From a virus: DNA of 64,000 nt. The DNA lies in the IMG/VR virus record IMGVR_UViG_3300033156_000587, positions 1-64,000 of that record; one strand, given 5' to 3'. Below the pieces are notes generated by a model, which had not been told where the DNA came from, ran no database searches, and saw only the letters and a program-made list of their open reading frames with translations. The position numbers and the translations under genes are program-made. Shown here one piece after another: positions 1 to 64,000 of the stretch. Positions within the stretch are counted from its first letter, which is position 1. Each line of letters opens with the position of its first letter.

Positions 1-238
1 CACAGTCCGCTACGATAAACGGGCCCTCGAATACGCGCTCTTTCACCCACCAGATCCAAACCTTGTGGCCGATCAAGCTGCAGTCCATCAACGCGACGAA
101 AGGCCCGCTCAAATCAGGCTCCAATTGCCCCCAGGCGGTTCGGTTCCTCACGACGATGTCCATCACGCCGGGGTTATAATAGGTCGCCATCCCATCTATG
201 ATCGCGATGGTAACCAGGAGAGTAAGAGTTGCGCGCAT
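1..238 (-). CDS. Partial secreted protein, possibly double-psi beta-barrel-like
   Basis: The gene starts at 238 and runs off the left edge; 79 residues are visible. It opens with a hydrophobic stretch (about residues 3-14) that looks like a short signal peptide or membrane anchor. The rest contains GPFVALMDCS and ends EGPFIVADC, a spacing that recalls RlpA/barwin-type double-psi beta-barrels, but the key C-terminal part is missing. Its start lies inside the last 43 bases of the glycosidase-like gene, so the two are translationally coupled. The position beside lysis-like and glycosidase-like genes would suit a cell-envelope role; that is inference. Confidence 0.6.
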   Translation of the reverse strand, partial: MRATLTLLVTIAIIDGMATYYNPGVMDIVVRNRTAWGQLEPDLSGPFVALMDCSLIGHKVWIWWVKERVFEGPFIVADC

Positions 239-1455
239 CCCATAGCCTCGGGATGAAACTCGATCTTGTGAAGGACCGCGGGTCCCGAGATCTCAACCTC
301 AGCTTTCTCGGTCACGATTTCGCGCCGGAACCAGTACCCGTCTCGCCGTTCGTGGATCGCAACCCTGAATGGCGGTTGTCCCATCCTTGCCCTGACCCAG
401 ACCTTGGTCCCCTTTGAGATCTCGATCGCTTGCCGACCGTACCAGGAGTCATCCCTGACGATGGAATATGACCCGCTCACGGTGACCGCTGTCCCGTGGG
501 TCCAGAATCTCGGGTCTCCGCCCAAACCAGTGTTCGTGAATTCGACCTCAGGGAATTCGGCCTCCCGGAAGATAACCCAAGGGAATTCTGTAAGCCGCTG
601 GAGTTCTCGAACGTGCTCATGCGGGCATAGATCAACCCACCGTTTCTGGAGGCTTACGAAGTCCGCTCCATGAATCGCTGCGGCGTGAAGCGACCAATAT
701 CGCCACTGAATTGGGTCAGATCCATCATCCGGCATCTGATGCGCGGGCTCAAAAGCGACCGGAAGCCCTAAGGCCTTACACCGGTCCGCTAGGTCGTAGA
801 CTTCCCAACCCGCTGCGTCCTTGTACCCGACCGCGTTCGGCTTGTCAGGCGCGAGGCCGTTCATCTTATACCCGATCCCCAGCCGAAACGCGCGAGCCAT
901 GATCTCCATTCGGTCACGCCAAGCCCCGATGTTCCACGCTGCTCGAAACCCGGTCCCGGCCTGGACGAGCAAGGGGGTATCCGGAAACGCTTCCCTGAAC
1001 CAGGATAGGCTCAGGAGATGGGCGTCCAAGAGATCGCCCGAATCCATCACATCGCGGAGATATGCATAGTACTGACTGTCCTTCACTGGCTGGAGCTCGC
1101 CATCAATCCCGATGCCAATCCAGACCGAGGCAGGTTTCCCGTTGAACTCCTCGCCGAACGCGAGGATCAGCTCCCTCAGGGCACCTCGCCAAGTCTCGTT
1201 CTCGTACGCAGGGACGCTTACGGAGTTGGGAAACTCATGTCTTGCGCCGATCCATCGCGGCGACCGGTCCGCGAACCCGTCGGGCGTTGAGACGGAGATC
1301 AAGAGGCCAAAGTGTACTCGTTCACCTTTCTCAAGCGCTCGCCTGTAGCCCGACCAATCGAACCTTCCCGGCTGCGGGTTTATCACATCCCAAGGAAGCT
1401 CGAAATGCCCGTCAAAGTCCAGTATCCCCTGATGGTCCCTGACGCATATCCTCAT
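196..1455 (-). CDS. Glycosidase-like TIM-barrel protein (late operon)
   Basis: 419 residues. The first ~250 residues resemble bacterial glycoside hydrolases with a beta/alpha barrel: an N-terminal PQPGRFDW element, an acidic strand end IGIGIDGE (Glu120) and a second one VAFEP (Glu236), placed as expected for an acid/base and nucleophile pair. The C-terminal ~130 residues look like a beta-rich accessory domain. The start has GGAG about 9 bases upstream and overlaps the end of the portal gene by 44 bases. It could degrade a surface polysaccharide or be a tail-associated enzyme. Family assignment and catalytic residues are inferred by eye. Confidence 0.6.
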   Translation of the reverse strand: MRICVRDHQGILDFDGHFELPWDVINPQPGRFDWSGYRRALEKGERVHFGLLISVSTPDGFADRSPRWIGARHEFPNSVSVPAYENETWRGALRELILAFGEEFNGKPASVWIGIGIDGELQPVKDSQYYAYLRDVMDSGDLLDAHLLSLSWFREAFPDTPLLVQAGTGFRAAWNIGAWRDRMEIMARAFRLGIGYKMNGLAPDKPNAVGYKDAAGWEVYDLADRCKALGLPVAFEPAHQMPDDGSDPIQWRYWSLHAAAIHGADFVSLQKRWVDLCPHEHVRELQRLTEFPWVIFREAEFPEVEFTNTGLGGDPRFWTHGTAVTVSGSYSIVRDDSWYGRQAIEISKGTKVWVRARMGQPPFRVAIHERRDGYWFRREIVTEKAEVEISGPAVLHKIEFHPEAMGCAQLLLSWLPSRS

Positions 1456-3076
1456 CCAGCTCTACTCCTATGCTTGTCAGAAACTTGTCGGATAATTTCC
1501 TCGCGACCTCGCGGAACTCGTCCTCGCTCAGTGCTCCCGCGTCTTTTGCCGCCCTCAGAGCTAGAATCGCGCGTCGGAGGACAATGCTCTCCTCTTCCAT
1601 TCGGGCCCCGGTCCTGAGCCGTTCCTCCTCCTCTTCTTCCACACTGGGCCCCGTCCTCCGTTCTGGCAACCGTGCCAGTTGCCGCAGGTGCCGTTCCAGT
1701 TCGGCGTCCGGTGTCAAGACTTCGGCCTCACTCAACCGGTTCACGTAATCCGCAACAGCTTTCAGATCCGGGACGCCGATCGGACTTGCCTTAAGCTCAG
1801 GAAGGCCCGTGATCCCGGGGAATGAATTGTATCGGAATAGTCTAGGGATCGCGTGCCTGTTGATCACCTCAGCGATACTCTCCAGCCAGGCGGAGATCGC
1901 CATGGTGAAGAGGTCTCCTTGATGCTGGCTCAGGGCATACGATCCCACGCGCTCCATTCCGAGCATGATGAATTGCGCAAGCACAGCCAGAGCCTTCCGC
2001 TTGTCGTACCGCTCAATAATCTTGGATGTGTCATGCTGACGCCTGCCGCCTGTGGACAAGAGCTCAAGTAACATACCCTCGCCAGGAGCTGCGGTCCCTA
2101 GCTTCGGCTTCGGGATCACTACGCCGACTTGCTCGTCGTTTCTCAAGTTCACCACGAGTTCCTTCGCGAGCTCGAAGTCGGAGTTAGGGCCAGAGACGGT
2201 GCAATCCGTGCCAAGGTAAATCACAGGGATGCCTGCGAGATCCCGCTCGACGCCGATCCCCTCGATCTCCTGGAGGTTCTGCGTGTACCACCAGGGAATA
2301 TACATGCTCCTATGGATCGGCCTTCCCTCAGGCGAGTTGGCCGGTGCTACCGTTGTCCTAAACAGGAGCATCTTCTCGATCGGGATCTTCACGCGTCGGC
2401 CATCAGGGAGTGATTGGATCACACCCCTGATCCCGCCAGCATCGTCGAAGACCCATTCCTCGATCGTCTCCGCAGGCCTGGGAGCCCACTTGCGCCATCC
2501 GATGCGGCCGTCGGCATATTTCGACGCGGGATCTGCGAGAGGGCCAAATCGCCGCTTGTAGACGATCTCCATCACGCTGAAGCCCTGCTCTAACATCGTC
2601 AGAATGAACTGCATTGTATCGTTCCAGGTGAACGACATGTCATCGAGGCAGGACTCCAGGAACTCCGCGGCTTCCCGATCCTCCGGCCTTTCGGAAGCCG
2701 GAGACACGCGCCAGTCTACTTGCCTCAACGCATTTTCGATGGCATTGAAGACTGCCGCGATGATGGGGTCGTTTTCCCGCATCTCACGCAGGAGGATTCG
2801 ACCCTGGATTCCGCGAAGCTCCCTGAGCCTCTCCTCCCAGACCTGACCCCCGGCTCGTCTCAGACCCGAGGACCCGAGTTCCGTGAACGGCGGCTTCACT
2901 GGCTTCGAGCCCCCGTTCCTCCGCTCTTGCGCCATGACGCGGACAAGCTCGACTTCATCGTAGCGCCGATGTCCGCCTTCGGTCCTCTTCGGCGAGATTA
3001 ATCCCCTTCGCTCCCAGGTGAGCAGGGTATCCCTGGAGATTCCAAAGACTTCCTGAACTTCCTTTGGCGTCAGCAT
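1412..3076 (-). CDS. Portal protein with N-terminal MerR-type HTH
   Basis: 554 residues. Residues 1-50 form a MerR-type winged helix (LTPKEVQEVFGISRDTLLTW, then the typical GGHRRYDEVEL wing). After a linker, residues ~85-470 look like a DUF935-type portal: LLREMRENDPIIAAVFNAIE, later an FILTMLEQGFSVMEIVYKRR element. The tail is acidic and coiled (a run of Glu near residue 487). The portal forms the dodecameric DNA gate at one capsid vertex. The HTH and portal are in one uninterrupted frame, and the start overlaps the upstream holin-like gene by 7 bases. It sits at the far end of the operon from the other head genes, which is unusual. Confidence 0.8.
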   Translation of the reverse strand: MLTPKEVQEVFGISRDTLLTWERRGLISPKRTEGGHRRYDEVELVRVMAQERRNGGSKPVKPPFTELGSSGLRRAGGQVWEERLRELRGIQGRILLREMRENDPIIAAVFNAIENALRQVDWRVSPASERPEDREAAEFLESCLDDMSFTWNDTMQFILTMLEQGFSVMEIVYKRRFGPLADPASKYADGRIGWRKWAPRPAETIEEWVFDDAGGIRGVIQSLPDGRRVKIPIEKMLLFRTTVAPANSPEGRPIHRSMYIPWWYTQNLQEIEGIGVERDLAGIPVIYLGTDCTVSGPNSDFELAKELVVNLRNDEQVGVVIPKPKLGTAAPGEGMLLELLSTGGRRQHDTSKIIERYDKRKALAVLAQFIMLGMERVGSYALSQHQGDLFTMAISAWLESIAEVINRHAIPRLFRYNSFPGITGLPELKASPIGVPDLKAVADYVNRLSEAEVLTPDAELERHLRQLARLPERRTGPSVEEEEEERLRTGARMEEESIVLRRAILALRAAKDAGALSEDEFREVARKLSDKFLTSIGVELDEDMRQGPSGDTGL

Positions 3077-3366
3077 CGTAAGCTCCTCAGATGCGCAGCT
3101 TGACTTGTCCAGAACGCCAGGAACCCGGCTTGTAATGCAGGCCAGAATGTCTCCTCAAAGCTCCAGGGTTGGTATCCCATGCCCGCTGAAACGAGAGCTG
3201 CAATACTGGGGATTACGAGACAAAGCACCAACATCACCAAGCGCTTTACCCGAGGCCGAAGCATGTCCCACTGCGGAAGCCACTCCACGATGAAGGACAG
3301 GATGAACCCGATCGCCGCGTTTATTCCGTCTCCTTGGAGCCACGTCAGAAATTCCGGAAAAGTCAT
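3070..3366 (-). CDS. Putative holin, small membrane protein
   Basis: 98 residues with three hydrophobic segments (about 14-31, 41-63 and 72-92) separated by short charged turns. Size, topology and a position in a run of overlapping small membrane genes fit a phage holin, which would form lesions in the cytoplasmic membrane at lysis. The ATG at 3366 overlaps the TGA of the preceding small gene (ATGA-type junction). No endolysin is recognised beside it; the glycosidase-like gene is the nearest candidate partner. Confidence 0.55.
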   Translation of the reverse strand: MTFPEFLTWLQGDGINAAIGFILSFIVEWLPQWDMLRPRVKRLVMLVLCLVIPSIAALVSAGMGYQPWSFEETFWPALQAGFLAFWTSQAAHLRSLRC

Positions 3367-3539
3367 CGCTTAACCTCCCCGTTCATGCGTTTGTTGATCT
3401 CCTTTAGTTGAATCAACGTTGCTTGCAGGCTGTCGGTCATCGTCCTGCGTTTCTTTCGTCGCCTCCAGAGACAGACTTCCACAGCGGCTACAGTGCCCGC
3501 GAGACCAAGGGCTTGAGTTAGAAGTCCTAATCCATCCAT
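3363..3539 (-). CDS. Small single-pass membrane protein (58 aa)
   Basis: A short hydrophobic N-terminus (residues 4-25) is followed by a very basic stretch (RRRKKRR) and a helical C-terminus. The start ATG shares a base with the TAA of the YvrJ-like gene and the stop overlaps the holin start, so the three genes form a coupled cassette. This layout is typical of lysis accessory proteins (holin/antiholin or spanin-like); no family is recognised. Confidence 0.55.
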   Translation of the reverse strand: MDGLGLLTQALGLAGTVAAVEVCLWRRRKKRRTMTDSLQATLIQLKEINKRMNGEVKR

Positions 3540-3760
3540 TACCGCCTCCCTAGGCTTGCCGTGAGCAAGCCTTCTAGCCTGGCCAGCTCCTCACCGAGAA
3601 CATGGACTTCACTCGCGAGTTCCTTGATAGCCTTGCTCGACTCCCGCTCGATGTTGCTTAGAGCTTTATCAAGCCTGACTAGGACATAAATGGTGATCGC
3701 GATCGGGAAGCCGAGATTTCCGATTAGAGAGGTCACTAGGTCTAAAGCATCTCTGTCCAC
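3539..3760 (-). CDS. YvrJ-like small membrane protein
   Basis: 73 residues from a GTG start with GGAGAGGG just upstream. Residues 11-28 (SLIGNLGFPIAITIYVLV) match the signature of the YvrJ family, a short N-terminal membrane segment seen in phage lysis regions; the rest is an amphipathic coiled coil. It heads the small-membrane-protein cassette. Function of the family is not established. Confidence 0.6.
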   Translation of the reverse strand: MDRDALDLVTSLIGNLGFPIAITIYVLVRLDKALSNIERESSKAIKELASEVHVLGEELARLEGLLTASLGRR

Positions 3761-3775
3761 ATCACCCTCTCCTCT

Positions 3776-4063
3776 TCAGAATAACTCAAGGACGCGAATG
3801 TCTGCAGAACCGGAAGCTACAATGCCGTAAACGTCTCCGCTCCAACGGTCCTCACTCCAGACAGCGGAAGGAGACAGAGGTATGCCGTTATTTACCGTCA
3901 CGCTGTTGTCGTAGCCGATGAATACCGTGATGTCTGAGTTATTCACAAGCATCACGGACCCTCGGTAAGATCGGCTACCGGATAACAGCGTCGCAGTCGT
4001 TCCACACGAGACCGACTTGAATGACGCATTGGCCGCCTTTGGGACATCCGACCTCGTTCTCAC
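3776..4063 (-). CDS. Small virion-associated protein, unknown
   Basis: 95 residues from a GTG start (GGAGGTGACCCG upstream). The sequence is beta-rich (VMLVNNSDITVFIGYDNSVT, then a Pro/Ser-rich turn), similar in style to small phage proteins lying among tail-fibre genes. It lies directly downstream of a beta-helix spike gene. Function unknown; a structural or fibre accessory role is likely from position only. Confidence 0.55.
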   Translation of the reverse strand: MRTRSDVPKAANASFKSVSCGTTATLLSGSRSYRGSVMLVNNSDITVFIGYDNSVTVNNGIPLSPSAVWSEDRWSGDVYGIVASGSADIRVLELF

Positions 4064-4077
4064 CGGGTCACCTCCTT

Positions 4078-5277
4078 TCAGATCACCAGGTTATCCGAGA
4101 TGATCACGTTGTTAGTGCCAGTATCGTTGTTAATAGACCCGCTCAAGTTCCTTGCCAGATAATTAGCGTGCACAAGAAGGTTGCTTGAGCTCGTGTTCCC
4201 GAGATCTATTCCGTAACCCGTGTTGTCCATCGAATAATTACCTGTGATCTTGTAGTCCTGTACCGGTAAGATCCCGTAGAGTCCGATCCCGTTTCCGGAA
4301 CAGGACCGGCAGTCATTGCCCATGATCATCACTCGGTTCCCGCGGGACCAGATGCCTTCGGCAGCGGACCTCCTCACGATGTTGCTCTCGATTACAGCGT
4401 CATCGCTGGAATCAAGCTCAATCCCTCGACCCGTGGGGTCAGCGATCACATTATCGCAAATCACAGGCGAGCTGCACTGGTAGAGCCGGATGCTGTCATT
4501 GCCGGTGTTGCTGAACGTGTTCCCTCGGATGATCACTTGGCCCGCGCCCCATAGCCCGATTCCATAGCCGCCGGAGTTCTCGATTAGGTTGTCCTCAAAT
4601 AGCGACTCGCCCAGCTCAAGTGCATCGCCCGCGATGGCTTCGGCACCCGCGTTCTTGATCGTGTTCCTCAAGATCCTCGTGGATGCAGACCCTCCGTCAG
4701 CCCAGATCCCGCGGCCGGATTGATTGCGGAACCACGAATCCTCGATCTGCGTCCTCACTGCGCCGTTGATCTTAACGCCGATACCGCCACCATGCAGAGT
4801 GACACGGTCAAGCAGACAGTCATCACCTTGGATCTCCACGAGAGGACACGTGCCATCGTTCCTGACCCGGAGATCCTGAAGGATAACAGATCCAGAGGCA
4901 AGCGTGATGGTAGCAGCCGAGTCAGCTCCCCAGATCTGCGTCCCGGGTCCAGTCCCGATAACGATCAAAGGGCTACTGATCGTCACGTTCTCATTGAACC
5001 GGCCCGCGGTGACATAAATGACCTCCCAGGAACTCGCGGCAGCTAGAGCGTCTGTCAGGGTGGACGCGGTCCCGCCAACTTTTGCTACGACATGGTCCGC
5101 GACCAGAGCTCCCGGTGGCTGTTCCTGATATTCCAGCCCCGTCTCATCGGCCTTTACGACGAGCGTACAGCCCGCGAACCCGGCGTAATTCGCCGGCGTG
5201 TCGCTCAAGTCCGAGAAAGAGCTCGCGCCTGCGCCGCCGCTATCGCCAGTTCCCGGAGGCAGCGTAATCGTCGTCAT
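4078..5277 (-). CDS. Beta-helix tail spike / fibre protein (copy 1)
   Basis: 399 residues. The N-terminus carries the phage-fibre motif FSDLSDTPANYAGFAG, followed by a right-handed parallel beta-helix of pectate-lyase/NosD type (repeated N-x-hydrophobic turns such as ILRNTIKNAG and VIIRGNTFSN, about residues 85-399). Such spikes bind or cleave host surface glycans. It is a close paralogue of the protein at 8979-10460: both share the TASTLTDAL block and nearly the same last 25 residues (TGTNN...DNLVI). A strong GGAGG site precedes the ATG. Confidence 0.8.
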   Translation of the reverse strand: MTTITLPPGTGDSGGAGASSFSDLSDTPANYAGFAGCTLVVKADETGLEYQEQPPGALVADHVVAKVGGTASTLTDALAAASSWEVIYVTAGRFNENVTISSPLIVIGTGPGTQIWGADSAATITLASGSVILQDLRVRNDGTCPLVEIQGDDCLLDRVTLHGGGIGVKINGAVRTQIEDSWFRNQSGRGIWADGGSASTRILRNTIKNAGAEAIAGDALELGESLFEDNLIENSGGYGIGLWGAGQVIIRGNTFSNTGNDSIRLYQCSSPVICDNVIADPTGRGIELDSSDDAVIESNIVRRSAAEGIWSRGNRVMIMGNDCRSCSGNGIGLYGILPVQDYKITGNYSMDNTGYGIDLGNTSSSNLLVHANYLARNLSGSINNDTGTNNVIISDNLVI

Positions 5278-5294
5278 AACCCTGACCTCCTGCG

Positions 5295-6230
5295 TCAGAC
5301 GATCGACGTGACGATCCCGTCGGTAACTGTGATCGTCTTCCCGTCCGCGGTCGTGAACGTTCCAGATACGCCCGAACCGCTAGAGAGCTGGTTATACATG
5401 CTTGAAGGCATCCGGCCCGCTTTGTCTCCTTCCGCTAAGCCATGCTCGGTATAGGTTCCGGACAATAGACCGCCCGAACTCCACGAGACATCATAGCAAA
5501 GCACTTGCTTATTCGCGTCGAGCAGGGTTTGGCCCGAAGGAACCTCTACAAAACTTCGTCTGATCTGAGCATACGACATCCTCTTGTCGGCGTAGATCCC
5601 GATAGCTGGGCTGTAGTCTACTCGAATGTCGGACCCGTTTATCCAAGCTTGTGCATGGGATTCTATGTAGATTCCGTAGTGATTCCCAGAACCGTTTACG
5701 CGGTTCCTGATGGAGCTGTTAACTAACCAGAGATGACCCGTCGTGCCTTGTGGTACGATCACGCGGGCATTGGCATCAGACGAGCCGTATAAGTACAGCC
5801 AGCAGCCAATGATATTCGCGACCCCTCTGACTTCTACCATAGAGAACGTGCCCGTGACGCCAGTAATATTTGCCTCTAGCTTCATGCCTATCAGATTACC
5901 ACCATCGCAGTAGATTAAGTGAGAGTCAGCCCCGCTGGGGAGTCTTAGCACAACGATTGGGTCGGATGTGTCCCAAATAAGACCGCCGATTCCCCTGATT
6001 GTGACTCCGGTTTGGAATTCGCTCCGAGTGATCTGCTCCTCGTAGATCCCCGGCATGACTTCAATAAGCCAGGGATTTTCTGTACTCGGATTTTTGACCA
6101 GACTTAGAGCCTCATTGATCGTCCTAGCGTGCGCGGGCCCACGCTTCGCTACTATGATCACGTTCTCAGGCCGCGGCATGAATTGCCTGCGGAACCATTT
6201 CGGGGCGAATGAAAGTCGGGTGACTGCCAT
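5295..6230 (-). CDS. Beta-helix tail appendage protein
   Basis: 311 residues from the ATG at 6230, chosen because AAGGAGG lies 6 bases upstream (an ATG 18 bases earlier lacks this). The protein has a pectinesterase/pectate-lyase-like layout: ARTINEALSLV followed by WLIEVMPGIYEEQ, then irregular beta-helix rungs. The C-terminus (MPSSMYNQLSSGSG, GTFTTADGKTITVTDGIV) resembles fibre tip or attachment segments. Likely part of the adsorption apparatus. Confidence 0.7.
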   Translation of the reverse strand: MAVTRLSFAPKWFRRQFMPRPENVIIVAKRGPAHARTINEALSLVKNPSTENPWLIEVMPGIYEEQITRSEFQTGVTIRGIGGLIWDTSDPIVVLRLPSGADSHLIYCDGGNLIGMKLEANITGVTGTFSMVEVRGVANIIGCWLYLYGSSDANARVIVPQGTTGHLWLVNSSIRNRVNGSGNHYGIYIESHAQAWINGSDIRVDYSPAIGIYADKRMSYAQIRRSFVEVPSGQTLLDANKQVLCYDVSWSSGGLLSGTYTEHGLAEGDKAGRMPSSMYNQLSSGSGVSGTFTTADGKTITVTDGIVTSIV

Positions 6231-6240
6231 CAGACCTCCT

Positions 6241-6534
6241 TCAGTCAAGCATACTTCGCCTCACTACGAATACCCCCTCGCCAGCCGCTTGACCCGAGCC
6301 TGTAGAGTAAAATCGGTACCACCAGTGACCGGGCGCACTGGCATTTATGTCTATGTGATATACTCCCGTGGAATCCCGCACGAGCTCGGCATCCACGCCG
6401 TACTGGAACGTGACTTTCGCGCCTGTCGGTTCCCTGAGCGCGAAGAACACGTTCGCTGGGTCGAAGGCCGTGCCCGCTGCATCCGTGAAGCTAGCCGAGC
6501 ACCGGACCAAGTCGCCCTTATCGTAGACCGCCAT
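6241..6534 (-). CDS. Small Ig-like virion protein
   Basis: 97 residues, compact and beta-rich, with the pattern MAVYDKGDLVRCSASFTD and HWWYRFYSTG seen in small phage structural proteins with an immunoglobulin-like fold. GAGG precedes the start at 9 bases. It sits between two tail-appendage genes. No enzyme motif is visible. Confidence 0.6.
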   Translation of the reverse strand: MAVYDKGDLVRCSASFTDAAGTAFDPANVFFALREPTGAKVTFQYGVDAELVRDSTGVYHIDINASAPGHWWYRFYSTGSGQAAGEGVFVVRRSMLD

Positions 6535-6543
6535 GGATTAACC

Positions 6544-6984
6544 TCACGACAAGAGTAGGATGCCGGAGGAGCTGAATTGGATCGTGTAATCTCCACCGTT
6601 CGTGGCCGTTGTGCCCAGCTCCCAGACACAGACCAACGGGCTTCCAGCCTTGGTCGAGTTGTAAAGGATCGCCGCGGCAGGCGTCGGGTTCGGGTCGAGC
6701 GGTCCCAGGTTTGTCCATGTCACGTCGTCCGCGTCGAATACCACGCGGTCATTCGCGGTATCCAGCGTGACGCTCGCATTCGTGAGGCTCGCGCCAGTGA
6801 CCGTGTATCCGCTCCCCGTTGCGTACTCGGACGCGCTCACATCCGAATAGCTCGTGTGGTTATCCAAGTCCGGCGTGTAGCTGGACATTAGGATCAACCG
6901 GAACACGTCCGAGCTGAGATCCTGTCCCGCAGTGAAGAGATCCTCCTTAAAGCTATTGTAGATGGAGCCAGATCCCTCAGCCAT
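6544..6984 (-). CDS. Virion structural protein of a common phage family
   Basis: 146 residues. The pattern IYNSFKEDLFTAGQDL, LMSSYTPDLDNH, TGSGYTVTGASL and RVVFDADDVTWTNL is a widely distributed phage family usually encoded in tail or decoration regions; its exact role is not known. GGAGGTGAAATT precedes the ATG. It lies just downstream of the LamG adhesin. Confidence 0.7.
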   Translation of the reverse strand: MAEGSGSIYNSFKEDLFTAGQDLSSDVFRLILMSSYTPDLDNHTSYSDVSASEYATGSGYTVTGASLTNASVTLDTANDRVVFDADDVTWTNLGPLDPNPTPAAAILYNSTKAGSPLVCVWELGTTATNGGDYTIQFSSSGILLLS

Positions 6985-6988
6985 AATT

Positions 6989-7063
6989 TCACCTCCTGAT
7001 TGTGATCTTGATCGTGGAGACCTTCACCACGACGCCTTTCTTTTCCATCTTATCTTGTCCCAT
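6989..7063 (-). CDS. Possible 24-residue peptide
   Basis: A tiny frame with an excellent ribosome binding site (GGAGGTGAGCG before ATG) whose stop overlaps the binding site of the next gene. The peptide is basic and beta-prone (MEKKGVVVKVSTIKITIRR). It overlaps the end of the LamG gene by 14 bases. Without comparison it cannot be separated from a translational-coupling spacer. Confidence 0.35.
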   Translation of the reverse strand: MGQDKMEKKGVVVKVSTIKITIRR

Positions 7064-8504
7064 CGCTCACCTCCACGACGTAGGGCGCGTAATCCTCCAT
7101 GGACACGTCCAGCTTGATCTCCAGGATTGCCCCAGATAGGCCCGCGGATAGCAAAGCCGTCAGGACATCCAACAAAATGCTCACCGGGCCGGGGACGACT
7201 TGGGTCGTCTCACTGGACAAGTTGAGCACCAGCGGGTCCAGCCTTGCTATAGCCAGGACCGCGGGCTGAATCAACCCAGCCGTGCTTTGCAGGTTAAGCT
7301 GGTTGACCTGGACCGACGTTGGACCGGGGACGATGACAGTGTCTGGGACAGTCAGCCCAAGAAGACCAGCATCAAGCGTCACGAACAGCCCGGTCTTCAC
7401 GACAAAATCGAGGGCCAAGCTGGTCAGGCTCAAGGGATCTACCTGTACCAGTCTTGGAACAATCGTGGCAATATCCAAGATACTGGAATTCATGAGAACC
7501 GGGCTCAGCCCGACGGAGATTGGGCCCGGCTGGACGATAGCCTGGTTCGCTGTTACAGTCAAGATCTGAGAATCCGCCTGGATGATAATCGCGGTCTTCG
7601 GCGAGATGGGCAATGCACTGCTCGTCAACTGGCCTGCTTCGAGACCGACCGACGTAGGGCCAGGTGAGACTGAAAGATCCGGGCTTTCAACCTGTAATTG
7701 GAGAGCCTCCACCGAGACTGTTTGGCCGAAGACCAACTGAACGACCGGCCAAATTTTTGGCTCGATAAGATAGAGATCGAATCGTGTGGCCGGATCATAA
7801 AGTTGCCAGACCTCATCAGCGCTGAGAGCCCGGTCGTAAAACCTGACTTCGCCTATCAACCCGTTGAAGAATGTACTGGATGATGCGTAGAATACACCGA
7901 AATGAAGAGGTGTCGTGGTGCTCTGGATAGACGCCGGGATTGGGCCATTATTCAGCGTCCCGTTATCCAGCACCCCATCGATAAAAATATCCAATCGATT
8001 CGAGGGCTCGTACACCCCGACGATGAAATGCCAGGCCCCGGCTGTTACCGCGGTCTGAGAGTCCCGGCTAACCCACGCAGATCCATCCGGACTAACACCA
8101 AAACGGAAGTACTCATAAGGGTGTTGCTGGAGAGAGTATTGCCGACCACCCGTCTGGACGCTATCTTTAGCAATAATAGCCCGACCCTCGACACCGGAAA
8201 TCGTAGTATGGACCTTTATCCACGCAGCTATGCTAAAAGCGCCCGTGAATCCCAAGACGTTTCCGAAGTTGACGTAACTATCCGTACCATCAAAATCGAG
8301 GCAAGGCCCCAAGACGTAGTGAAGTCGCCAAGTGGTCCCGCCCAGGATCGATCCGTCATAAAAGAACCTGGCGAGATCACGTAGTACAGAAGCTCCCGCA
8401 CTCGCGAACGCGGGCCACCACGCCACCAAGCCAGCGGCTTGGGGAGACCTTCGGTTAATCCTAAACCTTCGTCCTACAGCCCAGGGCGGCTGTGGTATCT
8501 TCAT
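7050..8504 (-). CDS. LamG-domain tail adhesin with C-terminal repeats
   Basis: 484 residues. Residues ~25-240 are a concanavalin-like LamG/Laminin_G_3 domain (GLVAWWPAF, DFDGTDSYVNFGN, FSIAAWIKV, GEVRFYDRALSADEV), a carbohydrate-binding fold common in phage receptor-binding proteins. Residues ~260-470 contain four divergent repeats of about 60 residues marked by PGPTSVGL, PGPISVGL, PGPTSVQV and PGPVSILL. The repeats probably form a beta-rich stalk. The ATG has AGAGG upstream. Confidence 0.75.
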   Translation of the reverse strand: MKIPQPPWAVGRRFRINRRSPQAAGLVAWWPAFASAGASVLRDLARFFYDGSILGGTTWRLHYVLGPCLDFDGTDSYVNFGNVLGFTGAFSIAAWIKVHTTISGVEGRAIIAKDSVQTGGRQYSLQQHPYEYFRFGVSPDGSAWVSRDSQTAVTAGAWHFIVGVYEPSNRLDIFIDGVLDNGTLNNGPIPASIQSTTTPLHFGVFYASSSTFFNGLIGEVRFYDRALSADEVWQLYDPATRFDLYLIEPKIWPVVQLVFGQTVSVEALQLQVESPDLSVSPGPTSVGLEAGQLTSSALPISPKTAIIIQADSQILTVTANQAIVQPGPISVGLSPVLMNSSILDIATIVPRLVQVDPLSLTSLALDFVVKTGLFVTLDAGLLGLTVPDTVIVPGPTSVQVNQLNLQSTAGLIQPAVLAIARLDPLVLNLSSETTQVVPGPVSILLDVLTALLSAGLSGAILEIKLDVSMEDYAPYVVEVSDGTR

Positions 8505-8519
8505 GCTTGATCCTCTTTA

Positions 8520-8966
8520 TCACGTAATCTCGCGGCTGTACCGGATCATTTTCACAACGTTTCCACTTGACGCAAATGCCTGGCCCGTGTTGTTCTCGAC
8601 CAAAATCTTGAAATTCGCGGGTGGCAGGAGCACGTTGCGAATGTGGGCGTATCGAGAGCCAGACGCAGCATCCAAGACAAACATCCCGACAAGCGCGTTC
8701 GATGGCGGCGCCAAGCTTGCGTCGCCGAAGGTATAATTCGTTCCGTCCAAAGTTTCGAGGAGGTAAACGTCCACACGGGCTCCCGAATCCCGAGCCCCAG
8801 CCTGGTCTGCAATGAAGAGCTCAAAATCGGCGAATTCATATAGCTCGCTTGCCGCGGTATTGCTAATTGACGCGGAGACGGCTCTAGAGCCATCCGCTAA
8901 GCCATCTAACTCCGTCGAAAGGATCGTTTCAGGCGATGTCGGTGATGTCCAGCGTTCTGTCGCCAT
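8520..8966 (-). CDS. Conserved virion protein, unknown role
   Basis: 148 residues belonging to a recognisable phage family with the core FADFELFIADQAGARDSG, VDVYLLETLDGTNYTFGD and LPPANFKILVENNTGQAFA. The family is found near tail-fibre genes of many tailed phages and is probably a beta-sandwich structural protein. A GGGGAGGG site precedes the ATG. Confidence 0.65.
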   Translation of the reverse strand: MATERWTSPTSPETILSTELDGLADGSRAVSASISNTAASELYEFADFELFIADQAGARDSGARVDVYLLETLDGTNYTFGDASLAPPSNALVGMFVLDAASGSRYAHIRNVLLPPANFKILVENNTGQAFASSGNVVKMIRYSREIT

Positions 8967-8978
8967 GCTACCCTCCCC

Positions 8979-10460
8979 TTAGATTACCAGGTTATCGGCG
9001 ATCACGATGTTGTTCGTCCCGGTGTCATTTCCAATCGACCCGCTCGTGTTCCGGGCCAAGAAGTTACCGTGAACCAGGATATTGCTAGCGGAGGTATTGC
9101 CGATGTCGATCCCGTAACCTCCGTTTTCCATGCACATGTTATTCGAGATCATGTTGTCCTTCGTGGCAGAGATATTGTACAAGAAGATCCCGGTTGCTCC
9201 ATTTGCCCTCACGTCATTACCTTCAACGATGCAACGGTCACCATAGATGAAGAACCCGGTGTCCGAGCAATTCCGAACCTTGTTCCCGACGAACACGTTG
9301 TCCGAACTTCCCCAGTTTTCCACGCCTCGGCCAGTGATGTCCGAGATGTCATTGCCGGACACGAAAGCTGAAGCAGACTGGTTCAGTCGGATCGCGTCAT
9401 TGCCGGTACCTATGATCACATTTCCCTCAATTTTCGTCCCGTGCCCGGCCCAGAGGCCGATCCCATATGACCCAGCGTTTTCGATCCGGTTCCGGCTGAT
9501 TAGAGACTCCTGGAGATCGTTGGCATCCCCAGCGATCCCGTTTGTGGCGGTATCCTTGATCCAGTTGTCTACGATCATAGCCGAGGTGGCGAAGTTATCA
9601 GCCCAGATCCCGGTAGCTCCTTGTTCCCAGACCCGGCAACCTCGGATCTCTACTCGGTCCGCCCCGTTCAGGAAGATCCCATCCCAACCGCCACTCGCGG
9701 TAATGTCAATCAGCCTTGAGTCATTGCCCTGCACCTCGATGAGACCCGCGTTCCCCTCGTTCGTGACCTTGATCCTGTAGATCACCACGGAGCCACTGGA
9801 GATCGTGATCGTGGCCGCAGTGCTGGCGCCACGGATCTCGGACTCGTCCCCAGCTCCGATGATCGTGAGCGGGCTGGAGATCGTTACGTTCTCCGAGTAG
9901 GTGCCGGGAGCGATGTAGATCACCTCGTTCGAGCTGGCTGACGAGAGGGCATCTGTCAGCGTGGACGCAGTTCCTCCGGAAAGGGCGACGACATGGTCTG
10001 CGATCCAGTGGTTCGCCGCGCTACCACCTCCCGCGGGAGCCGATACGAACTCGATACCGGTCTCGCCGGAGTTAACGGCGAGATAGCATCCGGAGTACCC
10101 GGTGTAAGCGGACGGAGTGTCCAAGAGGTCGAGGAACATCGATGCCGAGCTCACCGCGGTGGGCGCCCATTCGGATGCAGACCCATCCCAGACGAGGTGG
10201 TCGCCATTGGACGGAGCGCTCCCGCTTACCGAGTATCCCCGGATCGTCTGGGCGTCGCCGCCGACCTGGACCCAGGAGACCGCGGACGCGTCGATAAGCA
10301 TCCAAAGCGAATCATCATCTAGTTGTCTCGCGAGCTTCCCCTCATCGTCCGAGGTCAGACCAGACGCGTTCTCGCGATCCGAGGCACTGGTGAAGGCCCA
10401 CTGGTACGGAATATGAATCCCCTCGGTTGTCTTCAGGTAGCCATGCCTCACCTCGGCCAT
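8979..10460 (-). CDS. Beta-helix tail spike / fibre protein (copy 2)
   Basis: 493 residues. An N-terminal fibre-attachment region (EGIHIPYQWAF, DDDSLWMLID, WVQVGGDAQTIRG) is followed by the LLDTPSAYTGYSG motif and a parallel beta-helix (~180-493) with NosD-like turns. From the DTPSAY motif onward it is clearly a paralogue of 4078-5277, but it has about 100 extra N-terminal residues, so this copy may anchor to the tail while the other lacks the anchor. The start has AGAGGTGATAC upstream. Confidence 0.8.
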   Translation of the reverse strand: MAEVRHGYLKTTEGIHIPYQWAFTSASDRENASGLTSDDEGKLARQLDDDSLWMLIDASAVSWVQVGGDAQTIRGYSVSGSAPSNGDHLVWDGSASEWAPTAVSSASMFLDLLDTPSAYTGYSGCYLAVNSGETGIEFVSAPAGGGSAANHWIADHVVALSGGTASTLTDALSSASSNEVIYIAPGTYSENVTISSPLTIIGAGDESEIRGASTAATITISSGSVVIYRIKVTNEGNAGLIEVQGNDSRLIDITASGGWDGIFLNGADRVEIRGCRVWEQGATGIWADNFATSAMIVDNWIKDTATNGIAGDANDLQESLISRNRIENAGSYGIGLWAGHGTKIEGNVIIGTGNDAIRLNQSASAFVSGNDISDITGRGVENWGSSDNVFVGNKVRNCSDTGFFIYGDRCIVEGNDVRANGATGIFLYNISATKDNMISNNMCMENGGYGIDIGNTSASNILVHGNFLARNTSGSIGNDTGTNNIVIADNLVI

Positions 10461-10463
10461 GTA

Positions 10464-11507
10464 TCACCTCTCGTCTGCCATTAGGAGCAGGAATGAGTTC
10501 TCCTCTACTAACCAGTTTCCGCTCGCATCGAGCAAAGGTCTGTGAGCTTGTATACTTCCAGCACCAACGCTGACGTGGAAATAACCCGGGCCGGGAGCCG
10601 ATGCAGTTATCCCGTCAACGTAGGCCTTGGGAACCGCGTCCTGGCTTGCCGAAGGCCAAAAGGCGAGTTCTAGCTGAGTGATTCCAGAGGGCGAGACCGT
10701 CATGACGGGGACAGATCCTGCCCTGAACTGAATCACACATCCTGAATAGTCAAGCGAGAAATTCGGGAAGCTCCCTCCGGGCAGTCCTAAAACTACATCG
10801 CCAGGGTGGAATGTCCCTACTCCAGGGATCGTTACAGACGAGCTGAATAGGCCGCCACAAAAGGAACCTGAGGGATCGAAGATGAGGATATTCCCTCCCG
10901 AGACCGTAACCCGGAACAGAGACCCGGCGAGGCTAACCTCGATGTAGCGATCCCCAGAGCCCGCCTTCCAACCCCAAGACCCATCCTCTAGCCTGCCCTC
11001 CTTGAGAACCGTAGACCCGGAGTCAGGATCTCTTGACTCGGCATAGCCTGATCCACTTGCGAAGATGCGAACAGGGTCGGAGCCGGAGACCTCCTCGATC
11101 TCGCCGTCCGAAGCGTCATAAAGGATATACGCCTTCCCGACGCGACCAAAGAGAGCGTCTCCCTTCCCAAAGGATGCCGAGTCAATGACGGTATCCTCAG
11201 TAAACGTCATGATGCCGGGTGTCTCGAAGCCTGTGACCGCGTTCGTCATGACCCAATATGGGTTCGTGTCTGTCCCGTAGTTAATCGCCGTGATTTGCAT
11301 TCCCGGCGAGACTTGAGCCCCGTACGGAATGGTGACATACTGATTCTCTATGCCGTCCACGGTCGCGATCACGGCATAAGCCTGCCCGGTCGCGTCACGT
11401 TCCACGGACTGAATGATAACGTTCGTCGTGGCGACCGTGCCTCGCTCTGTGCGACGTTTCAGTAATTCAGCTATAGACCTGATCGTGCGATTGATCTCTA
11501 TCGTCAT
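10464..11507 (-). CDS. Tail tip / baseplate-associated protein
   Basis: 347 residues. The first ~110 residues have the look of an OB-like or spike-base domain (TNVIIQSVERDATGQAYAVI, VTIPYGAQVSPGMQI), followed by Gly/Ser-rich beta structure and a KAYVDG fibre-type motif near residue 296. The ATG overlaps the stop of the previous gene (ATGA). Likely a tail tip component; no specific family is claimed. Confidence 0.55.
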   Translation of the reverse strand: MTIEINRTIRSIAELLKRRTERGTVATTNVIIQSVERDATGQAYAVIATVDGIENQYVTIPYGAQVSPGMQITAINYGTDTNPYWVMTNAVTGFETPGIMTFTEDTVIDSASFGKGDALFGRVGKAYILYDASDGEIEEVSGSDPVRIFASGSGYAESRDPDSGSTVLKEGRLEDGSWGWKAGSGDRYIEVSLAGSLFRVTVSGGNILIFDPSGSFCGGLFSSSVTIPGVGTFHPGDVVLGLPGGSFPNFSLDYSGCVIQFRAGSVPVMTVSPSGITQLELAFWPSASQDAVPKAYVDGITASAPGPGYFHVSVGAGSIQAHRPLLDASGNWLVEENSFLLLMADER

Positions 11508-11953
11508 GACCAGCTCAACGGCGTCACGTAAATCAACGCGTCAGCGGAACCCGCTCGGATGAAACTTGCCGAGCTGAACAAGGTCACATCCCAGATCGCA
11601 TTATAACCTGCAGAGAAATAATGGCCCGCGTTAGCAGATGGCGACGTGATGAATCCCACACGAACTGGCTCGTCAGTGGACCACAGGACGTGGGTCGTCG
11701 CTGAGTGAAAACTTCCCGCGACCACGGGATCTGAACCAGCGGTGATCGCCTGCTCGGAATCCGAAGTGTTGAGCTCGAACGCAGGCTCAGACAGCCCCTT
11801 CACCCGCAACGGGTTTGTCGCGTCTCCCATGGGGCTGCCGGAATTATCGGCGAGCAGGACAGTCTGGATGTGCAGCGATCCGTCGGAATAGGTCTTGATG
11901 TAATCCCCTGAGGTATCAGGGGCTCGGATAACGTAACTCTGAGTCAGGGGCAT
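11504..11953 (-). CDS. Tail-region structural protein, unknown
   Basis: 149 residues, beta-rich, with no enzyme motif. Two segments (LNTSDSEQAITAG and WSTDEPVRVGFITSP) resemble small phage structural proteins with jelly-roll folds. AGGAGG precedes the ATG. Assignment to the virion rests on its position between baseplate and spike genes. Confidence 0.5.
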   Translation of the reverse strand: MPLTQSYVIRAPDTSGDYIKTYSDGSLHIQTVLLADNSGSPMGDATNPLRVKGLSEPAFELNTSDSEQAITAGSDPVVAGSFHSATTHVLWSTDEPVRVGFITSPSANAGHYFSAGYNAIWDVTLFSSASFIRAGSADALIYVTPLSWS

Positions 11954-11963
11954 ATGTTACCTC

Positions 11964-12629
11964 CTAAGTTGCCTTGATCTCCTGAAGTCCAATCCTCGCG
12001 GAATATGATTCGGGCCCTTCCTGAATGTCAATCTGGTCCACAATACCCAGACCTTCTAGATCTTCCCACTGAACCTCGTGAACCTGAAAGCCCCAGACAT
12101 GATCAATAAGCCCGACGGGTTCCACCTTCCATGCTCGCGTGCTATGAGCCTTCACATAAGCCATCTGTGCCAGGAATGGACCATTGGACAAGGGCGCGAT
12201 CAACTCGCCTGCATCGTAAACTTTCCCTTGAGGTGCAATACCCTCCGGATACAGGAACTCTTGGGTCGCATTGGACCCAGGGTCTCGAACTTTGATCTTT
12301 GCCCTGCGATAGTTAGGATTCGGCTCAAAGGAGATATCAGAGACGATTGAATTCTCCGTTGTCCAAGTGATGGATGGCTCCAGGCCATTTTCGTCTCTCG
12401 TAAACCACGGGTCCGGGATTAATACAAGCGTCGAGTCTGGCATCTCGACCAGGAATAGGCCAAACTTCTCGCAGAGATCGCTGATGGCTTGGAGGTAAGT
12501 CGTGTTCGAGATCGAATATTCCTTAAGCCCCGGCACGTTCACGCCTCGGTAGATGAGCCAGTCCGGCGGGAGATTGAAGTGTATTATCAACAGCTTGTAG
12601 ATTAGATCTGTAGCTCGGTCCGTCGTCAT
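11964..12629 (-). CDS. Baseplate hub-like protein
   Basis: 221 residues from the ATG at 12629, chosen because it forms an ATGA overlap with the upstream gene. The protein has a long helical start (DLIYKLLIIHFNLPPDWL), then TYLQAISDLCEKFGLFLVEM and repeated beta segments ending in IDQIDIQEGP-like strands. This is the arrangement seen in the second half of gp27/late-control-D-type hub proteins. Together with the preceding 777-residue protein it likely forms the tail tip. Confidence 0.5.
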   Translation of the reverse strand: MTTDRATDLIYKLLIIHFNLPPDWLIYRGVNVPGLKEYSISNTTYLQAISDLCEKFGLFLVEMPDSTLVLIPDPWFTRDENGLEPSITWTTENSIVSDISFEPNPNYRRAKIKVRDPGSNATQEFLYPEGIAPQGKVYDAGELIAPLSNGPFLAQMAYVKAHSTRAWKVEPVGLIDHVWGFQVHEVQWEDLEGLGIVDQIDIQEGPESYSARIGLQEIKAT

Positions 12630-14959
12630 CGTAGCCGATCCCACATGTTGAGTTGTGTGATCTTGATCTCGTTCAAGCGGGCACGCCCACCTAAGTATAC
12701 CACATGGACTCCCTCGTTAACGGGCCCGATAGAAGAATCGAGGGTTAATGTCGTGCCAGACCCCTTTGCATATCCTACCCTGAATTCACCAACGCTGATG
12801 TACCCAGTGCTCGGCATCTTGTCAAACCAGCGTCCTGGGATCAACTCGATCGCTGTTGTGCCCGGGGGATAATAACTCTTCGTCCTCCCCACAACGGATC
12901 CCATCTGATCGATGATCATCATAACCCATCGAATGCGGCGCCCTTCCGGGAAGTCCACGGTCATGACGTGCAGCTTGTTCCGGCTCCAAGTTTTCACCGG
13001 CTTGGTCCAGTCTAGTTGCCAGTTGTCCGTAGGCGGGAACCTGGGCGAGTCATATTTTGAGATCAGAACCCGAGCGGCGTATGGAATGGGCCACAACCCC
13101 TCTTTTCGGATGAACTGAATCGAGGAGATCTTCCTGGCCCGAGTAGCTAAACCGTCCACGATCTGATATACGCGTTCACCGTCCGAATGCGCAGCTACTC
13201 GTGTGCCGAGGACGCCGCGGACGACCCCGATCAGGGCCTCCTCAGTCCTGTCTGAATACTGGATGATCTCCGTGCCAACGCGAATATAGCCAGAGTCGTC
13301 CAAACCGCTGGTATCGTACTCCTCACTCCCCGCTTTTGGCCGAATTTTGATGATGCCATCCGCCGGATCGTTTTTGTCGGCTGCTAAGTCCTGCCCGAGC
13401 CGCCAGTCAAACTCTCCGAAGTCGGCGGCAATCCATTCGGCATCCGCGGATTGGGCCCTAGGTTTCCCGCGGTATTCGCCTGGAGCGGGTGATTCCTCTT
13501 CAATCCAATCCGATGCGGTATCCGTGTCTTGTCCAGCGGGAAATCGCCGAATAGCATGACCGCGGGCTGGTCGTTTCACCCACGGGCCATTCCAGAACCC
13601 GTAAGGATGTCCGTCGGGAGTATCCGAGCCATCACCCCAGGCTACCCCATCATTCGAGCCCCAGCCCTTTGGCCTCACGTGGATAAAGCCATTGGTGTAC
13701 CCTAAATGGAACAGCCTGGCATTTTTAGAATGGCCTCTGAGGGAACTCCATTCGATGATGGGTATATCGCCTGGGTCAAACATCTGTCTGAAAGCGGTTG
13801 CATTGTAGCAGAGGATGATAGGCTTTCCGACTATAACTTGATCGTGAAGGGCCGAGTCCGATAAGTCCAAGTAGTAGCCTGTAGGTCCAGGATCTTCTCC
13901 TTCTTCCCAAGTCGTTTGATGATTGTAAATCCTGATCTCGCCCACTTTCCAGTTTTGGACGAGCCAAATCCTAAACCACTGATACTCACTCCCGAACCCA
14001 ACTGGCGGCAACATGAAGACTTCATCTATGCAAATGCCAGCGCTCGGGTTTGGATCTTCCCAGGCCACATTGTTCGGCTCGCCCTCGGAGATCCAAAGCG
14101 TGTTGAGATCGCCGTCAACCACGTTGTCCGGATCAACCGACTCAGGCTCTCCTAGGAGCCAATCATCTGAATCTGCTTCCAGATAAAGATCGGCCAAGAC
14201 CGAGGACGCCCGTGTGCTGACACCTTCTACAGGCACGGGTTCTTCCCTGCCACCCCGACCGCCGCCTCCACCGCGGGAGAGCGCGGGCGCTGCGGAATTC
14301 TCCAACTTATATGTCAAGCCCCGTACCGTGATTTCCGCGTCCGCGACATTCAAGTAGTCCTTCTTGATCGAGACATTCGCGATCCAGCCCACAAACCAAA
14401 CCTTCCAGTCGGTCCAGGTCCCGCTGACCCATTTCCGTCTCAACACGCAGATCGCGAAATCATGTCCCAGGAATCGCTTGGGGATCTCAAAGAATTCAAC
14501 TTTCGCATCCCAATTAAATATCCTGCCTCTGAGGCCTGCCTTGAACCTGATATCGGAGTGGTAGTAATCGGTAACAGGCCAGAAAACGCGAACCGTAGAA
14601 CCGGCGCTCGCGGTGAACGGGTCGGAAAGGACGATCAAGTTCGCGAGTGAATTTCCGATCTTCCCGGAGTAGGCTACGGCATAGCCATTAACCCAGACCA
14701 TGCCTATGCTCGGCAAGTCGGATGCGTCCGTCAGATCAATGGTGGAGTCAGAACTGCTGTCATAGCTTGACGCAAGGGTTGTCTCAAAGGTTAATAAGTT
14801 CGGCGGGCCTTGGTTCCAAGCAAACTTCAGTCCGACCGGCCAATTCTCCCACGGAGGGCCGACATATACGCGGAAATCGAACGCGATCTGTTCCGCGGTG
14901 AGCTCGTCTACCTGTTCAGCATATGTCCCCTTCCTGCTTGATGCGATCGCGCGAAGCAT
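12626..14959 (-). CDS. Large tail-tip / baseplate protein
   Basis: 777 residues. It opens with a charged segment, then beta-rich domains; a Gly/Arg-rich linker (residues ~229-238) separates the N-terminal part from a discoidin-like section around DGDLNTLWI. A region near residue 560 (YIRVGTEIIQYSDRTEEAL) resembles strands found in phage tail proteins. Downstream of the tape measure and upstream of fibres, it is the likely central tail-tip protein. Molecular function is inferred from size and order. Confidence 0.6.
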   Translation of the reverse strand: MLRAIASSRKGTYAEQVDELTAEQIAFDFRVYVGPPWENWPVGLKFAWNQGPPNLLTFETTLASSYDSSSDSTIDLTDASDLPSIGMVWVNGYAVAYSGKIGNSLANLIVLSDPFTASAGSTVRVFWPVTDYYHSDIRFKAGLRGRIFNWDAKVEFFEIPKRFLGHDFAICVLRRKWVSGTWTDWKVWFVGWIANVSIKKDYLNVADAEITVRGLTYKLENSAAPALSRGGGGGRGGREEPVPVEGVSTRASSVLADLYLEADSDDWLLGEPESVDPDNVVDGDLNTLWISEGEPNNVAWEDPNPSAGICIDEVFMLPPVGFGSEYQWFRIWLVQNWKVGEIRIYNHQTTWEEGEDPGPTGYYLDLSDSALHDQVIVGKPIILCYNATAFRQMFDPGDIPIIEWSSLRGHSKNARLFHLGYTNGFIHVRPKGWGSNDGVAWGDGSDTPDGHPYGFWNGPWVKRPARGHAIRRFPAGQDTDTASDWIEEESPAPGEYRGKPRAQSADAEWIAADFGEFDWRLGQDLAADKNDPADGIIKIRPKAGSEEYDTSGLDDSGYIRVGTEIIQYSDRTEEALIGVVRGVLGTRVAAHSDGERVYQIVDGLATRARKISSIQFIRKEGLWPIPYAARVLISKYDSPRFPPTDNWQLDWTKPVKTWSRNKLHVMTVDFPEGRRIRWVMMIIDQMGSVVGRTKSYYPPGTTAIELIPGRWFDKMPSTGYISVGEFRVGYAKGSGTTLTLDSSIGPVNEGVHVVYLGGRARLNEIKITQLNMWDRLR

Positions 14960-14962
14960 AGC

Positions 14963-15346
14963 TCACTCCAACGAGTAGCTCCACTCAATGCCCGTGAACT
15001 GGACGGAAAAGTCCGAGAACTTACACGCGGCCATCGTCTCGCTTCCAAACGTGGGCCGCCACATGTACGCCGAACCTGAGACCCAAGCGTTCAACTCAGG
15101 ATGGAAGAAGTCGATCGTAACTTGCACGTAAAGCTGGCTCGGAGATGAAAAGAACTGCATCCACCAGTTAATCCCGTTCTGGTTGATCCATGGCCTGCCG
15201 ACACGCATCTCATACTTCGGCAAGACTCGGGTCGGAATCACCGTGGCCCGAACCTTTGTGGGACCCGGTTCTAGAAACACTGGTGGCTCCTGTACTGTTG
15301 GGTAGGCATCATGGATCGGTATAGACCCGTTGATCATGAATGTCAT
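14963..15346 (-). CDS. Tail protein, paralogue of upstream gene
   Basis: 127 residues with a core MINGSIPIHDAYPT, RPWINQNGINWWMQFFSS and YVQVTIDFFHPELNAWVSG. The same core order (ING, REWINQDGLDWWLSLF, YVTASVSLYDPLSNGW) occurs in the gene immediately upstream, so the pair is a tandem duplication. The start overlaps the previous stop (ATGA). Probably small structural subunits of the distal tail. Confidence 0.55.
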   Translation of the reverse strand: MTFMINGSIPIHDAYPTVQEPPVFLEPGPTKVRATVIPTRVLPKYEMRVGRPWINQNGINWWMQFFSSPSQLYVQVTIDFFHPELNAWVSGSAYMWRPTFGSETMAACKFSDFSVQFTGIEWSYSLE

Positions 15347-15936
15347 TCCCAGAACTCCAAGCCAGTGATCTTCACCCTGAACTCAGCGTAGATATTGTCC
15401 GCTGGCTTGTACTCCGGCTTCCAGATATACCCGCTCCCGGATCTCCAACCGTTTGAGAGCGGATCGTAAAGCGATACAGATGCCGTAACGTATGGATCAG
15501 TGGTAGACGTGAACAACGACAGCCACCAGTCCAGGCCATCTTGATTGATCCATTCTCGCCCGACCATTGCACTCGGGAGTCCAATCGCTCTGGCTGGCTT
15601 GCCACCGCCATATTTGGCCGTTGGCTCTGGATATCGGACCACTGGCGGGTTCATTCGGTCCGGCTCTGCATACCAAGGCGGAGCAGAGCCATTTATCAGG
15701 AACCTGCTTCCCGAGGGAAGCGTGACCCGCGTACCCACTTCGATATAGCCCAGGAGCGCAGTCAGGATGATCCCATCACCCGGGTTGATCTCGGCATACT
15801 CTTGGATTGCCGTGGTCCGAATCCCGTCGCCGGGATCGATCTCAGCATATTTGGTAATTGCAGTAGTCCGGATAGACTCGCCGGGATCGACCTCGGCATA
15901 CTCAAGGACCGCGGTGACCTGTGCTGGGCTGGCCAT
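15343..15936 (-). CDS. Tail protein with YAEhDPG tandem repeats
   Basis: 197 residues. Residues 8-65 hold three near-identical 17-residue repeats (EYAEVDPGESIRTTA, KYAEIDPGDGIRTTA, EYAEINPGDGIILTA) and a decayed fourth (GYIEVGTRV). The remainder is a paralogue of the next gene. The repeats may form a short beta-solenoid or polymerisation segment. GGAG precedes the start. Confidence 0.6.
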   Translation of the reverse strand: MASPAQVTAVLEYAEVDPGESIRTTAITKYAEIDPGDGIRTTAIQEYAEINPGDGIILTALLGYIEVGTRVTLPSGSRFLINGSAPPWYAEPDRMNPPVVRYPEPTAKYGGGKPARAIGLPSAMVGREWINQDGLDWWLSLFTSTTDPYVTASVSLYDPLSNGWRSGSGYIWKPEYKPADNIYAEFRVKITGLEFWE

Positions 15937-15940
15937 TTCT

Positions 15941-17023
15941 TTACGGCTCCGAGAAGATTCCCATCTCAGCTTCGTTGACTGCGGTATAGTCGGCCCAAGG
16001 AGAACCCGTGCTCGGGTCCTCCGTGAATCTATGCCACACGATACCCCAAGAACCCTCTAAGTCCTTACCCGGGCTGAGCAGAGAGGCTCCTGGGCCTCGC
16101 CGGACTGCCAACCTGAGCTGAGTGGACGCCGCAGAATTGGTCTTCTCTGCACGCGCCACCACAATCAAAGCTTCGATTGAATTTGATGCGGCAATCGTAG
16201 AAGCTGCGATCTCTTGACCGTAGTAGAAGTCAACAGCACTCGGCACGAAACTTGAGACATACGTCGCCGAGTCATCCGCTGTGCCACTGGCCCAATCGTC
16301 AACCGCCTCTACGTTAACGCTTGCACCTGTAACGTCCCAGTTTGAACTAGCGCCTGCAGAACTAGCCGGGATCGGAAGGAATCGACGATCTGGTGGCGAT
16401 TCATAAGCAGATGCCCCATCCACGGTATCCACGTAAACGTCATCAATCCAAAAATACTGGGCTCCAAGGCTGTTCGTAGGCAGGTATGGGACATAGACAC
16501 TTTCCACCCTTGACCCCGTGCCCGTGGTGTCACCCTCATATAGAAGCTCAAGAATCCCGTCCACATAAACGGCTGCCCAACCGGAAGCAGCGACCTTCCA
16601 GTCTACTCCGATCCGCACGTAGTCCTCGACGCCATTTGCAGCGCTGAAAATCCGCGAGCCAGTCGCGACTCGGGAGCCAGCCACTTCGAGGAACAACATC
16701 CAAGAAGGCGAACACCGAACGCCGCCGATCACGTCGCCTGTATCATCTGTGATTCTGACAATGTAAGGACAAGGAGTCGTCCCGATGCTCTCGCCCGCTA
16801 TCCCGGTGGCCATCCAGAATAGACCCACCCGGACGTGACTTGCAGAAAGCCCATTTATCCGAGCATAAACATCACTAGAAAAATCCTTCACCCGTAACGC
16901 ATAAGATCCCGTCTTGGGAGAACTCGAATCCGCGACCAAATTGTTTGGAGTTCCTCGAACCGGGATCTCATCATTGTCTGCCGTCTCAAACCCTGCCTGC
17001 CAAAACCTGGCAATGGTGGTCAT
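15941..17023 (-). CDS. Tail structural protein with lectin-like sandwich
   Basis: 360 residues. The N-terminal half (ARFWQAGFETADNDEI, YALRVKDFSS, VRIGVDWKVAASGWAAVYVDG) has the layout of a concanavalin-like sandwich; the second half (FLPIPASSAGASSNWDV, YVSSFVPSAVDFYYGQEI) matches a family recurrent in tailed phages next to tape-measure genes. A GGGGAGG site precedes the ATG. Exact role unknown. Confidence 0.6.
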   Translation of the reverse strand: MTTIARFWQAGFETADNDEIPVRGTPNNLVADSSSPKTGSYALRVKDFSSDVYARINGLSASHVRVGLFWMATGIAGESIGTTPCPYIVRITDDTGDVIGGVRCSPSWMLFLEVAGSRVATGSRIFSAANGVEDYVRIGVDWKVAASGWAAVYVDGILELLYEGDTTGTGSRVESVYVPYLPTNSLGAQYFWIDDVYVDTVDGASAYESPPDRRFLPIPASSAGASSNWDVTGASVNVEAVDDWASGTADDSATYVSSFVPSAVDFYYGQEIAASTIAASNSIEALIVVARAEKTNSAASTQLRLAVRRGPGASLLSPGKDLEGSWGIVWHRFTEDPSTGSPWADYTAVNEAEMGIFSEP

Positions 17024-17039
17024 ACACGCCTCCCCTACA

Positions 17040-19472
17040 TCAGAGGACTAATTGAGCTTCCAGCTCTTTAAAAGCTTCGAGAACCGCCTCGTAGGCAGCC
17101 TCCCTCGCGGACTCTGGAGTGCCGCCCGAAATGTAGACGTTCACGTTATAAGTCGGCCCGGACGGAGCGGTAGCGTAAGCCGGAACCGGTTGTAAGGCCA
17201 TGCCACGAATCAAGGATCGGAGCTCACGGAACGCGTCGGTCACCCCTCGCACTGAGGTTTCAAATGGCGAGGGGCTTCCAGGCTGGAAGGGACCAAGCTT
17301 CGCACCCTTTAGAAGCCCCATCCTCGCGATAATGCCACCAAGTGCTTCTACTAAATCGCCCGCGAGCCCTGCTAAGCCGGAAAGCATTTCCTCGAATTTC
17401 TTTCCCGGGTCCTCAACGAAGTCCTTTATGCCTTTGACGACGTTCTCGATCGCCTTTGCAACCTTCTCTAACCAATCCGCGAGCCTCTTTGCGAGCGTCA
17501 AGCTTGGAAACAGGCGTCGGATCAGGAGTGCCAAGGAGCTAGCGAAGTTCGAAGCCATTTCGCCAACAAAAATGAAGCCTTCTAGAAGTAATCCTAGAGC
17601 ACCCCGAAGCCGATCCGCGGCGGTTGCGCCCTCGAACAATCGCAAGAAATGTAGCGCAACTCTCTGCATGTGCTCGCCAACCATTTGGCCAAATTGGCCA
17701 ATGATGTCTGCTAAGGTCCAGACAGAGAACCCAACCCAGAAAAGAGCCTGTTCGCCGACCGTCTTAAACCAGAGAATCCAAGACGCAATCTTGATGATGT
17801 GCTGGGCCATTTTCTGCTTGTTGACTTTCCACTGGTAGTTGAGCCAACCGATGATGGCCCCTAAGGCGAGCATCGCTGCAATTCCGAGCGGAATATTGCC
17901 CGTGATTAACGCGATCAGCCCGCCTATGATCGCCCCCCAAAACGCGCCTTTGATCGCAGAATCCACCTTTTCCCAGCTCTCGTTGAACCGTTCTAAAGCG
18001 CTAGATGCCTGCTCGCTCTGCTCCGGCGTCTTCCCGAACAGCAAGCCGATGACTGTACCGACTTGGTCTGCGATATCGGAGATGGTCCCTTTTAGGTTTT
18101 CCCAGAACTTGAGGATCTCCCCCGCGTTCTCTGGGAGGAGCCCCTTTATGAAATCGAAGAAAAGTTGTTTGATAGTCTCAAACGGGTTCTCGGATTCCCG
18201 AATCTTGTCTAGAATCTCCTTTAGCCTGTCGCGGACAGACTCCAATTTGCTTGCTACCGCCTTTCCCTTTTCTTTGAGTTTGTCGAAGATGCCAATTTCA
18301 AGCGCGAAATCTCTGATAGTCTTAAGCATGTCACCTAGGACATCCAAGATAGGCGAGAAGAACTCATACACTCCCAGCCGGAGCATCTCTTTAAGGGAGT
18401 TAATCAGGATCGGGAACGTGCCCGACATTTGTTCTGCGGCCTGAGACGTGAGCGAGAAATAGCCCTGAAGTGTTTCAAAGACCAGTTCAGCGGGGATTGC
18501 GCCCTGTTCGACGAGTTTCATGACTTCTTCGCGGGACTTGCCGAGCTTGTCAGCGAGGAGATCCAGGATTGGGATGTTAACGTTCGCCAACTGGTAAATC
18601 TCCTGAGCCGCGAGTCGGCCACGGGAGGCGATGTCGCCCATGACCTTGACCATGCGTTTCATCTCGGGCTCAGTCTTACCCGTGGCGACTGCGAAGTCTA
18701 CCATGCCGGGGACGAGCTCCTTGAGCGTCTCCAGCGGCATACCGACCGCGAAGCCATATTGGTACGCCGACGCAATTACACTGGCAGGTACGCCGCGCAT
18801 AATCGCGAGCTTCCGGGTTTCGTCCCAGACCGCGGCCACGTCTTCTTGGACTAGGCTCAGGGCCTCGGAGTAAGACGTCGTTGGTTTCATGACTCGCTTA
18901 GTGATCGCGATCTGCTTGCCTTCCAGCGCATTTAGTCGGGCCAGCTCGGCCTCGGCCTCTTGGAGTTTCTGGGTCAGGACCTCCTGCTGAACCTGCATCT
19001 TTTCGAGACGGGCTTGGGCCGTCTTCGTCGCGAGCCCTTGCTCGGTCCACTTATTTTTCATTTCCCAGACACGCTGGGCCTGCTCCTGCATCCGGGCGTT
19101 GAGCAGATTAAGGTCAGCGCGATATTGTTTGATCTGAGTGCGGAGTTTCTCACGCCTTTCGAGCTCCTCTTTCGTAAGCCGCCTGATCTTCGTTCCAACC
19201 TTAACCTCTTCCCACTGCGCGGATGTATACATTTTCTGCACGGCAAGAAGCGCGGTCATGCCGCGCTCGACCAGCATGTAGGAGCTGGCGATATCGATAC
19301 CGGCGCGGGCAAGGCCAATCGCGCTCTTAATACCGCGTTCCATCATGCGCGCAACCGCCACACCCGCAGCAACTTCTCCCACGCGCTGCAAACTTCCCGC
19401 GATACCGCGTAAGACGCTGGAGGCCTTATCTCTTGCAATAACCTCGATTACAGCCGTCGCTCGAGGACTCAT
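17040..19472 (-). CDS. Tape measure protein
   Basis: 810 residues. It begins with a small-residue helical region, has a long coiled coil (~95-205), a PASVIASAYQYGFAVGM / MKRMVKVMGDIASRG / ANVNIPILDLLADKLG block typical of tape-measure N-terminal domains, then several hydrophobic segments (~520-640) and amphipathic helices. Tape-measure proteins set tail length and are ejected into the host envelope. Its ATG overlaps the stop of the frameshifted chaperone frame, as expected for the order chaperone-chaperone-tape measure. Confidence 0.9.
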   Translation of the reverse strand: MSPRATAVIEVIARDKASSVLRGIAGSLQRVGEVAAGVAVARMMERGIKSAIGLARAGIDIASSYMLVERGMTALLAVQKMYTSAQWEEVKVGTKIRRLTKEELERREKLRTQIKQYRADLNLLNARMQEQAQRVWEMKNKWTEQGLATKTAQARLEKMQVQQEVLTQKLQEAEAELARLNALEGKQIAITKRVMKPTTSYSEALSLVQEDVAAVWDETRKLAIMRGVPASVIASAYQYGFAVGMPLETLKELVPGMVDFAVATGKTEPEMKRMVKVMGDIASRGRLAAQEIYQLANVNIPILDLLADKLGKSREEVMKLVEQGAIPAELVFETLQGYFSLTSQAAEQMSGTFPILINSLKEMLRLGVYEFFSPILDVLGDMLKTIRDFALEIGIFDKLKEKGKAVASKLESVRDRLKEILDKIRESENPFETIKQLFFDFIKGLLPENAGEILKFWENLKGTISDIADQVGTVIGLLFGKTPEQSEQASSALERFNESWEKVDSAIKGAFWGAIIGGLIALITGNIPLGIAAMLALGAIIGWLNYQWKVNKQKMAQHIIKIASWILWFKTVGEQALFWVGFSVWTLADIIGQFGQMVGEHMQRVALHFLRLFEGATAADRLRGALGLLLEGFIFVGEMASNFASSLALLIRRLFPSLTLAKRLADWLEKVAKAIENVVKGIKDFVEDPGKKFEEMLSGLAGLAGDLVEALGGIIARMGLLKGAKLGPFQPGSPSPFETSVRGVTDAFRELRSLIRGMALQPVPAYATAPSGPTYNVNVYISGGTPESAREAAYEAVLEAFKELEAQLVL

Positions 19473-20004
19473 CGACGTCTCCTAATCCTTGGCCCTATTC
19501 GCTGCTTGGCCTTGATCTCTGACTTCCTGGCTAAAGTGGACTCATATAGGGCTAACGCGGAGAACATGCACAAGAGTTCATCCGCGTCTTCGTCCCGGAG
19601 CTCGCTTGGCTTGATCCCGAATTCCTTGCAGATCTGGGCCTTTACCAAGACCCACGGCGCTGGCGCATTTACCCAGGCCGCGGCAACGATGTCTCTTCGA
19701 GTTTTGGGGTCAGCTTGCCCATCCTGTCGGTGACCTTGTCTACGATCTGAAATAGAAGATCGATAGGCAATTTACGAATCGCCTCAGCGCTCGGTTTTCC
19801 GAGAGACTTTCCTTCCTCGTCCACGAAGTTCCAGTTCTTGATCAAAAATGCGAGCACGGCGTAGACCTTTTCCGGTTCGCCGGATTGCAGGTCATCGAGG
19901 ACACCGACTGGGGGGTTCACCCGCGCGGTGAACTCCCAGCCCTCGTAATCGCCATCCAGTCGGAAAGTTTCCAGCTTGATTGGCATCCTGCGTTTCACGG
20001 TCAT
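19469..20004 (-). CDS. Tail assembly chaperone, -1 frameshift fusion (178 aa)
   Basis: The first chaperone frame (20004 to 19669) and a second frame without its own good start (ending 19469) overlap at a canonical X XXY YYZ heptamer, CCCAAAA, at 19708-19702. A -1 slip there joins 101 codons of the first frame to 77 residues of the second, as in the lambda G/GT pair. The second part (VAAAWVNAPAPWVLVKAQIC..., basic C-terminus) has no upstream ribosome binding site, which supports frameshifting. Chaperones of this kind coat the tape measure before tube assembly. Confidence 0.75.
19669..20004 (-). CDS. Tail assembly chaperone, zero-frame product
   Basis: 111 residues from the ATG at 20004, which overlaps the tail-tube stop (ATGA). 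The fold-like pattern (IKLETFRLDGDYEGWEFTAR, ..DDLQSGEPEKVYAVLAFLI..) fits gpG-type chaperones: an N-terminal beta element followed by helices. It ends shortly after the slippery site. Most ribosomes would make this short form, fewer the fused form. Confidence 0.7.
   Translation of the reverse strand: MTVKRRMPIKLETFRLDGDYEGWEFTARVNPPVGVLDDLQSGEPEKVYAVLAFLIKNWNFVDEEGKSLGKPSAEAIRKLPIDLLFQIVDKVTDRMGKLTPKLEETSLPRPG
19702..19708 (-). promoter_or_regulatory. Programmed -1 ribosomal frameshift site
   Basis: Heptamer CCCAAAA read in the zero frame as C CCA AAA, the classical X XXY YYZ form. It lies within the overlap of the two tail-chaperone frames and both frames are open across it. No stimulatory structure was worked out. 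Confidence 0.7.
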
Positions 20005-20423
20005 GACCACGTCCCCCTCGTAAGAGAGCCGGATCGGGCTACAAAGGTTGCCGAGAACGTGACCGCTTCCTCAAGCTCTACACCGATTTCGTAGGACTGG
20101 AGGATCGCACAGGCGGAATACTGCGTTTTGCCCGAGTCAGATCCACCAGGTCCTAGGAAGATCATGGTAGACCCGCCCAGAATACCGCCCAGGATCTCAT
20201 CGATCTCGCCGGAATCACCACCCCAGAAACCGTCGAAACTGAGCTCCCAGTCTTGGATGCCATCTGGAAGCCGTTCCCGATTGATGTTCCCGAAGGTGGT
20301 CACTTCCGGCGTTTCGGCTTCCCAACTGAGCGAGATCGAGTTACCCCAGCCAGTTATCGACTGACTGGCACCGGTGGAATCCAGGATATAGAGCGAGACA
20401 TTGTTCCCGTTAGACTTCGGCAT
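20001..20423 (-). CDS. Major tail tube protein
   Basis: 140 residues. The beta-rich pattern NNVSLYILDSTGASQSITGW, WEAETPEVTTFGN, WELSFDGFWGG and the C-terminal EEAVTFSATFVARSG match siphovirus tail-tube subunits, which polymerise as hexameric rings around the tape measure. Position just before the chaperone pair is the standard one. GGAGG precedes the ATG. Confidence 0.8.
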   Translation of the reverse strand: MPKSNGNNVSLYILDSTGASQSITGWGNSISLSWEAETPEVTTFGNINRERLPDGIQDWELSFDGFWGGDSGEIDEILGGILGGSTMIFLGPGGSDSGKTQYSACAILQSYEIGVELEEAVTFSATFVARSGSLTRGTWS

Positions 20424-20437
20424 GGTTCACCTCCTTA

Positions 20438-20854
20438 TCAATAGCTCACCGCTGTAATAGAGATTCGGACCGGAACCCAGAGCCTGCCTCTAACCTCGAA
20501 GGCTTCGCCTAGCTCTCGGTCCACTGTGACACTGCTCAATCTGTCTACCGTTCCCTGAAGCGTCGGATCGCTTTCCAGAGACTGAACAGCTTTATCCGTA
20601 ACTTCCAAGATCCGGTTCATCACATCCAGAGGATTCCCGGTATCCATGACGTAAGCCACGACGTCAAATGTCCAGCTCGTCGCGAACTGACCGAACTGGT
20701 GAGGAAACTTCTCGCAGCCGCGTAACTCGACGATCGCGGCCCATTGATCCCTCCGGCCGATGATATCGTAGGTCTTCGAGATCCTGTCTCCCAGCGCCGA
20801 GGCCGCGCTAAGGTTCACGACAATAGCATCGGCAATTTCCTGGGCTGTACTCAT
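20438..20854 (-). CDS. Tail terminator / completion protein
   Basis: 138 residues with a helical N-terminus (AQEIADAIVVNLSAA) followed by alternating strands, the arrangement of gpU/gp17-type tail terminators that cap the tube and bind the neck. Start overlaps the previous stop (ATGA). Assignment rests mainly on gene order between the HK97 gp10-like protein and the tube. Confidence 0.6.
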   Translation of the reverse strand: MSTAQEIADAIVVNLSAASALGDRISKTYDIIGRRDQWAAIVELRGCEKFPHQFGQFATSWTFDVVAYVMDTGNPLDVMNRILEVTDKAVQSLESDPTLQGTVDRLSSVTVDRELGEAFEVRGRLWVPVRISITAVSY

Positions 20855-21327
20855 GGGTCTCTTCTCCGAAATTCTCTCAGAACAGCCTCCGCGATAGTAT
20901 CAGGGCCGCCGAGACGGGCAAGAGCTCGCAAGTGATACGGGTTAGGCCTTGTCCCCGGGTGTTTCTTAACATAGGCGATTGGTCTCTCCAAGCCGGGCCA
21001 CCAGAGCGCCCGTTTCGTTTTCGGGAAGATGGGATGTGGTCTCGTCCCGAGGCGAACGAACTTCCCGTACGATACTCCTTCCGTGATCACGAACCGATCC
21101 TTACCGCGCCAGTCAACTCTAAGAGAATCGCGCAACTTTCCCGTGCGAACTGGGGCCTCCTCTTTCGTGAGATCGAGGAGCTGCCTCGCGGCGTCCTTCG
21201 ATCCCACGTAGAAGAGATCGGGAATGGACGAGTTGAGCCACTGGACTAGGGGTCCGATGTTTCTAGTCCTCGCCCTGATCCCGAAGAGACCACCAACGGC
21301 TCGCTTCAGCTTTGACCAGAATGGCAT
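20851..21327 (-). CDS. HK97 gp10-like head-tail protein
   Basis: 158 residues from the ATG at 21327 (GAGGG upstream); an earlier in-frame start would add an unlikely basic extension overlapping the glycosyltransferase gene. The core LTKEEAPVRTGKLRDSLRV, YGKFVRLGTRPHPIFPKTK and the basic C-terminus are typical of HK97 gp10 family neck proteins. It overlaps the end of the upstream gene by 22 bases. Confidence 0.8.
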   Translation of the reverse strand: MPFWSKLKRAVGGLFGIRARTRNIGPLVQWLNSSIPDLFYVGSKDAARQLLDLTKEEAPVRTGKLRDSLRVDWRGKDRFVITEGVSYGKFVRLGTRPHPIFPKTKRALWWPGLERPIAYVKKHPGTRPNPYHLRALARLGGPDTIAEAVLREFRRRDP

Positions 21328-22430
21328 AATTCCCTCACCCAGCTCGCGACGCGCTTCGTTGACATTCCATCCAAAGGACCGGAGAAGACGGAAAGCGCGT
21401 CTCGGCTTGGCGGCATCCCGCCCAGAGCCAGAGACATTATTTGCTCCCCGCTTGGCTTCTCGAACCAATGGACCCCGTGCATCGGGAACGGAGCAGCGTG
21501 GCAGGCTACAGGTTTCCCAAGGGCTGCCGCCTCGATCACGACGTTGCTCGGGCCAAACGTAATCACGAGGTCTGACGCCGTGAGCACATATGGCAGATGG
21601 GCCGCCGTCACGATCGCTCTAATCTCGGACTCAGCGACTGCCTGTGCGTACCTCTGGCCGTCGGTCTGAGATGGATGTAGCTTCACGATGAGCAAGATCG
21701 GCGTGTTCTTGACCGCTTCCAGGAACTCCAGGAAATGACTGAACGGATCGACCGAAGCCCCTTCCTCGGACGTCTTTTGCGCCCAAGAGGTAGCATAGGT
21801 CACGACTAGCGCGTCAGGCGGGATATGTAGTAACTTCCTGGCCCGCTCCTTTGAGACATTCCATCTTGCAATCCAGTCCCAGCGAGGTGCGCCGGTGATC
21901 TGAATCTCCGAGTCTCCCGTCCGCTCGTGATACCACCGAGCTTGATACGGGCTTGCTGCCGCGATATGGGATGCGGTCACGATATCGTGGATGTCTGATC
22001 CCAAAGGCCCGCGCCAAGGGTGGTCCACATAGACCGCGTGAGGGACATGGACACAAGGGACTCCCCTTGCCCGTGCCCACATGGCTGCAAGCCTCGTCGT
22101 GGGCTCCACATCGTTATGGAGAACCACAACATCGGGTTTTGCCCTGTCCAAGGCGACCACGTTTGGCAGGAAATGCGCAACCCTCGTGATCACAAATCCT
22201 GCAGCCTCGGCGCTCAGGACCGCGCCGTTCATCGACTTTGAAGCCGCGTGAATCCAGGTCCAGATCTCAGGCCAGTCTTCTCGCTGGAAGAACTCCGAGA
22301 TATCCTTTACCGGGAGATCTGCGTCCAGGAGCGCTTTCCCGACGCCTCGGAATAGGGTCACGTATTCATCGGCCCGGATAGCCTTCGCGATTTCCAGGAA
22401 CGCAGGTCCTCCGGAAATCAGGACTCGCAT
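21306..22430 (-). CDS. GT-B glycosyltransferase / CDP-glycerol transferase-like
   Basis: 374 residues with a two-Rossmann GT-B look: N-terminal domain with DVVVLHNDVEPTTRLAAMWA and CVHVPHAVYVDHPW, C-terminal domain with LVVTYATSWAQKTSEEG, LLIVKLHPSQTD and LVITFGPSNVVIEAAALGKP, the last like the nucleotide-sugar site of UDP-GlcNAc epimerase-type and CDP-glycerol glycerophosphotransferase enzymes. It lies in the middle of the head-tail connector genes, reading with them, so it is made late. It may glycosylate a virion protein; the donor is unknown. Confidence 0.65.
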   Translation of the reverse strand: MRVLISGGPAFLEIAKAIRADEYVTLFRGVGKALLDADLPVKDISEFFQREDWPEIWTWIHAASKSMNGAVLSAEAAGFVITRVAHFLPNVVALDRAKPDVVVLHNDVEPTTRLAAMWARARGVPCVHVPHAVYVDHPWRGPLGSDIHDIVTASHIAAASPYQARWYHERTGDSEIQITGAPRWDWIARWNVSKERARKLLHIPPDALVVTYATSWAQKTSEEGASVDPFSHFLEFLEAVKNTPILLIVKLHPSQTDGQRYAQAVAESEIRAIVTAAHLPYVLTASDLVITFGPSNVVIEAAALGKPVACHAAPFPMHGVHWFEKPSGEQIMSLALGGMPPSRDALSVFSGPLDGMSTKRVASWVRELCHSGQS

Positions 22431-22463
22431 ACCAAGCCTCGCTCGTTCAATAATTGTATCAGC

Positions 22464-23696
22464 TCATAACTCAGGCACTTGGCAATGGGAATATCCCGAA
22501 ACTGGGGGAAGGTCTCTAACCACATTTCGGACGACCACAGGACTCCCTTTCGGATCTCGTCCTGGTTCGCGATCCCAATTGACGTAGACGACGCCTGGGA
22601 GCCTTCCTCTTTCGGCTTGCGCGTTCTCTTTGATCCCGCCATAGACCCTCCGGTACGTGTCCAATTGTCGGTCAATGAACCACTGATGGGCAAATTCCCG
22701 GCGCTCCTCGGCAGTACGCTGCTCCGTATCCAAGTTATCGAGGATTTCGGAGATAGCTGAGATCCAGTTGTCCGGGTGATTCCTGATCAACCTGCCCAAG
22801 CCTTGGAGGTCTCGATATGGCTCGCCACTGGTGCCAACCCAAGGGACGCCAGCGAGCAGATACTCCAAGCCCTTGATCCAGGATCGGCGCTGGTCGTAGG
22901 GACCAAATAGCGGCGCTACGCCGATATCGAAGGATCGGACGACTTTAGGCCAGTCATTCGGTGGGACCCCGCGAACCGCGAGCTTTTGGTTCTCCGGAAC
23001 CGGAAGCTGGTCCGCGATCCTGGGGTCGTTACCGCAGATGACCCAGATGACTTCGGGGTATCGCCGGGCAATCACAGCCGCGGCCTCCCTCAGACCAGAG
23101 CCCCACCAGGAATCGTAGTGGGAGACCGATCCGCCCCAGCCGATGACGATCCTTCCCTCCACGCCAAGCCGCTTCTTGACTTCCTCTCGGTTCGGGAGGT
23201 CAATCCACCACTCACGGCGGGCGAAGTTGGGAAGGTAATACCCGGGAACGCAATGTGCCCAGTCGGCGAGAAGCGCCCGGTTCGGTGCCGTAAGTCCGTC
23301 GCAAATTGAGAGCGCTCGCTCTAGCCACATCAGAGCTTCTCCATGGTTCCGCTCATGCCAGAACCTGTGAGCCGGATTGGACCACGGAAGAATGTGGTAG
23401 GCATCGTCCAGGTCAATCGCGACTGGCTTGCCCATGCCCTGCCAATATTGGATCGCGTCAATGGCTTGCTGATTGATGGCGTTCCTCTGGAGGATGATGA
23501 TGTCTGCGGGCGCGAGCCAGTTCTGGACCGCAGGCGAGAGGAATTCGAAAAACCCGGATACGTGGATTAGCTTCGCCTCCCAGCCCTGGGTCCGGTTCAT
23601 CGCGTCTGCGACCGTCTTGCAACGCCACTCGCTACAATTCCACTCGGCTAAGTAGGCGAGTCGGCATAAATGAATACGACTCGCACTGATTATCAC
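22464..23696 (-). CDS. GT4-like glycosyltransferase
   Basis: 410 residues. The central region (residues ~85-105, GKPVAIDLDDAYHILPW) and the C-terminal domain (RIVIGWGGSVSHYD, VIWVICGNDPR, LEYLLAGVPWVGTSGEPYRD) fit GT-B family 4-type transferases. The start is a GTG only one or two bases after a GAGGGG run, so translation may depend on coupling to the connector gene ending at 23703; the exact start is uncertain. With the next gene it forms a two-gene insertion in the head-tail module. Confidence 0.65.
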   Translation of the reverse strand: MIISASRIHLCRLAYLAEWNCSEWRCKTVADAMNRTQGWEAKLIHVSGFFEFLSPAVQNWLAPADIIILQRNAINQQAIDAIQYWQGMGKPVAIDLDDAYHILPWSNPAHRFWHERNHGEALMWLERALSICDGLTAPNRALLADWAHCVPGYYLPNFARREWWIDLPNREEVKKRLGVEGRIVIGWGGSVSHYDSWWGSGLREAAAVIARRYPEVIWVICGNDPRIADQLPVPENQKLAVRGVPPNDWPKVVRSFDIGVAPLFGPYDQRRSWIKGLEYLLAGVPWVGTSGEPYRDLQGLGRLIRNHPDNWISAISEILDNLDTEQRTAEERREFAHQWFIDRQLDTYRRVYGGIKENAQAERGRLPGVVYVNWDREPGRDPKGSPVVVRNVVRDLPPVSGYSHCQVPEL

Positions 23697-23702
23697 CCCC
23701 TC

Positions 23703-24221
23703 TCAAGATGCTGTAATAGTCCAAGACCTAATTGTTCCCGGGTATGCGAACTGCCCTCGCCTGAACCTCGGCGGGACTCGGTCCGTATCTTCGTCCCAAG
23801 TATTCTTGTCAGACTCAGATATACCGCCAGCGTAGAGGACCCGTGTCGCGTTCTTGGATAAGCCCATCGCAGAGAGGTCCATCTTCCGAAGCCTCTCTAG
23901 CTCGTTCCAGAATCTCTCGTCCAGATACTCCGCCCGGGTCCGTTCCTCGGGTGAAAGGGACACGTTCATACGGGAGAGTTCGGCTTGCGCGGCGGCGTAC
24001 AGAGCGTTTAGATGTTTCAGGAACGACCATGCTGCGGTCGCGGACCCGGGCGGAGGGTCGTAACCCCAGCTCTCAAGATGCCCCTCCAGAATCCCACAGC
24101 CAGTGGAGAGCCAAGTCTCCACTTCGGTGTCCGTGGGAGACGTGGAGGGGCCGAAATTGGCTTCTCCTCCTAAGAGCTGAGGGGTCAAGGCCGCGACATC
24201 GGACGCGCTCGCGTAGGCCAT
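23703..24221 (-). CDS. Head-tail connector (gp6-like adaptor)
   Basis: 172 residues. MAYASASDVAALTPQLLGG and the helical core (TEVETWLSTGCGILEGHLESWG) match phage head-tail adaptors, which form a ring under the portal. AAGAGGAGATCC precedes the ATG. Order after the major capsid protein supports the call. Confidence 0.75.
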   Translation of the reverse strand: MAYASASDVAALTPQLLGGEANFGPSTSPTDTEVETWLSTGCGILEGHLESWGYDPPPGSATAAWSFLKHLNALYAAAQAELSRMNVSLSPEERTRAEYLDERFWNELERLRKMDLSAMGLSKNATRVLYAGGISESDKNTWDEDTDRVPPRFRRGQFAYPGTIRSWTITAS

Positions 24222-24233
24222 CAGGATCTCCTC

Positions 24234-24575
24234 TTACGACCAGGCGATATAGCCCAGCGTGAAGGTCGCGCTGGTCGAGATATCGCCACCTGTCGGATTA
24301 AGGAACGATGCCGTGATCGTGTTTGCCGCAGTCACACTAGCCCCAGTGAGCACCATTTGCCCCTGATCGCTCGGCGACAGGACCATTGCGATCAACTCAG
24401 CGTCAGCATCCAAGCCAGAGATGGTAGCCGAATTTGTCACAACGCTGGAGGCCGCAGCGGAAGGGCAGATGACGTCCACGGTCCCGAATAGGAGCTCGGA
24501 CACGTAATCGCCGTCGCGCCCGACTTGGAGACCGCCTTGGGCGAGTGTCTTTCGCCGTTCCTTAGAAACAGGCAT
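24234..24575 (-). CDS. Small capsid-associated protein
   Basis: 113 residues; after a basic N-terminus the rest is a beta-sandwich-like stretch (SGLDADAELIAMVLSPSDQG, TASFLNPTGGDIS, FTLGYIAWS) recurrent in phage head modules. It follows the major capsid protein and two hairpins. A cement or decoration role is plausible but not shown. Confidence 0.55.
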   Translation of the reverse strand: MPVSKERRKTLAQGGLQVGRDGDYVSELLFGTVDVICPSAAASSVVTNSATISGLDADAELIAMVLSPSDQGQMVLTGASVTAANTITASFLNPTGGDISTSATFTLGYIAWS

Positions 24576-24607
24576 GACCCACCTCCTTTCTCTTTCAAAG
24601 GAAAGGG

Positions 24608-24660
24608 CCTGAGACCGCGCGCTCAGGAAGGTCTAACGACCCCCGGTTTCTCGTTAGACC
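24608..24660 (-). terminator. Two adjacent hairpins after the major capsid gene
   Basis: A perfect 10-bp stem (arms 24651-24660 and 24630-24639, 11-base loop) begins at the capsid stop codon, followed by a 6-bp stem (24622-24627 with 24608-24613). There is no U-run, so it could be an attenuator or an RNA-stabilising end that raises capsid expression over downstream genes. Confidence 0.5.
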
Positions 24661-25571
24661 GCGTTATAGATTACCGCACCAGCGTCAGAGGCTGTAATCA
24701 CTTCATCAACGCTGTGTTCAGCCTCGATGACGTCCTGGTGCTCCTGTTCCTCGCGGTAGGTCCGAACCCGGCGGGTCTTCCATTCCAGGATATATCCCGC
24801 AGCGGGCTCCATGAGCGCCGGATTGCGCGGCACGTACCCGATCCAAGCGGCATCACCCCAGATGAACTGTCGGCTCGCAGACTCCCCTTCCTCGGCGGAA
24901 TCGTAGAGAGCCGTACCGATTAGGAGCCGCTCCACGCCGAACAGGGTCTTCGCCTGGTCCGGGGTGATTACGCCAGTCGGGTTCGTGTATTTCAGCCGGT
25001 CCAGCAAATCGGGATGATTCCGCAGGTAGCGCCAGACTTCATAGCTGATGACCATGGTATTGGGCACACGCCCAATCCGCTGGACAACGGCATCCTTTGC
25101 AGCCTCGATATCGCCGATAGGATCAGACGTGTCCTGCGTCCATTGGGTCGCAGGGGAGGCTGCATAGGCCCAGTTCGCGGAACCCGTGACCAAGGCGGCT
25201 ACGCGCCGTTCCTGTGCCCGCAAGAGCTGGTCCGTGACGAACTGCGTGGCTTCCACGTCAGGCTTCAGCGGAGCATCCGCGTTCTCTCGGACCTCGTCAG
25301 GCACGCCCTTCGCGATAGCATAAGTAACGCACACGTAACTCGCCGTGGAGATGGAGTAATCCGCGCGGGCCGCTCGCGTACCGGGAGCCCGGACTTTCAC
25401 CTCATCGCGGAACCACGCTCCCGCGTCGAAGATGTAATAGTAGTCCGATTTCTTCTGGACGTTGAGACGCGGGAAGATGCTTTCCGCGATGTATTCAGGG
25501 TTCCGGTAGGCGATAGAGATCTGTGAGAGAGCTGCGTTTAGATGGACATCATGGACAGTTGGCCTAGGCAT
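24654..25571 (-). CDS. Major capsid protein
   Basis: 305 residues from ATG 25571, which has GGAGGTTGAAG directly upstream; a TTG two codons earlier is less likely. The sequence (AYRNPEYIAESIFPRLNVQK, KSDYYYIFDAGAWFRDE, RAPGTRAARADYS, VPDEVRENADAPL) belongs to a phage capsid family with the HK97-type fold. It lies downstream of the protease, scaffold and decoration genes, the usual order. No cleavable delta domain is obvious; a separate scaffold is present instead. Confidence 0.85.
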   Translation of the reverse strand: MPRPTVHDVHLNAALSQISIAYRNPEYIAESIFPRLNVQKKSDYYYIFDAGAWFRDEVKVRAPGTRAARADYSISTASYVCVTYAIAKGVPDEVRENADAPLKPDVEATQFVTDQLLRAQERRVAALVTGSANWAYAASPATQWTQDTSDPIGDIEAAKDAVVQRIGRVPNTMVISYEVWRYLRNHPDLLDRLKYTNPTGVITPDQAKTLFGVERLLIGTALYDSAEEGESASRQFIWGDAAWIGYVPRNPALMEPAAGYILEWKTRRVRTYREEQEHQDVIEAEHSVDEVITASDAGAVIYNAV

Positions 25572-25583
25572 CTTCAACCTCCT

Positions 25584-25988
25584 TTACGGCGTGTTATCCG
25601 CGGTCTTCAGCGCGGCGGGCAACAGCATGACCTCGATCAGAACACCAGAACCGCTGGACAGGTCCTTGAGTGCGATGCCCGCGACGTTGGAGCCAGTTGC
25701 CAAGACCGCCTGCCCATCGGAACCCGAGGTCACAAAGTCGCCGACGCCGATCGCGGAGGCCGCGTCCGCATAAACTTGGGTCACGCCCAAGATGCGGACT
25801 TGCGCTGCCTCGCCATCCTCGGGATCATTCTGAAGCACGCCAAGTGGGACCGGGCTGGAGGCGCCTGTGGCGGCTCGAACGTATCCCTCGTTGTTGGCGA
25901 GTTCGACGAAATGGTATTGCTTATCAGACAGATCACCCGATGCGGATAGGGTGCCGAAATCCCAGCCCCATCCTGAATAGGTCGCCAT
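25584..25988 (-). CDS. Capsid decoration protein (DUF2190-like)
   Basis: 134 residues. KQYHFVELANNEGYVRAATG, PLGVLQNDPEDGEAAQVRI and VGDFVTSGSDGQAV follow the pattern of DUF2190/gpD-like cement proteins that bind the outside of capsids. Directly upstream of the major capsid gene, with GGAGG before the ATG. Confidence 0.7.
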   Translation of the reverse strand: MATYSGWGWDFGTLSASGDLSDKQYHFVELANNEGYVRAATGASSPVPLGVLQNDPEDGEAAQVRILGVTQVYADAASAIGVGDFVTSGSDGQAVLATGSNVAGIALKDLSSGSGVLIEVMLLPAALKTADNTP

Positions 25989-26007
25989 GACTCACCTCCT
26001 ATGCGTA

Positions 26008-26508
26008 TTACTTAGCCCTGCGAGCACGTTCCTCAAGTAGCGCGGCCTGCTCCTCGGGTGGGAGCCGAAGCAGAGCGTCTGCGAAGTCGATGCCCTCCTC
26101 TCGGGCGATCTTCTCCGCCTTTTCCACGATGCTCAGTTCTCGTGGCGTCTCAGAGCTGCCGAACTCCTTAAAGAGGCCCGCGTCCAGGAGCTGGTGATCG
26201 ATAGCCCGGAGCTGCTCTTCGAGCCACTGGGCCTTCTCGCGCCCCTCGTCGCCCTGTTTCTCCAGCCAGAATAGGAGATCTGCGACCTCCTCAGCCTTCG
26301 CCGGAACAGCGACGAGGGTTCGGGCCTTCTCGATCAGCTCCTGCTTGCGACGAGCGTCACGCTCAGCCTGGGCCTCCTGTTCAGCCTTTTCTAACCGCTG
26401 CAGGAGCTCTTGATTGGCCTTTTCCAACGTCTCCAGCTTCTCCGCGACTTCCTGAGGAACCTCGGCTGTCGGAGTGGCTAGCGTCGTCTGCGTTGCCTTA
26501 TCCTCCAT
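26008..26508 (-). CDS. Nested scaffold product (internal start)
   Basis: Within the scaffold gene, in frame, an ATG at 26508 is preceded by AGGAGGTGAAT, as good as any site in the window. Translation here would give 166 residues containing only the coiled coil and C-terminal helices, comparable in arrangement to lambda Nu3 inside gene C. Confidence 0.45.
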   Translation of the reverse strand: MEDKATQTTLATPTAEVPQEVAEKLETLEKANQELLQRLEKAEQEAQAERDARRKQELIEKARTLVAVPAKAEEVADLLFWLEKQGDEGREKAQWLEEQLRAIDHQLLDAGLFKEFGSSETPRELSIVEKAEKIAREEGIDFADALLRLPPEEQAALLEERARRAK

Positions 26509-27003
26509 ATTCACCTCCTGATCAGATTTCTCGATCTCGGCGTCCTCCTTCTTAGCGGGTGCCGGATAGCCATAGCCATAGCCGTAGCCGTAGGCCTTGC
26601 CTTGGGCGATGGCTTGAAGTGCAGCTTTGATCTTCTTGACACTTGCGTGATCCACACCCTTGAGAGCGTCTAATGCTTTCTGCGCAGCTTGCTGGACTTC
26701 CTTCGGGATCTCGGCCTTCTCGTCCTGTTTCAGGATTTGCGCGATAGCCTTCGCGAGCCTGTGAATTACGTTGTCTTCCGGCTGGTCCATGGGCTCGGTC
26801 TCCTCCTCAACGTCGGTGTCTTCGATGAGTTCCTCCAGTTCCTCCAGTTCATTCAGCAGTTCATCGGTCGGCATTTCTCCACCTCCATCTTTTGATTTCA
26901 GGAGAAAGAATTCCTCCTGGTTTGCGCCCCATGGGACGAGTCCCACGGTGAGCACGTCGATATCTTTGAGTTTGAAACGCTTCTTCTTGTCCTTCTTTGG
27001 CAA
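26008..27003 (-). CDS. Scaffold precursor protein with nested start
   Basis: 331 residues from a TTG start that has AAAGGAGGTGCTAG upstream. The N-terminus (IDVLTVGLVPWGANQEEFFLL) resembles proteins encoded beside prohead proteases. Then come acidic Glu-rich segments, a YGYGYGYGYP hinge (~138-147) and a coiled coil (~185-230). The basic first 13 residues and the coiled coil suit an internal scaffold. Strong internal ribosome binding sites precede Met44 and Met166. Confidence 0.65.
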   Translation of the reverse strand: MPKKDKKKRFKLKDIDVLTVGLVPWGANQEEFFLLKSKDGGGEMPTDELLNELEELEELIEDTDVEEETEPMDQPEDNVIHRLAKAIAQILKQDEKAEIPKEVQQAAQKALDALKGVDHASVKKIKAALQAIAQGKAYGYGYGYGYPAPAKKEDAEIEKSDQEVNMEDKATQTTLATPTAEVPQEVAEKLETLEKANQELLQRLEKAEQEAQAERDARRKQELIEKARTLVAVPAKAEEVADLLFWLEKQGDEGREKAQWLEEQLRAIDHQLLDAGLFKEFGSSETPRELSIVEKAEKIAREEGIDFADALLRLPPEEQAALLEERARRAK

Positions 27004-27017
27004 CTAGCACCTCCTTT

Positions 27018-28634
27018 CTAATCTACCGGCACCCGGACGCCGAACCCCCTGATGGAGTAAGACCGGATCTCACCCTTCTTGATCGCTTGCCAGAGATCCG
27101 GGTCTTTCACGTGAGTTACCAAGATCCAAGAGCCCTTCGGGACAACTCGGCCATTGATCCTCAGGTCCTGAGGGGCGATATAGGACTCAACAGGAACGGC
27201 TTTGTTGTGATCCAAAGTCTTGATGTGCTTCCAGTCTATGAGCCGAGATTTCTCCATGAACCTGTGTGCAGCTTTCTCGATTTCCTCTTCAGGCGCTAAG
27301 TCGCCCTGAGAATCGAACCGGTCTGGTCGCAAGACCACGCCATAGACGAGTTGCTTTTCCTGATCAGCTTTAATTAATTCGGCGATCCACTGTTTCCTGA
27401 TATTCTTGGGAAGGGGGAAGTTCGTCACGATGAGCTCATAGCGTTTCTTCGGAGCAGTAGACTCATGTCCTCCAGAATCCATAGGGCTCCCAAGTCTCAC
27501 CCGTCTCACTTGGAATTTCTGAACTAACTTGCGCACCCTAGGCTCGTCTTTCAAGGTAAGAATCCACTTCCCTTTTAGTGTCTGGATCTTCTCGATCATC
27601 TGCTCCAAGTCATCCCACGACCATCGAAGGTCAGGGCGAGCAGCGCCTCGATTGGTCCCTGGGTATGGTGGGTCAAGGAAAAAGAATGTTTCGCGGCTAT
27701 CAAAGCGCTTTGCAACCGTCCACCAATCAGCACAATAGATTTTTACTCCCTGCAAACGCTCGCGAACTTTTCGGAAATTGGGCTTGGCTGAATAGAACTT
27801 AGGGCGAGCCTTGTCCGGTGTCTCGCTCAGGTTGCCATAGGAAAGCTTCCTGAGATAAAGCCACTTATAGAGACGATCCAGTTTGGAGTCAGCGCCCATT
27901 TTCCTGACTTGCTCGAACGCCTCAATGCTCCAATCTTTAGCCTCAAGTTCTTCGATCTCCTGATCGGTCAGGCATTGAACCTGTTTGTAGGCAAATGCAA
28001 TGTCGGGATCTCTATCAGCTAAAACTTCAATAGCACTCGATTCCCGTGGCTTCGCGAAGAAAACAGCGGCTCCACCTGCAAAGGGTTCAACATAAACCTT
28101 GTGATCTGGGATTAACTTCGTGATTAAGTGAGCCAGGTCGCGCTTCCCTCCTGGTGATCCGAAAAGCTGGCGAACGCCTTTCTCTAGACTTGGCCCTTCG
28201 CTTGGGCTGACCTCCCAAAATGGCGAGTCGGGAGCCTCGCGACGCATGAAGAGGACGTACGTCCTCTGCTTGCCCTTCAGGGCTAGCTTTGCAATATCCT
28301 TTTGTCTCTCCAGCCATTCCGCGGTCCCGTAATCGATCGTCTCCAGGAACGCGGGCGTCTCCTTCGTAGGGTTTGCAGGAGTCCCTGGTTTTAGTCTAAC
28401 ACGACCGCGGAGCGACATAACGTCAACTTTCTTACCATCCGCGGTCGTAACGTAGCGGTTTCGCATCGGCTTTTCATAGCCCGCAACAACCCCTCGCCTA
28501 GGATCTCCGTTCATCACGAGGTGCCAGAACTTGTCCGGCTGCTCTTCGATCCGGAGATCCCAGTGTTGGGAACTGGGTCCAAAGCGGATCACGATTTGGC
28601 CGCGCCACCAATGCCGCTGCAAAACGAACTTCAT
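27018..28634 (-). CDS. Fusion: LigD-type phosphoesterase + Dam methylase + XkdF protease
   Basis: 538 residues from the ATG at 28634 (ATGA overlap with the polyprotein). Residues 1-60 resemble the LigD 3'-phosphoesterase domain (His8, then QHWDLRIEE with His24 and Asp26). Residues ~160-400 form a D12-class adenine methylase (KVYVEPFAGGAAVFFA; catalytic DPPYPG). Residues ~415-538 are an XkdF-like prohead protease (LVYGVVLRPDRFDSQGDL, EKAAHRFM, a His in TLDHNK and a Ser in RSYSIRG). It is thus the probable capsid-maturation protease with enzymes fused to its N-terminus. The first two modules duplicate the end of the preceding gene. Confidence 0.75.
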   Translation of the reverse strand: MKFVLQRHWWRGQIVIRFGPSSQHWDLRIEEQPDKFWHLVMNGDPRRGVVAGYEKPMRNRYVTTADGKKVDVMSLRGRVRLKPGTPANPTKETPAFLETIDYGTAEWLERQKDIAKLALKGKQRTYVLFMRREAPDSPFWEVSPSEGPSLEKGVRQLFGSPGGKRDLAHLITKLIPDHKVYVEPFAGGAAVFFAKPRESSAIEVLADRDPDIAFAYKQVQCLTDQEIEELEAKDWSIEAFEQVRKMGADSKLDRLYKWLYLRKLSYGNLSETPDKARPKFYSAKPNFRKVRERLQGVKIYCADWWTVAKRFDSRETFFFLDPPYPGTNRGAARPDLRWSWDDLEQMIEKIQTLKGKWILTLKDEPRVRKLVQKFQVRRVRLGSPMDSGGHESTAPKKRYELIVTNFPLPKNIRKQWIAELIKADQEKQLVYGVVLRPDRFDSQGDLAPEEEIEKAAHRFMEKSRLIDWKHIKTLDHNKAVPVESYIAPQDLRINGRVVPKGSWILVTHVKDPDLWQAIKKGEIRSYSIRGFGVRVPVD

Positions 28635-31600
28635 GGTTTGAATCCACCCTCGCGTTTCGGGTCGTAATTCATGAACACGGACCAATATGCATACCGCGCC
28701 ACATTCCTATCGATAGAGCTTAAGGGTTGAAAAACTCTAAGCCTGACTTCATGAAACCGGGCCTTTCTTAGTGGTGCGAGGTCTTTTTGGCTCCCTTGGA
28801 TGATGAGCATAAACTTGCCTTTGATCTTAGTCAGCTTGTTGACTAAAGCAGGAATGTTTAGCTCATCTACCGGATAATATTTGTCTTCACGACCCGGCCA
28901 AGGTGGGTCGAGCACAAAGAATGTCCGCGGGCTGTCAAACTTTTCAATGGCTTCCAACGCGTCCATCTTCGTGATCTTTACATTCCTTAGTCGTTCGCGA
29001 GCCCTCCAGAGTTTCTCGAAGGGATTCATCTCAACGCCTTCAAGCGTCGCTCGAAAGCTCAGGCCGGCTCGACCTTGCCTTGACGCACGACGCAAATAGA
29101 GTTCCCGGTGCAGGAACTTGAGATCATCCGGCTCACTCTTATCAACCTCTCGTTTTAGCCGATCAAACGTAACTTTACTAAGGGTCCACTCAAACCGCTT
29201 CAGCTTGTCAATTTTCTCTTTTGTCAACCCCTTGATGATTCGGTAGAGCCGGACGATTACCGGGTCTTTGTCATTTAGGACCTCTACTCTCGCAGGGGGC
29301 AATGCCCAGATCAGGGCCCCCGGCCCGGCAAACGGCTCTACGTACACGTCCCAACCCGATTTCGGCAGGAGCGGAATCAGTCTATCCCAGACCCGGTAGA
29401 GTTGCCCGAACGCAGTGAACGGAGGCCTGATCCTATTATCCTCTTTCGTAAGCTCCTCAAATCGCTCCGCAAGAGTCCGCCGCCTTTCAAGTGCCTCCTT
29501 CCCAGAGACTTCCCAATACCTTAGCTCCTTGGGGACTTTCTCCCGAATCTTCCTGGGTAACGCAGAGATGCCCTTTGGCGGAAGCCAATCTTTTTCCATC
29601 GCATCTTCGCTTAGCACATAAGGGGTCTGGTCCTCTGGTTTCATGAGGACCCAATAGAATGGAGCTCGGCCTCCCTCCTCTGGTTTCCCGGGAGGCAGGA
29701 TGTCTTCCTGCTTCAGGACTGTTACGTCGCTCGAAATTCTGGCCTTGCTGGTCTTGCCCTTCCCCGATCGACCTACAGCGCGAAGAAGGTAGCGACCCCT
29801 AAGACGTTTCCCATGTAAGAAATATTCAAATACCCATGGCTTCCTGGCGCCGTACTCAACCTCGCCCTTGTCTACGATGAGAAACACGCCCGGGAACCGC
29901 TTTGTTCCGCCAACCGGAGGACGCTCGCCAGGGTCGGGCCGTTCAGTCACACCCTCCTCTTCCAGCCAGTCCACGGCGATCTCGGCCTTCTTCGGCATGG
30001 CCCGAAGGTTGCCAGGTCGGATCACCTCTCGTTTCCTGCCTTGGATCGTCGTGATCACTTTTCGAGGCAGGATCTCACCGGTCCTCCAGTTGATCTTCCA
30101 CGCCTCCGGTTTCTTAAACCAACGTCTCAAGTCTTCGAGATCCAGGATAGGCTCGTCTATCACGCCTGGCTGTTGAAGCGCGATCGTCCAGCCTTCCAGG
30201 ATGTCCGGCGTGATCTGGCACCGGAGATCCCCGTGTATGCTCCTGCCACGGGCATGAAGTTGAAGGACGAACTTCCAGTGCTTGTCCTCATCCGGGTAGA
30301 AATTCGGATTGTGTGCCTTGATCTCCGCCTTCACGAGCTTAGCCATGCGCAGGGCCCGCTTCAGATCCTCTCGCAAGCCCCTATACAACTTTGACTTCGT
30401 CTGACCAGAGCGGAGGATCGCGGCAGGATGATAGGAGACGATAATCGGGATGCCCTTAGGAGTCTTAAACTCGCCCTTGTGTCGCCTGAACCACTTGATA
30501 TCCTTGTCAAGCGCGGTTAGGGCTCTGGCGGCTAACTCTGAAAGCGCAAGCACAACCTTTACATTTGGGAGGCTATCGATCCACTTTAGGACCTCGGCAC
30601 CTCGTTCTTTGACATTTTCCTCCGTGAGCTTCGCGTCCCTAGTCTCAAAGACGTTCGCGAAGAGGATCTCGTGTGGGTCTCCTCCAAGCCGCTCGATCAT
30701 CCTGCGGAGGAAAGACCCTGACGGTCCCGTGAAGGGAATCCCGGTAATCTCCTCTCTCTCGCCTGGGCCATCACCGATGATCACGAGGGATGCATCCTCA
30801 GGACCCCGAGGTAGAACTCGCTTGTCAGCCTTTTCCTCGGGTTCTGGCATTCCGAACGCTCGGAGCACGTTCTTGAGCTGAGCAACCGGGGACCCTCTGG
30901 GCTTCATATTCTTCGCCCGAGGGAACATCCAGGCATAGCCGATGGTCCCGTCTTCCTTCTTAAACGGCCTGAACTTGACCGGGGCGACCGTGACGATCGC
31001 GCCACACTTCAGGTCCTTTGGCTCAACCTCGATGGCGTAGGTATTAGCGTACTTGTACTCGCCCTCCTTTCGATGAGGCCATCCAGGGCACATATGCCAG
31101 AGTTCGGGATCATCCGTCCCTGTCCAAGTCTGCCGCTTTTCGTCCCAGTCCAGTTTGAGATCCTTAGCCGTGAGCTTGCCGTCGGACTCAAGCGGGATGA
31201 GCTTATTTCCATCCTTAATCGCGACACGGAAGATGTACGTATTTGATTCGGCGAGCTGTTTCCTTAGGTTCCGAAATGCCTCTTCCCTGGTCCAGTGCTC
31301 ACCGGCGGGTTTACCCTTGGGGACCTTCCGCCAGCCAATGACCATCGCGTCGATCTCGACGGCTTTCTTATATTTCGCCACCTCAGCGATGGTCTTAGGG
31401 TCGTAGCGGAAATCCGCGTATTTTAGCATCGCGCCTTCTGATCCGGGCTGGGAGGAAGCCCACTTTAGAGCCTGGTCCAGGGATTCCCGGCTGTTGACCT
31501 TCTTCGTCTCTGCGACAATGATCTCGTAGTTGCCCTTCTTGATCGGCTTCGGAATTAACTCCCTGAGGGCCTTGAGTCGCTCGGAGTAAGGCTCAAGCGC

Positions 31601-32839
31601 CAGGTTCTTCCCGTTAAGCCAAGGGAGATCATGGACCGCGATCCTGACGGGCGGAAATGGCTTGGGAGGCTCGTTTGCGCTTCCCATCCAAGCCATCTCC
31701 CACCGTTCCTTCGGTTTTCCGCCTGGCTCCTGGAGCTCCATGAACTCAGTATCCAGGATATACTCGCCAGCCGGAAGCGCATCGGCTAGACCTGGGAAGA
31801 CCTTCGTGCGATCGAATCCCTTGTCGGAGAATACTGCCAACCGATCGTCCCACCGATGGATATGTAGGCGGAATCCATCGAACTTCTCCTGAACCAGAAC
31901 AGGCGTGCCCCGTTCAACAGCCCTGGAGACCCACTTGTCCCAGAGGGTATCCTCGTCACCCGTGTAAAACTCACCGCCGGTGTGGTAGTGAGCGATCGGC
32001 TTCCCTGGCCGAATCTTGCGTGGGTCACGGACTAGCTCGGCTTTGTACATGAGCGCGGCGAATTCAGGCTCGTCCATATCTCGGATGCCTGAGTCCCTCC
32101 GCTTCCGAGCCACGAGGTCATACATCGGGGCATAAGCCCACGTCGGACCCTCAGACTCCGGGACCCAGTGGATGGGAAGATCTGTGAGCTCTGAGAACAA
32201 GCGTTCCAGCTTCAGCCTGGAACCCTCGGGCATGGATTCGATGCTGCCACGGATCACGAGATCCAGGTCATGAGGTTCTCGGTCCTTCGCGTAAACAAAT
32301 CCACCGGTTACGGAGAGCCACTCGGGGACAATGACGATCTCATCAGGCAGCTTGTCGTGGAGCTCATTGACGCTGTCCTCATGAAACTCGGGGCTCTTCT
32401 TGAGTTCCAAGGCCTGCCGAATCACATCGGCGGGAGGAGAGACATTGAGGGAGTCCAGGTCATCCAGTGAGACCCACTTGGTCCTGAACGCCTCGAAACC
32501 GGCATGAGGCTCGCCTTCGCCAGCTTGGAAGACGAGCTGACGCATTCCCTTGTACTCGGGGAGCTCGCCGATTAATTCCCCGAGCTTGATGCCTGCCTCC
32601 TCTTCAGCTTCGCGCCGGGCTGCGTCCTCGGCCTCTTCGCCGTCTTCGATGTAACCGCCCGGAGGCGACCAGACCATAGGCTCGAAGCGGCGCTGGATAA
32701 GGAGGACTTTCCCATTCCTCACGGGATAGGCGAGGACGACCGGCCTACTAGGGCCAGCCGCCTGCTTTGCGGTGAGGACCAATCCTGCGAAGACCGGGTG
32801 TCGGACCAGTTTTTCTAGGCTTTCCCACGCTACGGCCAT
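28631..32839 (-). CDS. DNA-repair polyprotein: Nudix, NTase, ligase, UDG, PE, Dam
   Basis: 1,402 residues, one open frame. Domains in order: Nudix hydrolase with a complete GX5EX7REUXEEXGU box (Gly62-Ile84); nucleotidyltransferase-like segment (~165-260, VTGGFVYAK then HDLDLVIRG); ATP-dependent DNA ligase (~270-640: EKFDGFR with nucleophile Lys319, ILDTEFM, SEGAMLK, MVIGWRK, then an OB-like part); uracil-DNA glycosylase of the family 4/5 type (~680-830: IIGDGPGEREEITGIPFTG, late motif SYHPAAILR); LigD-type phosphoesterase (~853-890: His862, His869, Asp871); D12-class adenine methylase (~1140-1400: YVEPFAGPGALI, DPPWPG). It is the first gene of the late operon, has GAGGAGTCGCT upstream and lies just before the prohead protease gene. 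Activity of each module is inferred from motifs. Confidence 0.85.
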   Translation of the reverse strand: MAVAWESLEKLVRHPVFAGLVLTAKQAAGPSRPVVLAYPVRNGKVLLIQRRFEPMVWSPPGGYIEDGEEAEDAARREAEEEAGIKLGELIGELPEYKGMRQLVFQAGEGEPHAGFEAFRTKWVSLDDLDSLNVSPPADVIRQALELKKSPEFHEDSVNELHDKLPDEIVIVPEWLSVTGGFVYAKDREPHDLDLVIRGSIESMPEGSRLKLERLFSELTDLPIHWVPESEGPTWAYAPMYDLVARKRRDSGIRDMDEPEFAALMYKAELVRDPRKIRPGKPIAHYHTGGEFYTGDEDTLWDKWVSRAVERGTPVLVQEKFDGFRLHIHRWDDRLAVFSDKGFDRTKVFPGLADALPAGEYILDTEFMELQEPGGKPKERWEMAWMGSANEPPKPFPPVRIAVHDLPWLNGKNLALEPYSERLKALRELIPKPIKKGNYEIIVAETKKVNSRESLDQALKWASSQPGSEGAMLKYADFRYDPKTIAEVAKYKKAVEIDAMVIGWRKVPKGKPAGEHWTREEAFRNLRKQLAESNTYIFRVAIKDGNKLIPLESDGKLTAKDLKLDWDEKRQTWTGTDDPELWHMCPGWPHRKEGEYKYANTYAIEVEPKDLKCGAIVTVAPVKFRPFKKEDGTIGYAWMFPRAKNMKPRGSPVAQLKNVLRAFGMPEPEEKADKRVLPRGPEDASLVIIGDGPGEREEITGIPFTGPSGSFLRRMIERLGGDPHEILFANVFETRDAKLTEENVKERGAEVLKWIDSLPNVKVVLALSELAARALTALDKDIKWFRRHKGEFKTPKGIPIIVSYHPAAILRSGQTKSKLYRGLREDLKRALRMAKLVKAEIKAHNPNFYPDEDKHWKFVLQLHARGRSIHGDLRCQITPDILEGWTIALQQPGVIDEPILDLEDLRRWFKKPEAWKINWRTGEILPRKVITTIQGRKREVIRPGNLRAMPKKAEIAVDWLEEEGVTERPDPGERPPVGGTKRFPGVFLIVDKGEVEYGARKPWVFEYFLHGKRLRGRYLLRAVGRSGKGKTSKARISSDVTVLKQEDILPPGKPEEGGRAPFYWVLMKPEDQTPYVLSEDAMEKDWLPPKGISALPRKIREKVPKELRYWEVSGKEALERRRTLAERFEELTKEDNRIRPPFTAFGQLYRVWDRLIPLLPKSGWDVYVEPFAGPGALIWALPPARVEVLNDKDPVIVRLYRIIKGLTKEKIDKLKRFEWTLSKVTFDRLKREVDKSEPDDLKFLHRELYLRRASRQGRAGLSFRATLEGVEMNPFEKLWRARERLRNVKITKMDALEAIEKFDSPRTFFVLDPPWPGREDKYYPVDELNIPALVNKLTKIKGKFMLIIQGSQKDLAPLRKARFHEVRLRVFQPLSSIDRNVARYAYWSVFMNYDPKREGGFKP

Positions 32840-32889
32840 AGCGACTCCTCGTGATTCGCCTTGGCCGCGCGCAAGGTCTGCTCACGATA

Positions 32890-32919
32890 ATCTTAACCCA
32901 ATGCAACCATGATTGTCAA
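32890..32919 (-). promoter_or_regulatory. Late operon promoter candidate
   Basis: On the minus strand TTGACA (32919-32914) and TAAGAT (32895-32890) are separated by 18 bases, about 50 bases before the polyprotein start. No other comparable promoter was noticed in the 33-kb operon. Confidence 0.55.
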
Positions 32920-32927
32920 GACCTTCA

Positions 32928-32957
32928 TTTCGAATTCCTGGGAAATTGTGTTAAACT
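32928..32957 (+). promoter_or_regulatory. Sugar operon promoter, TTTCGA-N18-TAAACT
   Basis: TTTCGA at 32928-32933 and TAAACT at 32952-32957 with a TG two bases before the -10. The same hexamers and spacing recur at 43478 and 58755, each just upstream of a plus-strand gene set. The start codon lies about 30 bases downstream, after GGGAGG. Confidence 0.55.
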
Positions 32958-32987
32958 TAAGATAGAATTCTACTCAGGGAGGAAGCC

Positions 32988-33905
32988 GTGCGGCGCTTTC
33001 TCATCACGGGTGGCGCTGGATCATTCGGTACCGCGTTTGCGAAGAGATTCGGTGACGACTACGACCTCTGTTGCTACTCCCGAGATCCCCTAAAGCACGA
33101 CGCTCTGAAGCGGATCGTCCCCTCTGTAGACACCTTCGTTGGCTCCGTGACGAACAGGCGGAGGTTCGCGGAGATCCTGGGCTACTGGCGGCCAGATGCC
33201 GTGATCCATGCCGCAGCTTTGAAGCACGTGATCGCAGGCGAAGATAATCCCCTTGAGTACCTGATGATCAATACGATTGGCTCCAGGGTTGTCGCCCATT
33301 GCTGTGGCATGGCTGGAGTGGAGCGTGTGCTCCTGATTTCCACGGATAAGGCCGTTGAGCCAGTTAATGTCTATGGCCTGACCAAAGCCCTCGCCGAAGC
33401 GATCTGGAAGGAGATGGCACGGCGGTACCCGCATACGAAGTTCATCATCATCCGCTTGGGCAATGTCCTGGACGCGCGGGGGTCCGTGCTCCGGCGGTGG
33501 ATCGCGGCGAAGAAGGCGAATAAGCCTCTCGTAGCCAGGGTCCCGGCCCCTACCAGGTTTGTCCTCTCGCTTGACATGGCCGTGAATTTCGCCATGGAGG
33601 CACTGAAAATAGGAAGATCTGGGGACGTCCTCGTTCCCGCAGACCTGAAGGCCGTGGACATCCTTGACATGGCCTACGCGATCTCCAGTCACGTCATAAC
33701 CATGCCTCTCTATCCCGCGGAAAAGCAGCACGAGGTCCTGGCTTCCTGGCGTGAGGGGAGAGAACGCGTTGGCCCATTCTATCGCGTGTTCCCCGATCCT
33801 GAGTCGAAGAATGAGACGCCGTACTCGTCGCGATACGCTCCCCTTATGGACCCTCGGTCAGTTGCCTTCGAGATGTTCAGACATCTCTGGGAGGATGAGA
33901 AATGA
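32988..33905 (+). CDS. UDP-GlcNAc 4,6-dehydratase-like (PseB/CapD family)
   Basis: 305 residues from a GTG start with AGGGAGGAAGCC upstream. Short-chain dehydrogenase/reductase fold: GGAGSFG nucleotide loop at residues 8-14, HAAALKHV at 75-82, and the family-typical STDKA (118-122) with Tyr129 and Lys133. PseB-type enzymes dehydrate UDP-N-acetylglucosamine at C4-C6, the first step toward pseudaminic-type sugars. First gene of the sugar operon; the stop overlaps the synthase start (ATGA). Confidence 0.8.
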   Translation: MRRFLITGGAGSFGTAFAKRFGDDYDLCCYSRDPLKHDALKRIVPSVDTFVGSVTNRRRFAEILGYWRPDAVIHAAALKHVIAGEDNPLEYLMINTIGSRVVAHCCGMAGVERVLLISTDKAVEPVNVYGLTKALAEAIWKEMARRYPHTKFIIIRLGNVLDARGSVLRRWIAAKKANKPLVARVPAPTRFVLSLDMAVNFAMEALKIGRSGDVLVPADLKAVDILDMAYAISSHVITMPLYPAEKQHEVLASWREGRERVGPFYRVFPDPESKNETPYSSRYAPLMDPRSVAFEMFRHLWEDEK

Positions 33906-34723
33906 GACTGATAGCCGAGATCGGAACGAACTTTGACCCAGACGATCCCCTGGAAGCCCTGAAAACAGCTCAGGAGAATGGCGCGGATATCGTAAAGATT
34001 CAGCTCTTCCGGGCGAAAACTCTCTATGCCGTCCCAGAACTTCAGGAACGCGTCAGGCTGTTCGAGTTCAAACCGGAGTGGCTCAAGGACTGGGACGGCT
34101 GTCCCGTGTGGGCGACTGTGTTCGACATCGAGTTAGCCGAGCAAGCGCTACCTTATGTGAAGGGACTCAAGATCGCTTCCGGGGACCTTGTGTACCAGAA
34201 GATCGTGGAAAGCACGGCGAGGCTAGCGTCGGAGACAAACATCCCTCTAGCCTTGTCCACAGGAGCAGCGACGGAGGCCGAGATCAAGCAAGCTCTAGAC
34301 TGGGTCCAGCCATTTCCCGTAAAGGAACTGATCTTGTTTCAGTGCGTCTCAGTCTATCCCGCGGAACCGAAGGATTATAACCTGAGGGCGATCCTGCCTT
34401 TCCGAAAATACGTGGACACGATCGGGTTATCTGACCATACGACATCCTACATCACAGCTATGCTGGCGAGGGCCCTGGGATACGAGGTCTTCGAGCGGCA
34501 TTTTAAGTTCCAGGAAACCTGGCAAAAGCCGGTCACGCCGCCAGACTGGGGAGCTTGGGCATTCACGCCCAGCGCCTTTTGGGAGTATCGCTTCATGATC
34601 GAGTGGACCGACGAGATCCTGGGAACCGGGATGAAACGCGTTATGGAAGACGAGTCCGACGAGCGGGTCTGGGCTCGCAGAGGAAGTGATGGGAGGAGGC
34701 CTATCGATGTCGCAAGAGACTGA
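33902..34723 (+). CDS. NeuB-type nonulosonate synthase
   Basis: 273 residues with the NeuB barrel: DIVKIQLF (30-37), SGDLVYQK (93-100), LFQCVSVYPA, IGLSDHTT (174-181) and ERHFKF. These enzymes condense phosphoenolpyruvate with a six-carbon amino sugar to give sialic, legionaminic or pseudaminic acids. The C-terminal SAF/antifreeze-like domain usual in bacterial NeuB is absent, so the protein is short. Start overlaps the previous gene by four bases. Confidence 0.8.
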   Translation: MRLIAEIGTNFDPDDPLEALKTAQENGADIVKIQLFRAKTLYAVPELQERVRLFEFKPEWLKDWDGCPVWATVFDIELAEQALPYVKGLKIASGDLVYQKIVESTARLASETNIPLALSTGAATEAEIKQALDWVQPFPVKELILFQCVSVYPAEPKDYNLRAILPFRKYVDTIGLSDHTTSYITAMLARALGYEVFERHFKFQETWQKPVTPPDWGAWAFTPSAFWEYRFMIEWTDEILGTGMKRVMEDESDERVWARRGSDGRRPIDVARD

Positions 34724-35999
34724 TGTGAGAGGGAACCTGACTTGGGAGACCTTTCATTCCGTATTGCCCGCAGCGGGCACGTTCAGCAAGGACCCGCGAG
34801 CGTGGGGCATCCGGGACGATGAATCCATCGGCATGATCCGGCATGGGTACGGACCAATCGTGATGGACATCAGCGGGAAGTCCTATATCGACTGGGTTTC
34901 GGGCCTGGGAGCGAACTTGTTTGGACACAATCACCGGAACTGGATGAGCCGGTGGATGTATTACCTTCACGCCACGGGCCTGATGACGTGCGCGTCCTTG
35001 CCGCACATGTACGAGTACACGCTCGCCATCCGGATCGCCGACTATGCTTGGCCCCACATCAAGGGAGCTGAGAAATGGGAAGACGTCCAAGTCCGGTTCG
35101 GCAAGACGGGGTCGGATGTCCTGGACATGGCCGTGAGACTAGCGCGAGCGGCGAAGTCCAAGGATGTTGTACTCTTCACCGGCTATCACGGGTGGCACGA
35201 TTGGACGATCTCAGCGACGCCGCCTGCTTGGGGCATCCCGCGCGGGTCGGGTCCTTTTGCCCAAAAGGTCAGCTTGAATGACCTGTCCCGTTGGCCGGAG
35301 GGAGGCCCGGCTGCGGTGGTCGTTGAGATCCCATTATCTTTTGATCCCAAGAAGTTCGATGAGATCCGCCAGTATTGCAACGCAACAGGAGCCCTCTTAA
35401 TCTTGGACGAAGTGGTTACCGGGTTCAGGTACGGAGTCCCAGGCTACGTCGAGAGACTCCCCGTGAAGCCGGACATCATCTGCTTCGGGAAAGCCCTTGG
35501 GAACGGGCTTCCCATCTCTGCAATCGTAGGTCCCAAGGATTTGATGTCCTGGTTCGCCAGGACCGACCCCGTGTTTTGCTCTTCAACCGCGTTCGGCGAC
35601 GTCGTCTCCCTGTCCGGTGGCCTAGCGACGCTAGACCTCGTCGCTGCGAGCGCCGATGGCATCCTAGGGCATATTCGGGACGTGGGAGCAGCCCTGATCC
35701 GGTCCCTCTCGGAAGTGTCGGAGCCTTACGACTTCTTCAGGATTGAGGGCGATCCAGAACGATCCCTCTGCGTCTTCGAGCGGGACGAGCAGAGAGCTCT
35801 GTTTATCCGCTGGATGATGGAAGCAGGGATCATGATGAATAGGCCGAATTTCCCAACGGTATCGCATACGAAGGCCGACGTGGAGATCACAGCAAGGGCT
35901 GCGGCTCATGTCTTGGAGCGAATCTCCAAGTTGGGCGAGTCTGAGCTTAAGGAACTTGGGAGCCGATACCATGCTCGCGTGCTCTTCCGAGACCGCTGA
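34707..35999 (+). CDS. Class III PLP aminotransferase (GSAM-like)
   Basis: 430 residues from ATG 34707 (GGGAGGAGG upstream). Fold-type I aminotransferase related to glutamate-1-semialdehyde aminomutase: GLGANLFGHNH, TGYHGWHDW, LILDEVVTGFR (Asp234) and ICFGKALGNGLP with the PLP lysine at 262. Enzymes of this class accompany NeuB and SpsF genes in surface-sugar clusters. It overlaps the synthase by 17 bases. Confidence 0.8.
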   Translation: MSQETDVRGNLTWETFHSVLPAAGTFSKDPRAWGIRDDESIGMIRHGYGPIVMDISGKSYIDWVSGLGANLFGHNHRNWMSRWMYYLHATGLMTCASLPHMYEYTLAIRIADYAWPHIKGAEKWEDVQVRFGKTGSDVLDMAVRLARAAKSKDVVLFTGYHGWHDWTISATPPAWGIPRGSGPFAQKVSLNDLSRWPEGGPAAVVVEIPLSFDPKKFDEIRQYCNATGALLILDEVVTGFRYGVPGYVERLPVKPDIICFGKALGNGLPISAIVGPKDLMSWFARTDPVFCSSTAFGDVVSLSGGLATLDLVAASADGILGHIRDVGAALIRSLSEVSEPYDFFRIEGDPERSLCVFERDEQRALFIRWMMEAGIMMNRPNFPTVSHTKADVEITARAAAHVLERISKLGESELKELGSRYHARVLFRDR

Positions 36000-36011
36000 G
36001 GAGGTTGAGGT

Positions 36012-36662
36012 ATGAAGAATATTATCCGAGTCCTTGATAGACCGGTGCAGGTTCTGGACATCGCGGAGGGTTGGGCATTCCCAGACCCCAGGTCTCTCCT
36101 GAAGAACCCTGAGAAGTCATACCGAGCTTGGAAGCTCTCGAACCTCAGCTCTTACCAAATAGGACAAGATGAAGTGCTCGTGTTCATGGGCGGGGAGAGG
36201 GATTACTCCAAGCCTGAGATCGAGGAGGAGGTCGAGCTTTCCCGGTTCGAAGTGAAGGGATACGGACCTCACTTACACAGGATCGTGTATCAGACGCCAC
36301 CGGAAAGTCCCCTTCGAGCCGGAGTCACGGTTAACGTCTCCGGATGGAGCTCGTTCCCTCCACATGGGTTTGAGCGAGATGGAAAGCACCCTGCAGGTTT
36401 CATGGAGATCTTCTACTTCATGATCGCGAAGGATAGCGACCATTGGGAAGGACCAGCGCAGGGTATCTTATTATCCGGTACATTCGGAAGACCGTGGGTC
36501 AGGATCGTGAGAGACGGGTTGAGCTTGATCATCTACCCGGGCCTTCACGCTGTCACCGCGATGCCGGGGTGCAAGATCGGGTACATCTGGGCTTACACCG
36601 CCGATGAGTTGCCGGACAAGACAATTGACGGGAAGGCAGGAAGGTATCGTGAGGACGTGTAG
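36012..36662 (+). CDS. KduI/IolB-like sugar isomerase (cupin)
   Basis: 216 residues. VSGWSSFPPHGFE is close to the metal-site motif of the KduI/IolB family (5-deoxyglucuronate / 5-keto-uronate isomerases), followed by EIFYFMIA and a later cupin half around GLHAVTAMPGCKIGYIW. A role in remodelling a keto sugar within the operon is plausible; substrate unknown. GAGG lies upstream of the ATG. Confidence 0.6.
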   Translation: MKNIIRVLDRPVQVLDIAEGWAFPDPRSLLKNPEKSYRAWKLSNLSSYQIGQDEVLVFMGGERDYSKPEIEEEVELSRFEVKGYGPHLHRIVYQTPPESPLRAGVTVNVSGWSSFPPHGFERDGKHPAGFMEIFYFMIAKDSDHWEGPAQGILLSGTFGRPWVRIVRDGLSLIIYPGLHAVTAMPGCKIGYIWAYTADELPDKTIDGKAGRYREDV

Positions 36663-37539
36663 AGGACGTTTGCTGGCCGAGAACAACGGGCTCCGGGTGA
36701 TCGATTGCGAGGTCTGTGGTTTTGCCCACCTTGAGTCCGGTGGCGCGGCAGAGATCGAGTACATGGCGGGTGCATTCCAGGATGATAACTGGTTCGAGAA
36801 GGAGCGCCAGGAACACGTCGCGGGGCTTTGGGACTCCTGCTATGAGTTCCAGTGGCGTATCATGAAGCAAACCGAGCCGTTCCTGGACTTCGGCTGCGGC
36901 GCGGGCTGGTTCATGTGGTACGTCAGGAGGACGTCCATCCCGATGCCGATCGAGTGCTATGGCGCAGAGATCGCGCCGATCCCTCACGAGTACAGGCCAG
37001 TGAACGTCAAGCACTTGATATACCATCCTGCCGCTCCCGAGGTGAACCAGCGGTTTCCAGCGGTGAGACTGTCCCTGGTTCTGGAACACATCGAGACGCC
37101 TAGAGGATTTCTCTTGACCCATCTTGAGTTCTGGAAGCCCCGCCGGATCTTAATCATCGTGCCAAACGAGTTCAACCCGCTACAGAGGAAAGTGGGAGGC
37201 TCCTGGTTTGTCTCTCACTGGCATTGGAACTACTTCACGCCTCGGTCGCTGACCAACTTGCTTGCGAGATTTGGTTATCGCCCAACGTTTCAGGGCGCGG
37301 GCTTTCCGATGGAACTGTTCATCCTGCTAGGGTTCGATTACAGAAAGGATGAGGAACTCGGAAAGAGGTGTCACTTAACGCGGTTAAGGTTGGAGAAACG
37401 CGTGGGCTGGAGAATCTTCCACGTCTACAGTCTGCTTCACCGCCTCCTCGGCTGGGGACGGGAGATGATCTATCTTTTCGAGATCGAGCGAAAGCCGATC
37501 AAGATTCCGTCTACCCGGGTGCCACTTGCTCTTGCATAG
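36649..37539 (+). CDS. SAM-dependent methyltransferase
   Basis: 296 residues from the GTG at 36649 (GGAAGG upstream), overlapping the previous gene by 14 bases. The N-terminus has Cys4 and a CEVCGF pair like a small zinc site; the class I methyltransferase core begins with FLDFGCGAGW, with SLVLEHIETP later. C-methyltransferases of this layout act on sugars or lipids; here a modified sugar is the likely substrate. Confidence 0.7.
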   Translation: MRTCRGRLLAENNGLRVIDCEVCGFAHLESGGAAEIEYMAGAFQDDNWFEKERQEHVAGLWDSCYEFQWRIMKQTEPFLDFGCGAGWFMWYVRRTSIPMPIECYGAEIAPIPHEYRPVNVKHLIYHPAAPEVNQRFPAVRLSLVLEHIETPRGFLLTHLEFWKPRRILIIVPNEFNPLQRKVGGSWFVSHWHWNYFTPRSLTNLLARFGYRPTFQGAGFPMELFILLGFDYRKDEELGKRCHLTRLRLEKRVGWRIFHVYSLLHRLLGWGREMIYLFEIERKPIKIPSTRVPLALA

Positions 37540-37564
37540 AGAATTGCCGCGGGGGGAAGATTCA

Positions 37565-38341
37565 ATGATCATAGGGATCTATTCTGCAAGCCCGGAATAT
37601 CACGGGTTTGGTCACTACTACCGCTGCCTCGGACTGGCCCAAGTTTTAGCTGCGCAACGTCACACCGTATTCTGGAAGGACAGCCTGATGCCGGACTTCA
37701 ACCTGGGACAAGATCTCGGGTTCGAGCTCGATTGGCTGATCGTGGATCATCCTGACGAGACCGTGATAAACCAGCTCGATGCACGGGCGAAACGAAGGGC
37801 TTACCTCCATGGAAATTCCGAGCTCACGAGGCCGATGAATGAAGACGCTTGGGACCTGATCGTGGTCCAGGGAGTGAGATACGGAGTGAGGAACATTAAC
37901 GCCTCTCGCTGGCTAGTTGGACCACAGTACGCTTTGATCCGGCCTGAGATCTCGAACTTAGTCGGCATCTTCAGGCCTCCAAAGGAGAATAAAGTCCTAG
38001 TCTACCCGGATGATCTCCTGGACCTAGTGCCCGATGGTTGGGTTGTCGCATACCCGAACGATTTCCACGTGGACTTCGGGATCGCTCGATTCGGCATGAT
38101 TTCCTTGGAACTCGCTGCGCTTGGCATTCCTCAGGCGATCATTTACGATACGATGGTCGAGCCGACTGCCGTCTACCTGAAAAAGACAGGAGCTGCGACC
38201 TTAATCAAGCGAGAGGTCGCAGAGAGGGACAGAGATGTGATTAAGCGGGAGGTCGAACGAATCGAGGTCCCGTTTAAGCCTCCGATCGACGGCCTCGGCT
38301 GCTGGAGACTTGCACACGAGCTGGAGTTGAGGGCGACATGA
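37565..38341 (+). CDS. PseG-like nucleotide-sugar hydrolase / GT-B protein
   Basis: 258 residues from ATG 37565 (GGGGGGAAG upstream). HGFGHYYRCLGLAQVL at the N-terminus is the glycine/histidine signature of PseG-type UDP-sugar hydrolases (GxGHxxR); the C-terminal half (MISLELAALGIPQAIIYD) is the nucleotide-binding GT-B half. In pseudaminic acid synthesis PseG removes UDP before the NeuB-type condensation. A transferase role cannot be excluded. Confidence 0.65.
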   Translation: MIIGIYSASPEYHGFGHYYRCLGLAQVLAAQRHTVFWKDSLMPDFNLGQDLGFELDWLIVDHPDETVINQLDARAKRRAYLHGNSELTRPMNEDAWDLIVVQGVRYGVRNINASRWLVGPQYALIRPEISNLVGIFRPPKENKVLVYPDDLLDLVPDGWVVAYPNDFHVDFGIARFGMISLELAALGIPQAIIYDTMVEPTAVYLKKTGAATLIKREVAERDRDVIKREVERIEVPFKPPIDGLGCWRLAHELELRAT

Positions 38342-39003
38342 GTTGCATCATCGTTCTCGGCTTGCCTCGGTCCGGCACGAGCATGGTCTCCGGGGTCCTT
38401 CACCACCTCGGGGTCTTCATGGGTAAGGAGGACAAGTTCACGCCTCCGGATGAGTGGAACCCTCTAGGGTACTTTGAGAATTTGGAGATCACGGGTCTCC
38501 TGGTCCGAGCTAGCAGGACTGCGACAACCAGGGAACTCATGGAAGCTGCCGCGTCTCGCGGGGTCTTTCCGGTTCATGCGGACATTTCCCATGAGCTGGA
38601 GCGCCGGATAAGGGCGATAGAGGCGAGTCACGAGATCTGGGGATTCAAAGATCCCAGGCTCTTGCTTCCCTTTTTCTTCGAGGCCTTTACTGCCCTTGTG
38701 AAGTCTGACATCAAGCTGATCGTAACGACCCGCGGGCTTCTCCGCGTGAAGGAGTCGATCGGGGCTAAGCTGAAGAAGACCGAGAAGCAATCCTTCGATG
38801 AGACCGTGGACCTAGCCGTGAATCATCTCGCGCTGAGGTTAGTGGACGTCCTAGGACGAGTCCCGGTGCCTGTCCTGGTCGTGCAGTTTGACTCTTTGAT
38901 TGACGACCCGAAACGGAAAGTCCGCGAGATCGCCGAGTTCGTGGGAGTCGAGGTGACACAGAAGGCGATATCATTCCCGAATCCGGCTTTCCGGAGGTTC
39001 TGA
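38338..39003 (+). CDS. Sulfotransferase family protein
   Basis: 221 residues with the PAPS-binding loop GLPRSGTSM (8-16), the EIWGFKDPRLLL element and a 3'-phosphate-type region around TTRGLLRVKESI. The pattern is that of bacterial sugar sulfotransferases. Overlaps the previous gene by four bases, suggesting coupled translation. May sulfate the operon's sugar product. Confidence 0.7.
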   Translation: MSCIIVLGLPRSGTSMVSGVLHHLGVFMGKEDKFTPPDEWNPLGYFENLEITGLLVRASRTATTRELMEAAASRGVFPVHADISHELERRIRAIEASHEIWGFKDPRLLLPFFFEAFTALVKSDIKLIVTTRGLLRVKESIGAKLKKTEKQSFDETVDLAVNHLALRLVDVLGRVPVPVLVVQFDSLIDDPKRKVREIAEFVGVEVTQKAISFPNPAFRRF

Positions 39004-40202
39004 TGGCTAAGTGGGTTTGGCTTATCGGCGGTGGGGTCATGCAGTATCCCATGCTGAGGAAGATCCGGGAACGTGGATACAAGAGCCTAGTCACAGATGG
39101 GAACCCCGAATGCAGATGCGCTTGGGAAGCTGACGCGTTCTTCCGCGTCAGCACGTATGACATCAAGGGACACCTGGAACTCGCGTCGAAGCTGAAGGAT
39201 CTTGATATCGCGGGAGTCCTGACCGTTGCCGCAGACGTGGGGCCGACGGTGTCCGCGGTAGCCCACGTTCTCAGTCTCCCAGCCTGCTCCCTGGCGTCCG
39301 CGATAGCGGCGCGCGATAAAGTGAGTATGCGAGTGTCTACCGCGCTTTTGTCTAAACATCCGGTTTGGATGGCACTGCCAGCTACAAGAGCTGAAGCCGC
39401 GTGGCATTCCTGGGACACCTGGGCCCGGAGCAAGGGAATCCCATCGCTGCCGTGCGTGGTGAAAGCGCCTGACAACCGAGCGTCCCGCGGAATGACCGTC
39501 GTAAGACGGCCGGAGGACATGACACCCGCGGTCCGGAAGGCGGCGAGTTCCGCGATCCAGCGAAAGGACACGGTCCTGATCGAGGAATTCCTCGAAGGGG
39601 AAGAGTACGCGATCGACACGTTCATCGTGGATGGAAAGGCTCGTATGGTGAACATCGCGAAGCGGATCTTCCATGAACCCGGGATCGAGGCAGGCCACAT
39701 AAACCCGGGAGCATTCGATCCCGAGATGGAAAGGATCGCGACGGAATATGCTGAAGCACTCGGTGTGGATCAGGGCCCGTTTAAGCTGGATCTCGTGAAA
39801 CATCCGAGATACGGCTGGTGTGTCCTGGAAACAGCCACGAGGCTGTCCGGAGGATTCGATCACATGTGTACTGCGGTTATCGGCCCGGGGAAGGATATCA
39901 CGGGCCTGATGCTTGACTTCGCGTTGGGCCTTCCCTTTGATGGGAGCAAGCTGGAGTCGAAGATCGGGAAATATGCCGCGTGCTATGCGCCGGTCTTCGA
40001 GCCAGGTACGATCCTTGGATATCTGTACCATGGATCTCCCGAGCTTCCAGACGGCGTAATCGTCGTGAACAGGCGTGAGATCCCACCGCTCGAAACGTCT
40101 GCAGACAGGCCTATATTCGTGATCGAGACCGGTGACTCGGAGGAAGAGGCATGGGAGAAAGCCAAGGAGATCGCCTCAGGCTTAGAGCCGATGTACGCAT
40201 AG
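39003..40202 (+). CDS. ATP-grasp enzyme
   Basis: 399 residues. N-terminal pre-ATP domain (WVWLIGGGVMQYPMLRKIRERG), ATP-grasp core with PCVVKAPDNRASRGMTVV, LIEEFLEGEEYAIDTFIV and a metal-binding end LDLV...VLETATRLSGGFDH. ATP-grasp ligases of this type occur in sugar and cofactor clusters with NeuB and SpsF genes. Substrate not deducible. Start overlaps the previous stop by one base (TGATG). Confidence 0.7.
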   Translation: MAKWVWLIGGGVMQYPMLRKIRERGYKSLVTDGNPECRCAWEADAFFRVSTYDIKGHLELASKLKDLDIAGVLTVAADVGPTVSAVAHVLSLPACSLASAIAARDKVSMRVSTALLSKHPVWMALPATRAEAAWHSWDTWARSKGIPSLPCVVKAPDNRASRGMTVVRRPEDMTPAVRKAASSAIQRKDTVLIEEFLEGEEYAIDTFIVDGKARMVNIAKRIFHEPGIEAGHINPGAFDPEMERIATEYAEALGVDQGPFKLDLVKHPRYGWCVLETATRLSGGFDHMCTAVIGPGKDITGLMLDFALGLPFDGSKLESKIGKYAACYAPVFEPGTILGYLYHGSPELPDGVIVVNRREIPPLETSADRPIFVIETGDSEEEAWEKAKEIASGLEPMYA

Positions 40203-41197
40203 GGATCGTGATCACGGCGAGGATGGACTCAGAGAGGCTTCCAGGGAAAGTGCTCGCTGAGATAGCCGGGAAACCGTTGCTAGGACACCTTGTGGAGAGA
40301 TATGCCCGGGTCGGGAAAGTAGTCGTTGCCACATCCGATGATCCAAGTGATGACCCGATTGCGACGTGGGCAGAGCGTCACCTTGTTCCTTGTTTCCGCG
40401 GGAGCAAGGAAGATGTTACAGACAGGATCTGGGGCGCGATCAAGGCATGGCTGAGCGACTGCGACTTTGTGATGCGAGGCCTGGGAGATTGTCCGTTCCC
40501 GGAGACGATGTTCATTACGAGAGCTGCATTCGTGATGGACGCGATGGACGCGGACATGTTCCTTTGGATGCTCCCACCGTGGGTTTGGCCCGTGTATGGA
40601 GCGAGGGAGTTCCCGATCCGGACCTCACTCTGGGAGGCGATGAACCAACTCGCGACGGGAGACGAGCGGGAACACCCCGATTTGTACCTGCATCGGCATA
40701 GGAAGGACATCAAAATCGCGTATCATGAGCCTCCGCCTCCGGACTATTTTAGACCGCATAGACTGGAGATCGATTACCCGGAAGACCTCGAAATGTTGAG
40801 GCGGCTCGTCAAGGAGTTCGACGGCCGCTGGCCGACCCTGATCGAAGCTTTGGATGTCCTGGACGCGAACCCGAAAATCGCGCTCATCAATGCGAACAGG
40901 GAAGAGAGAACGGGTCCATACGCGTCCTATTCCCAAGAGGACCGGGACAAGTGGGCCCAGGCCCAGCGGGGCAAGCCCGTCGTAACCTGGGATAACCGGA
41001 TATGGCGACCAAAGAAGAACGAGAAACCAATCTTTTGTTCCGTAGGGACTTGCCTCATCGGGTATTATCACGGTGGGTGGCTAAGGACAAAAGAGGGGCA
41101 CGCGATTAAGGAAGGTCGGCTCGCGTGCCCCTGTGGAGCGGGAAGATTCTGGCGTGCTAAGGCGATCGACTTGCGCGAAGGATCTCGACCGGTATAG
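40151..41197 (+). CDS. SpsF/NeuA-type cytidylyltransferase with zinc tail
   Basis: 348 residues. TARMDSERLPGKVLAEI (22-38) and GKPLLGHLVERY are the nucleotide-binding signature of SpsF/CMP-nonulosonate synthetases, which activate the acid with CTP. The C-terminal ~90 residues carry CSVGTC and CPCG, a probable zinc-binding extension unusual for the family. The ATG at 40151 has GGAGG 8 bases upstream and overlaps the previous gene by 52 bases. Last gene of the operon. Confidence 0.75.
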   Translation: MGESQGDRLRLRADVRIGIVITARMDSERLPGKVLAEIAGKPLLGHLVERYARVGKVVVATSDDPSDDPIATWAERHLVPCFRGSKEDVTDRIWGAIKAWLSDCDFVMRGLGDCPFPETMFITRAAFVMDAMDADMFLWMLPPWVWPVYGAREFPIRTSLWEAMNQLATGDEREHPDLYLHRHRKDIKIAYHEPPPPDYFRPHRLEIDYPEDLEMLRRLVKEFDGRWPTLIEALDVLDANPKIALINANREERTGPYASYSQEDRDKWAQAQRGKPVVTWDNRIWRPKKNEKPIFCSVGTCLIGYYHGGWLRTKEGHAIKEGRLACPCGAGRFWRAKAIDLREGSRPV

Positions 41198-41438
41198 CAC
41201 CCGCAGTCTGCATCGTCGGCGTGAGGGAATCAGCCATTGCGAGCGCTTGATCTAGGAACCCGGAGAGGCCCAGGATGTCCAGGATGTCCCGGATTTCCTG
41301 AGACAGGAGAAAATCCTTGGCATCCTGGGCCAACGCTTGATTGCTGGAGTTGAGATCCATCAACGCGAGATGGATCATCGCAATCAAGATCGCATCCTCA
41401 GGGTATTTCATGACCTTCGCCCAGTCCCACGGCTTCAT
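41157..41438 (-). CDS. Small helical protein, unknown
   Basis: 93 residues, all-helical by composition, with no recognised family. ATG 41438 has GGAGGAGGTCA upstream and lies inside the end of the helicase gene, so it is probably cotranslated with it. Its 3' end overlaps the converging cytidylyltransferase gene by 41 bases. Confidence 0.55.
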   Translation of the reverse strand: MKPWDWAKVMKYPEDAILIAMIHLALMDLNSSNQALAQDAKDFLLSQEIRDILDILGLSGFLDQALAMADSLTPTMQTAGAIPVEILRASRSP

Positions 41439-43407
41439 TGACCTCCTCCACGCTTAGACCGAGTTCTCTGATGAATCGGGAAGGAATAAGGGGCTTGCCC
41501 CGGTACCGGCGAATAGCCGTCAGATGGACTTCCTCTTTCGCTCGGGTGACCAGGACGAAGGCGATGCAGCGCTCGTCCTCGATCAGGCTCGGCTCGCCTG
41601 TTGGGAGAGAGCCGAACGGGCGCATTAACCCGAGCGCCGAGGCATGGGGGAGCAGCTCCTCATTCCATCCCAGGCCGAAGACAATGGGGCGCTCTAGCCC
41701 TTTGAGCCGATGCACCGTAGAGAGAACCACCTTCCCGTCCCAGGATTCCTGGGAAGCTGCCTCGCGGCATTGAGAGACGTAGCTCAGGAAGGCATCGATG
41801 TCCTCGCCCAGGTGAGCCGCGGTGGTGACGATAGTCTGAAGATCCGTAAGCTTATCGTTCTCCGCGGCATCGGCCTCGACCAAACCCTCAGCTTCGAGAT
41901 AGGCGCGGTAGTGATCGATGATCACTTCCAGAGCAGCGCAGAGCCCGCGATGATGGAGCGCGTCCTTGATCTCCTGGAGCATGGCTAGGAGATCCTGGAC
42001 TCCGGCTCGCCAGCGCCAGCCTTGCCGGGAATTGAGCGCTTTGTAGATGCTCCGGAATCTCCCGTTGCAGGCATCCAGGAACTGGCGTCCCAACCAGCGA
42101 TTCGGGGAGTATTCACCCTTTCGTCGGGCCTTGGTATCGAACGGCTGGCGCATACGTTTAGACGAGATATCGAATACTCTTCGGAAGGCAGAATCAGACT
42201 CCTTGTAGGCTAGTTCTAAGTAGGCGACTACGTCCGCGACATGCTTTGCGTTCCAGAACGAACCGCCGCAGGCGTTGGCGAACGGGATACCGCGGCGGGC
42301 GAGCTCGCCCTCAACGGGAGCAAGCTGGGCTCGGGTTCTCGCGCCTACGAAGAAATCCGCGGGTTGTCGGCCATCTTGGATCTTAGCCTCGATTTCGCTT
42401 GCTACATAAGCGGCCTCGTCATAGATGTCCTCTCGAAGCGCGAAGGTAAACTCGATTCCATCAGGCGCATCATCTCGCGGCTGGACATCCTTAAGGAATC
42501 GACTCGGGTAAGGACCGAGGGGTTCGTAGTTGTGCCTGATGAGATCTGACGCCCGGCTCACGATCTTCCGAGTGGATCGGAAGTTTCGATCCAGCTTGAT
42601 CGTGATCCCGTCGGGATAGCGCTTGTCGAACCCATGGAAGAGATTGTCTTCTGGCGTAGCTCCCGAGAACCGGTACAGGAGCTGGTCGCTATCCCCTACG
42701 ATGAAGAACTGGTTTTGAGGTTCGGCGAGCTTGGTTAAGATGCGCATGGCTTGACCAGACGTGTCCTGCCCCTCATCGACGATGATGTACTGGAACTTGG
42801 CTTGCCACCGAGCCCGGAAATTCTCGTTAGTTCTGAGCTGGGTCTCGATGTCTAGGAGCATATCCGGGAAGGTGAGCAGATTTTGAGCTTTGAGTGTGCG
42901 ATCTACTTCCCAGCGGACATTTACAAGCTGACGAGCTATAGCAGGCGGGAGACGCGTTAGGAAAAATCGCTCCAGTGTCTCATTGTCGTCGGACGTGATG
43001 CCCGCGGCCTTCGAGCGATCGAGCCACCAGCGGATCTCTTGCCAGCCTGCATTAAGATGAACTTCCGCCGCAGCCTCCTCAATCGTTTTTCGGATCTGCC
43101 ATTCCTTTGCGACCCCGCGTGTATCTCCCTCAGCGGCGAGAATGCGGTAGCAAAGCGCGTGAATTGTGCAGACTTGGCTGGTATTAACGCGAGGACACCG
43201 CCTCTGGATTCGGTCGAGTAGCTCGGACGCCATTGACTTGGAGAACGTGACAGCCACGATGGAATCTGGATCGACACCGTTCTCAACAAGGAATGCGTAC
43301 CGAGCGGCGATAACCGTGGTCTTTCCAGAACCTGGAGGAGCAAGCACGCGGACAGGACGATCCAGAGGGGCCTGGATCGCGGCAAGTTGAGCCTTAGTGT
43401 ATCTCAT
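41398..43407 (-). CDS. UvrD/PcrA-like superfamily 1 DNA helicase
   Basis: 669 residues. Motifs in order: Q-motif (YTKAQLAAIQAP), Walker A APPGSGKT (23-30), VTFSKSMA, TIHALC, Walker B DEGQD (211-215), GDSDQLLYRFSGA, LDRNFRS, and STVHRLKGLE plus FVLVTRAK at the C-terminus. These translocate 3'-5' on single-stranded DNA in repair or replication. AAGGAGACAAAG precedes the ATG; a TTGACA-N17-TAGAGT promoter lies upstream. Confidence 0.9.
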   Translation of the reverse strand: MRYTKAQLAAIQAPLDRPVRVLAPPGSGKTTVIAARYAFLVENGVDPDSIVAVTFSKSMASELLDRIQRRCPRVNTSQVCTIHALCYRILAAEGDTRGVAKEWQIRKTIEEAAAEVHLNAGWQEIRWWLDRSKAAGITSDDNETLERFFLTRLPPAIARQLVNVRWEVDRTLKAQNLLTFPDMLLDIETQLRTNENFRARWQAKFQYIIVDEGQDTSGQAMRILTKLAEPQNQFFIVGDSDQLLYRFSGATPEDNLFHGFDKRYPDGITIKLDRNFRSTRKIVSRASDLIRHNYEPLGPYPSRFLKDVQPRDDAPDGIEFTFALREDIYDEAAYVASEIEAKIQDGRQPADFFVGARTRAQLAPVEGELARRGIPFANACGGSFWNAKHVADVVAYLELAYKESDSAFRRVFDISSKRMRQPFDTKARRKGEYSPNRWLGRQFLDACNGRFRSIYKALNSRQGWRWRAGVQDLLAMLQEIKDALHHRGLCAALEVIIDHYRAYLEAEGLVEADAAENDKLTDLQTIVTTAAHLGEDIDAFLSYVSQCREAASQESWDGKVVLSTVHRLKGLERPIVFGLGWNEELLPHASALGLMRPFGSLPTGEPSLIEDERCIAFVLVTRAKEEVHLTAIRRYRGKPLIPSRFIRELGLSVEEVNEAVGLGEGHEIP

Positions 43408-43440
43408 CTTTGTCTCCTTTCGTCTTAGTCTTTCGAGAAA

Positions 43441-43469
43441 ACTCTAGCATATTTCTCGCGGTTTGTCAA
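43441..43469 (-). promoter_or_regulatory. Helicase promoter candidate
   Basis: Minus-strand TTGACA (43469-43464) and TAGAGT (43446-43441) at 17-base spacing, about 35 bases before the helicase start. The element is back-to-back with a plus-strand promoter. Confidence 0.55.
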
Positions 43470-43477
43470 GGGTTTCT

Positions 43478-43507
43478 TTTCGATTTCCCAGGGTTTTGTG
43501 TTACACT
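43478..43507 (+). promoter_or_regulatory. Promoter of SDR/Y-RNA region, TTTCGA-N18-TACACT
   Basis: TTTCGA at 43478-43483 and TACACT at 43502-43507 with an upstream TG. The expected transcription start (about 43514) is only about three bases before the ATG at 43517, so the first message would be nearly leaderless. Confidence 0.55.
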
Positions 43508-43516
43508 GAAAGTGCT

Positions 43517-44191
43517 ATGAAGAGGATCTTAGTATTTGGAGCAACCGGGAATCTTGGAAGGGCGCTTCGGGAAGAAGCGCGGTGGCGAAGCTGGGAATTC
43601 CGGGGCATTGCGAGGAACCCGGGAGATTTCAGCGACACTCGGAAAGCGAACGCTACTCATTGGACGAAAATAAGCCGGGTTCTCTCAGACGAGGCTCCAT
43701 TTGACCTCGTGGTCTTCGCCCAGGGCATCCAGCGAAGGGTCGGGATCTGGGACGCAGGTCCCCATGATTTCGACATCCTGGCGGCGAATCTGGACGGCTC
43801 TTTGATCTCGACGATTTTGTTAGTACGATACAGGAGGTTGAACCAGGGAGCCTTATTAGTCTATTGCTCCTCGATCCAAGCCGCGGCTCCCAGGGGTGGC
43901 CGGTTCCTGTACGCGGTAGCGAAGGCTGGAGTGGAAGCTCTAGCGAGGGCGGTCACCGCGGAGACCGGCGGCTTGGTCCGAGGTGTAGCCTTGAGACTCG
44001 GCCAGTTCGAGAACACGATGAAAGGGATCGAGTTCTCCGAGGCCGAGCGGGAGAGACTGGAAGAGCGGACGTTGATGGGCTTCATCCCGGAGCGGGAGAT
44101 CGCGAAGTTTATCTTCGACCTGTACGATGCTCGCCACATTGCAGGATGTGTAATCGACTACGAAGGCGGGCATCTCCTGAACATCTGGTGA
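43517..44191 (+). CDS. Short-chain dehydrogenase/reductase
   Basis: 224 residues from ATG 43517. Rossmann loop FGATGNLG (residues 6-13), a YCSSIQAA serine element and YAVAK with the Tyr/Lys pair, then a GGHLL C-terminus. SDRs with a GATGxxG loop reduce or epimerise nucleotide sugars; with the oxidoreductase at 47.4 kb it probably serves the sugar pathway. There is no clear Shine-Dalgarno, consistent with a leaderless message. Confidence 0.75.
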   Translation: MKRILVFGATGNLGRALREEARWRSWEFRGIARNPGDFSDTRKANATHWTKISRVLSDEAPFDLVVFAQGIQRRVGIWDAGPHDFDILAANLDGSLISTILLVRYRRLNQGALLVYCSSIQAAAPRGGRFLYAVAKAGVEALARAVTAETGGLVRGVALRLGQFENTMKGIEFSEAERERLEERTLMGFIPEREIAKFIFDLYDARHIAGCVIDYEGGHLLNIW

Positions 44192-44199
44192 GGCGAAAC

Positions 44200-44313
44200 G
44201 TGTCCAATCACGGTGGTCTCAGGTACATCGTCTGGGTTATCTTGGTGATTTGCGTGGTCCTGATGATCTCTGGATGGGTTACCCTGGCAATCTCGCTAAA
44301 GTACCTTAACTGA
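44200..44313 (+). CDS. Small membrane peptide (37 aa)
   Basis: GTG start with GAGGCGAAAC upstream, overlapping nothing but following the SDR by 8 bases. Residues 10-34 are one hydrophobic helix (YIVWVILVICVVLMISGW). Possibly a membrane-associated peptide; no family. Confidence 0.45.
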   Translation: MSNHGGLRYIVWVILVICVVLMISGWVTLAISLKYLN

Positions 44314-44336
44314 GGAATCTTGGGGCCGAATCTCGG

Positions 44337-44483
44337 GGGCCCGTAGCTCAATTGGCAGAGCACTATTGCCGTTGCCGGGTCTTGCCTCGAAGGGATGTGC
44401 ACCATGTAGGCAGACCGGGGCCGGACGGTGACGGTTATCCACTTGAAATGGAGAGGTTGCGGGTTCGAGTCCCGCCGGGCCCA
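44337..44483 (+). ncRNA. tRNA-like RNA carrying a Y-RNA Ro60-binding stem
   Basis: 147 bases. A perfect 7-bp acceptor (44337-44343 with 44476-44482), U8/A9, a D-arm (GCTC/GAGC with GG in the loop) and a T-arm (GCGGG, TTCGAGT, CCCGC) are standard tRNA parts. In place of a plain anticodon arm there is a ~70-base insert: CCGTTGCCG (44369-44377) pairs with CGGTGACGG (44426-44434), an internal loop is formed by CTT and CGGA, and an outer helix closes on a loop. These strands are the Ro60-site consensus of the four Y RNAs downstream (GGCCGGA, CTTGCC, GGTTATC) but in circularly permuted order. A small CCA/TGG stem with loop CTTGAAA follows. No CCA end is encoded. Ordinary decoding seems unlikely. 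Confidence 0.7.
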
Positions 44484-44508
44484 CTCAAGCCGAAAGGGAC
44501 TAAGGGCA

Positions 44509-44685
44509 GTGAAAAGCAACAAGGCGGAGAGGCTGGCATTAGCCTTTGCCGCGGCATTAGTACCCGGCACGGTGGTAGCGGCCGTCTTCCTAGACGAACT
44601 AGGCATCCGTATCTTCGGTATGATCGCAATCATTACGCTGGGTGGACTAGTTATTTTAGCCCTAGCTACACCGAACAAGGGCTAG
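44509..44685 (+). CDS. Small two-helix membrane protein (58 aa)
   Basis: From a GTG start with AAGGG upstream. After a basic N-terminus (VKSNKAERL) there are two hydrophobic helices (about 9-27 and 31-54) separated by LDELG. It lies between the tRNA-like RNA and the Y RNA array; its coding end abuts the first Y RNA stem, so all may be on one transcript. Confidence 0.5.
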   Translation: MKSNKAERLALAFAAALVPGTVVAAVFLDELGIRIFGMIAIITLGGLVILALATPNKG

Positions 44686-44788
44686 TCGGGCCGGATGCAC
44701 ACGGTTATCGAGTCTGGCCCTCGGGGAGGCTGAAGGTCTCCTTAGCCGGTTCGAGTCCGGTATAGCCGTGTGCAAATCCTTGCCCGAC
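44685..44788 (+). ncRNA. Y RNA 1 with tRNA-like cloverleaf
   Basis: Outer stem GTCGGGC/GCCCGAC, internal loop CGGA opposite AATCCTT, 9-bp inner stem TGCACACGG/CCGTGTGCA, then TTATC. This is the Ro60-binding architecture of Y RNAs. The distal part folds as three hairpins: CGAG/CTCG with a GG loop, a 5-bp arm with 7-base loop CTGAAGG, and a T-arm (GCCGG, TTCGAGT, CCGGT), stacked on CGGTTAT/ATAGCCG. It mimics a tRNA lacking positions 8-9, joined to the Y stem through its acceptor side. Confidence 0.8.
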
Positions 44789-44800
44789 CTTGAAAGCGAC

Positions 44801-44860
44801 GCGGGCCGGATCGTATGGGTTACCCTGCTAAGGTATCTCCCATGCGAGCAACTCGCCCGC
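44801..44860 (+). ncRNA. Y RNA 2 (minimal)
   Basis: Outer stem GCGGGC/GCCCGC, loop CGGA opposite GCAACTC, inner stem TCGTATGGG/CCCATGCGA (one G-U), then TTACC in place of TTATC. The distal part is only one small hairpin, TACC/GGTA with a 7-base loop. 60 bases, near the lower size limit for a Y RNA. Confidence 0.75.
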
Positions 44861-44881
44861 TTCTTTGGGAATAGATCTTGC

Positions 44882-44942
44882 GCGGGCCGATGCACGAGGG
44901 TTATCAGCCGCGTTGGGTTGGCCTCGTGCAAAACTTGCCCGC
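44882..44942 (+). ncRNA. Y RNA 3 (minimal)
   Basis: Outer stem GCGGGC/GCCCGC, loop CGA opposite AAACTT, inner stem TGCACGAGG/CCTCGTGCA, then GTTATCAG. The first strand (GGGCCGATG followed by GGGTTATCAG) is strikingly like vertebrate Y4 RNA. The distal loop is about 22 bases with little structure. The inner stem differs from its neighbours by compensated changes. Confidence 0.8.
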
Positions 44943-44961
44943 TCGTGCCAACGGACGAGAC

Positions 44962-45061
44962 GCGGGCCGGAGTGTGAGGGTTATCGGTTACTCAGGTTCG
45001 AGTCCTGAATCCCAGGCGGGGAAACCCGTGCTGGGATGCTCCTCACACGACCCTTGCCCGC
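44962..45061 (+). ncRNA. Y RNA 4 with T-arm and closed acceptor-like helix
   Basis: Outer stem GCGGGC/GCCCGC, loop CGGA opposite ACCCTT, inner stem GTGTGAGG/CCTCACAC, then GTTATC. The distal part has a T-arm (TCAGG, TTCGAGT, CCTGA) stacked on a 7-bp acceptor-like helix ATCCCAG/CTGGGAT that is closed by CGGG-GAAA-CCCG. A tRNA module permuted and sealed at its acceptor is what is known for bacterial YrlA RNAs. CTCTTTT follows, a possible 3' end. Confidence 0.8.
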
Positions 45062-45091
45062 TCTTTTATCCTCATGAAAGGAGGGTCGGAG

Positions 45092-46744
45092 ATGGTTAAC
45101 TACAGGAAGCATTTCTCTACGCGGGAGACTCCACAGAGCGAGCCGATCCCTGGCCGAGCTATGGCTCGGAACAATGCCGGTGGATTCGCGTTTCAGATCG
45201 ACAAGTGGATGCGGCTTCGGAGGTTCTTAATCCTCGGCTCTGAGGGCGGGACGTACTACGTCTCCGAGCACAAGCTCACGATCGATAATGCCAGGAATGT
45301 CCTAGCTTGCATCCGAGAGGATGGGAAGCGAGCAGTGCAAGAAATCGTGGGAGTCTCCGAATCCGGTCGCGCCCCGAAGAACGATCCCGCGCTATTCGCC
45401 TTGGCGATGGCGATGAGCGAAGGAGATCTGGAAACGCGTCGAGAAGCGTTCAGCGTGTTCCCGCGAGTGGCGAGAACCGGATATCACTTATTCCGGTTCG
45501 CCGAGTACGTCGAGGGTTTCCGCGGCTGGGGTCGTGGCTTGAGACGGACGATAGGCCGGTGGTACTTGGGTAAAGACCCCAACATGCTCGCTTACCAGGT
45601 GACCAAGTACCAACAACGTGAGGGCTGGAGCCATCGGGATATCCTGAGGCTCGCGCATCCCAAGACCGCGTCCAAGGCTCATAACGCGATCTTCCGCTGG
45701 ATCACCCAGAGCGAGATCAGCGACGATCTCCCGGATCTGATCGTCGGGCTGGAGAAGGCCCGAAAGGCACAGAATGAACAGGAGATCGTGAAGCTGATCG
45801 AGGAGTATGGTCTGCCTTGGGAGGCGATCCCGACGGAATTCTTGGGTTCTGCACGCGTCTGGGAAGCTCTGTTGCCGAGGCTTCCTATGACCGCGCTGCT
45901 CCGGAATTTGGCCCGGATGACCGCGAACGGGCTACTTGTCCCGATGAGCGATGCTGTAAAACTCGTGACCGAGCGGATTACAAACGAGGAGGCGTTGAGG
46001 AAGGCACGAGTGCACCCGATCCAGGTCCTGAGCGCGCTCATAACTTACCAGCGTGGTCGAGGGGTCCGAGGGCGGTTGACGTGGGAGCCGGTGGCGAGGG
46101 TCATTGATGCCCTGGATGCCGCGTTCTACCTGTCCTTCGGGAACGTGGAGCCGATCGGGAAGCGGGTGGTCCTCGCGTTGGACGTATCCGCGTCCATGGC
46201 TACCGGGATGATTGCTGGCGTCCCGGACCTGACGCCTCGTGTAGCTGCGGCCGCTATGGCGATGGTAACCGCGCGCGTGGAGCCAGAGCATGTCATCGTC
46301 GCGTTTACTGGGGAGATGGTCCCGCTGGACATCTCGCCTCGGGAACGGCTGGATGACGTGCTGGAGAAGGTTGACAGGCTCGACTTCGGCCCCACGGACT
46401 GCTCGTTGCCCATGATGTGGGCTCTCGGGTATCAGCCCAAGGTAGCGAAAAACTGGTGGTCCTGGAGGAGCGCAGGCTACAGGAAGGTACGGAATGAAGT
46501 CGTCCGCGCCGATGCGTTTCTGATCTATACCGACAGTGAGACCTGGTTCGGGAAGATTCACCCGTTCCAAGCGTTACAGAAATATCGGCATGAGACCGGG
46601 ATCGATGCGAAGCTCGTGGTCGTCGCCATGACCGCAACGGAGTTCTCCATTGCCGATCCCGGCGATCCCGGGATGTTGGACGTCGTGGGATTCGATACTG
46701 TGACTCCCAATCTGATCGCAGACTTCGTGAGAGGGGAGATCTGA
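45092..46744 (+). CDS. rsr: Ro60-like TROVE-domain RNA-binding protein
   Basis: 550 residues from ATG 45092, chosen for AAAGGAGGG 7 bases upstream. The N-terminal two thirds are the helical-repeat TROVE ring (ending QVLSALITYQRGRGVRG), followed by a von Willebrand A domain with an intact metal-site DVSAS (Asp364, Ser366, Ser368), a conserved FTGEMVPL segment and FLIYTDSETW. Ro60 binds Y RNAs on its outer surface and single-stranded RNA ends in its ring, and in bacteria partners with nucleases for RNA decay. The four Y RNAs lie immediately upstream. No RtcB or PNPase gene is in the window. Confidence 0.92.
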   Translation: MVNYRKHFSTRETPQSEPIPGRAMARNNAGGFAFQIDKWMRLRRFLILGSEGGTYYVSEHKLTIDNARNVLACIREDGKRAVQEIVGVSESGRAPKNDPALFALAMAMSEGDLETRREAFSVFPRVARTGYHLFRFAEYVEGFRGWGRGLRRTIGRWYLGKDPNMLAYQVTKYQQREGWSHRDILRLAHPKTASKAHNAIFRWITQSEISDDLPDLIVGLEKARKAQNEQEIVKLIEEYGLPWEAIPTEFLGSARVWEALLPRLPMTALLRNLARMTANGLLVPMSDAVKLVTERITNEEALRKARVHPIQVLSALITYQRGRGVRGRLTWEPVARVIDALDAAFYLSFGNVEPIGKRVVLALDVSASMATGMIAGVPDLTPRVAAAAMAMVTARVEPEHVIVAFTGEMVPLDISPRERLDDVLEKVDRLDFGPTDCSLPMMWALGYQPKVAKNWWSWRSAGYRKVRNEVVRADAFLIYTDSETWFGKIHPFQALQKYRHETGIDAKLVVVAMTATEFSIADPGDPGMLDVVGFDTVTPNLIADFVRGEI

Positions 46745-46760
46745 GCAGCCCTCCCCTCTC
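46729..46760 (+). terminator. Terminator-like hairpin after the Ro60 gene
   Basis: A perfect 10-bp stem, GAGAGGGGAG (46729-46738) with CTCCCCTCTC (46751-46760), spans the stop codon. No U-run follows, so it may act as a 3' stabiliser. Confidence 0.45.
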
Positions 46761-46774
46761 ACTTAGGGAAGGAT

Positions 46775-46993
46775 ATGGAAATCTCGCTGAAGACCCTGAT
46801 TGGGATCTTGGCAGGCTTGTGGTTATTCTGGCTGTTCATCAAGCCGCTTCCTGAGCCGCCAGAGCATGACTCAATTGAGCAAATGACAAACGATCTCATC
46901 ACGAGCTGGGATGTCGGTTTGCCAGGATGCCTGCTAGTAATCCTACTTGGCGCGATCGCAATATACTGCCTGACAGGGCCCGGCGCAGTATAG
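46775..46993 (+). CDS. Small membrane protein (72 aa)
   Basis: Two hydrophobic helices (residues ~6-24 and ~48-66) flank an acidic loop (PLPEPPEHDSIEQ). GGGAAGGAT precedes the ATG. Unknown function; follows the Ro60 gene by 30 bases. Confidence 0.5.
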   Translation: MEISLKTLIGILAGLWLFWLFIKPLPEPPEHDSIEQMTNDLITSWDVGLPGCLLVILLGAIAIYCLTGPGAV

Positions 46994-47043
46994 GGCAGCT
47001 CTGCCCGCTGGGGCGCACGACCGAGCAAGAGTGGGAAGCACAT

Positions 47044-47325
47044 ATGGAGAAGTTAGGCGGGGATATGTGCGATCCCGCCAATCAGAGGACGGGCGAAATG
47101 GAAACTTGGACTTGTCCACGCTGCGGCGAAACTTTGACATTACAAAATAACTTTGGAAGGGAGATCATCCCAGAAGGTACTGTAATCTATGATCTTTTCG
47201 GTAAGCCAATACGCAGCCACCGATTCGGCGTATGCTGCTCATGCTGGAGCGTAGTTGAGCTAATCAACGGCAAGGTAGCAACGTCGATTCTGGTACCTCC
47301 GGACCTCGTGGCGGGATGCGCGTGA
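47044..47325 (+). CDS. Zinc-ribbon protein
   Basis: About 93 residues from ATG 47044; two later ATGs (47065, 47098) are possible and the start is uncertain. CPRCG near residue 23 and CCSC near 62 form a zinc-ribbon pair. Such proteins often bind nucleic acid or other proteins; no closer family is recognised. Confidence 0.5.
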   Translation: MEKLGGDMCDPANQRTGEMETWTCPRCGETLTLQNNFGREIIPEGTVIYDLFGKPIRSHRFGVCCSCWSVVELINGKVATSILVPPDLVAGCA

Positions 47326-47372
47326 CTGCCGGACAGGCACTGACAGCATAGGAGCGCTAAAGGAGTCCTGCC

Positions 47373-48179
47373 ATGAAGGCGCTTGTAGTTGGTTTCGGTT
47401 CCGCTGGAAGGCGGCATAAGAAATATCTTGAGATGCTTGGGCTTCGCGTGGATACGGTCGATCCGAACGTGCCCGAAGCGGCGTTTCAGTCCTTGGAAGA
47501 GGCTGTCAACAGGCCGACGGTTTACGATCTCGCGGTAGTCGCCACACCTCCAGACTTGCATCTGGAACATACCGTTATGCTGCTATCCAAGACACGCGTC
47601 CCGAAGATCCTATGCGAGAAACCTCTCTGCGGATGGGACCAGATGGACGCGTTTCCAGAGGATGACCGGGTGCGGATCGCGTATAACTACCGATATCATC
47701 CCTGGATCGCGAAGACTCTGGGCCCCGAGCCATCGCAGGGCTGGTTTCTGTTCTCGATCCAGAAACGGGAGAGGATACCGGAATGGGGCTTGCTGCTGGA
47801 CCACGTGAGCCATGATTTTGATATCCTATCCTGGAAAGCGGGCCTTGCGGAGATCACGAACGCGACGTGGATCACTTACGGTCCGATCATCGGCTGGTGG
47901 ATTACAGGGCACACGGAGCGAAACGCGCCGGTATACGTATTAGATCTCGTGAGCACTGCTCCTGGATTTCGGCGATATGTCACAATTTGGCGTTTCGATC
48001 GAGCTGCCTTGTGGATTAAAATGTCAAGTGAGATGTTCCGGGACATGATCCGGGCCGCGGTCTCCGGCCATGCTTGGGCTTCGCGGCTTCCCACGGTGAG
48101 TGAAGCGAGGCATGTACAGGCGCTCCTGGAGCAGGCAAGATCGCTCGGGAAGAACGCCCCGTCTCGTGAGGTGTCCTGA
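47373..48179 (+). CDS. Gfo/Idh/MocA-family oxidoreductase
   Basis: 268 residues with the NAD(P) loop GFGSAGRRH (7-15), the VVATPPDLH strand and the family hallmark CEKPL. The C-terminal beta domain is short. These enzymes oxidise or reduce sugars and are standard members of NeuB/SpsF sugar clusters, so it probably completes the pathway at 33-41 kb, despite lying 6 kb away. AAAGGAGTCC precedes the ATG. Confidence 0.8.
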   Translation: MKALVVGFGSAGRRHKKYLEMLGLRVDTVDPNVPEAAFQSLEEAVNRPTVYDLAVVATPPDLHLEHTVMLLSKTRVPKILCEKPLCGWDQMDAFPEDDRVRIAYNYRYHPWIAKTLGPEPSQGWFLFSIQKRERIPEWGLLLDHVSHDFDILSWKAGLAEITNATWITYGPIIGWWITGHTERNAPVYVLDLVSTAPGFRRYVTIWRFDRAALWIKMSSEMFRDMIRAAVSGHAWASRLPTVSEARHVQALLEQARSLGKNAPSREVS

Positions 48180-48183
48180 CATG

Positions 48184-48296
48184 GTGCCAGGGAGGGAGAG
48201 CTGTCTGAGGATGTGGGAGCTTAGTCCGGAAAATAGCGCAAGATGGAGAGGCCCTTCGGGATGACACCGCCGCAGACAGCTCTCTTTTCTTGGCAC
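48184..48296 (+). ncRNA. Structured RNA candidate, long stem with internal loop
   Basis: GTGCCA (48184-48189) pairs with TGGCAC (48291-48296), then an internal loop (GGGAGG opposite TTTTCT), then a perfect 12-bp stem (48196-48207 with 48273-48284). About 65 bases fill the distal part, including a CCC-TTCG-GGG hairpin. No open frame covers it. The two-helix plan resembles the Y RNAs but the CGGA/CTT strand consensus is absent. Confidence 0.5.
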
Positions 48297-48316
48297 TATA
48301 GTGAGGGAGGTGAGAG

Positions 48317-48571
48317 ATGGACTTGAGGGAGTACATGACCGAGTGGCTTGATTACTTCGGAGGCATGGTGAGGGGAGCTCGGTGGGACACGGAGTCTGAA
48401 ACGTCCCTGGCCGAGCTGTTCATCCCGGAAGTCGAGACGCTGCTTACCAAGCTAGAGGAGGTGAGAGATGGTCGCAGCAAAGGGGATGAATTCCCTGGCC
48501 TGGACGCTCCTGGTACTGGTCATCCTCTTCTTACTGTTGTCAAGTGCTCTGGGAGCGTTGGGCGAGATTGA
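48317..48571 (+). CDS. Small acidic protein, unknown
   Basis: 84 residues, ATG preceded by GGAGGTGAGAG. The first 50 residues are acidic and helical (MDLREYMTEWLDYFGG, VETLLTKLEEV); the last 35 overlap the next gene in another frame and look less protein-like. The ribosome binding site and start context are repeated almost exactly at the next gene. Confidence 0.45.
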   Translation: MDLREYMTEWLDYFGGMVRGARWDTESETSLAELFIPEVETLLTKLEEVRDGRSKGDEFPGLDAPGTGHPLLTVVKCSGSVGRD

Positions 48572-48821
48572 GTATTCAGATCATGCTGTCAGGAAGCACG
48601 GTCAGGATGCGATCAAGGCGCGGATAACGAACTCCAATCGAGGATTCAGGCATGACTGTAACAATGGCAAGCAATATTATATCGCGCCGATGGAAGATGG
48701 GAAATTTGCGATCACGATCGTCCAGGGTGGCCGGGAGAAGACTTCGTTCGTGACACGGAGCTTCCGGTACATTCAGAACGCTCTAAAACGCGACGGCTGT
48801 CGAGGACAGTATGCTCGGTAA
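48468..48821 (+). CDS. Membrane-anchored small protein
   Basis: 117 residues, ATG preceded by GAGGAGGTGAGAG. A single N-terminal hydrophobic helix (~9-29, WTLLVLVILFLLLSSALGAL) is followed by a compact basic domain with HDCNNGKQYYIAPM and FAITIVQGG. Likely anchored in the membrane with the domain outside or inside; no family recognised. Confidence 0.55.
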   Translation: MVAAKGMNSLAWTLLVLVILFLLLSSALGALGEIEYSDHAVRKHGQDAIKARITNSNRGFRHDCNNGKQYYIAPMEDGKFAITIVQGGREKTSFVTRSFRYIQNALKRDGCRGQYAR

Positions 48822-48877
48822 GGGAGAGGGGCGAGCACTGTACCGGTATGCCGCGAAGGTCCGGTTAACTTTAAGGC

Positions 48878-48939
48878 GGGGCTGATTGCGTCGCCAACCC
48901 TTAGCTCGGGTTGCCCCACGAAACGACGCAGGCAGCCCC
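48878..48939 (+). ncRNA. Strong composite hairpin upstream of IS110-like gene
   Basis: GGGGCTG and TGCGTCG (48878-48893) pair with CGACGCA and CAGCCCC (48924-48939) across a 2x2 internal loop; inside is AACCC/GGGTT with a 7-base loop and an 11-base bulge. It lies 35 bases before the transposase-domain gene. It may be a terminator, a leader structure or a guide-like RNA. Confidence 0.5.
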
Positions 48940-48973
48940 GTTTCCTTCCCTTTGAAAGATGGGAGACGGAAAG

Positions 48974-49777
48974 ATGATCAATCAAGTGCTAGTGCGACAA
49001 CTGCTAGACGATCGGTTCCGGATTCAGCGGGACAGGATACGCTGTGGGAATCGGATCAGTGCGATCCTACGCGGATCTGATACCGCGGATCAAAGGGTAC
49101 TGGAATACCTATACGAGCAACACCAAAGGCTTCTAGAAGACGAGCAGCGGGCCACGGAACGGCTGTTGGATGAATTGGACGGGGTACCTATCTTAGATGC
49201 CGCGTGCGGTGTGAAGGGAATAGGCCGAGTTTTAGCCGCTCAGGTGATCGCGGAAATCGGTGATATTGGCCGGTTCCCCACGGTCTCCAAGTTGTGGCGG
49301 TATTCTGGTTACGGCTTGGCTCCGTACTGGGTCAACAAGGATGGTCGCGTCATGGCCCCCAAGGTCGGGCGAAAATGGGAACGCGTAGATGGGAAATTGA
49401 TCTCCGTGAAAGCCGAGGTACAGCCCGAAGAGGGTTGGGAGTTGAAGGTGATCCCGGATCGGAAGGTAAAGGGATTCCTGCTCCCGTACAACTCACGGTT
49501 GAAACATATCATCCATATCGTGGCTCAGTCGCTCCTAAAGAGTAACAGTCCATACAGAGAGATTTATGATGATGCGATCGCCTCTTATTCTCCCGGCTTA
49601 CGCAGGATCGTCCGGCACATGCGGGCGATGCGGAAGATGAAGAAAATCTGGCTTTCTCATCTTTGGGAGGTGTGGCGAAGGCTGGAGGGGTTGCCGGTTC
49701 GGAAGGCTTGGATTTTCGAGCATGGAGGGCATCAGGATTACTTGGACCCGCAGGCGTTCGGCTGGCTGATAGATTAA
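48974..49777 (+). CDS. Lone IS110/IS116 C-terminal transposase-domain protein
   Basis: 267 residues from ATG 48974 (GGGAGACGG upstream). Residues ~75-125 (GVKGIGRVLAAQVIAEIGDI, then FPTVSKLWRYSGYGLAP) match the Transposase_20 domain of IS110-family recombinases, including a Ser-Gly in the expected place, and the helical remainder (SRLKHIIHIVAQSLLKS) fits. The N-terminal DEDD/RuvC-like half of IS110 enzymes is absent; instead there is a short coiled coil. It may be a phage recombination protein rather than a mobile element; no terminal repeats were found. Confidence 0.7.
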   Translation: MINQVLVRQLLDDRFRIQRDRIRCGNRISAILRGSDTADQRVLEYLYEQHQRLLEDEQRATERLLDELDGVPILDAACGVKGIGRVLAAQVIAEIGDIGRFPTVSKLWRYSGYGLAPYWVNKDGRVMAPKVGRKWERVDGKLISVKAEVQPEEGWELKVIPDRKVKGFLLPYNSRLKHIIHIVAQSLLKSNSPYREIYDDAIASYSPGLRRIVRHMRAMRKMKKIWLSHLWEVWRRLEGLPVRKAWIFEHGGHQDYLDPQAFGWLID

Positions 49778-49823
49778 GCAGGGGGGGGCATAGCCGATGG
49801 CAAAAATGAGACGCGACTCAGAA

Positions 49824-50152
49824 ATGCGATAGCCTATTTATACGTGGGTTTCGAAAATGGGAATGCGGATGAACCATGGTCCAGGTAAGAAGCAAAGACG
49901 CGCAAGAAAGCCGATCAGGGGATGGGAGATCGAGGGGTACTTATGCGAAGCCTAAAGACATGTGGGAAACGCACTCTCGGTCGGCGATGCGAAGCCTAAA
50001 GGACATGTGGGAAACGTCATCCAAACAATAGTGCGATAGACCCCAGCCAAAAGGAAAGGTGGGGAGCTTTCGCCAAATGGGATGCGGGAAGCCTCTCATT
50101 GAAGCTGGGACGCAAAAGAGTTGTGCGTAGCCTTAAGAAAACGGTGGGGCAC
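49824..50152 (+). repeat. Degenerate ~30-base repeat array, ~44-base spacing
   Basis: Units begin at 49824, 49943, 49987, 50031, 50082 and 50123, each with ATGCG or GTGCG, then AGCC in most, then GTGGG. Units 2 and 3 share 29 bases apart from one inserted base. Steps of 44, 44, 51 and 41 bases separate units 2 to 6. This fills the gap between the transposase-domain gene and the zinc-finger-like gene; no long frame occupies it. Three units encode tiny frames opening MRSLK or VRSLK. Confidence 0.6.
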
Positions 50153-50169
50153 AAATCTGAGGTGCGAGC

Positions 50170-50367
50170 ATGAGGTTCCTGAAGCCACGTCCAAGTGCAG
50201 AGCCCGGTTCCGTGTGGCACATCCTGCGGGACGGGAAGACGTACTGCGGCCGAGAGCAATCCCTTAACTACGAGCTGACCGAGGAGAAGCCGCGCGACGA
50301 GGTTTTCATCTGTTGGGTCTGCCGAAGGGCCTGGGAGCGGGCCCACGGTAAAGTCTTCAGGCTCTAA
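50170..50367 (+). CDS. Small zinc-finger-like protein
   Basis: 65 residues. A single probable metal site is made by His17, Cys26 and the CWVC pair (48-51) in WHILRDGKTYCGR and FICWVCRRAW. GAGGTGCGAGC precedes the ATG. Might bind DNA or regulate the adjacent replication gene. Confidence 0.55.
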   Translation: MRFLKPRPSAEPGSVWHILRDGKTYCGREQSLNYELTEEKPRDEVFICWVCRRAWERAHGKVFRL

Positions 50368-50376
50368 GGGTCCTCC

Positions 50377-51390
50377 ATGCCGACGAGCGCATCCAGTTGG
50401 GAAGAGCAGATCCTCTCCTTGAGCGATGGGCTGGAGCTTCCGCCTCCGAGGGAATATCTGGCGGGCTCTCTGTTTCCACGCCCGTCATTGAGTCTGTTGT
50501 TCGGCGCACCCGGGTCATTGAAGAGCTTGTTCCTGATGGACTTAAGCGTATGTGTGGCAGCCGGGAAGGACTGGCTCGGTGAATTCCCGACGCGACAAGG
50601 GAGCGTGCTCTGGCTGGACAAGGACTCAGGGCGAGACAGACTCATCCGCAGGTTCCTGGCGCTGCTCAAGGGACACGACTTGGAGCGGTGCCCTGTTGAT
50701 TTCCTCGCATTCCCACAACCTACGTTTGTAGCCGGAGGTCCAGGAGCTGCGGAAGCAGTCCACAGGCTGATCTCACTTGCCGAGCGGAAGGGATATTCGC
50801 TCATCGTCCTCGATAACCTGGGAAGCGTGTCAGGCGCAAGAGACGAGAACAGTCCCGAGATGATCGAGGTCATGGGCCGACTGCGGTTCATCACCGAGGA
50901 GACAGGTGCCGCGGTAATTGTGATCCACCACAAGACCAAGGGCCGAAGGGATAGACCCGGTGACATGCTCCGAGGCCACTCAAGCATCGAAGGCGCGCTG
51001 GACCTCGCCCTGTTCCTGGAGCGCAAGGGGGAGTATTTAGTCCACATCCAGGCCACCAAAAGCCGGGACATCATGCCCGAACCATTCTACGCCCAGTTCC
51101 TGTACGAAAGCCAGAACAACGAACTAACCTGGTGCCGGTTCAAGATCACCCAGGCAACGCACCTTGACAAATTGGCAAGCCTCGCTCAACAGGCGCTGCC
51201 TCTCCTGGTTCCTGGCACCGGCCTGACGAAACAGTCTATCATCCTCGCCAACGCCCTTGGTATCTCTAAACACGCCGCAAAACAGGTGATCCTACACCTC
51301 GAAAAAACCGGTAAGATCACACTCAAACCAGGACCACGGAACTCACGCGTGATCTCGCTTAACGAGATCCCAGTAAAGGTTGAAGAGTAA
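50377..51390 (+). CDS. RepA-like RecA-fold ATPase with winged helix
   Basis: 337 residues. RecA-fold ATPase of the AAA_25/RepA type: Walker A GAPGSLKS (43-50), LWLDKDSGRDRLIRR, Walker B SLIVLDNLGSVSG and the VIVIHHKTKGR segment with a following MLRGHSSIEGALD. The last ~75 residues form a winged-helix-like domain (TKQSIILANALGISKHAAKQ). Such proteins act as replicative helicases of plasmids and phages. A 640-base non-coding stretch follows, a candidate origin. Confidence 0.75.
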   Translation: MPTSASSWEEQILSLSDGLELPPPREYLAGSLFPRPSLSLLFGAPGSLKSLFLMDLSVCVAAGKDWLGEFPTRQGSVLWLDKDSGRDRLIRRFLALLKGHDLERCPVDFLAFPQPTFVAGGPGAAEAVHRLISLAERKGYSLIVLDNLGSVSGARDENSPEMIEVMGRLRFITEETGAAVIVIHHKTKGRRDRPGDMLRGHSSIEGALDLALFLERKGEYLVHIQATKSRDIMPEPFYAQFLYESQNNELTWCRFKITQATHLDKLASLAQQALPLLVPGTGLTKQSIILANALGISKHAAKQVILHLEKTGKITLKPGPRNSRVISLNEIPVKVEE

Positions 51391-51990
51391 AGGCGTATGT
51401 ATGCCACGAAAACACGCGATAGTGTCACGGAAGGGCGGGAAAGTCTAGAGATTGAGGCAAGGAGAGGCGTGGGTGGGGAGAGGGGTACCGCCCCAAATTT
51501 TTCTGAGCCGTCATAAAATCTGGCCGAGAGATTTTGTTTGCACAAGTTGGCAAGGGCAAGCGGTTAGACGTGCGACAGGGTTACTGGCGAGGCGAGGCGA
51601 ACAAGCTAGAGTGCTTGCGGTCCCTGTGTCGGCAACTGGGCATGACACAGGCGGGTGATGCGCGCGCGGGGGAGTGTAAGAGCGGGTGACAACGGCGAGT
51701 GATGGGTGCGGTAGCCTGCGTGAATGTCGTTGACATTTATTTTCGGGGGCAGGGGCGCGGATGTCAACAAGGCGTGAACAAGGGGTTGAAGCGGGTACGG
51801 GTTGTCTTGGCGCATGAGGTACCGGGGTGGGACTACGCTTGAGGGTTGGTTCAGATGGCAGGTTGGCCCGTGTCAACGTTACGTGTCACAGCTTGTCGTA
51901 TGATGCATTGTTGCGCGTTAGTTGTAGGCGATAAAATGAGTCATAACGTGGGTACCAGCGCAAGGGTTATTGCAGTTTGCAAGATAAAAT
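51391..51990. other. Non-coding stretch, possible origin or control region
   Basis: No convincing gene in about 600 bases between the RepA-like gene and a hairpin. The plus strand is strongly G-rich. ATGTCAAC or GTGTCAAC occurs at about 51730 (inverted), 51759 and 51871, GTGTCAC twice (about 51421 and 51882), and GATAAAATGAG twice (about 51930 and 51982). These could be protein-binding boxes of an origin. Confidence 0.35.
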
Positions 51991-52022
51991 GAGAGGGGCT
52001 ACATGCGTATGTAGCCCCTCTC
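51991..52022 (-). terminator. 14-bp perfect terminator hairpin
   Basis: GAGAGGGGCTACAT and its exact complement flank a 4-base loop. On the minus strand it is followed by TCATTTTATC, so it most likely ends the operon running down from 54.3 kb; it could also stop plus-strand transcripts. Confidence 0.7.
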
Positions 52023-52030
52023 GCGGGCAT

Positions 52031-52198
52031 CTACAGTGCACAAGCTCCCCAGGGCAAGCACAGAGTAAGGACTAGGGACCCGTCCTCGAACACCGTCAGA
52101 GACGGGTCCAGGACCCTGATGATCAGGTAGATACCCACAAGCATCAGGGCATCTACCCATAGCTCAAGGTCAGTCAGGGTCTTCATTATCCCTTTCAT
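52031..52198 (-). CDS. Small membrane protein (55 aa)
   Basis: ATG with AGGAGGGTTAACG upstream, overlapping the end of the amidotransferase gene by 29 bases. Residues ~12-30 form a hydrophobic helix (LELWVDALMLVGIYLIIRV) and the C-terminus is also hydrophobic. Last gene before the terminator. Function unknown. Confidence 0.5.
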   Translation of the reverse strand: MKGIMKTLTDLELWVDALMLVGIYLIIRVLDPSLTVFEDGSLVLTLCLPWGACAL

Positions 52199-52955
52199 CG
52201 TTAACCCTCCTATCTAAGCAATGCCAAATGCCAGTCTTGTCGTCCAGAACCCACGTTCGACCTTGGGAGTCAGTCCCAAGGCCGAATTCTAAGTCGGCCT
52301 CATCTAGATCAGGGGCGTTAGTGATTACGCCCCCGACATTGTGCCACGTGGGCTCCGGCTCGGAAATTTCTATTCGGTGCCATTCACCGTCCCGATACAC
52401 CCACCGGTGGGTGCGGGTAAAGACGTATTCCCAGGACAGGTTGGAAAACCACAACCCGTCCCTTTGCGCCCATCGCCCTACTCGCACGATGCGGGGGGCG
52501 TTAGGGAGACACAATGCGAATCGCTCGCTTGCGAAGTGGTCTCGGAACGCCTGGACCAACTCGCGAGTGTTGGGGCGAAGGCGGGATAAGAAGACGCATA
52601 GCTCGCGCGTATCAGATTCTAGCGCATTGCCCCAGCCCGGGAGAACGCCATTGTGGAACACCCACACTCGGGAACCCTCCCGGGTTCTGACATAAAACGG
52701 GTGAACGTTCAACACCGTCTTGACGCCCGTAGTGCCCAATCGGAAGTGGACCACCGCCGGGCCTTGGGCGTCTATGAATCTGGCGTAGAGTTGGCGGGCC
52801 CGCTCATCGTCTGTTTCCTTGGCGATGCGCCAAATCCGTGTCCTCGGGTCCCAAACCGCGATTCCCACACCGTCTGGGTTATGCGAAAATAGTTGCTCAA
52901 ATGCTGGGTACTTTGAGACAGCCTCTGGTCGGTACTTAATAACTATGACACACAT
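52170..52955 (-). CDS. Class II glutamine amidotransferase
   Basis: 261 residues. Met1-Cys2 gives the N-terminal nucleophile after Met removal; N-x-DGVGIAVWD, VVHFRLGTTG and VWVFHNGVL are the Ntn-amidotransferase landmarks, shared with a phage group found beside COOH-NH2 ligases. It would release ammonia from glutamine for its partner. The C-terminal ~100 residues are less typical. Overlaps the ligase gene by 13 bases. Confidence 0.75.
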   Translation of the reverse strand: MCVIVIKYRPEAVSKYPAFEQLFSHNPDGVGIAVWDPRTRIWRIAKETDDERARQLYARFIDAQGPAVVHFRLGTTGVKTVLNVHPFYVRTREGSRVWVFHNGVLPGWGNALESDTRELCVFLSRLRPNTRELVQAFRDHFASERFALCLPNAPRIVRVGRWAQRDGLWFSNLSWEYVFTRTHRWVYRDGEWHRIEISEPEPTWHNVGGVITNAPDLDEADLEFGLGTDSQGRTWVLDDKTGIWHCLDRRVNDERDNEDPD

Positions 52956-54340
52956 TGCTGTACCTCCTCAAACAATCTTGTAATCTCGGCGGCGTCATTG
53001 CTAGTCCTGATGCTATAGGGGAGCCCTATGGCATGATTAGGGCAATACCCCGTCCGGCCGTCACAGTAATAACCATCCGCCATCCGCCATCCAAAAGCTT
53101 GGGCGAGACGTGGGCATGTTACGATATCGCCCCGCCGGACCGCCCATCCAAAGATGCGTAGTCTGAACGGGAGGGTTATCTCCCGCGCCACTCGGCGGAA
53201 CGTTGGGGAAAAGATGTAATCGCGGTCCAAATGCACAGATTGGGGAGACAAGCGTAGGATCTCGCAATGCAACCCGAAGGGCTGGCCCGATCGGACAAGT
53301 TCCTCCAGATCCTTGATTTTCCGAGATAGTCCCCAGACAGCCCGTCCACCTTCCACGATGCGACGGATGGATTCCAGATACATCACCGCCACCTCGGGGT
53401 CCGCCAGCAATGCGGCGGGCGGGGTGCGGTACTCTACACCGTGGATCTTTAGCTCATACGCACACCGCCGCCGGTAGTAGCCCCGGGCATCACCAGAGAG
53501 GTCTAGGGCGTACCCGACCCGGCGGTCAATCTCGCGTATTGCTTCGTGGATATCGCCCGCCAGGACCTCGCCCTCCGGAGCCCCGATATGGATATGGAAA
53601 CCGATGGGATAGACATGGCCCGACAGACAGGCACGATACCCCGTCTCTTCCTCCCATTCGGTAACAGCCTCATAGAATGCTTCCACCAACAACTCTGGTC
53701 GGCGGAACGGGCGAGGGAAGCGGACCTCGGCCACGTCTCGCGCACCGTCTAGCCCGATATAGGCGTCCGTCCCGTATTGCCGGACCTCCTCAATTACGTT
53801 CCCCGCATAGACTACTTGCCCCTCCTCGGGGTCCCAGACCTCGAATTCCGGGTCAGCCCCCCAGGTAGGCGCAGATTCCTCATCCTCTGGGACCTCGAAT
53901 CGGGGTTTCAGCCCCAAGAGGTCCATCAGGCGCTGAAATTGCGGCGCAAAGCTAGGATCATGGACAAGGTCCACCGTGATTAGCAGGTGGCGCGAGGGAG
54001 AGTAGTAAGCAAAGACGTATGAGGTACCTTGCTCCCAGTAGACTACCAGGACCCCGTCAGAGTCCCGGTTCTCACGGATAGAGGACGAAATTGAAACATA
54101 ATCGTCCCAGAACGGGCTCGCGCCGGGAAGCGGGGCGTCAGAGAGGTCAATCTCTAAGACCCGGGAGTACTCCAATTTTTCGTAAAGTATACGGGTCAGG
54201 AAAAAGACCGCGCAATCCCGGGCCCCCACAGGCGGGGCGCCGTGCGCGATAACAGTACTAAAATACGCCTGCGGGAGACGGTACGTGATGTCTCCCCTGG
54301 GATCAGGGCATGAGACGGTATACAGCAATCGTTTACCCAT
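52943..54340 (-). CDS. COOH-NH2 ligase (phiEco32-type, GS-like)
   Basis: 465 residues from ATG 54340 (GAGGAGGTGTCAAG upstream). WGADPEFEV (160-168) is the hallmark of the phage COOH-NH2 ligase type 2 family, a glutamine-synthetase-like fold; EVRFPRP, GFHIHIGAP and YELKIHGVEYRTPPA supply the other acidic and His positions. With the adjacent amidotransferase it could make an amide or peptide tag on a protein, sugar or peptidoglycan fragment, as proposed for phiEco32-like phages. Confidence 0.75.
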   Translation of the reverse strand: MGKRLLYTVSCPDPRGDITYRLPQAYFSTVIAHGAPPVGARDCAVFFLTRILYEKLEYSRVLEIDLSDAPLPGASPFWDDYVSISSSIRENRDSDGVLVVYWEQGTSYVFAYYSPSRHLLITVDLVHDPSFAPQFQRLMDLLGLKPRFEVPEDEESAPTWGADPEFEVWDPEEGQVVYAGNVIEEVRQYGTDAYIGLDGARDVAEVRFPRPFRRPELLVEAFYEAVTEWEEETGYRACLSGHVYPIGFHIHIGAPEGEVLAGDIHEAIREIDRRVGYALDLSGDARGYYRRRCAYELKIHGVEYRTPPAALLADPEVAVMYLESIRRIVEGGRAVWGLSRKIKDLEELVRSGQPFGLHCEILRLSPQSVHLDRDYIFSPTFRRVAREITLPFRLRIFGWAVRRGDIVTCPRLAQAFGWRMADGYYCDGRTGYCPNHAIGLPYSIRTSNDAAEITRLFEEVQQCVS

Positions 54341-54463
54341 CTTGACACCTCCTCGCGAAATTTGCCCCAAGGCGTGGACTTGGGGTCATAGCACATTATA
54401 GCAGGTTTTCGCTCAAATTTGTTACGTGAATTCTACATGAACCCTCAATAGTCCTTGAGCAGC

Positions 54464-54506
54464 TTGACATAATCCGCAATTGACATAAGTGCGCGAGTTT
54501 ACATAA
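54464..54506 (+). repeat. Three TTGACATAA-type direct repeats
   Basis: TTGACATAA at 54464 and 54480 and TTTACATAA at 54498, spaced 16 and 18 bases. The second and third can also serve as -35 boxes. They look like operator or iteron repeats upstream of a promoter. Confidence 0.5.
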
Positions 54507-54525
54507 ATACGCCCTGTTTTATGCT
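54498..54525 (+). promoter_or_regulatory. Promoter candidate TTTACA-N16-TATGCT
   Basis: TTTACA (54498-54503) and TATGCT (54520-54525), overlapping the third direct repeat. It points into the AT-richer region at 54.5-55.4 kb. Confidence 0.45.
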
Positions 54526-54657
54526 ATCCTGAACTAGCGCGAGTAGATGCGTGAACCTGTCTCCCTTTCCCAAAGACATATATAGGATGGAAGCAATCCG
54601 GATTGACCAACCCACGAAAACCCACGGCAACCGATAATGACTGCATACCCAGCTTCT

Positions 54658-54749
54658 CAGAAAATTCTCACAATAATAGCAACAATGGTAGGAGCCATGC
54701 GAAAGCCTAGTTACTTAGGAAACTCTCATAAAGATAGCGACAATAGCGA
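54658..54749 (+). repeat. Degenerate direct repeat pair
   Basis: Segments starting near 54658 and 54717 agree at most positions over about 30 bases (pattern A-A-TCTCA-AA-ATAGC-ACAAT). The second copy lies within the 22-residue frame at 54697. Purpose unknown. Confidence 0.4.
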
Positions 54750-54765
54750 TATCTACACGAGATGA
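54697..54765 (+). CDS. Possible 22-residue leader peptide
   Basis: ATG preceded by TAGGAGCC; the stop overlaps the ATG of the next frame (ATGA), the coupling used throughout this genome. The peptide is polar and short. Could be a leader for the following frame. Confidence 0.3.
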   Translation: MRKPSYLGNSHKDSDNSDIYTR

Positions 54766-55055
54766 CTACGCGAAAGGCCCCATCTCGCGCGTGTGGGCGG
54801 AACCTCGAAAAAATTTCCCGGGGTCGGGAAATTGGCCGGAAATCCGAAGCTGAGTTGCTGGGACCTCAGGAGGGAGTATCCTCGTTGGTGAGCAAATTTG
54901 CCTCGCTCCTGGTGATCATTCCACACGGCCCTGGTACAGCCCCCAGCGAGAAATACCGAAGCCACAAGCGCAGAATGCGCGGGGATTATCTCGTTGTATC
55001 TAACCCGATTCCGGAAGAACGCACCTGGGAACTCTTCTCCATTTCCCTGATTTAG
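54762..55055 (+). CDS. Doubtful 97-residue basic protein
   Basis: An open frame coupled by ATGA to the preceding small frame. The product is basic with no family resemblance and spans a repeated AAATTTCCCGGGG element, so it may not be a real gene. It is the only frame of size in the 54.4-55.4 kb gap. Confidence 0.25.
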   Translation: MTTRKAPSRACGRNLEKISRGREIGRKSEAELLGPQEGVSSLVSKFASLLVIIPHGPGTAPSEKYRSHKRRMRGDYLVVSNPIPEERTWELFSISLI

Positions 55056-55375
55056 ACAAGCGAAATTGATTTAATTCGCTTAGAAGCGTTTTAAGGAGCA
55101 TTTCCCGGTTCCTAAACATAGAAATATCAAGGATTCGAAAAAGCCGCTCTATGGCTCTCTACGCGCGTCTCAGAGACATTCTAGAGAAACTTCGAGCCCC
55201 AGTTTCGGTCTCTCTTCGCGCACATCTGTGGGGGTAATTTTTGAAATTGATTTTCCTTCAGGGAGACTCTAGAAAAATTTTCCCGGGGCTCGGGCGGCTG
55301 AGCGCGTTTCGGTGATCGCCCCCAGCCTGCTAAACTAAAAATGCGCGGCGGTTTCAGCTAGCTGGGAGGTCAGAG
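55056..55375. other. Non-coding region upstream of coiled-coil gene
   Basis: No gene seen. Holds an AGCGAA/TTCGCT inverted repeat (about 55060-55083) and a second copy, at about 55270, of the AAAWTTTCCCGGGG-CGGG element also found near 54808. Probably promoter and regulatory DNA for the next gene. Confidence 0.35.
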
Positions 55376-55768
55376 ATGTTTTCAGCGAGAGAGATCAGGA
55401 AGGCCGCGGGACTCATAGAGGCCCGCTTGGAGGAGTATCGGAAGTCCAGGACAGATTTGGCTGAGCTGACTAACGAAGTAGCCAAGCTAGAGCGAAAACT
55501 CGCGGACGCAGAGCTCCGTGTCCGGACCGACCTCCTGAGTGACTTTGGGTCACTCGGAAGAAACGCCGAAGAGCGAAAACTCAGAATCGACAACGCCTTG
55601 GCAAACGACCCGGAGGTAAAGGAGCTCCGAGCAAAACTCGCGGAGGCCTCAGCACAGCTTCAGATTAAGAAGGCCGAGGCTGCCCACACTTACATGGCCC
55701 TCAGATCGGCGATCGCGATCGCTGAGATGTTCTCCTCACGGGATATCGATCCCGATCTTACTGCATAA
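55376..55768 (+). CDS. Coiled-coil protein, unknown
   Basis: 130 residues, ATG with GGGAGGTCAGAG upstream. Almost entirely heptad-like helix with the conserved-looking middle RKLRIDNALANDPEVKELRAKL. Such phage proteins are often early and of unknown function. It stands alone between two non-coding regions. Confidence 0.6.
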   Translation: MFSAREIRKAAGLIEARLEEYRKSRTDLAELTNEVAKLERKLADAELRVRTDLLSDFGSLGRNAEERKLRIDNALANDPEVKELRAKLAEASAQLQIKKAEAAHTYMALRSAIAIAEMFSSRDIDPDLTA

Positions 55769-55831
55769 CGCCCTGAAGCCGCCGCGTTCTCCTCTTCGCA
55801 TAGGCATCACTTTTTTCCTCCCCCCCCAGTT

Positions 55832-55885
55832 CTCAGTGAACCAGTCGCACTGAGCGGTGCCCCCTATTATAAATAGGGGGGGCAC
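55832..55885 (+). terminator. Double hairpin after coiled-coil gene
   Basis: CTCAGTG/CACTGAG (55832-55838, 55848-55854) is followed directly by a GC-rich hairpin whose arms are GTGCCCCCTATT and AATAGGGGGGGCAC (55857-55885). Likely a terminator, although no U-run follows. Confidence 0.5.
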
Positions 55886-56239
55886 ACCGCGCACTCGCTC
55901 GCTCAGGTAGCGACCCGAGTGATCAATGACCGGTCAGTTGTTAGATGACGCGAAAACACGCTATCAGACAGGCCGGAAATCGCAAGTTTCGTTGCAGCGC
56001 TGCTTGGTTTGACCAGCATAATACCGCGTTTCCGCATTAACATGAAGCCCTCGGAGGGCCAGAAAGCAAGTTCCATCGACCGTTCAGTGAACGACCTGTC
56101 CACGCAATGACCATTGGAAAATATATCGACCGATCGCCGACCCGTCGTTTATTTTTCTTGCAAAACTGCAATCAGAGTTGCGGGAAAAATCTTAAGATTC
56201 CCTTCCGGTAGTGCCATAATATACTAAAATCGCGGAGAA
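55886..56239. other. Non-coding region with CGACC motifs
   Basis: No gene seen on either strand. GACCGGTC, ATCGACCG (twice) and CGACC repeats are scattered, and AATCTTAAGATT (about 56189) echoes the TTAAGATT core of the 22-base repeats at 56.45 kb. CATAATATACT lies just before the next frame and could be a -10 region. Confidence 0.35.
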
Positions 56240-56428
56240 ATGCGATATGGGTTTACGCAATCAGCGAAATTTGCGGTAGTTAACGCAACCCCACCTATCC
56301 GCACCGATCACTTTAAGCGAAAAACTAACAAACAACTCGCTTTTCACATCAAGAGAACAGAAATTGCGAGGAACAATAAAGAAAAGCTACCGATCGTGGC
56401 AATCGCCCCTGAAGAATCTAGGATATAG
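56240..56428 (+). CDS. Possible small basic protein (62 aa)
   Basis: ATG preceded by GCGGAGAA and by a promoter-like CATAATATACT. The protein is basic (HFKRKTNKQLAFHIKRTEIARNN) and AT-rich in codons compared with neighbours. No family; may be a recent acquisition or a chance frame. Confidence 0.35.
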   Translation: MRYGFTQSAKFAVVNATPPIRTDHFKRKTNKQLAFHIKRTEIARNNKEKLPIVAIAPEESRI

Positions 56429-56447
56429 ACGATATGTCAAGTTGTCG

Positions 56448-56513
56448 AATGTTAAGATCCTTGTCGGGGAATGTTAAGATTCTTTCCGAGAAATGTTAAG
56501 ATTCTTGTCACAA
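56448..56513 (+). repeat. Three exact-period 22-base tandem repeats
   Basis: Units start at 56448, 56470 and 56492, each AATGTTAAGATYCTTKYC plus four variable bases. The third reaches the stop codon of the terminase gene. Could be a packaging, termination or protein-binding site. Confidence 0.65.
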
Positions 56514-58088
56514 TACCCGCCAGCGCGAGCGTCTCGGAGTGCCGCGAACAACCCATTTCGACGGCGCGGCGATGCTCACGAGCTCACCCGGCTCCGAGCC
56601 CACGGGCAGAGGTGTGCCACCTTCGCCCACCAGCATCGTCATCGCCAGCGCGTCAACCGAGTCCAAGCTCCTCCCCAGCTCCCGTTCCAGCGTCTCCTTG
56701 TCCACGAGCGCGATCCGGCCCTGAGAGTCGTAGTCATATTCCAGCACGCTCAGCTCTCCATCTAGCAAGTCATCTTCCGGCAGCTTCAGCTTACTTTCTG
56801 CCAGCATGTCCCTCAACCGCCAGAACAGCTCAGACCGGAGGTTCTGGAACCGCGTCCTGTGTATCGCCCTGCTTCCAAAGTTCACTGCTCTCGCGTTGAT
56901 CCCGTGTTCCCGAAGCCAGTCCAGCACGCCAGCTCCCACGCCGATCTCATCTACAAGCACGTGCTCCACCTGCGGGAACCTTGCCAAGAGTGTCGCAACG
57001 AATCTTCCGACCTGCTCCGTCCTCGCGAACTCCCGTCTCCAGATCCCCACGACCACTCGACCTGCCCTGATCACGACCGCAGTCTGTGCGCTTCCTCCGT
57101 GCGCTGGATCTACGGCCATGACCCATGGTCTGTCCGGCTTGGCCTCCAGCATCTTCGCCCGTTCGATCCATTCTGTCGCGATGAGCTTGTCCTCGCTCTC
57201 GTCCGGGGGTCTGCCGAGAACCCTTGCCTCCAGGATTGGCGTCGGCTTGTACCACCTTCCCTCAAACTGCACCGCTCCAAATTCGTACGGCTCACATGGC
57301 CGTGCCCATTTCTCGAACCGCTCCTTCACCCACTGGTAGCTCACCGCGCCCGGGATCACTTCTCGTTTCGCCTTCACGTTCGGGTGATCCAAACACGAGA
57401 TCCTGATATGCTTGTACACCCCGCTCTGTGTCGCCTCATAAAACGGTCCGCTCTTCGACACCGGGTTCCCGATCGCCAGCAACCTTGATTCCTCGCTCGT
57501 CACCAAGCTCTCAGCGCTTTCGAAGATGTTCCTCGGCAAACCCCCTGCCTCGTCCAGGATCACGAGCAGCTTGACCGCATGAAATCCTTGCAACGCCGTG
57601 AAATCCTGTGTCTTCTGGTCCTTCCTCGGACTCAGTCCAATCCCGAACCACTCTGGCCCTATCTCCCACCTCGGCGTCTCCAGCACTCTCCCGGGCAGTG
57701 CGATCCTCGCACCTCTGTGTAGCCCTCTGATCCTTCTCCACAAAATGTTCTGAACCAGGTTCGCCGTCGGAGCTGTCGTGATCAACACGCTGTTCTCATG
57801 AACGCTGAGCCACCAACATGCCAACGCTGCGGCTGCGAAGCTCTTCCCAACTCCGTGTCCCGCCTCCACGACTGTGAACCGGTTCTCCTTGACCGTCTCG
57901 ATGATTTCCTCTTGCTTTTGCCACAGCCTGATTCCCAGCGCCTTCTCCGCGAACTCCACGGGATCGGAAGGCAGTGAAGATTCTAAAAGTCGCTTTGCAA
58001 CTTTCTTAGTTGCAGGTTGAGATTTCAAAAATTCCGCGAGCTCTTCATCAGATAATTTCAACAAAAATTCGATAAAACCCGCATCCAT
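56508..58088 (-). CDS. terL: Terminase large subunit
   Basis: 526 residues. ATPase: Walker A AGHGVGKS (76-83), Walker B LLVILDE (174-180), coupling motif AIGNP. Nuclease (RNase H-like): MAVDPAH (Asp327), VLVDEIGVGAG (Asp380), SLDSVDALAM (Asp476/479). It packages DNA through the portal, cutting concatemers. ATG 58088 follows the small subunit by 20 bases. Unusually it is over 20 kb away from the other head genes. Confidence 0.92.
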   Translation of the reverse strand: MDAGFIEFLLKLSDEELAEFLKSQPATKKVAKRLLESSLPSDPVEFAEKALGIRLWQKQEEIIETVKENRFTVVEAGHGVGKSFAAAALACWWLSVHENSVLITTAPTANLVQNILWRRIRGLHRGARIALPGRVLETPRWEIGPEWFGIGLSPRKDQKTQDFTALQGFHAVKLLVILDEAGGLPRNIFESAESLVTSEESRLLAIGNPVSKSGPFYEATQSGVYKHIRISCLDHPNVKAKREVIPGAVSYQWVKERFEKWARPCEPYEFGAVQFEGRWYKPTPILEARVLGRPPDESEDKLIATEWIERAKMLEAKPDRPWVMAVDPAHGGSAQTAVVIRAGRVVVGIWRREFARTEQVGRFVATLLARFPQVEHVLVDEIGVGAGVLDWLREHGINARAVNFGSRAIHRTRFQNLRSELFWRLRDMLAESKLKLPEDDLLDGELSVLEYDYDSQGRIALVDKETLERELGRSLDSVDALAMTMLVGEGGTPLPVGSEPGELVSIAAPSKWVVRGTPRRSRWRVL

Positions 58089-58108
58089 CGAAGCACCTCG
58101 TTATGGGC

Positions 58109-58657
58109 TTAATCGAGTTCTGCAACGATGACTGAGAGAATCCGTGCTCTCCTGTCGGGTGGGATGGATTCGAGGATCTTAGCGATATGGCCCTCGTCGA
58201 GTTGTGCTTTAGGGATGGCCTGATTCTGGAGTTGGAACGAGAGTTCCAGAAATCGTGCGATCATCCCTGCGGAGATTTCCTCATCTCCGAGGGACTTGAG
58301 GGCTCGGATGGCTTTCTCGTATAGCTGGAGACCTGCTTCGTAGGACCGTTCTCTGATGGCGAGTTGCCTCTCGACCCAGGATTCCTCAACCTTCTTGAGC
58401 TGTTCGTCTTCCCAAGCTTGGGCGCGTTCTTCCCATTTCCACTTCCTCGTCAGTCGCCAGAACTTCCCTGGAGGGTTTGATTTCTCGGAATGCCCCTGTC
58501 TTTCATTCCATTCCCTCCAAGCCTTGATCTTGGATCTCTTCCCGCCCCAGGTTTTCGGGATCTCCAGGTAGATCCTGAAGATCTCATACAGCCAATCTGG
58601 TTCTCCTGGCTGTTGTAGCCAGGCCGGTTCTCTAAACAGCGCGAGGTCTGTGCTCAT
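58109..58657 (-). CDS. terS: Terminase small subunit
   Basis: 182 residues from ATG 58657 (GGGAGGTTCCCAAG upstream); an upstream extension would be basic and atypical. PDWLYEIFRIYLEIPKTWGG, FWRLTRKWKWEERAQAWEDE and the helical C-terminus follow the HTH-plus-oligomerisation plan of small terminases. It recognises the packaging site and feeds DNA to the large subunit. Confidence 0.75.
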   Translation of the reverse strand: MSTDLALFREPAWLQQPGEPDWLYEIFRIYLEIPKTWGGKRSKIKAWREWNERQGHSEKSNPPGKFWRLTRKWKWEERAQAWEDEQLKKVEESWVERQLAIRERSYEAGLQLYEKAIRALKSLGDEEISAGMIARFLELSFQLQNQAIPKAQLDEGHIAKILESIPPDRRARILSVIVAELD

Positions 58658-58741
58658 CTTGGGAACCTCCCTGCCTTTCCGTATTTCCCCTTCCCCACCC
58701 ACCCACCCCCACCTAACCACCAAGAAGTCCTTCCTCTTCGA

Positions 58742-58747
58742 ATTATA
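58742..58747 (-). promoter_or_regulatory. Terminase promoter -10 candidate
   Basis: A perfect TATAAT on the minus strand about 85 bases before the small terminase gene, in the gap shared with the early promoter. No good -35 was identified. Confidence 0.4.
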
Positions 58748-58754
58748 CACCAGA

Positions 58755-58784
58755 TTTCGATTTCGCCCTTGCATTTGCTACAAT
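58755..58784 (+). promoter_or_regulatory. Early operon promoter, TTTCGA-N18-TACAAT
   Basis: TTTCGA (58755-58760) and TACAAT (58779-58784) with 18-base spacing, as at 32928 and 43478. Start of transcription should be near 58791, three bases before the ATG. Confidence 0.6.
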
Positions 58785-58793
58785 AAAAGCGAA

Positions 58794-59084
58794 ATGGGAA
58801 AAGGTTTATTCATCTCGCTCAACATCGACAATGAACAAGCGAGGAAACTCCACGACCGGCTAGCCAGAAAAGCCGCGAGGCTCGGTTATTTTACCACCCG
58901 CGGCCCAAAGGCTGGTCGTGGACATGTGGGCCAGCTCTTACAAGATCTCGCCGAAGGAGAGCTTGCGATTATCAGGCTCTCAAAGGAGGAGAGGAAGCTC
59001 GCTGTCAAGGAGTTGAACCGACTCTCCTTCCGTGATTCGAGTGGGATCTTGCGAAGACTGGCCGAAGAACTGAGGAAAAACTAA
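58794..59084 (+). CDS. Small basic protein, probable early regulator
   Basis: 96 residues from ATG 58794. Positively charged helices (RKLHDRLARKAARLGYF, EERKLAVKELNRLS) with a beta start (GLFISLNID), reminiscent of ribbon-helix-helix or similar small DNA-binding proteins. First gene of the rightward operon and probably translated from a leaderless message. No family assigned. Confidence 0.5.
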   Translation: MGKGLFISLNIDNEQARKLHDRLARKAARLGYFTTRGPKAGRGHVGQLLQDLAEGELAIIRLSKEERKLAVKELNRLSFRDSSGILRRLAEELRKN

Positions 59085-59103
59085 ACTGAAAGGAGGCGAA
59101 AAC

Positions 59104-59505
59104 GTGAACAAATCAGAGTATGCCGATCTTTTGTCTAGAGTTGTTTCCCTCTCGCAGGAGCTAGACCGAGCGCGCAGAGAGCTCGAAGAGCTCGAAGCAA
59201 GCCCCACCCCAGAACCACCTCCAGTGATTGAATCCTTCGAGGATTACGTTAAGTTCCGAGACAAACACGACGCTCACCGTTCCGCTATCCATAACGCGCG
59301 CTCCCGTGTCGGGGATCTGGAGTTTAAGCTCGCTGCCATGGTCCAGGCGTGGCGGCGCAGTCTCCCTGCTAACACATGGTTCCGCATCCCCGATTCGGAC
59401 ATCTACGTCCGGCTCGTGCAAATCAGTCCCCAAGCCAGGACCGAATCGGACTTCCGGTTCGACATCGTAGAAGGAAGACCTGAACAGGAGAATACTGATG
59501 AATGA
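59104..59505 (+). CDS. Coiled-coil small protein, paralogue pair member 1
   Basis: 133 residues, GTG with AAAGGAGGCGAAAAC upstream. Two heptad segments (SRVVSLSQELDRARRELEEL, then HRSAIHNARSRV) are followed by a beta region with LPANTWFRIPDSDIYVRLV. The next gene shares the end of this pattern (LPVDTWLDANDGRVILKKY). Function unknown. Confidence 0.5.
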   Translation: MNKSEYADLLSRVVSLSQELDRARRELEELEASPTPEPPPVIESFEDYVKFRDKHDAHRSAIHNARSRVGDLEFKLAAMVQAWRRSLPANTWFRIPDSDIYVRLVQISPQARTESDFRFDIVEGRPEQENTDE

Positions 59506-59788
59506 AGACCTCGTGAACCAAGCCTTCCAAGCGGTTCAGAACTACTCGGCTGCTTGGAAGAAGCTGCAACATTATGTCTACAAGCACGGGACCAGCGGGA
59601 AATTCCCAAGCCTCTTGCAGGACGTGGTCGATGCCCGCGAAAGGCTGCGCGAGCTGACCATGAAATGGCTTGAAACAGAACTTCCCGTGGACACGTGGCT
59701 TGACGCGAACGACGGCCGGGTGATCCTGAAGAAGTATATCGAGCGAAACGGAGAGCCGTCGTACGCCTTCGTCATAAACACGGACTGA
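59498..59788 (+). CDS. Small protein, paralogue pair member 2
   Basis: 96 residues, overlapping the previous gene by 8 bases with GAACAGGAG upstream. Helical start, then the shared WLxxxLPVDTWLD segment. Tandem duplication of early genes like this is common in phages; function unknown. Confidence 0.5.
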   Translation: MNEDLVNQAFQAVQNYSAAWKKLQHYVYKHGTSGKFPSLLQDVVDARERLRELTMKWLETELPVDTWLDANDGRVILKKYIERNGEPSYAFVINTD

Positions 59789-59798
59789 GGGAGGAGAT

Positions 59799-60137
59799 AT
59801 GGAGGTAGTAAACGCGTCAGGACACCCGATTGAGGACAAGCGTTTCAAAGTCGTGAAGATCATCCCGCCACCGCATATCAATCCCGCCTGGATCGAGGGG
59901 ATCATGGACGTGGCACGGGAGATGGCGAAGACTGCAGCCCCTTATGTGAAGAAGGGCGCTGCGGTCGCCTTACCGGGTCTTTCCTACTTGGCTGCCGCGT
60001 TCATCGTGGCGCTGTATATGGAGACCGGGAATTTCCCGGTCGTCGTCTGGTCCGTGAAACCAGACGATAAATCGGGCTATGTCTGGAGCCCGGCGTTTGC
60101 ACTAGATCTAGAACAACTGAAGGAGGTTGAGTCATGA
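59799..60137 (+). CDS. Small protein with one hydrophobic segment
   Basis: 112 residues; a hydrophobic stretch at ~58-72 (LPGLSYLAAAFIVAL) lies in the middle, then a beta-rich end (NFPVVVWSVKPD). GGGAGGAGAT precedes the ATG. Membrane interaction is possible. Its stop overlaps the next start. Confidence 0.45.
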   Translation: MEVVNASGHPIEDKRFKVVKIIPPPHINPAWIEGIMDVAREMAKTAAPYVKKGAAVALPGLSYLAAAFIVALYMETGNFPVVVWSVKPDDKSGYVWSPAFALDLEQLKEVES

Positions 60138-60688
60138 ACATCCCTGTTAAGCCGGAACCCATCGTCACGCACGGGAAGATCGTCTCCATCGAACTCGTGG
60201 AAGGCGAATATGGCGAGCAAGTTGAGGTTCAGGTCGAGCGCATCCCGCCGTCGGAATTCATGTGGCGGCAATGGTTCACCCCTTCCTCACGATCCAATTC
60301 TAAGTGGATGCGCTTCGTCCAGTCTTTCAACAAGGCTCGCGGCTCCGACATCGAGTCCGTAGAGGAGATGATCGGAGCCTACGTTAAGATCGTTGAGCTG
60401 GAGCGATCGGGCGAGATTCGCGGCGAGTTCCGCGAGTGGACCGAGCCGATCGTCGAGAAAGTCTATGAATCTGAGGAGGAGATCTACGCGGAACTGGGAG
60501 AGGATGCAAACCCATTTGACGAGGAAGAAGCGTCCGATAATCCTGGCGAGACTTCCATTACCGATCCCGCCGTTCTGAACCTCCTCAAGCAGCTTTACGA
60601 GCAGCAAGGGGAAGAGGTCTTCATGCAGACCGTGAAGGGCATGGGCTACGATCCCTCGGCTGCGCTGAAAGCTATCGGCAAGTCTTAG
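60134..60688 (+). CDS. Acidic protein, possible ssDNA-binding type
   Basis: 184 residues. The N-terminal ~100 residues look OB-like (GKIVSIELVEGEYGEQVEVQ, W-rich FMWRQWF), the centre and end are strongly acidic (EEEIYAELGEDANPFDEEEA). A beta domain with an acidic tail is the plan of phage single-stranded DNA-binding proteins, but no signature proves it. Confidence 0.4.
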   Translation: MNIPVKPEPIVTHGKIVSIELVEGEYGEQVEVQVERIPPSEFMWRQWFTPSSRSNSKWMRFVQSFNKARGSDIESVEEMIGAYVKIVELERSGEIRGEFREWTEPIVEKVYESEEEIYAELGEDANPFDEEEASDNPGETSITDPAVLNLLKQLYEQQGEEVFMQTVKGMGYDPSAALKAIGKS

Positions 60689-60700
60689 GGAGGTAGTGAG

Positions 60701-61021
60701 ATGACCGGAAAAACTAACCCTAATCCTGATCAAGCATATCCCGAACCCGATCCCGATCGGATGTGTGCTCGGTGCAAGCGGGTCATGGAATGCCCACTCG
60801 TTAACAGCTTCGCCGAGGCGATCCTCACCTGGTATCCGCTCCAAGCCATGAGCGTTGTAGCGGGCCAGCCATTCGAGAAGGCGTTTGGGCAGGAGATCGC
60901 ACTGAAGATCTTCGTTTGCTTTGGCGCGATCGGGAATCTCTGTCCTCTCTTTGAAGAAGCAGAGAGCCAAGGCCAAGCAGACATGTTCTTCCACGCTCCA
61001 GGTCCGGCGGACATCTGCTAG
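60701..61021 (+). CDS. Cys-rich protein, paralogue pair member 1
   Basis: 106 residues with CARC and CPL near the N-terminus and FGAIGNLCPLF near the end; four Cys (CxxC, C, C) could bind an iron-sulfur cluster or zinc. The next gene is a shorter copy with the same WYP and GNLCP landmarks. Confidence 0.5.
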   Translation: MTGKTNPNPDQAYPEPDPDRMCARCKRVMECPLVNSFAEAILTWYPLQAMSVVAGQPFEKAFGQEIALKIFVCFGAIGNLCPLFEEAESQGQADMFFHAPGPADIC

Positions 61022-61042
61022 GAGGCCACCTAGGAGGCCACC

Positions 61043-61285
61043 ATGGAGGAAGTGATCGATATCAGACGGTCTTGCATGACGTGCCGATTCTCTGACTCCT
61101 GCCCGGACGTCCTCGGAGCAATGGTCAAACTGCTCTGGCGATGGTATCCGACTGAGGCAAGGGAGATAGCTGAGAGCGATACGGACAAGTACTCAGGCCT
61201 CGTCCTGAAGGCCCAGTTCCTCTTCATTGCTCTCGGCAACCTTTGCCCGAAGTTTGCAGAACGAGGAGACCATGCTTTGAACTGA
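61043..61285 (+). CDS. Cys-rich protein, paralogue pair member 2
   Basis: 80 residues: CMTCRFSDSC, a WYP segment and ALGNLCPKF parallel the preceding gene. The ribosome binding site region TAGGAGGCCACC is itself duplicated in tandem just upstream (the first copy holds the previous stop codon), showing the duplication boundary. Confidence 0.5.
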   Translation: MEEVIDIRRSCMTCRFSDSCPDVLGAMVKLLWRWYPTEAREIAESDTDKYSGLVLKAQFLFIALGNLCPKFAERGDHALN

Positions 61286-61288
61286 GGA

Positions 61289-61310
61289 GGAGGGAGGATT
61301 TCCTCCCTCC
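61289..61310 (+). terminator. 9-bp hairpin between small genes
   Basis: GGAGGGAGG and CCTCCCTCC with a 4-base loop ATTT. It could hide or expose the next gene's ribosome binding site or mark a partial terminator. Confidence 0.45.
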
Positions 61311-61332
61311 CCTCATAAGGGATTGGCCTACG

Positions 61333-61695
61333 ATGAGGAGTCTTCCTGATATCTTTCTGGTCAGCATAGTAACCCTGGCGATCCTGGCTTTCCTATTCCT
61401 CATAGCCGACTTCGTGACTTCGGAATCGTTCCAGATCCTGGGGACTGTAGAGGATAAGTCCTTTGCACCCGCGGAAAGTCGAGTACAGATCGGTGTAATC
61501 GGGAACGGGAAGATCGGGGCACTTACGATCCACAAGCCGGAATGCTATACCATCGTCGTTAGAGCAGACGGCGAGCTTCGCGTTATCAACGTCCCCAGGG
61601 TTGCTTACTTCACCATCAACCGTGGGGAGGTGGTGAGCCTGAAATGTCGGCGAGGCAGATTCACAAAGGCCATCCAGTGCGAGCTGGATTACTAA
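61333..61695 (+). CDS. Membrane-anchored beta protein
   Basis: 120 residues from ATG 61333. One N-terminal helix (~8-28, VSIVTLAILAFLFLIADFV) then a beta-rich domain (LGTVEDKSFAPAESR, YTIVVRADGELRVINVP, FTINRGEVVSLKCRRG) like small phage exported proteins. Function unknown; ATG has AAGGG some 10 bases upstream. Confidence 0.55.
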   Translation: MRSLPDIFLVSIVTLAILAFLFLIADFVTSESFQILGTVEDKSFAPAESRVQIGVIGNGKIGALTIHKPECYTIVVRADGELRVINVPRVAYFTINRGEVVSLKCRRGRFTKAIQCELDY

Positions 61696-61706
61696 GGGAG
61701 GAACCC

Positions 61707-61934
61707 GTGGGACATCCTTCTCGGATCATTACCATCGTAGATTTTCAATGCAGTGCCTGCCCATTCTCTGGAAGGGACTACGATGGAAACCCGTGTTGTT
61801 GGCTGCCGTGTTTCTTGACGAACTTCAACGCTGACCCGAAGACGTTTGACGAGGGCCGTTTTCCGAAACCGCCACCGAGTTGGTGTCAACTCCGGGAAGG
61901 GCCAGTAGTAGTTCGGTTTCAGGATCAGGAGTAG
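61707..61934 (+). CDS. Cys-rich zinc-binding protein
   Basis: 75 residues from a GTG start (AGGGAGGAACCC upstream). Cys pairs CSACP and CCWLPC plus Cys65 suggest one or two zinc sites. No known family. It is 5 bases before the ERCC4 nuclease gene. Confidence 0.45.
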   Translation: MGHPSRIITIVDFQCSACPFSGRDYDGNPCCWLPCFLTNFNADPKTFDEGRFPKPPPSWCQLREGPVVVRFQDQE

Positions 61935-61939
61935 GGCCG

Positions 61940-62623
61940 GTGATCTTCGTAGATACCCGTGAGCCGCAATCCATCGTAGTTGAGGCCGCGTTAGGCTTGC
62001 CGCGAGGAGACGAGATCAAGCGTGAAGAGCTTCCCGCAGGTGACATCCTCGTCTGTCAGGGGAAGGGGCTTGATCTCTCTCAAGCTTTTTCCTCTGGCGT
62101 CCTGATCGAGCGGAAGACGGCAAGTGATTTCCTGCATTCCCTAGCTGACGGTCGCCTCTTCCACCAGGCGCTGAAGATGGCTGAGCTCTCGCCGAGACCG
62201 ATGATCGTGATCCAGGGGAAACTTTATCCCGCTGGCGACAGGGTCCAGGTTAATGGCCGCGTCACGGGCTGGAACCTCTGGTCCGTGCGGATGGCAATTC
62301 TTAGGCTCCAGATGGCCGGGATCGCGGTCCTTGAGATCGGGAACAGAGATCTCCCGGATCTCATCAGGCACCTGTTCTCCTGGCTTCAGAAAGGCCATCA
62401 CGGCGTGCCCAGGAGCGTTCCTGATCCTTTGAGACCCATGTCCCCGGAAGCCTGGTTCTTGGCTCAGATCCCCGGCATCGGCCAAGAACGGGCCAGAGCT
62501 CTAGTCGATGAGTACAGGACTCCGATTCGAGCCATTGAAGCTATCTTGTCTGGTGATGCGAAGAGAGTATCGGGGCTTGGGCCGAGACTGATATCTAAGG
62601 CTAAGTCTTTCCTAGGAGGTTGA
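61940..62623 (+). CDS. ERCC4-type nuclease with helix-hairpin-helix
   Basis: 227 residues from a GTG start (GGAG upstream). FVDTREP (3-9), AGD (Asp35), IERKTASDF (56-64) and DGRLFHQ are the XPF/Mus81/ERCC4 nuclease motifs. The C-terminal ~50 residues hold two HhH elements (IPGIGQERARALVDEY and VSGLGPRLISKAKSF). Such nucleases cut branched DNA or flaps, consistent with a repair, recombination or replication role. Confidence 0.85.
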   Translation: MIFVDTREPQSIVVEAALGLPRGDEIKREELPAGDILVCQGKGLDLSQAFSSGVLIERKTASDFLHSLADGRLFHQALKMAELSPRPMIVIQGKLYPAGDRVQVNGRVTGWNLWSVRMAILRLQMAGIAVLEIGNRDLPDLIRHLFSWLQKGHHGVPRSVPDPLRPMSPEAWFLAQIPGIGQERARALVDEYRTPIRAIEAILSGDAKRVSGLGPRLISKAKSFLGG

Positions 62624-62625
62624 CC

Positions 62626-62874
62626 ATGTCTGACTTGCTAGACCTGGTTATCGCCCTTGGAGCTCTGTATCTTGCGCTGAAGGCCTTAGCTTCCGGCCCA
62701 CCGAAGGATGTGATCACCTACGTTCTCGGTGCAATCCTCGGGCTCTTCATGATTTTCATCGTCTTCACCATCGCTGCCGAGAACTTCACTGCGGCCTGTA
62801 TGGAGAGCGCGAAATTCGCAAGCGTAGCGCCAGATCTTTGCACGTTCCTGGAAATGCTGGAGGCGTCACCATGA
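62626..62874 (+). CDS. Small two-helix membrane protein
   Basis: 82 residues from ATG 62626 (AGGAGGTTGACC upstream). Helices at ~4-22 and ~32-52. Overlaps the next gene by four bases (ATGA). Unknown function. Confidence 0.5.
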   Translation: MSDLLDLVIALGALYLALKALASGPPKDVITYVLGAILGLFMIFIVFTIAAENFTAACMESAKFASVAPDLCTFLEMLEASP

Positions 62875-63047
62875 TCAAGGCCCTGATCACTGTGGCTGCG
62901 GTTATCGTGATACTTCAGTCTGCAAGAGAAGCTGCGGCATTCGATAGCAGCCAAGACCCCTCGCAGGAGAGATGCTCTCTGTGGCTCTGGACCCTGGCTG
63001 CTTTGTTCCTGATCGCAGCCTCTGTGCTTGCATTCGGAGAGTCGTGA
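62871..63047 (+). CDS. Small membrane protein (58 aa)
   Basis: ATG with GGAGGCGTCACC upstream, coupled to the previous gene. An N-terminal signal-like helix (3-17), a short polar loop with one Cys, and a C-terminal helix (~37-55). Unknown function. Confidence 0.45.
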   Translation: MIKALITVAAVIVILQSAREAAAFDSSQDPSQERCSLWLWTLAALFLIAASVLAFGES

Positions 63048-63048
63048 T

Positions 63049-63786
63049 ATGCAGATATCCTACTCTACGATCTCTCAGTACTTGATCTGTCCCAAGCGCG
63101 TGGAGTTCGATCTCAAGGGTGTGAAGACTCCGATGACCGTCCCGATGGCCTTGGGATCGATCTTTCACTACGCGATTAACGCGGTAATCAACGGGCGTGG
63201 CCCAAGGACCGCGGTCCTTGAGGCTGTAGCGAAGATCGAGTCCGGTGAGCCGTTGACCGAGAGCCCGTTTCGAGGGGAGTCTCGCTGGAACGGGGAGCTC
63301 GTGATCACACCCGGAGACGACAGGCCGCGTGATCTCGTCTCGTGGCTGACACATGCCGTGGATCTCACGGCTACAGCCCTGGGCCAAGGCGTGGTCATGG
63401 AGGTGCCCCTGAAGCGGGAGATGGAAGGGTTTACCCTTGTTGGCGTGGTTGATGCTTTCTGGAAGGGGCTCATCATTGATTTTAAGCTCGTAGGTCCCAG
63501 ATCCCGAGGCGGCTCCAAGCTCCAAGCGGCTTGCTACGCGCTTTTATCCGGCGGCCCAACAAGGTTCCAATACTGGCTCGTCAGGAAGCGGGCGAGCCCG
63601 GAGTTGGAGCGTATAGACATGCCTGATACGGAGAGACAAGAGTTCTTGGATGCCGCTTTGGAGCATGTGATCATCCCTACTGCCGAGGCTATCAACCGAG
63701 GCTCGTTTCCCGCGAACCCGGACCATTTCTTATGCCAGCCTCGGTACTGCACTTACTGGAAATTCTGCCCGTTTGGAGGTGCCTGA
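63049..63786 (+). CDS. Cas4/RecB-like PD-(D/E)XK nuclease
   Basis: 245 residues from ATG 63049 (GGAGAGTCGTGAT upstream). SYSTISQYLICPKRVEF with Cys14, IIDFKLVGPRS (catalytic DxK), SKLQAACYAL and a C-terminal CQPRYCTYWKFC (Cys229, 234, 240) give the four-Cys iron-sulfur plan of Cas4/AddB-type exonucleases. Phages use such nucleases in recombination and end processing. No CRISPR genes are present nearby. Confidence 0.8.
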   Translation: MQISYSTISQYLICPKRVEFDLKGVKTPMTVPMALGSIFHYAINAVINGRGPRTAVLEAVAKIESGEPLTESPFRGESRWNGELVITPGDDRPRDLVSWLTHAVDLTATALGQGVVMEVPLKREMEGFTLVGVVDAFWKGLIIDFKLVGPRSRGGSKLQAACYALLSGGPTRFQYWLVRKRASPELERIDMPDTERQEFLDAALEHVIIPTAEAINRGSFPANPDHFLCQPRYCTYWKFCPFGGA

Positions 63787-63989
63787 TGGTCGTTTACTGT
63801 CCCGTCTGTTGGTCGGAAGACATCAAGATCGATGTTATCGGGGAAGTCCCGCCCAAGGATGCGATCTCTATGAACGAGTTGGGCAAGGTGAGGATCACCA
63901 TGATCCTCGGCGTTAAGTCCATCCGCTACAGAGCTGAGTGCCAGAACTGCGGATATACGGTCGAATTCGAGTCACAGGAGTTCATCTAA
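63786..63989 (+). CDS. Zinc-ribbon protein (67 aa)
   Basis: ATG overlaps the previous stop (TGATG), with TTTGGAGGTGCC upstream. CPVC and CQNC form a zinc ribbon around a beta domain. Just after its stop, GGAGGTCGAGA announces another gene beyond the window. Confidence 0.6.
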   Translation: MVVYCPVCWSEDIKIDVIGEVPPKDAISMNELGKVRITMILGVKSIRYRAECQNCGYTVEFESQEFI

Positions 63990-64000
63990 GGAGGTCGAGA

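Follow-up and report, generated by a model that had tools for sequence, protein, structure and literature searches.

The stretch of DNA analysed here (the window, 64,000 nucleotides) comes from a virus record of 69,483 bases (G000) that carries portal, large terminase and tape measure genes and is that of a tailed phage. On its plus strand, four Y RNAs (Y1-Y4, together spanning 44687-45060) are followed by a complete Ro60/TROVE gene and preceded by a fifth RNA of a different topology, here called the composite, which the first-pass annotation had missed in describing an array of four (Table 1). This fifth, tRNA-topology RNA is the most unusual part of the locus. Short hydrophobic ORFs lie on both sides of the Y RNA-Ro60 block, one in the interval between the composite and Y1 (44509-44685) and the other at 46775-46993.

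Table 1. Features of the Ro60 locus in window coordinates; the RNA ends of Y1-Y4 are predicted from sequence and pairing.
Feature	Position	Strand	Description
tRNA-topology Y RNA (composite)	44337-44483	+	R1 model, descriptor scan, minimum-energy fold
Composite, acceptor	44337-44343/44476-44482	+	
Composite, D arm	44346-44361	+	
Composite, anticodon stem	44363-44364 + 44439-44441/44449-44453	+	
Ro60-binding Y helix insert	44369-44439	+	between tRNA positions 28 and 29, permuted order
Insert, Y 3' strand (comes first)	44369-44376, 44384-44388	+	CCGTTGCC, GCCTC
Insert, loop sealing Y helix	44389-44416	+	
Insert, Y 5' strand	44417-44421, 44427-44434, 44435-44439	+	GGGGC, GGTGACGG, then TTATC
Composite, anticodon loop	44442-44448	+	CTTGAAA, anticodon UGA
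Composite, T arm	44459-44475	+	
Y1	44687-44786	+	canonical Y RNA; distal domain T-arm-like GCCGG-TTCGAGT-CCGGT; fold z -5.96
Y2	44802-44859	+	minimal canonical Y RNA; fold z -4.08; sbRNA 32.4 bits, under cut-off
Y3	44883-44941	+	minimal canonical Y RNA; fold z -3.74
Y4	44963-45060	+	canonical Y RNA; T-arm-like TCAGG-TTCGAGT-CCTGA (44992-45008) and closed hairpin; fold z -4.48
Ro60/TROVE protein	45092-46744	+	about 550 aa; Pfam, PDB homologues, invariant residues

The Ro60 protein probably starts at 45092, which has a good ribosome site, rather than at the ATG at 45074 from which the ORF is open. It matches the Pfam families TROVE (3.9e-49) and vWA_Ro60 (9e-61) and, among solved homologues, Rsr (PDB 2nvo, 1.5e-128) and Ro60 (PDB 1yvp, 5.7e-127). 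The TROVE ring is present together with a vWA domain whose metal-site residues (DxSxS, T435 and D481) are aligned and invariant across 13 homologues, bearing out the earlier description of a complete TROVE protein with an intact metal site. K172, R176 and H189 are likewise invariant in 13 relatives and align to the Y RNA-binding face of vertebrate Ro60; judging from this alignment, His187, a Y RNA-binding residue of the vertebrate protein (PMC4030889), and its basic neighbours have counterparts in the window's Ro60.

As far as sequence can tell, the first-pass annotation was right to propose a phage Ro60 accompanied by Ro60-binding Y RNAs: Y1-Y4 each display the CGGGC...GCCCG closure, an upper stem of 8-9 bp and GGTTA(T/C)C, and they accord with the canonical bacterial Y RNA, in which a Ro60-binding helix with GGTTAYC is closed by the RNA's own 5' and 3' ends. 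The compensating stem differences noted earlier are also real, as the four upper stems differ in sequence while their pairing remains perfect or near-perfect in every one. Fold z-scores range from -3.7 to -6.0, and three dinucleotide shuffles of the window yielded no canonical unit scoring as well as these four. Scanning 1.53 Mb of Ro60 loci for the canonical form by motif alone, we obtained 231 matches on the Ro60 strand against one on the opposite strand. A covariance check with known Y RNA and YrlA models, suggested at the outset, came back empty, since the search of the window with Rfam 15 gave no bacterial Y RNA or YrlA family above cut-off; the sole Rfam signal in the window is a weak one to a nematode sbRNA model (Y2). 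ARAGORN places a tRNA-Phe at 44701-44770, which we rejected as a false body covering Y1.

An array of four had been presented as larger than usual; it does stand at the high end but is not unique, as 19 of the 95 viral loci and 17 of the 80 cellular ones have at least four Y RNAs by total counts, with nine in L004. The four units differ in their resemblance to the tRNA-like domain of YrlA: Y1 and Y4 possess a T arm with a T loop and no clear D arm, and Y2 and Y3 have none of these features.

The composite, 147 nt in length, is arranged in the order acceptor-D-Y3'-Y5'-anticodon-T-acceptor, and its ends are those of the acceptor stem. The acceptor, D and T arms of a tRNA are all present with their conserved loops. 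The D arm is followed by two bases of the anticodon stem (CT), the insert with GGTTATC, the rest of the anticodon arm (CCA-CTTGAAA-TGGAG) and a variable region. What sets it apart from a tRNA is the anticodon arm, which is interrupted by the insert between positions 28 and 29 and bears UGA (Ser) on a class I body. The minimum-energy fold contains the acceptor, D, permuted Y and T helices, and the R1 covariance model scores the RNA at 99.5 bits (E 1.7e-22), this copy itself being one of the 30 training rows. On its own the composite has a weak fold z-score (-0.85), and covariation among relatives was therefore used in its place. A tRNA-Ser called by ARAGORN at 44412-44484 is a false body over the 3' half of the composite and was set aside.

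Relatives were sought in 177 Ro60 loci comprising the window, named phages, IMG/VR contigs and bacterial contigs. A descriptor search of 1.55 Mb of such loci recovered 67 composites, three of them doubtful on reading, against none in two shuffles. When only the motifs were demanded, with no pairing, there were 87 matches in the 177 loci, including a few repeats of one unit (59 distinct), and 100% of them lie on the Ro60 strand. As the descriptor scanner missed weak members, we built the covariance model R1, which lists 87 members; the one in L010 proved to be the junction of two canonical units in tandem. About 85 relatives are counted in all, each on the Ro60 strand. By record titles, many of which denote metagenome bins, they come from Chloroflexota, Myxococcota, Desulfonema, Beggiatoa relatives, Armatimonadota, Gemmatimonadota, Brocadia and Actinomycetota, alongside viral contigs. 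On the viral side composites occur in about 21 of 95 loci, every one an IMG/VR record; none of the 11 named phages examined had a clear tRNA-topology Y RNA, and blastn of the composite against named phages matched only tRNA or YrlA pieces. The composite is patchily distributed, its presence switching 22 times or more over a 142-row Ro60 tree, and canonical and permuted forms occur side by side within loci. In some members (L053:3671, L077:5915, L088:5993, L109:3658 and L163:3366) a further small hairpin separates the D arm from the Y helix. In the Chloroflexota loci L196-L199 shorter composites without GGTTATC (1501-1608) adjoin very divergent TROVE genes, perhaps as a co-evolved variant. The locus L170, binned to the archaeon Candidatus Nitrosotalea, shares its length, tRNA position and model score with the IMG/VR viral contig L081, and because of these matching features it may be a misbinned phage contig.

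The helices of the composite are maintained across these relatives. Of the 87 motif-only matches, 68 form at least six of the seven acceptor pairs, whereas swapped partners do so in 9.5%; every member has a paired D stem, and the Y helix scores 9.3 versus 7.1 when swapped. Across the insert, positions 27-28 are paired with 42-43 in 27 of the 31 members whose upper anticodon stem is intact, compared with 27% for swapped partners. In the 30-row alignment, both-sided changes occur at 32 of 35 pairs, and the covariation score is 0.565, against 0.191 for shuffled and 0.105-0.145 for slid versions; 89.5% of its cells are paired, a percentage inflated by the choice of rows partly through pairing-demanding searches, of which the swapped-partner acceptor test is independent. 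The acceptor, D, lower Y and T helices also emerge from RNAalifold when it is supplied with no structure.

The linkage to Ro60 extends to whole genomes. In 16 genomes chosen for having Ro60, all 23 strong R1 matches, distributed over 14 of the genomes, adjoin TROVE on the same strand. Two Sorangium genomes carry a further composite next to a second, divergent TROVE gene (G011:C1:4250798-4251997 and G012:C1:3833870-3835066). Among 201 Chloroflexota genomes drawn irrespective of Ro60, eight have a match, and in 8/8 TROVE is near and on the same strand, four of these combining a very divergent TROVE with a shorter RNA; TROVE was absent from 20 of 20 match-less Chloroflexota genomes checked. Since only the top-scoring candidates of each genome were evaluated, these counts are such that weak unlinked copies could escape them.

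Bacterial YrlA is reportedly a Y RNA with a tRNA-like domain, as associated with Chen 2014, Wang 2018 and PDB 6CU1. It shares with the composite the Ro60-binding helix with GGTTATC, a D arm, a T arm, an acceptor or acceptor-like helix and an adjoining Ro60 gene. The two differ in their ends: YrlA both begins and ends in the Y helix and has its acceptor helix sealed by a loop, whereas the composite ends at the acceptor stem and has its Y helix sealed. The strand order of YrlA (Y5'-T arm-acceptor-D arm-Y3') is accordingly not that of the composite, which is a circular permutation of canonical YrlA. The canonical RNA of Gordonia phage Sixama illustrates the relationship: it runs Y 5' strand, T arm, CCAGG-TTCG-CCTGG, D arm, CTAAAAACCCG and Y 3' strand, and is built of the blocks of the composite, but with the acceptor stem sealed. 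Of 153 canonical units 85 nt or longer, 35 take on the tRNA-topology form on rotation, a few of them spuriously on reading (the window's Y1 included), against none with shuffled distal domains. That YrlA (PDB 6CU1) superposes on tRNA via circular permutation has been published (PMC11472068). In other natural permuted RNAs, namely the hammerhead, twister, 5S rRNA and group II introns, the same parts likewise occur with different ends; a 2023 list of natural circular permutations names no Y RNA (PMC10085705). We found no description of natural tRNA-order Y RNAs in the literature covered, a partial set with the main bacterial Y RNA papers outside it. Actinophage Ro60 loci (for example those of Sixama, Cashline, Tonenili and Sparky) share a Ro-like protein and canonical Y RNAs, often within tRNA clusters. 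In that of Gordonia phage Mareelih (L020, 5990-6871) a tmRNA gene adjoins Ro60, and an annotated tRNA-Leu (6727-6815) is probably a misannotation because it overlaps a canonical YrlA (6748-6871).

Taken on the sequence evidence, the composite is probably a Ro60-bound tRNA mimic with real tRNA ends, and one of a five-RNA phage Ro60 set. It is probably not a decoding tRNA, because the anticodons misfit their bodies and vary among near-identical copies. About 11 anticodons have A34 and are not ACG, and Ser or Leu anticodons, the window's UGA included, sit on class I bodies; near-identical bodies carry UGA in L026 and UGU in L033, or CAU in L101 and CUU in L103. Further, some anticodon loops are of 6 or 8 nt, and some members, such as L001:1864, are without an anticodon arm.

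These same features weigh on the proposal that the Y helix is an excisable insert, such that a pre-tRNA is cut to yield a tRNA and a small RNA bound by Ro60, with an RNA ligase sealing the ends. With the insert removed at 28/29, at a cut site that was fitted, ARAGORN calls a tRNA in 80 of 87 members as opposed to 6 of 87 uncut; the pairing of 27-28 with 42-43 spans the insert, and the anticodon stem is retained, with U33 in 41 of 43. Against excision speak anticodons foreign to bacterial decoding, class I bodies that bear Ser or Leu anticodons, anticodon switches between near-identical bodies, the 6- and 8-nt loops and the members lacking the anticodon arm. For a group I intron the insert would be too short, and it is located outside the anticodon loop. 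The window's record has no RtcB, and RtcB adjoins Ro60 in few of the 21 genomes checked, so that we rejected it as a general neighbour or partner of Ro60. We accordingly regard excision as rather unlikely. A similarly low likelihood attaches to the broader idea that Ro60-bearing bacteria and phages process a tRNA interrupted at 28/29, by cutting and ligation or through a circular RNA, into Ro60-bound RNAs of either permutation; if true, it would tie the chemistry of tRNA splicing or repair to how Y RNAs arose, and both permutations would be accounted for as products of one tRNA ancestor.

Another possibility is that only Y1-Y4 matter, their distal domains routing Ro60 to different targets, and that the upstream element is a decayed tRNA gene. 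The first-pass annotation had viewed the four as a set of adaptors, of which the difference between distal domains stands (a T arm with a T loop in Y1 and Y4, minimal in Y2 and Y3) and is compatible with different adaptors, the targets being putative. There are indeed four canonical units with distal domains unlike each other, and canonical Y RNAs are known to tether Rsr to PNPase (PMC7790460). The upstream element, however, keeps every helix, has relatives with two-sided changes and shows a genome-wide tie to TROVE, none of which a decayed tRNA would be expected to keep; we thus consider this reading decidedly improbable. That composites are misread borders of tandem canonical Y RNAs is very improbable: it holds for the two near-identical tandem units of L010, an outside pairing partner scores nearly as well in about 35 of 84 members and some tandem arrays, such as that of Gordonia phage Cashline, can be read either way, but the window's unit stands alone, 200 nt from Y1, with a local Y helix pairing score of 11.8 against 0 for an upstream partner of its Y 3' strand and 9.2, near chance, for the best downstream alternative, and 12 loci have composites with no canonical unit detected.

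Returning to the tRNA mimic, the architecture, the covariation, the linkage to Ro60 in strand and gene, and the topology relative to canonical YrlA are observations, and the role of a Ro60-composite complex can be modelled by analogy on the Rsr-Y RNA-PNPase machine of Deinococcus. In Deinococcus radiodurans this machine (RYPER) likewise combines a Ro60 orthologue with a Y RNA bearing a tRNA-like effector module (PMC8394870), and the bacterial Y RNA tethers Rsr to PNPase through its tRNA-like domain (PMC8394870, PMC7790460). The phage locus differs in having five RNAs of two topologies and is known here from its genes alone, whereas PNPase is the partner in RYPER. We suggest that the composite would be transcribed together with the Ro60 unit and have both ends trimmed as in a tRNA, by RNase P and 3' processing. 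Ro60 would then hold it by the sealed Y helix projecting from the 5' strand of the anticodon stem at 28/29, leaving the tRNA elbow and the free acceptor end on offer to putative tRNA-binding or RNA-decay enzymes. Ro60 may in this way be directed to tRNA-like substrates that are structured or damaged, or such enzymes may be kept occupied during infection.

Y RNAs are known as tRNA mimics. The composites are complete tRNAs in gene order with a Ro60 handle at one defined site, and are likely intermediates between tRNA and Y RNA. As they end at the acceptor stem, they should enter the tRNA maturation path, and the purpose of the mimic becomes directly testable. They also constitute a hidden class of RNA, which tRNA finders miss or misplace, as the few calls on uncut members indicate, and for which Rfam is without a model.

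Several other genes in the window deserve mention. A sugar cassette resembling those for nonulosonic acid synthesis surrounds the Ro60 locus (32988-41197, 43463-44191 and 47373-48179) and includes an epimerase/dehydratase, an aminotransferase, NeuB, a cytidylyltransferase, a methyltransferase, a sulfotransferase and an ATP-grasp protein. Along the length of a 1402-aa protein (28631-32839) there are matches to NUDIX, ATP-dependent DNA ligase and DNA methyltransferase families. An IS110/IS116-type transposase ORF (48959-49777) lies downstream of the Ro60 region, and a phage phiEco32-like COOH.NH2 ligase family protein is encoded at 52943-54370.
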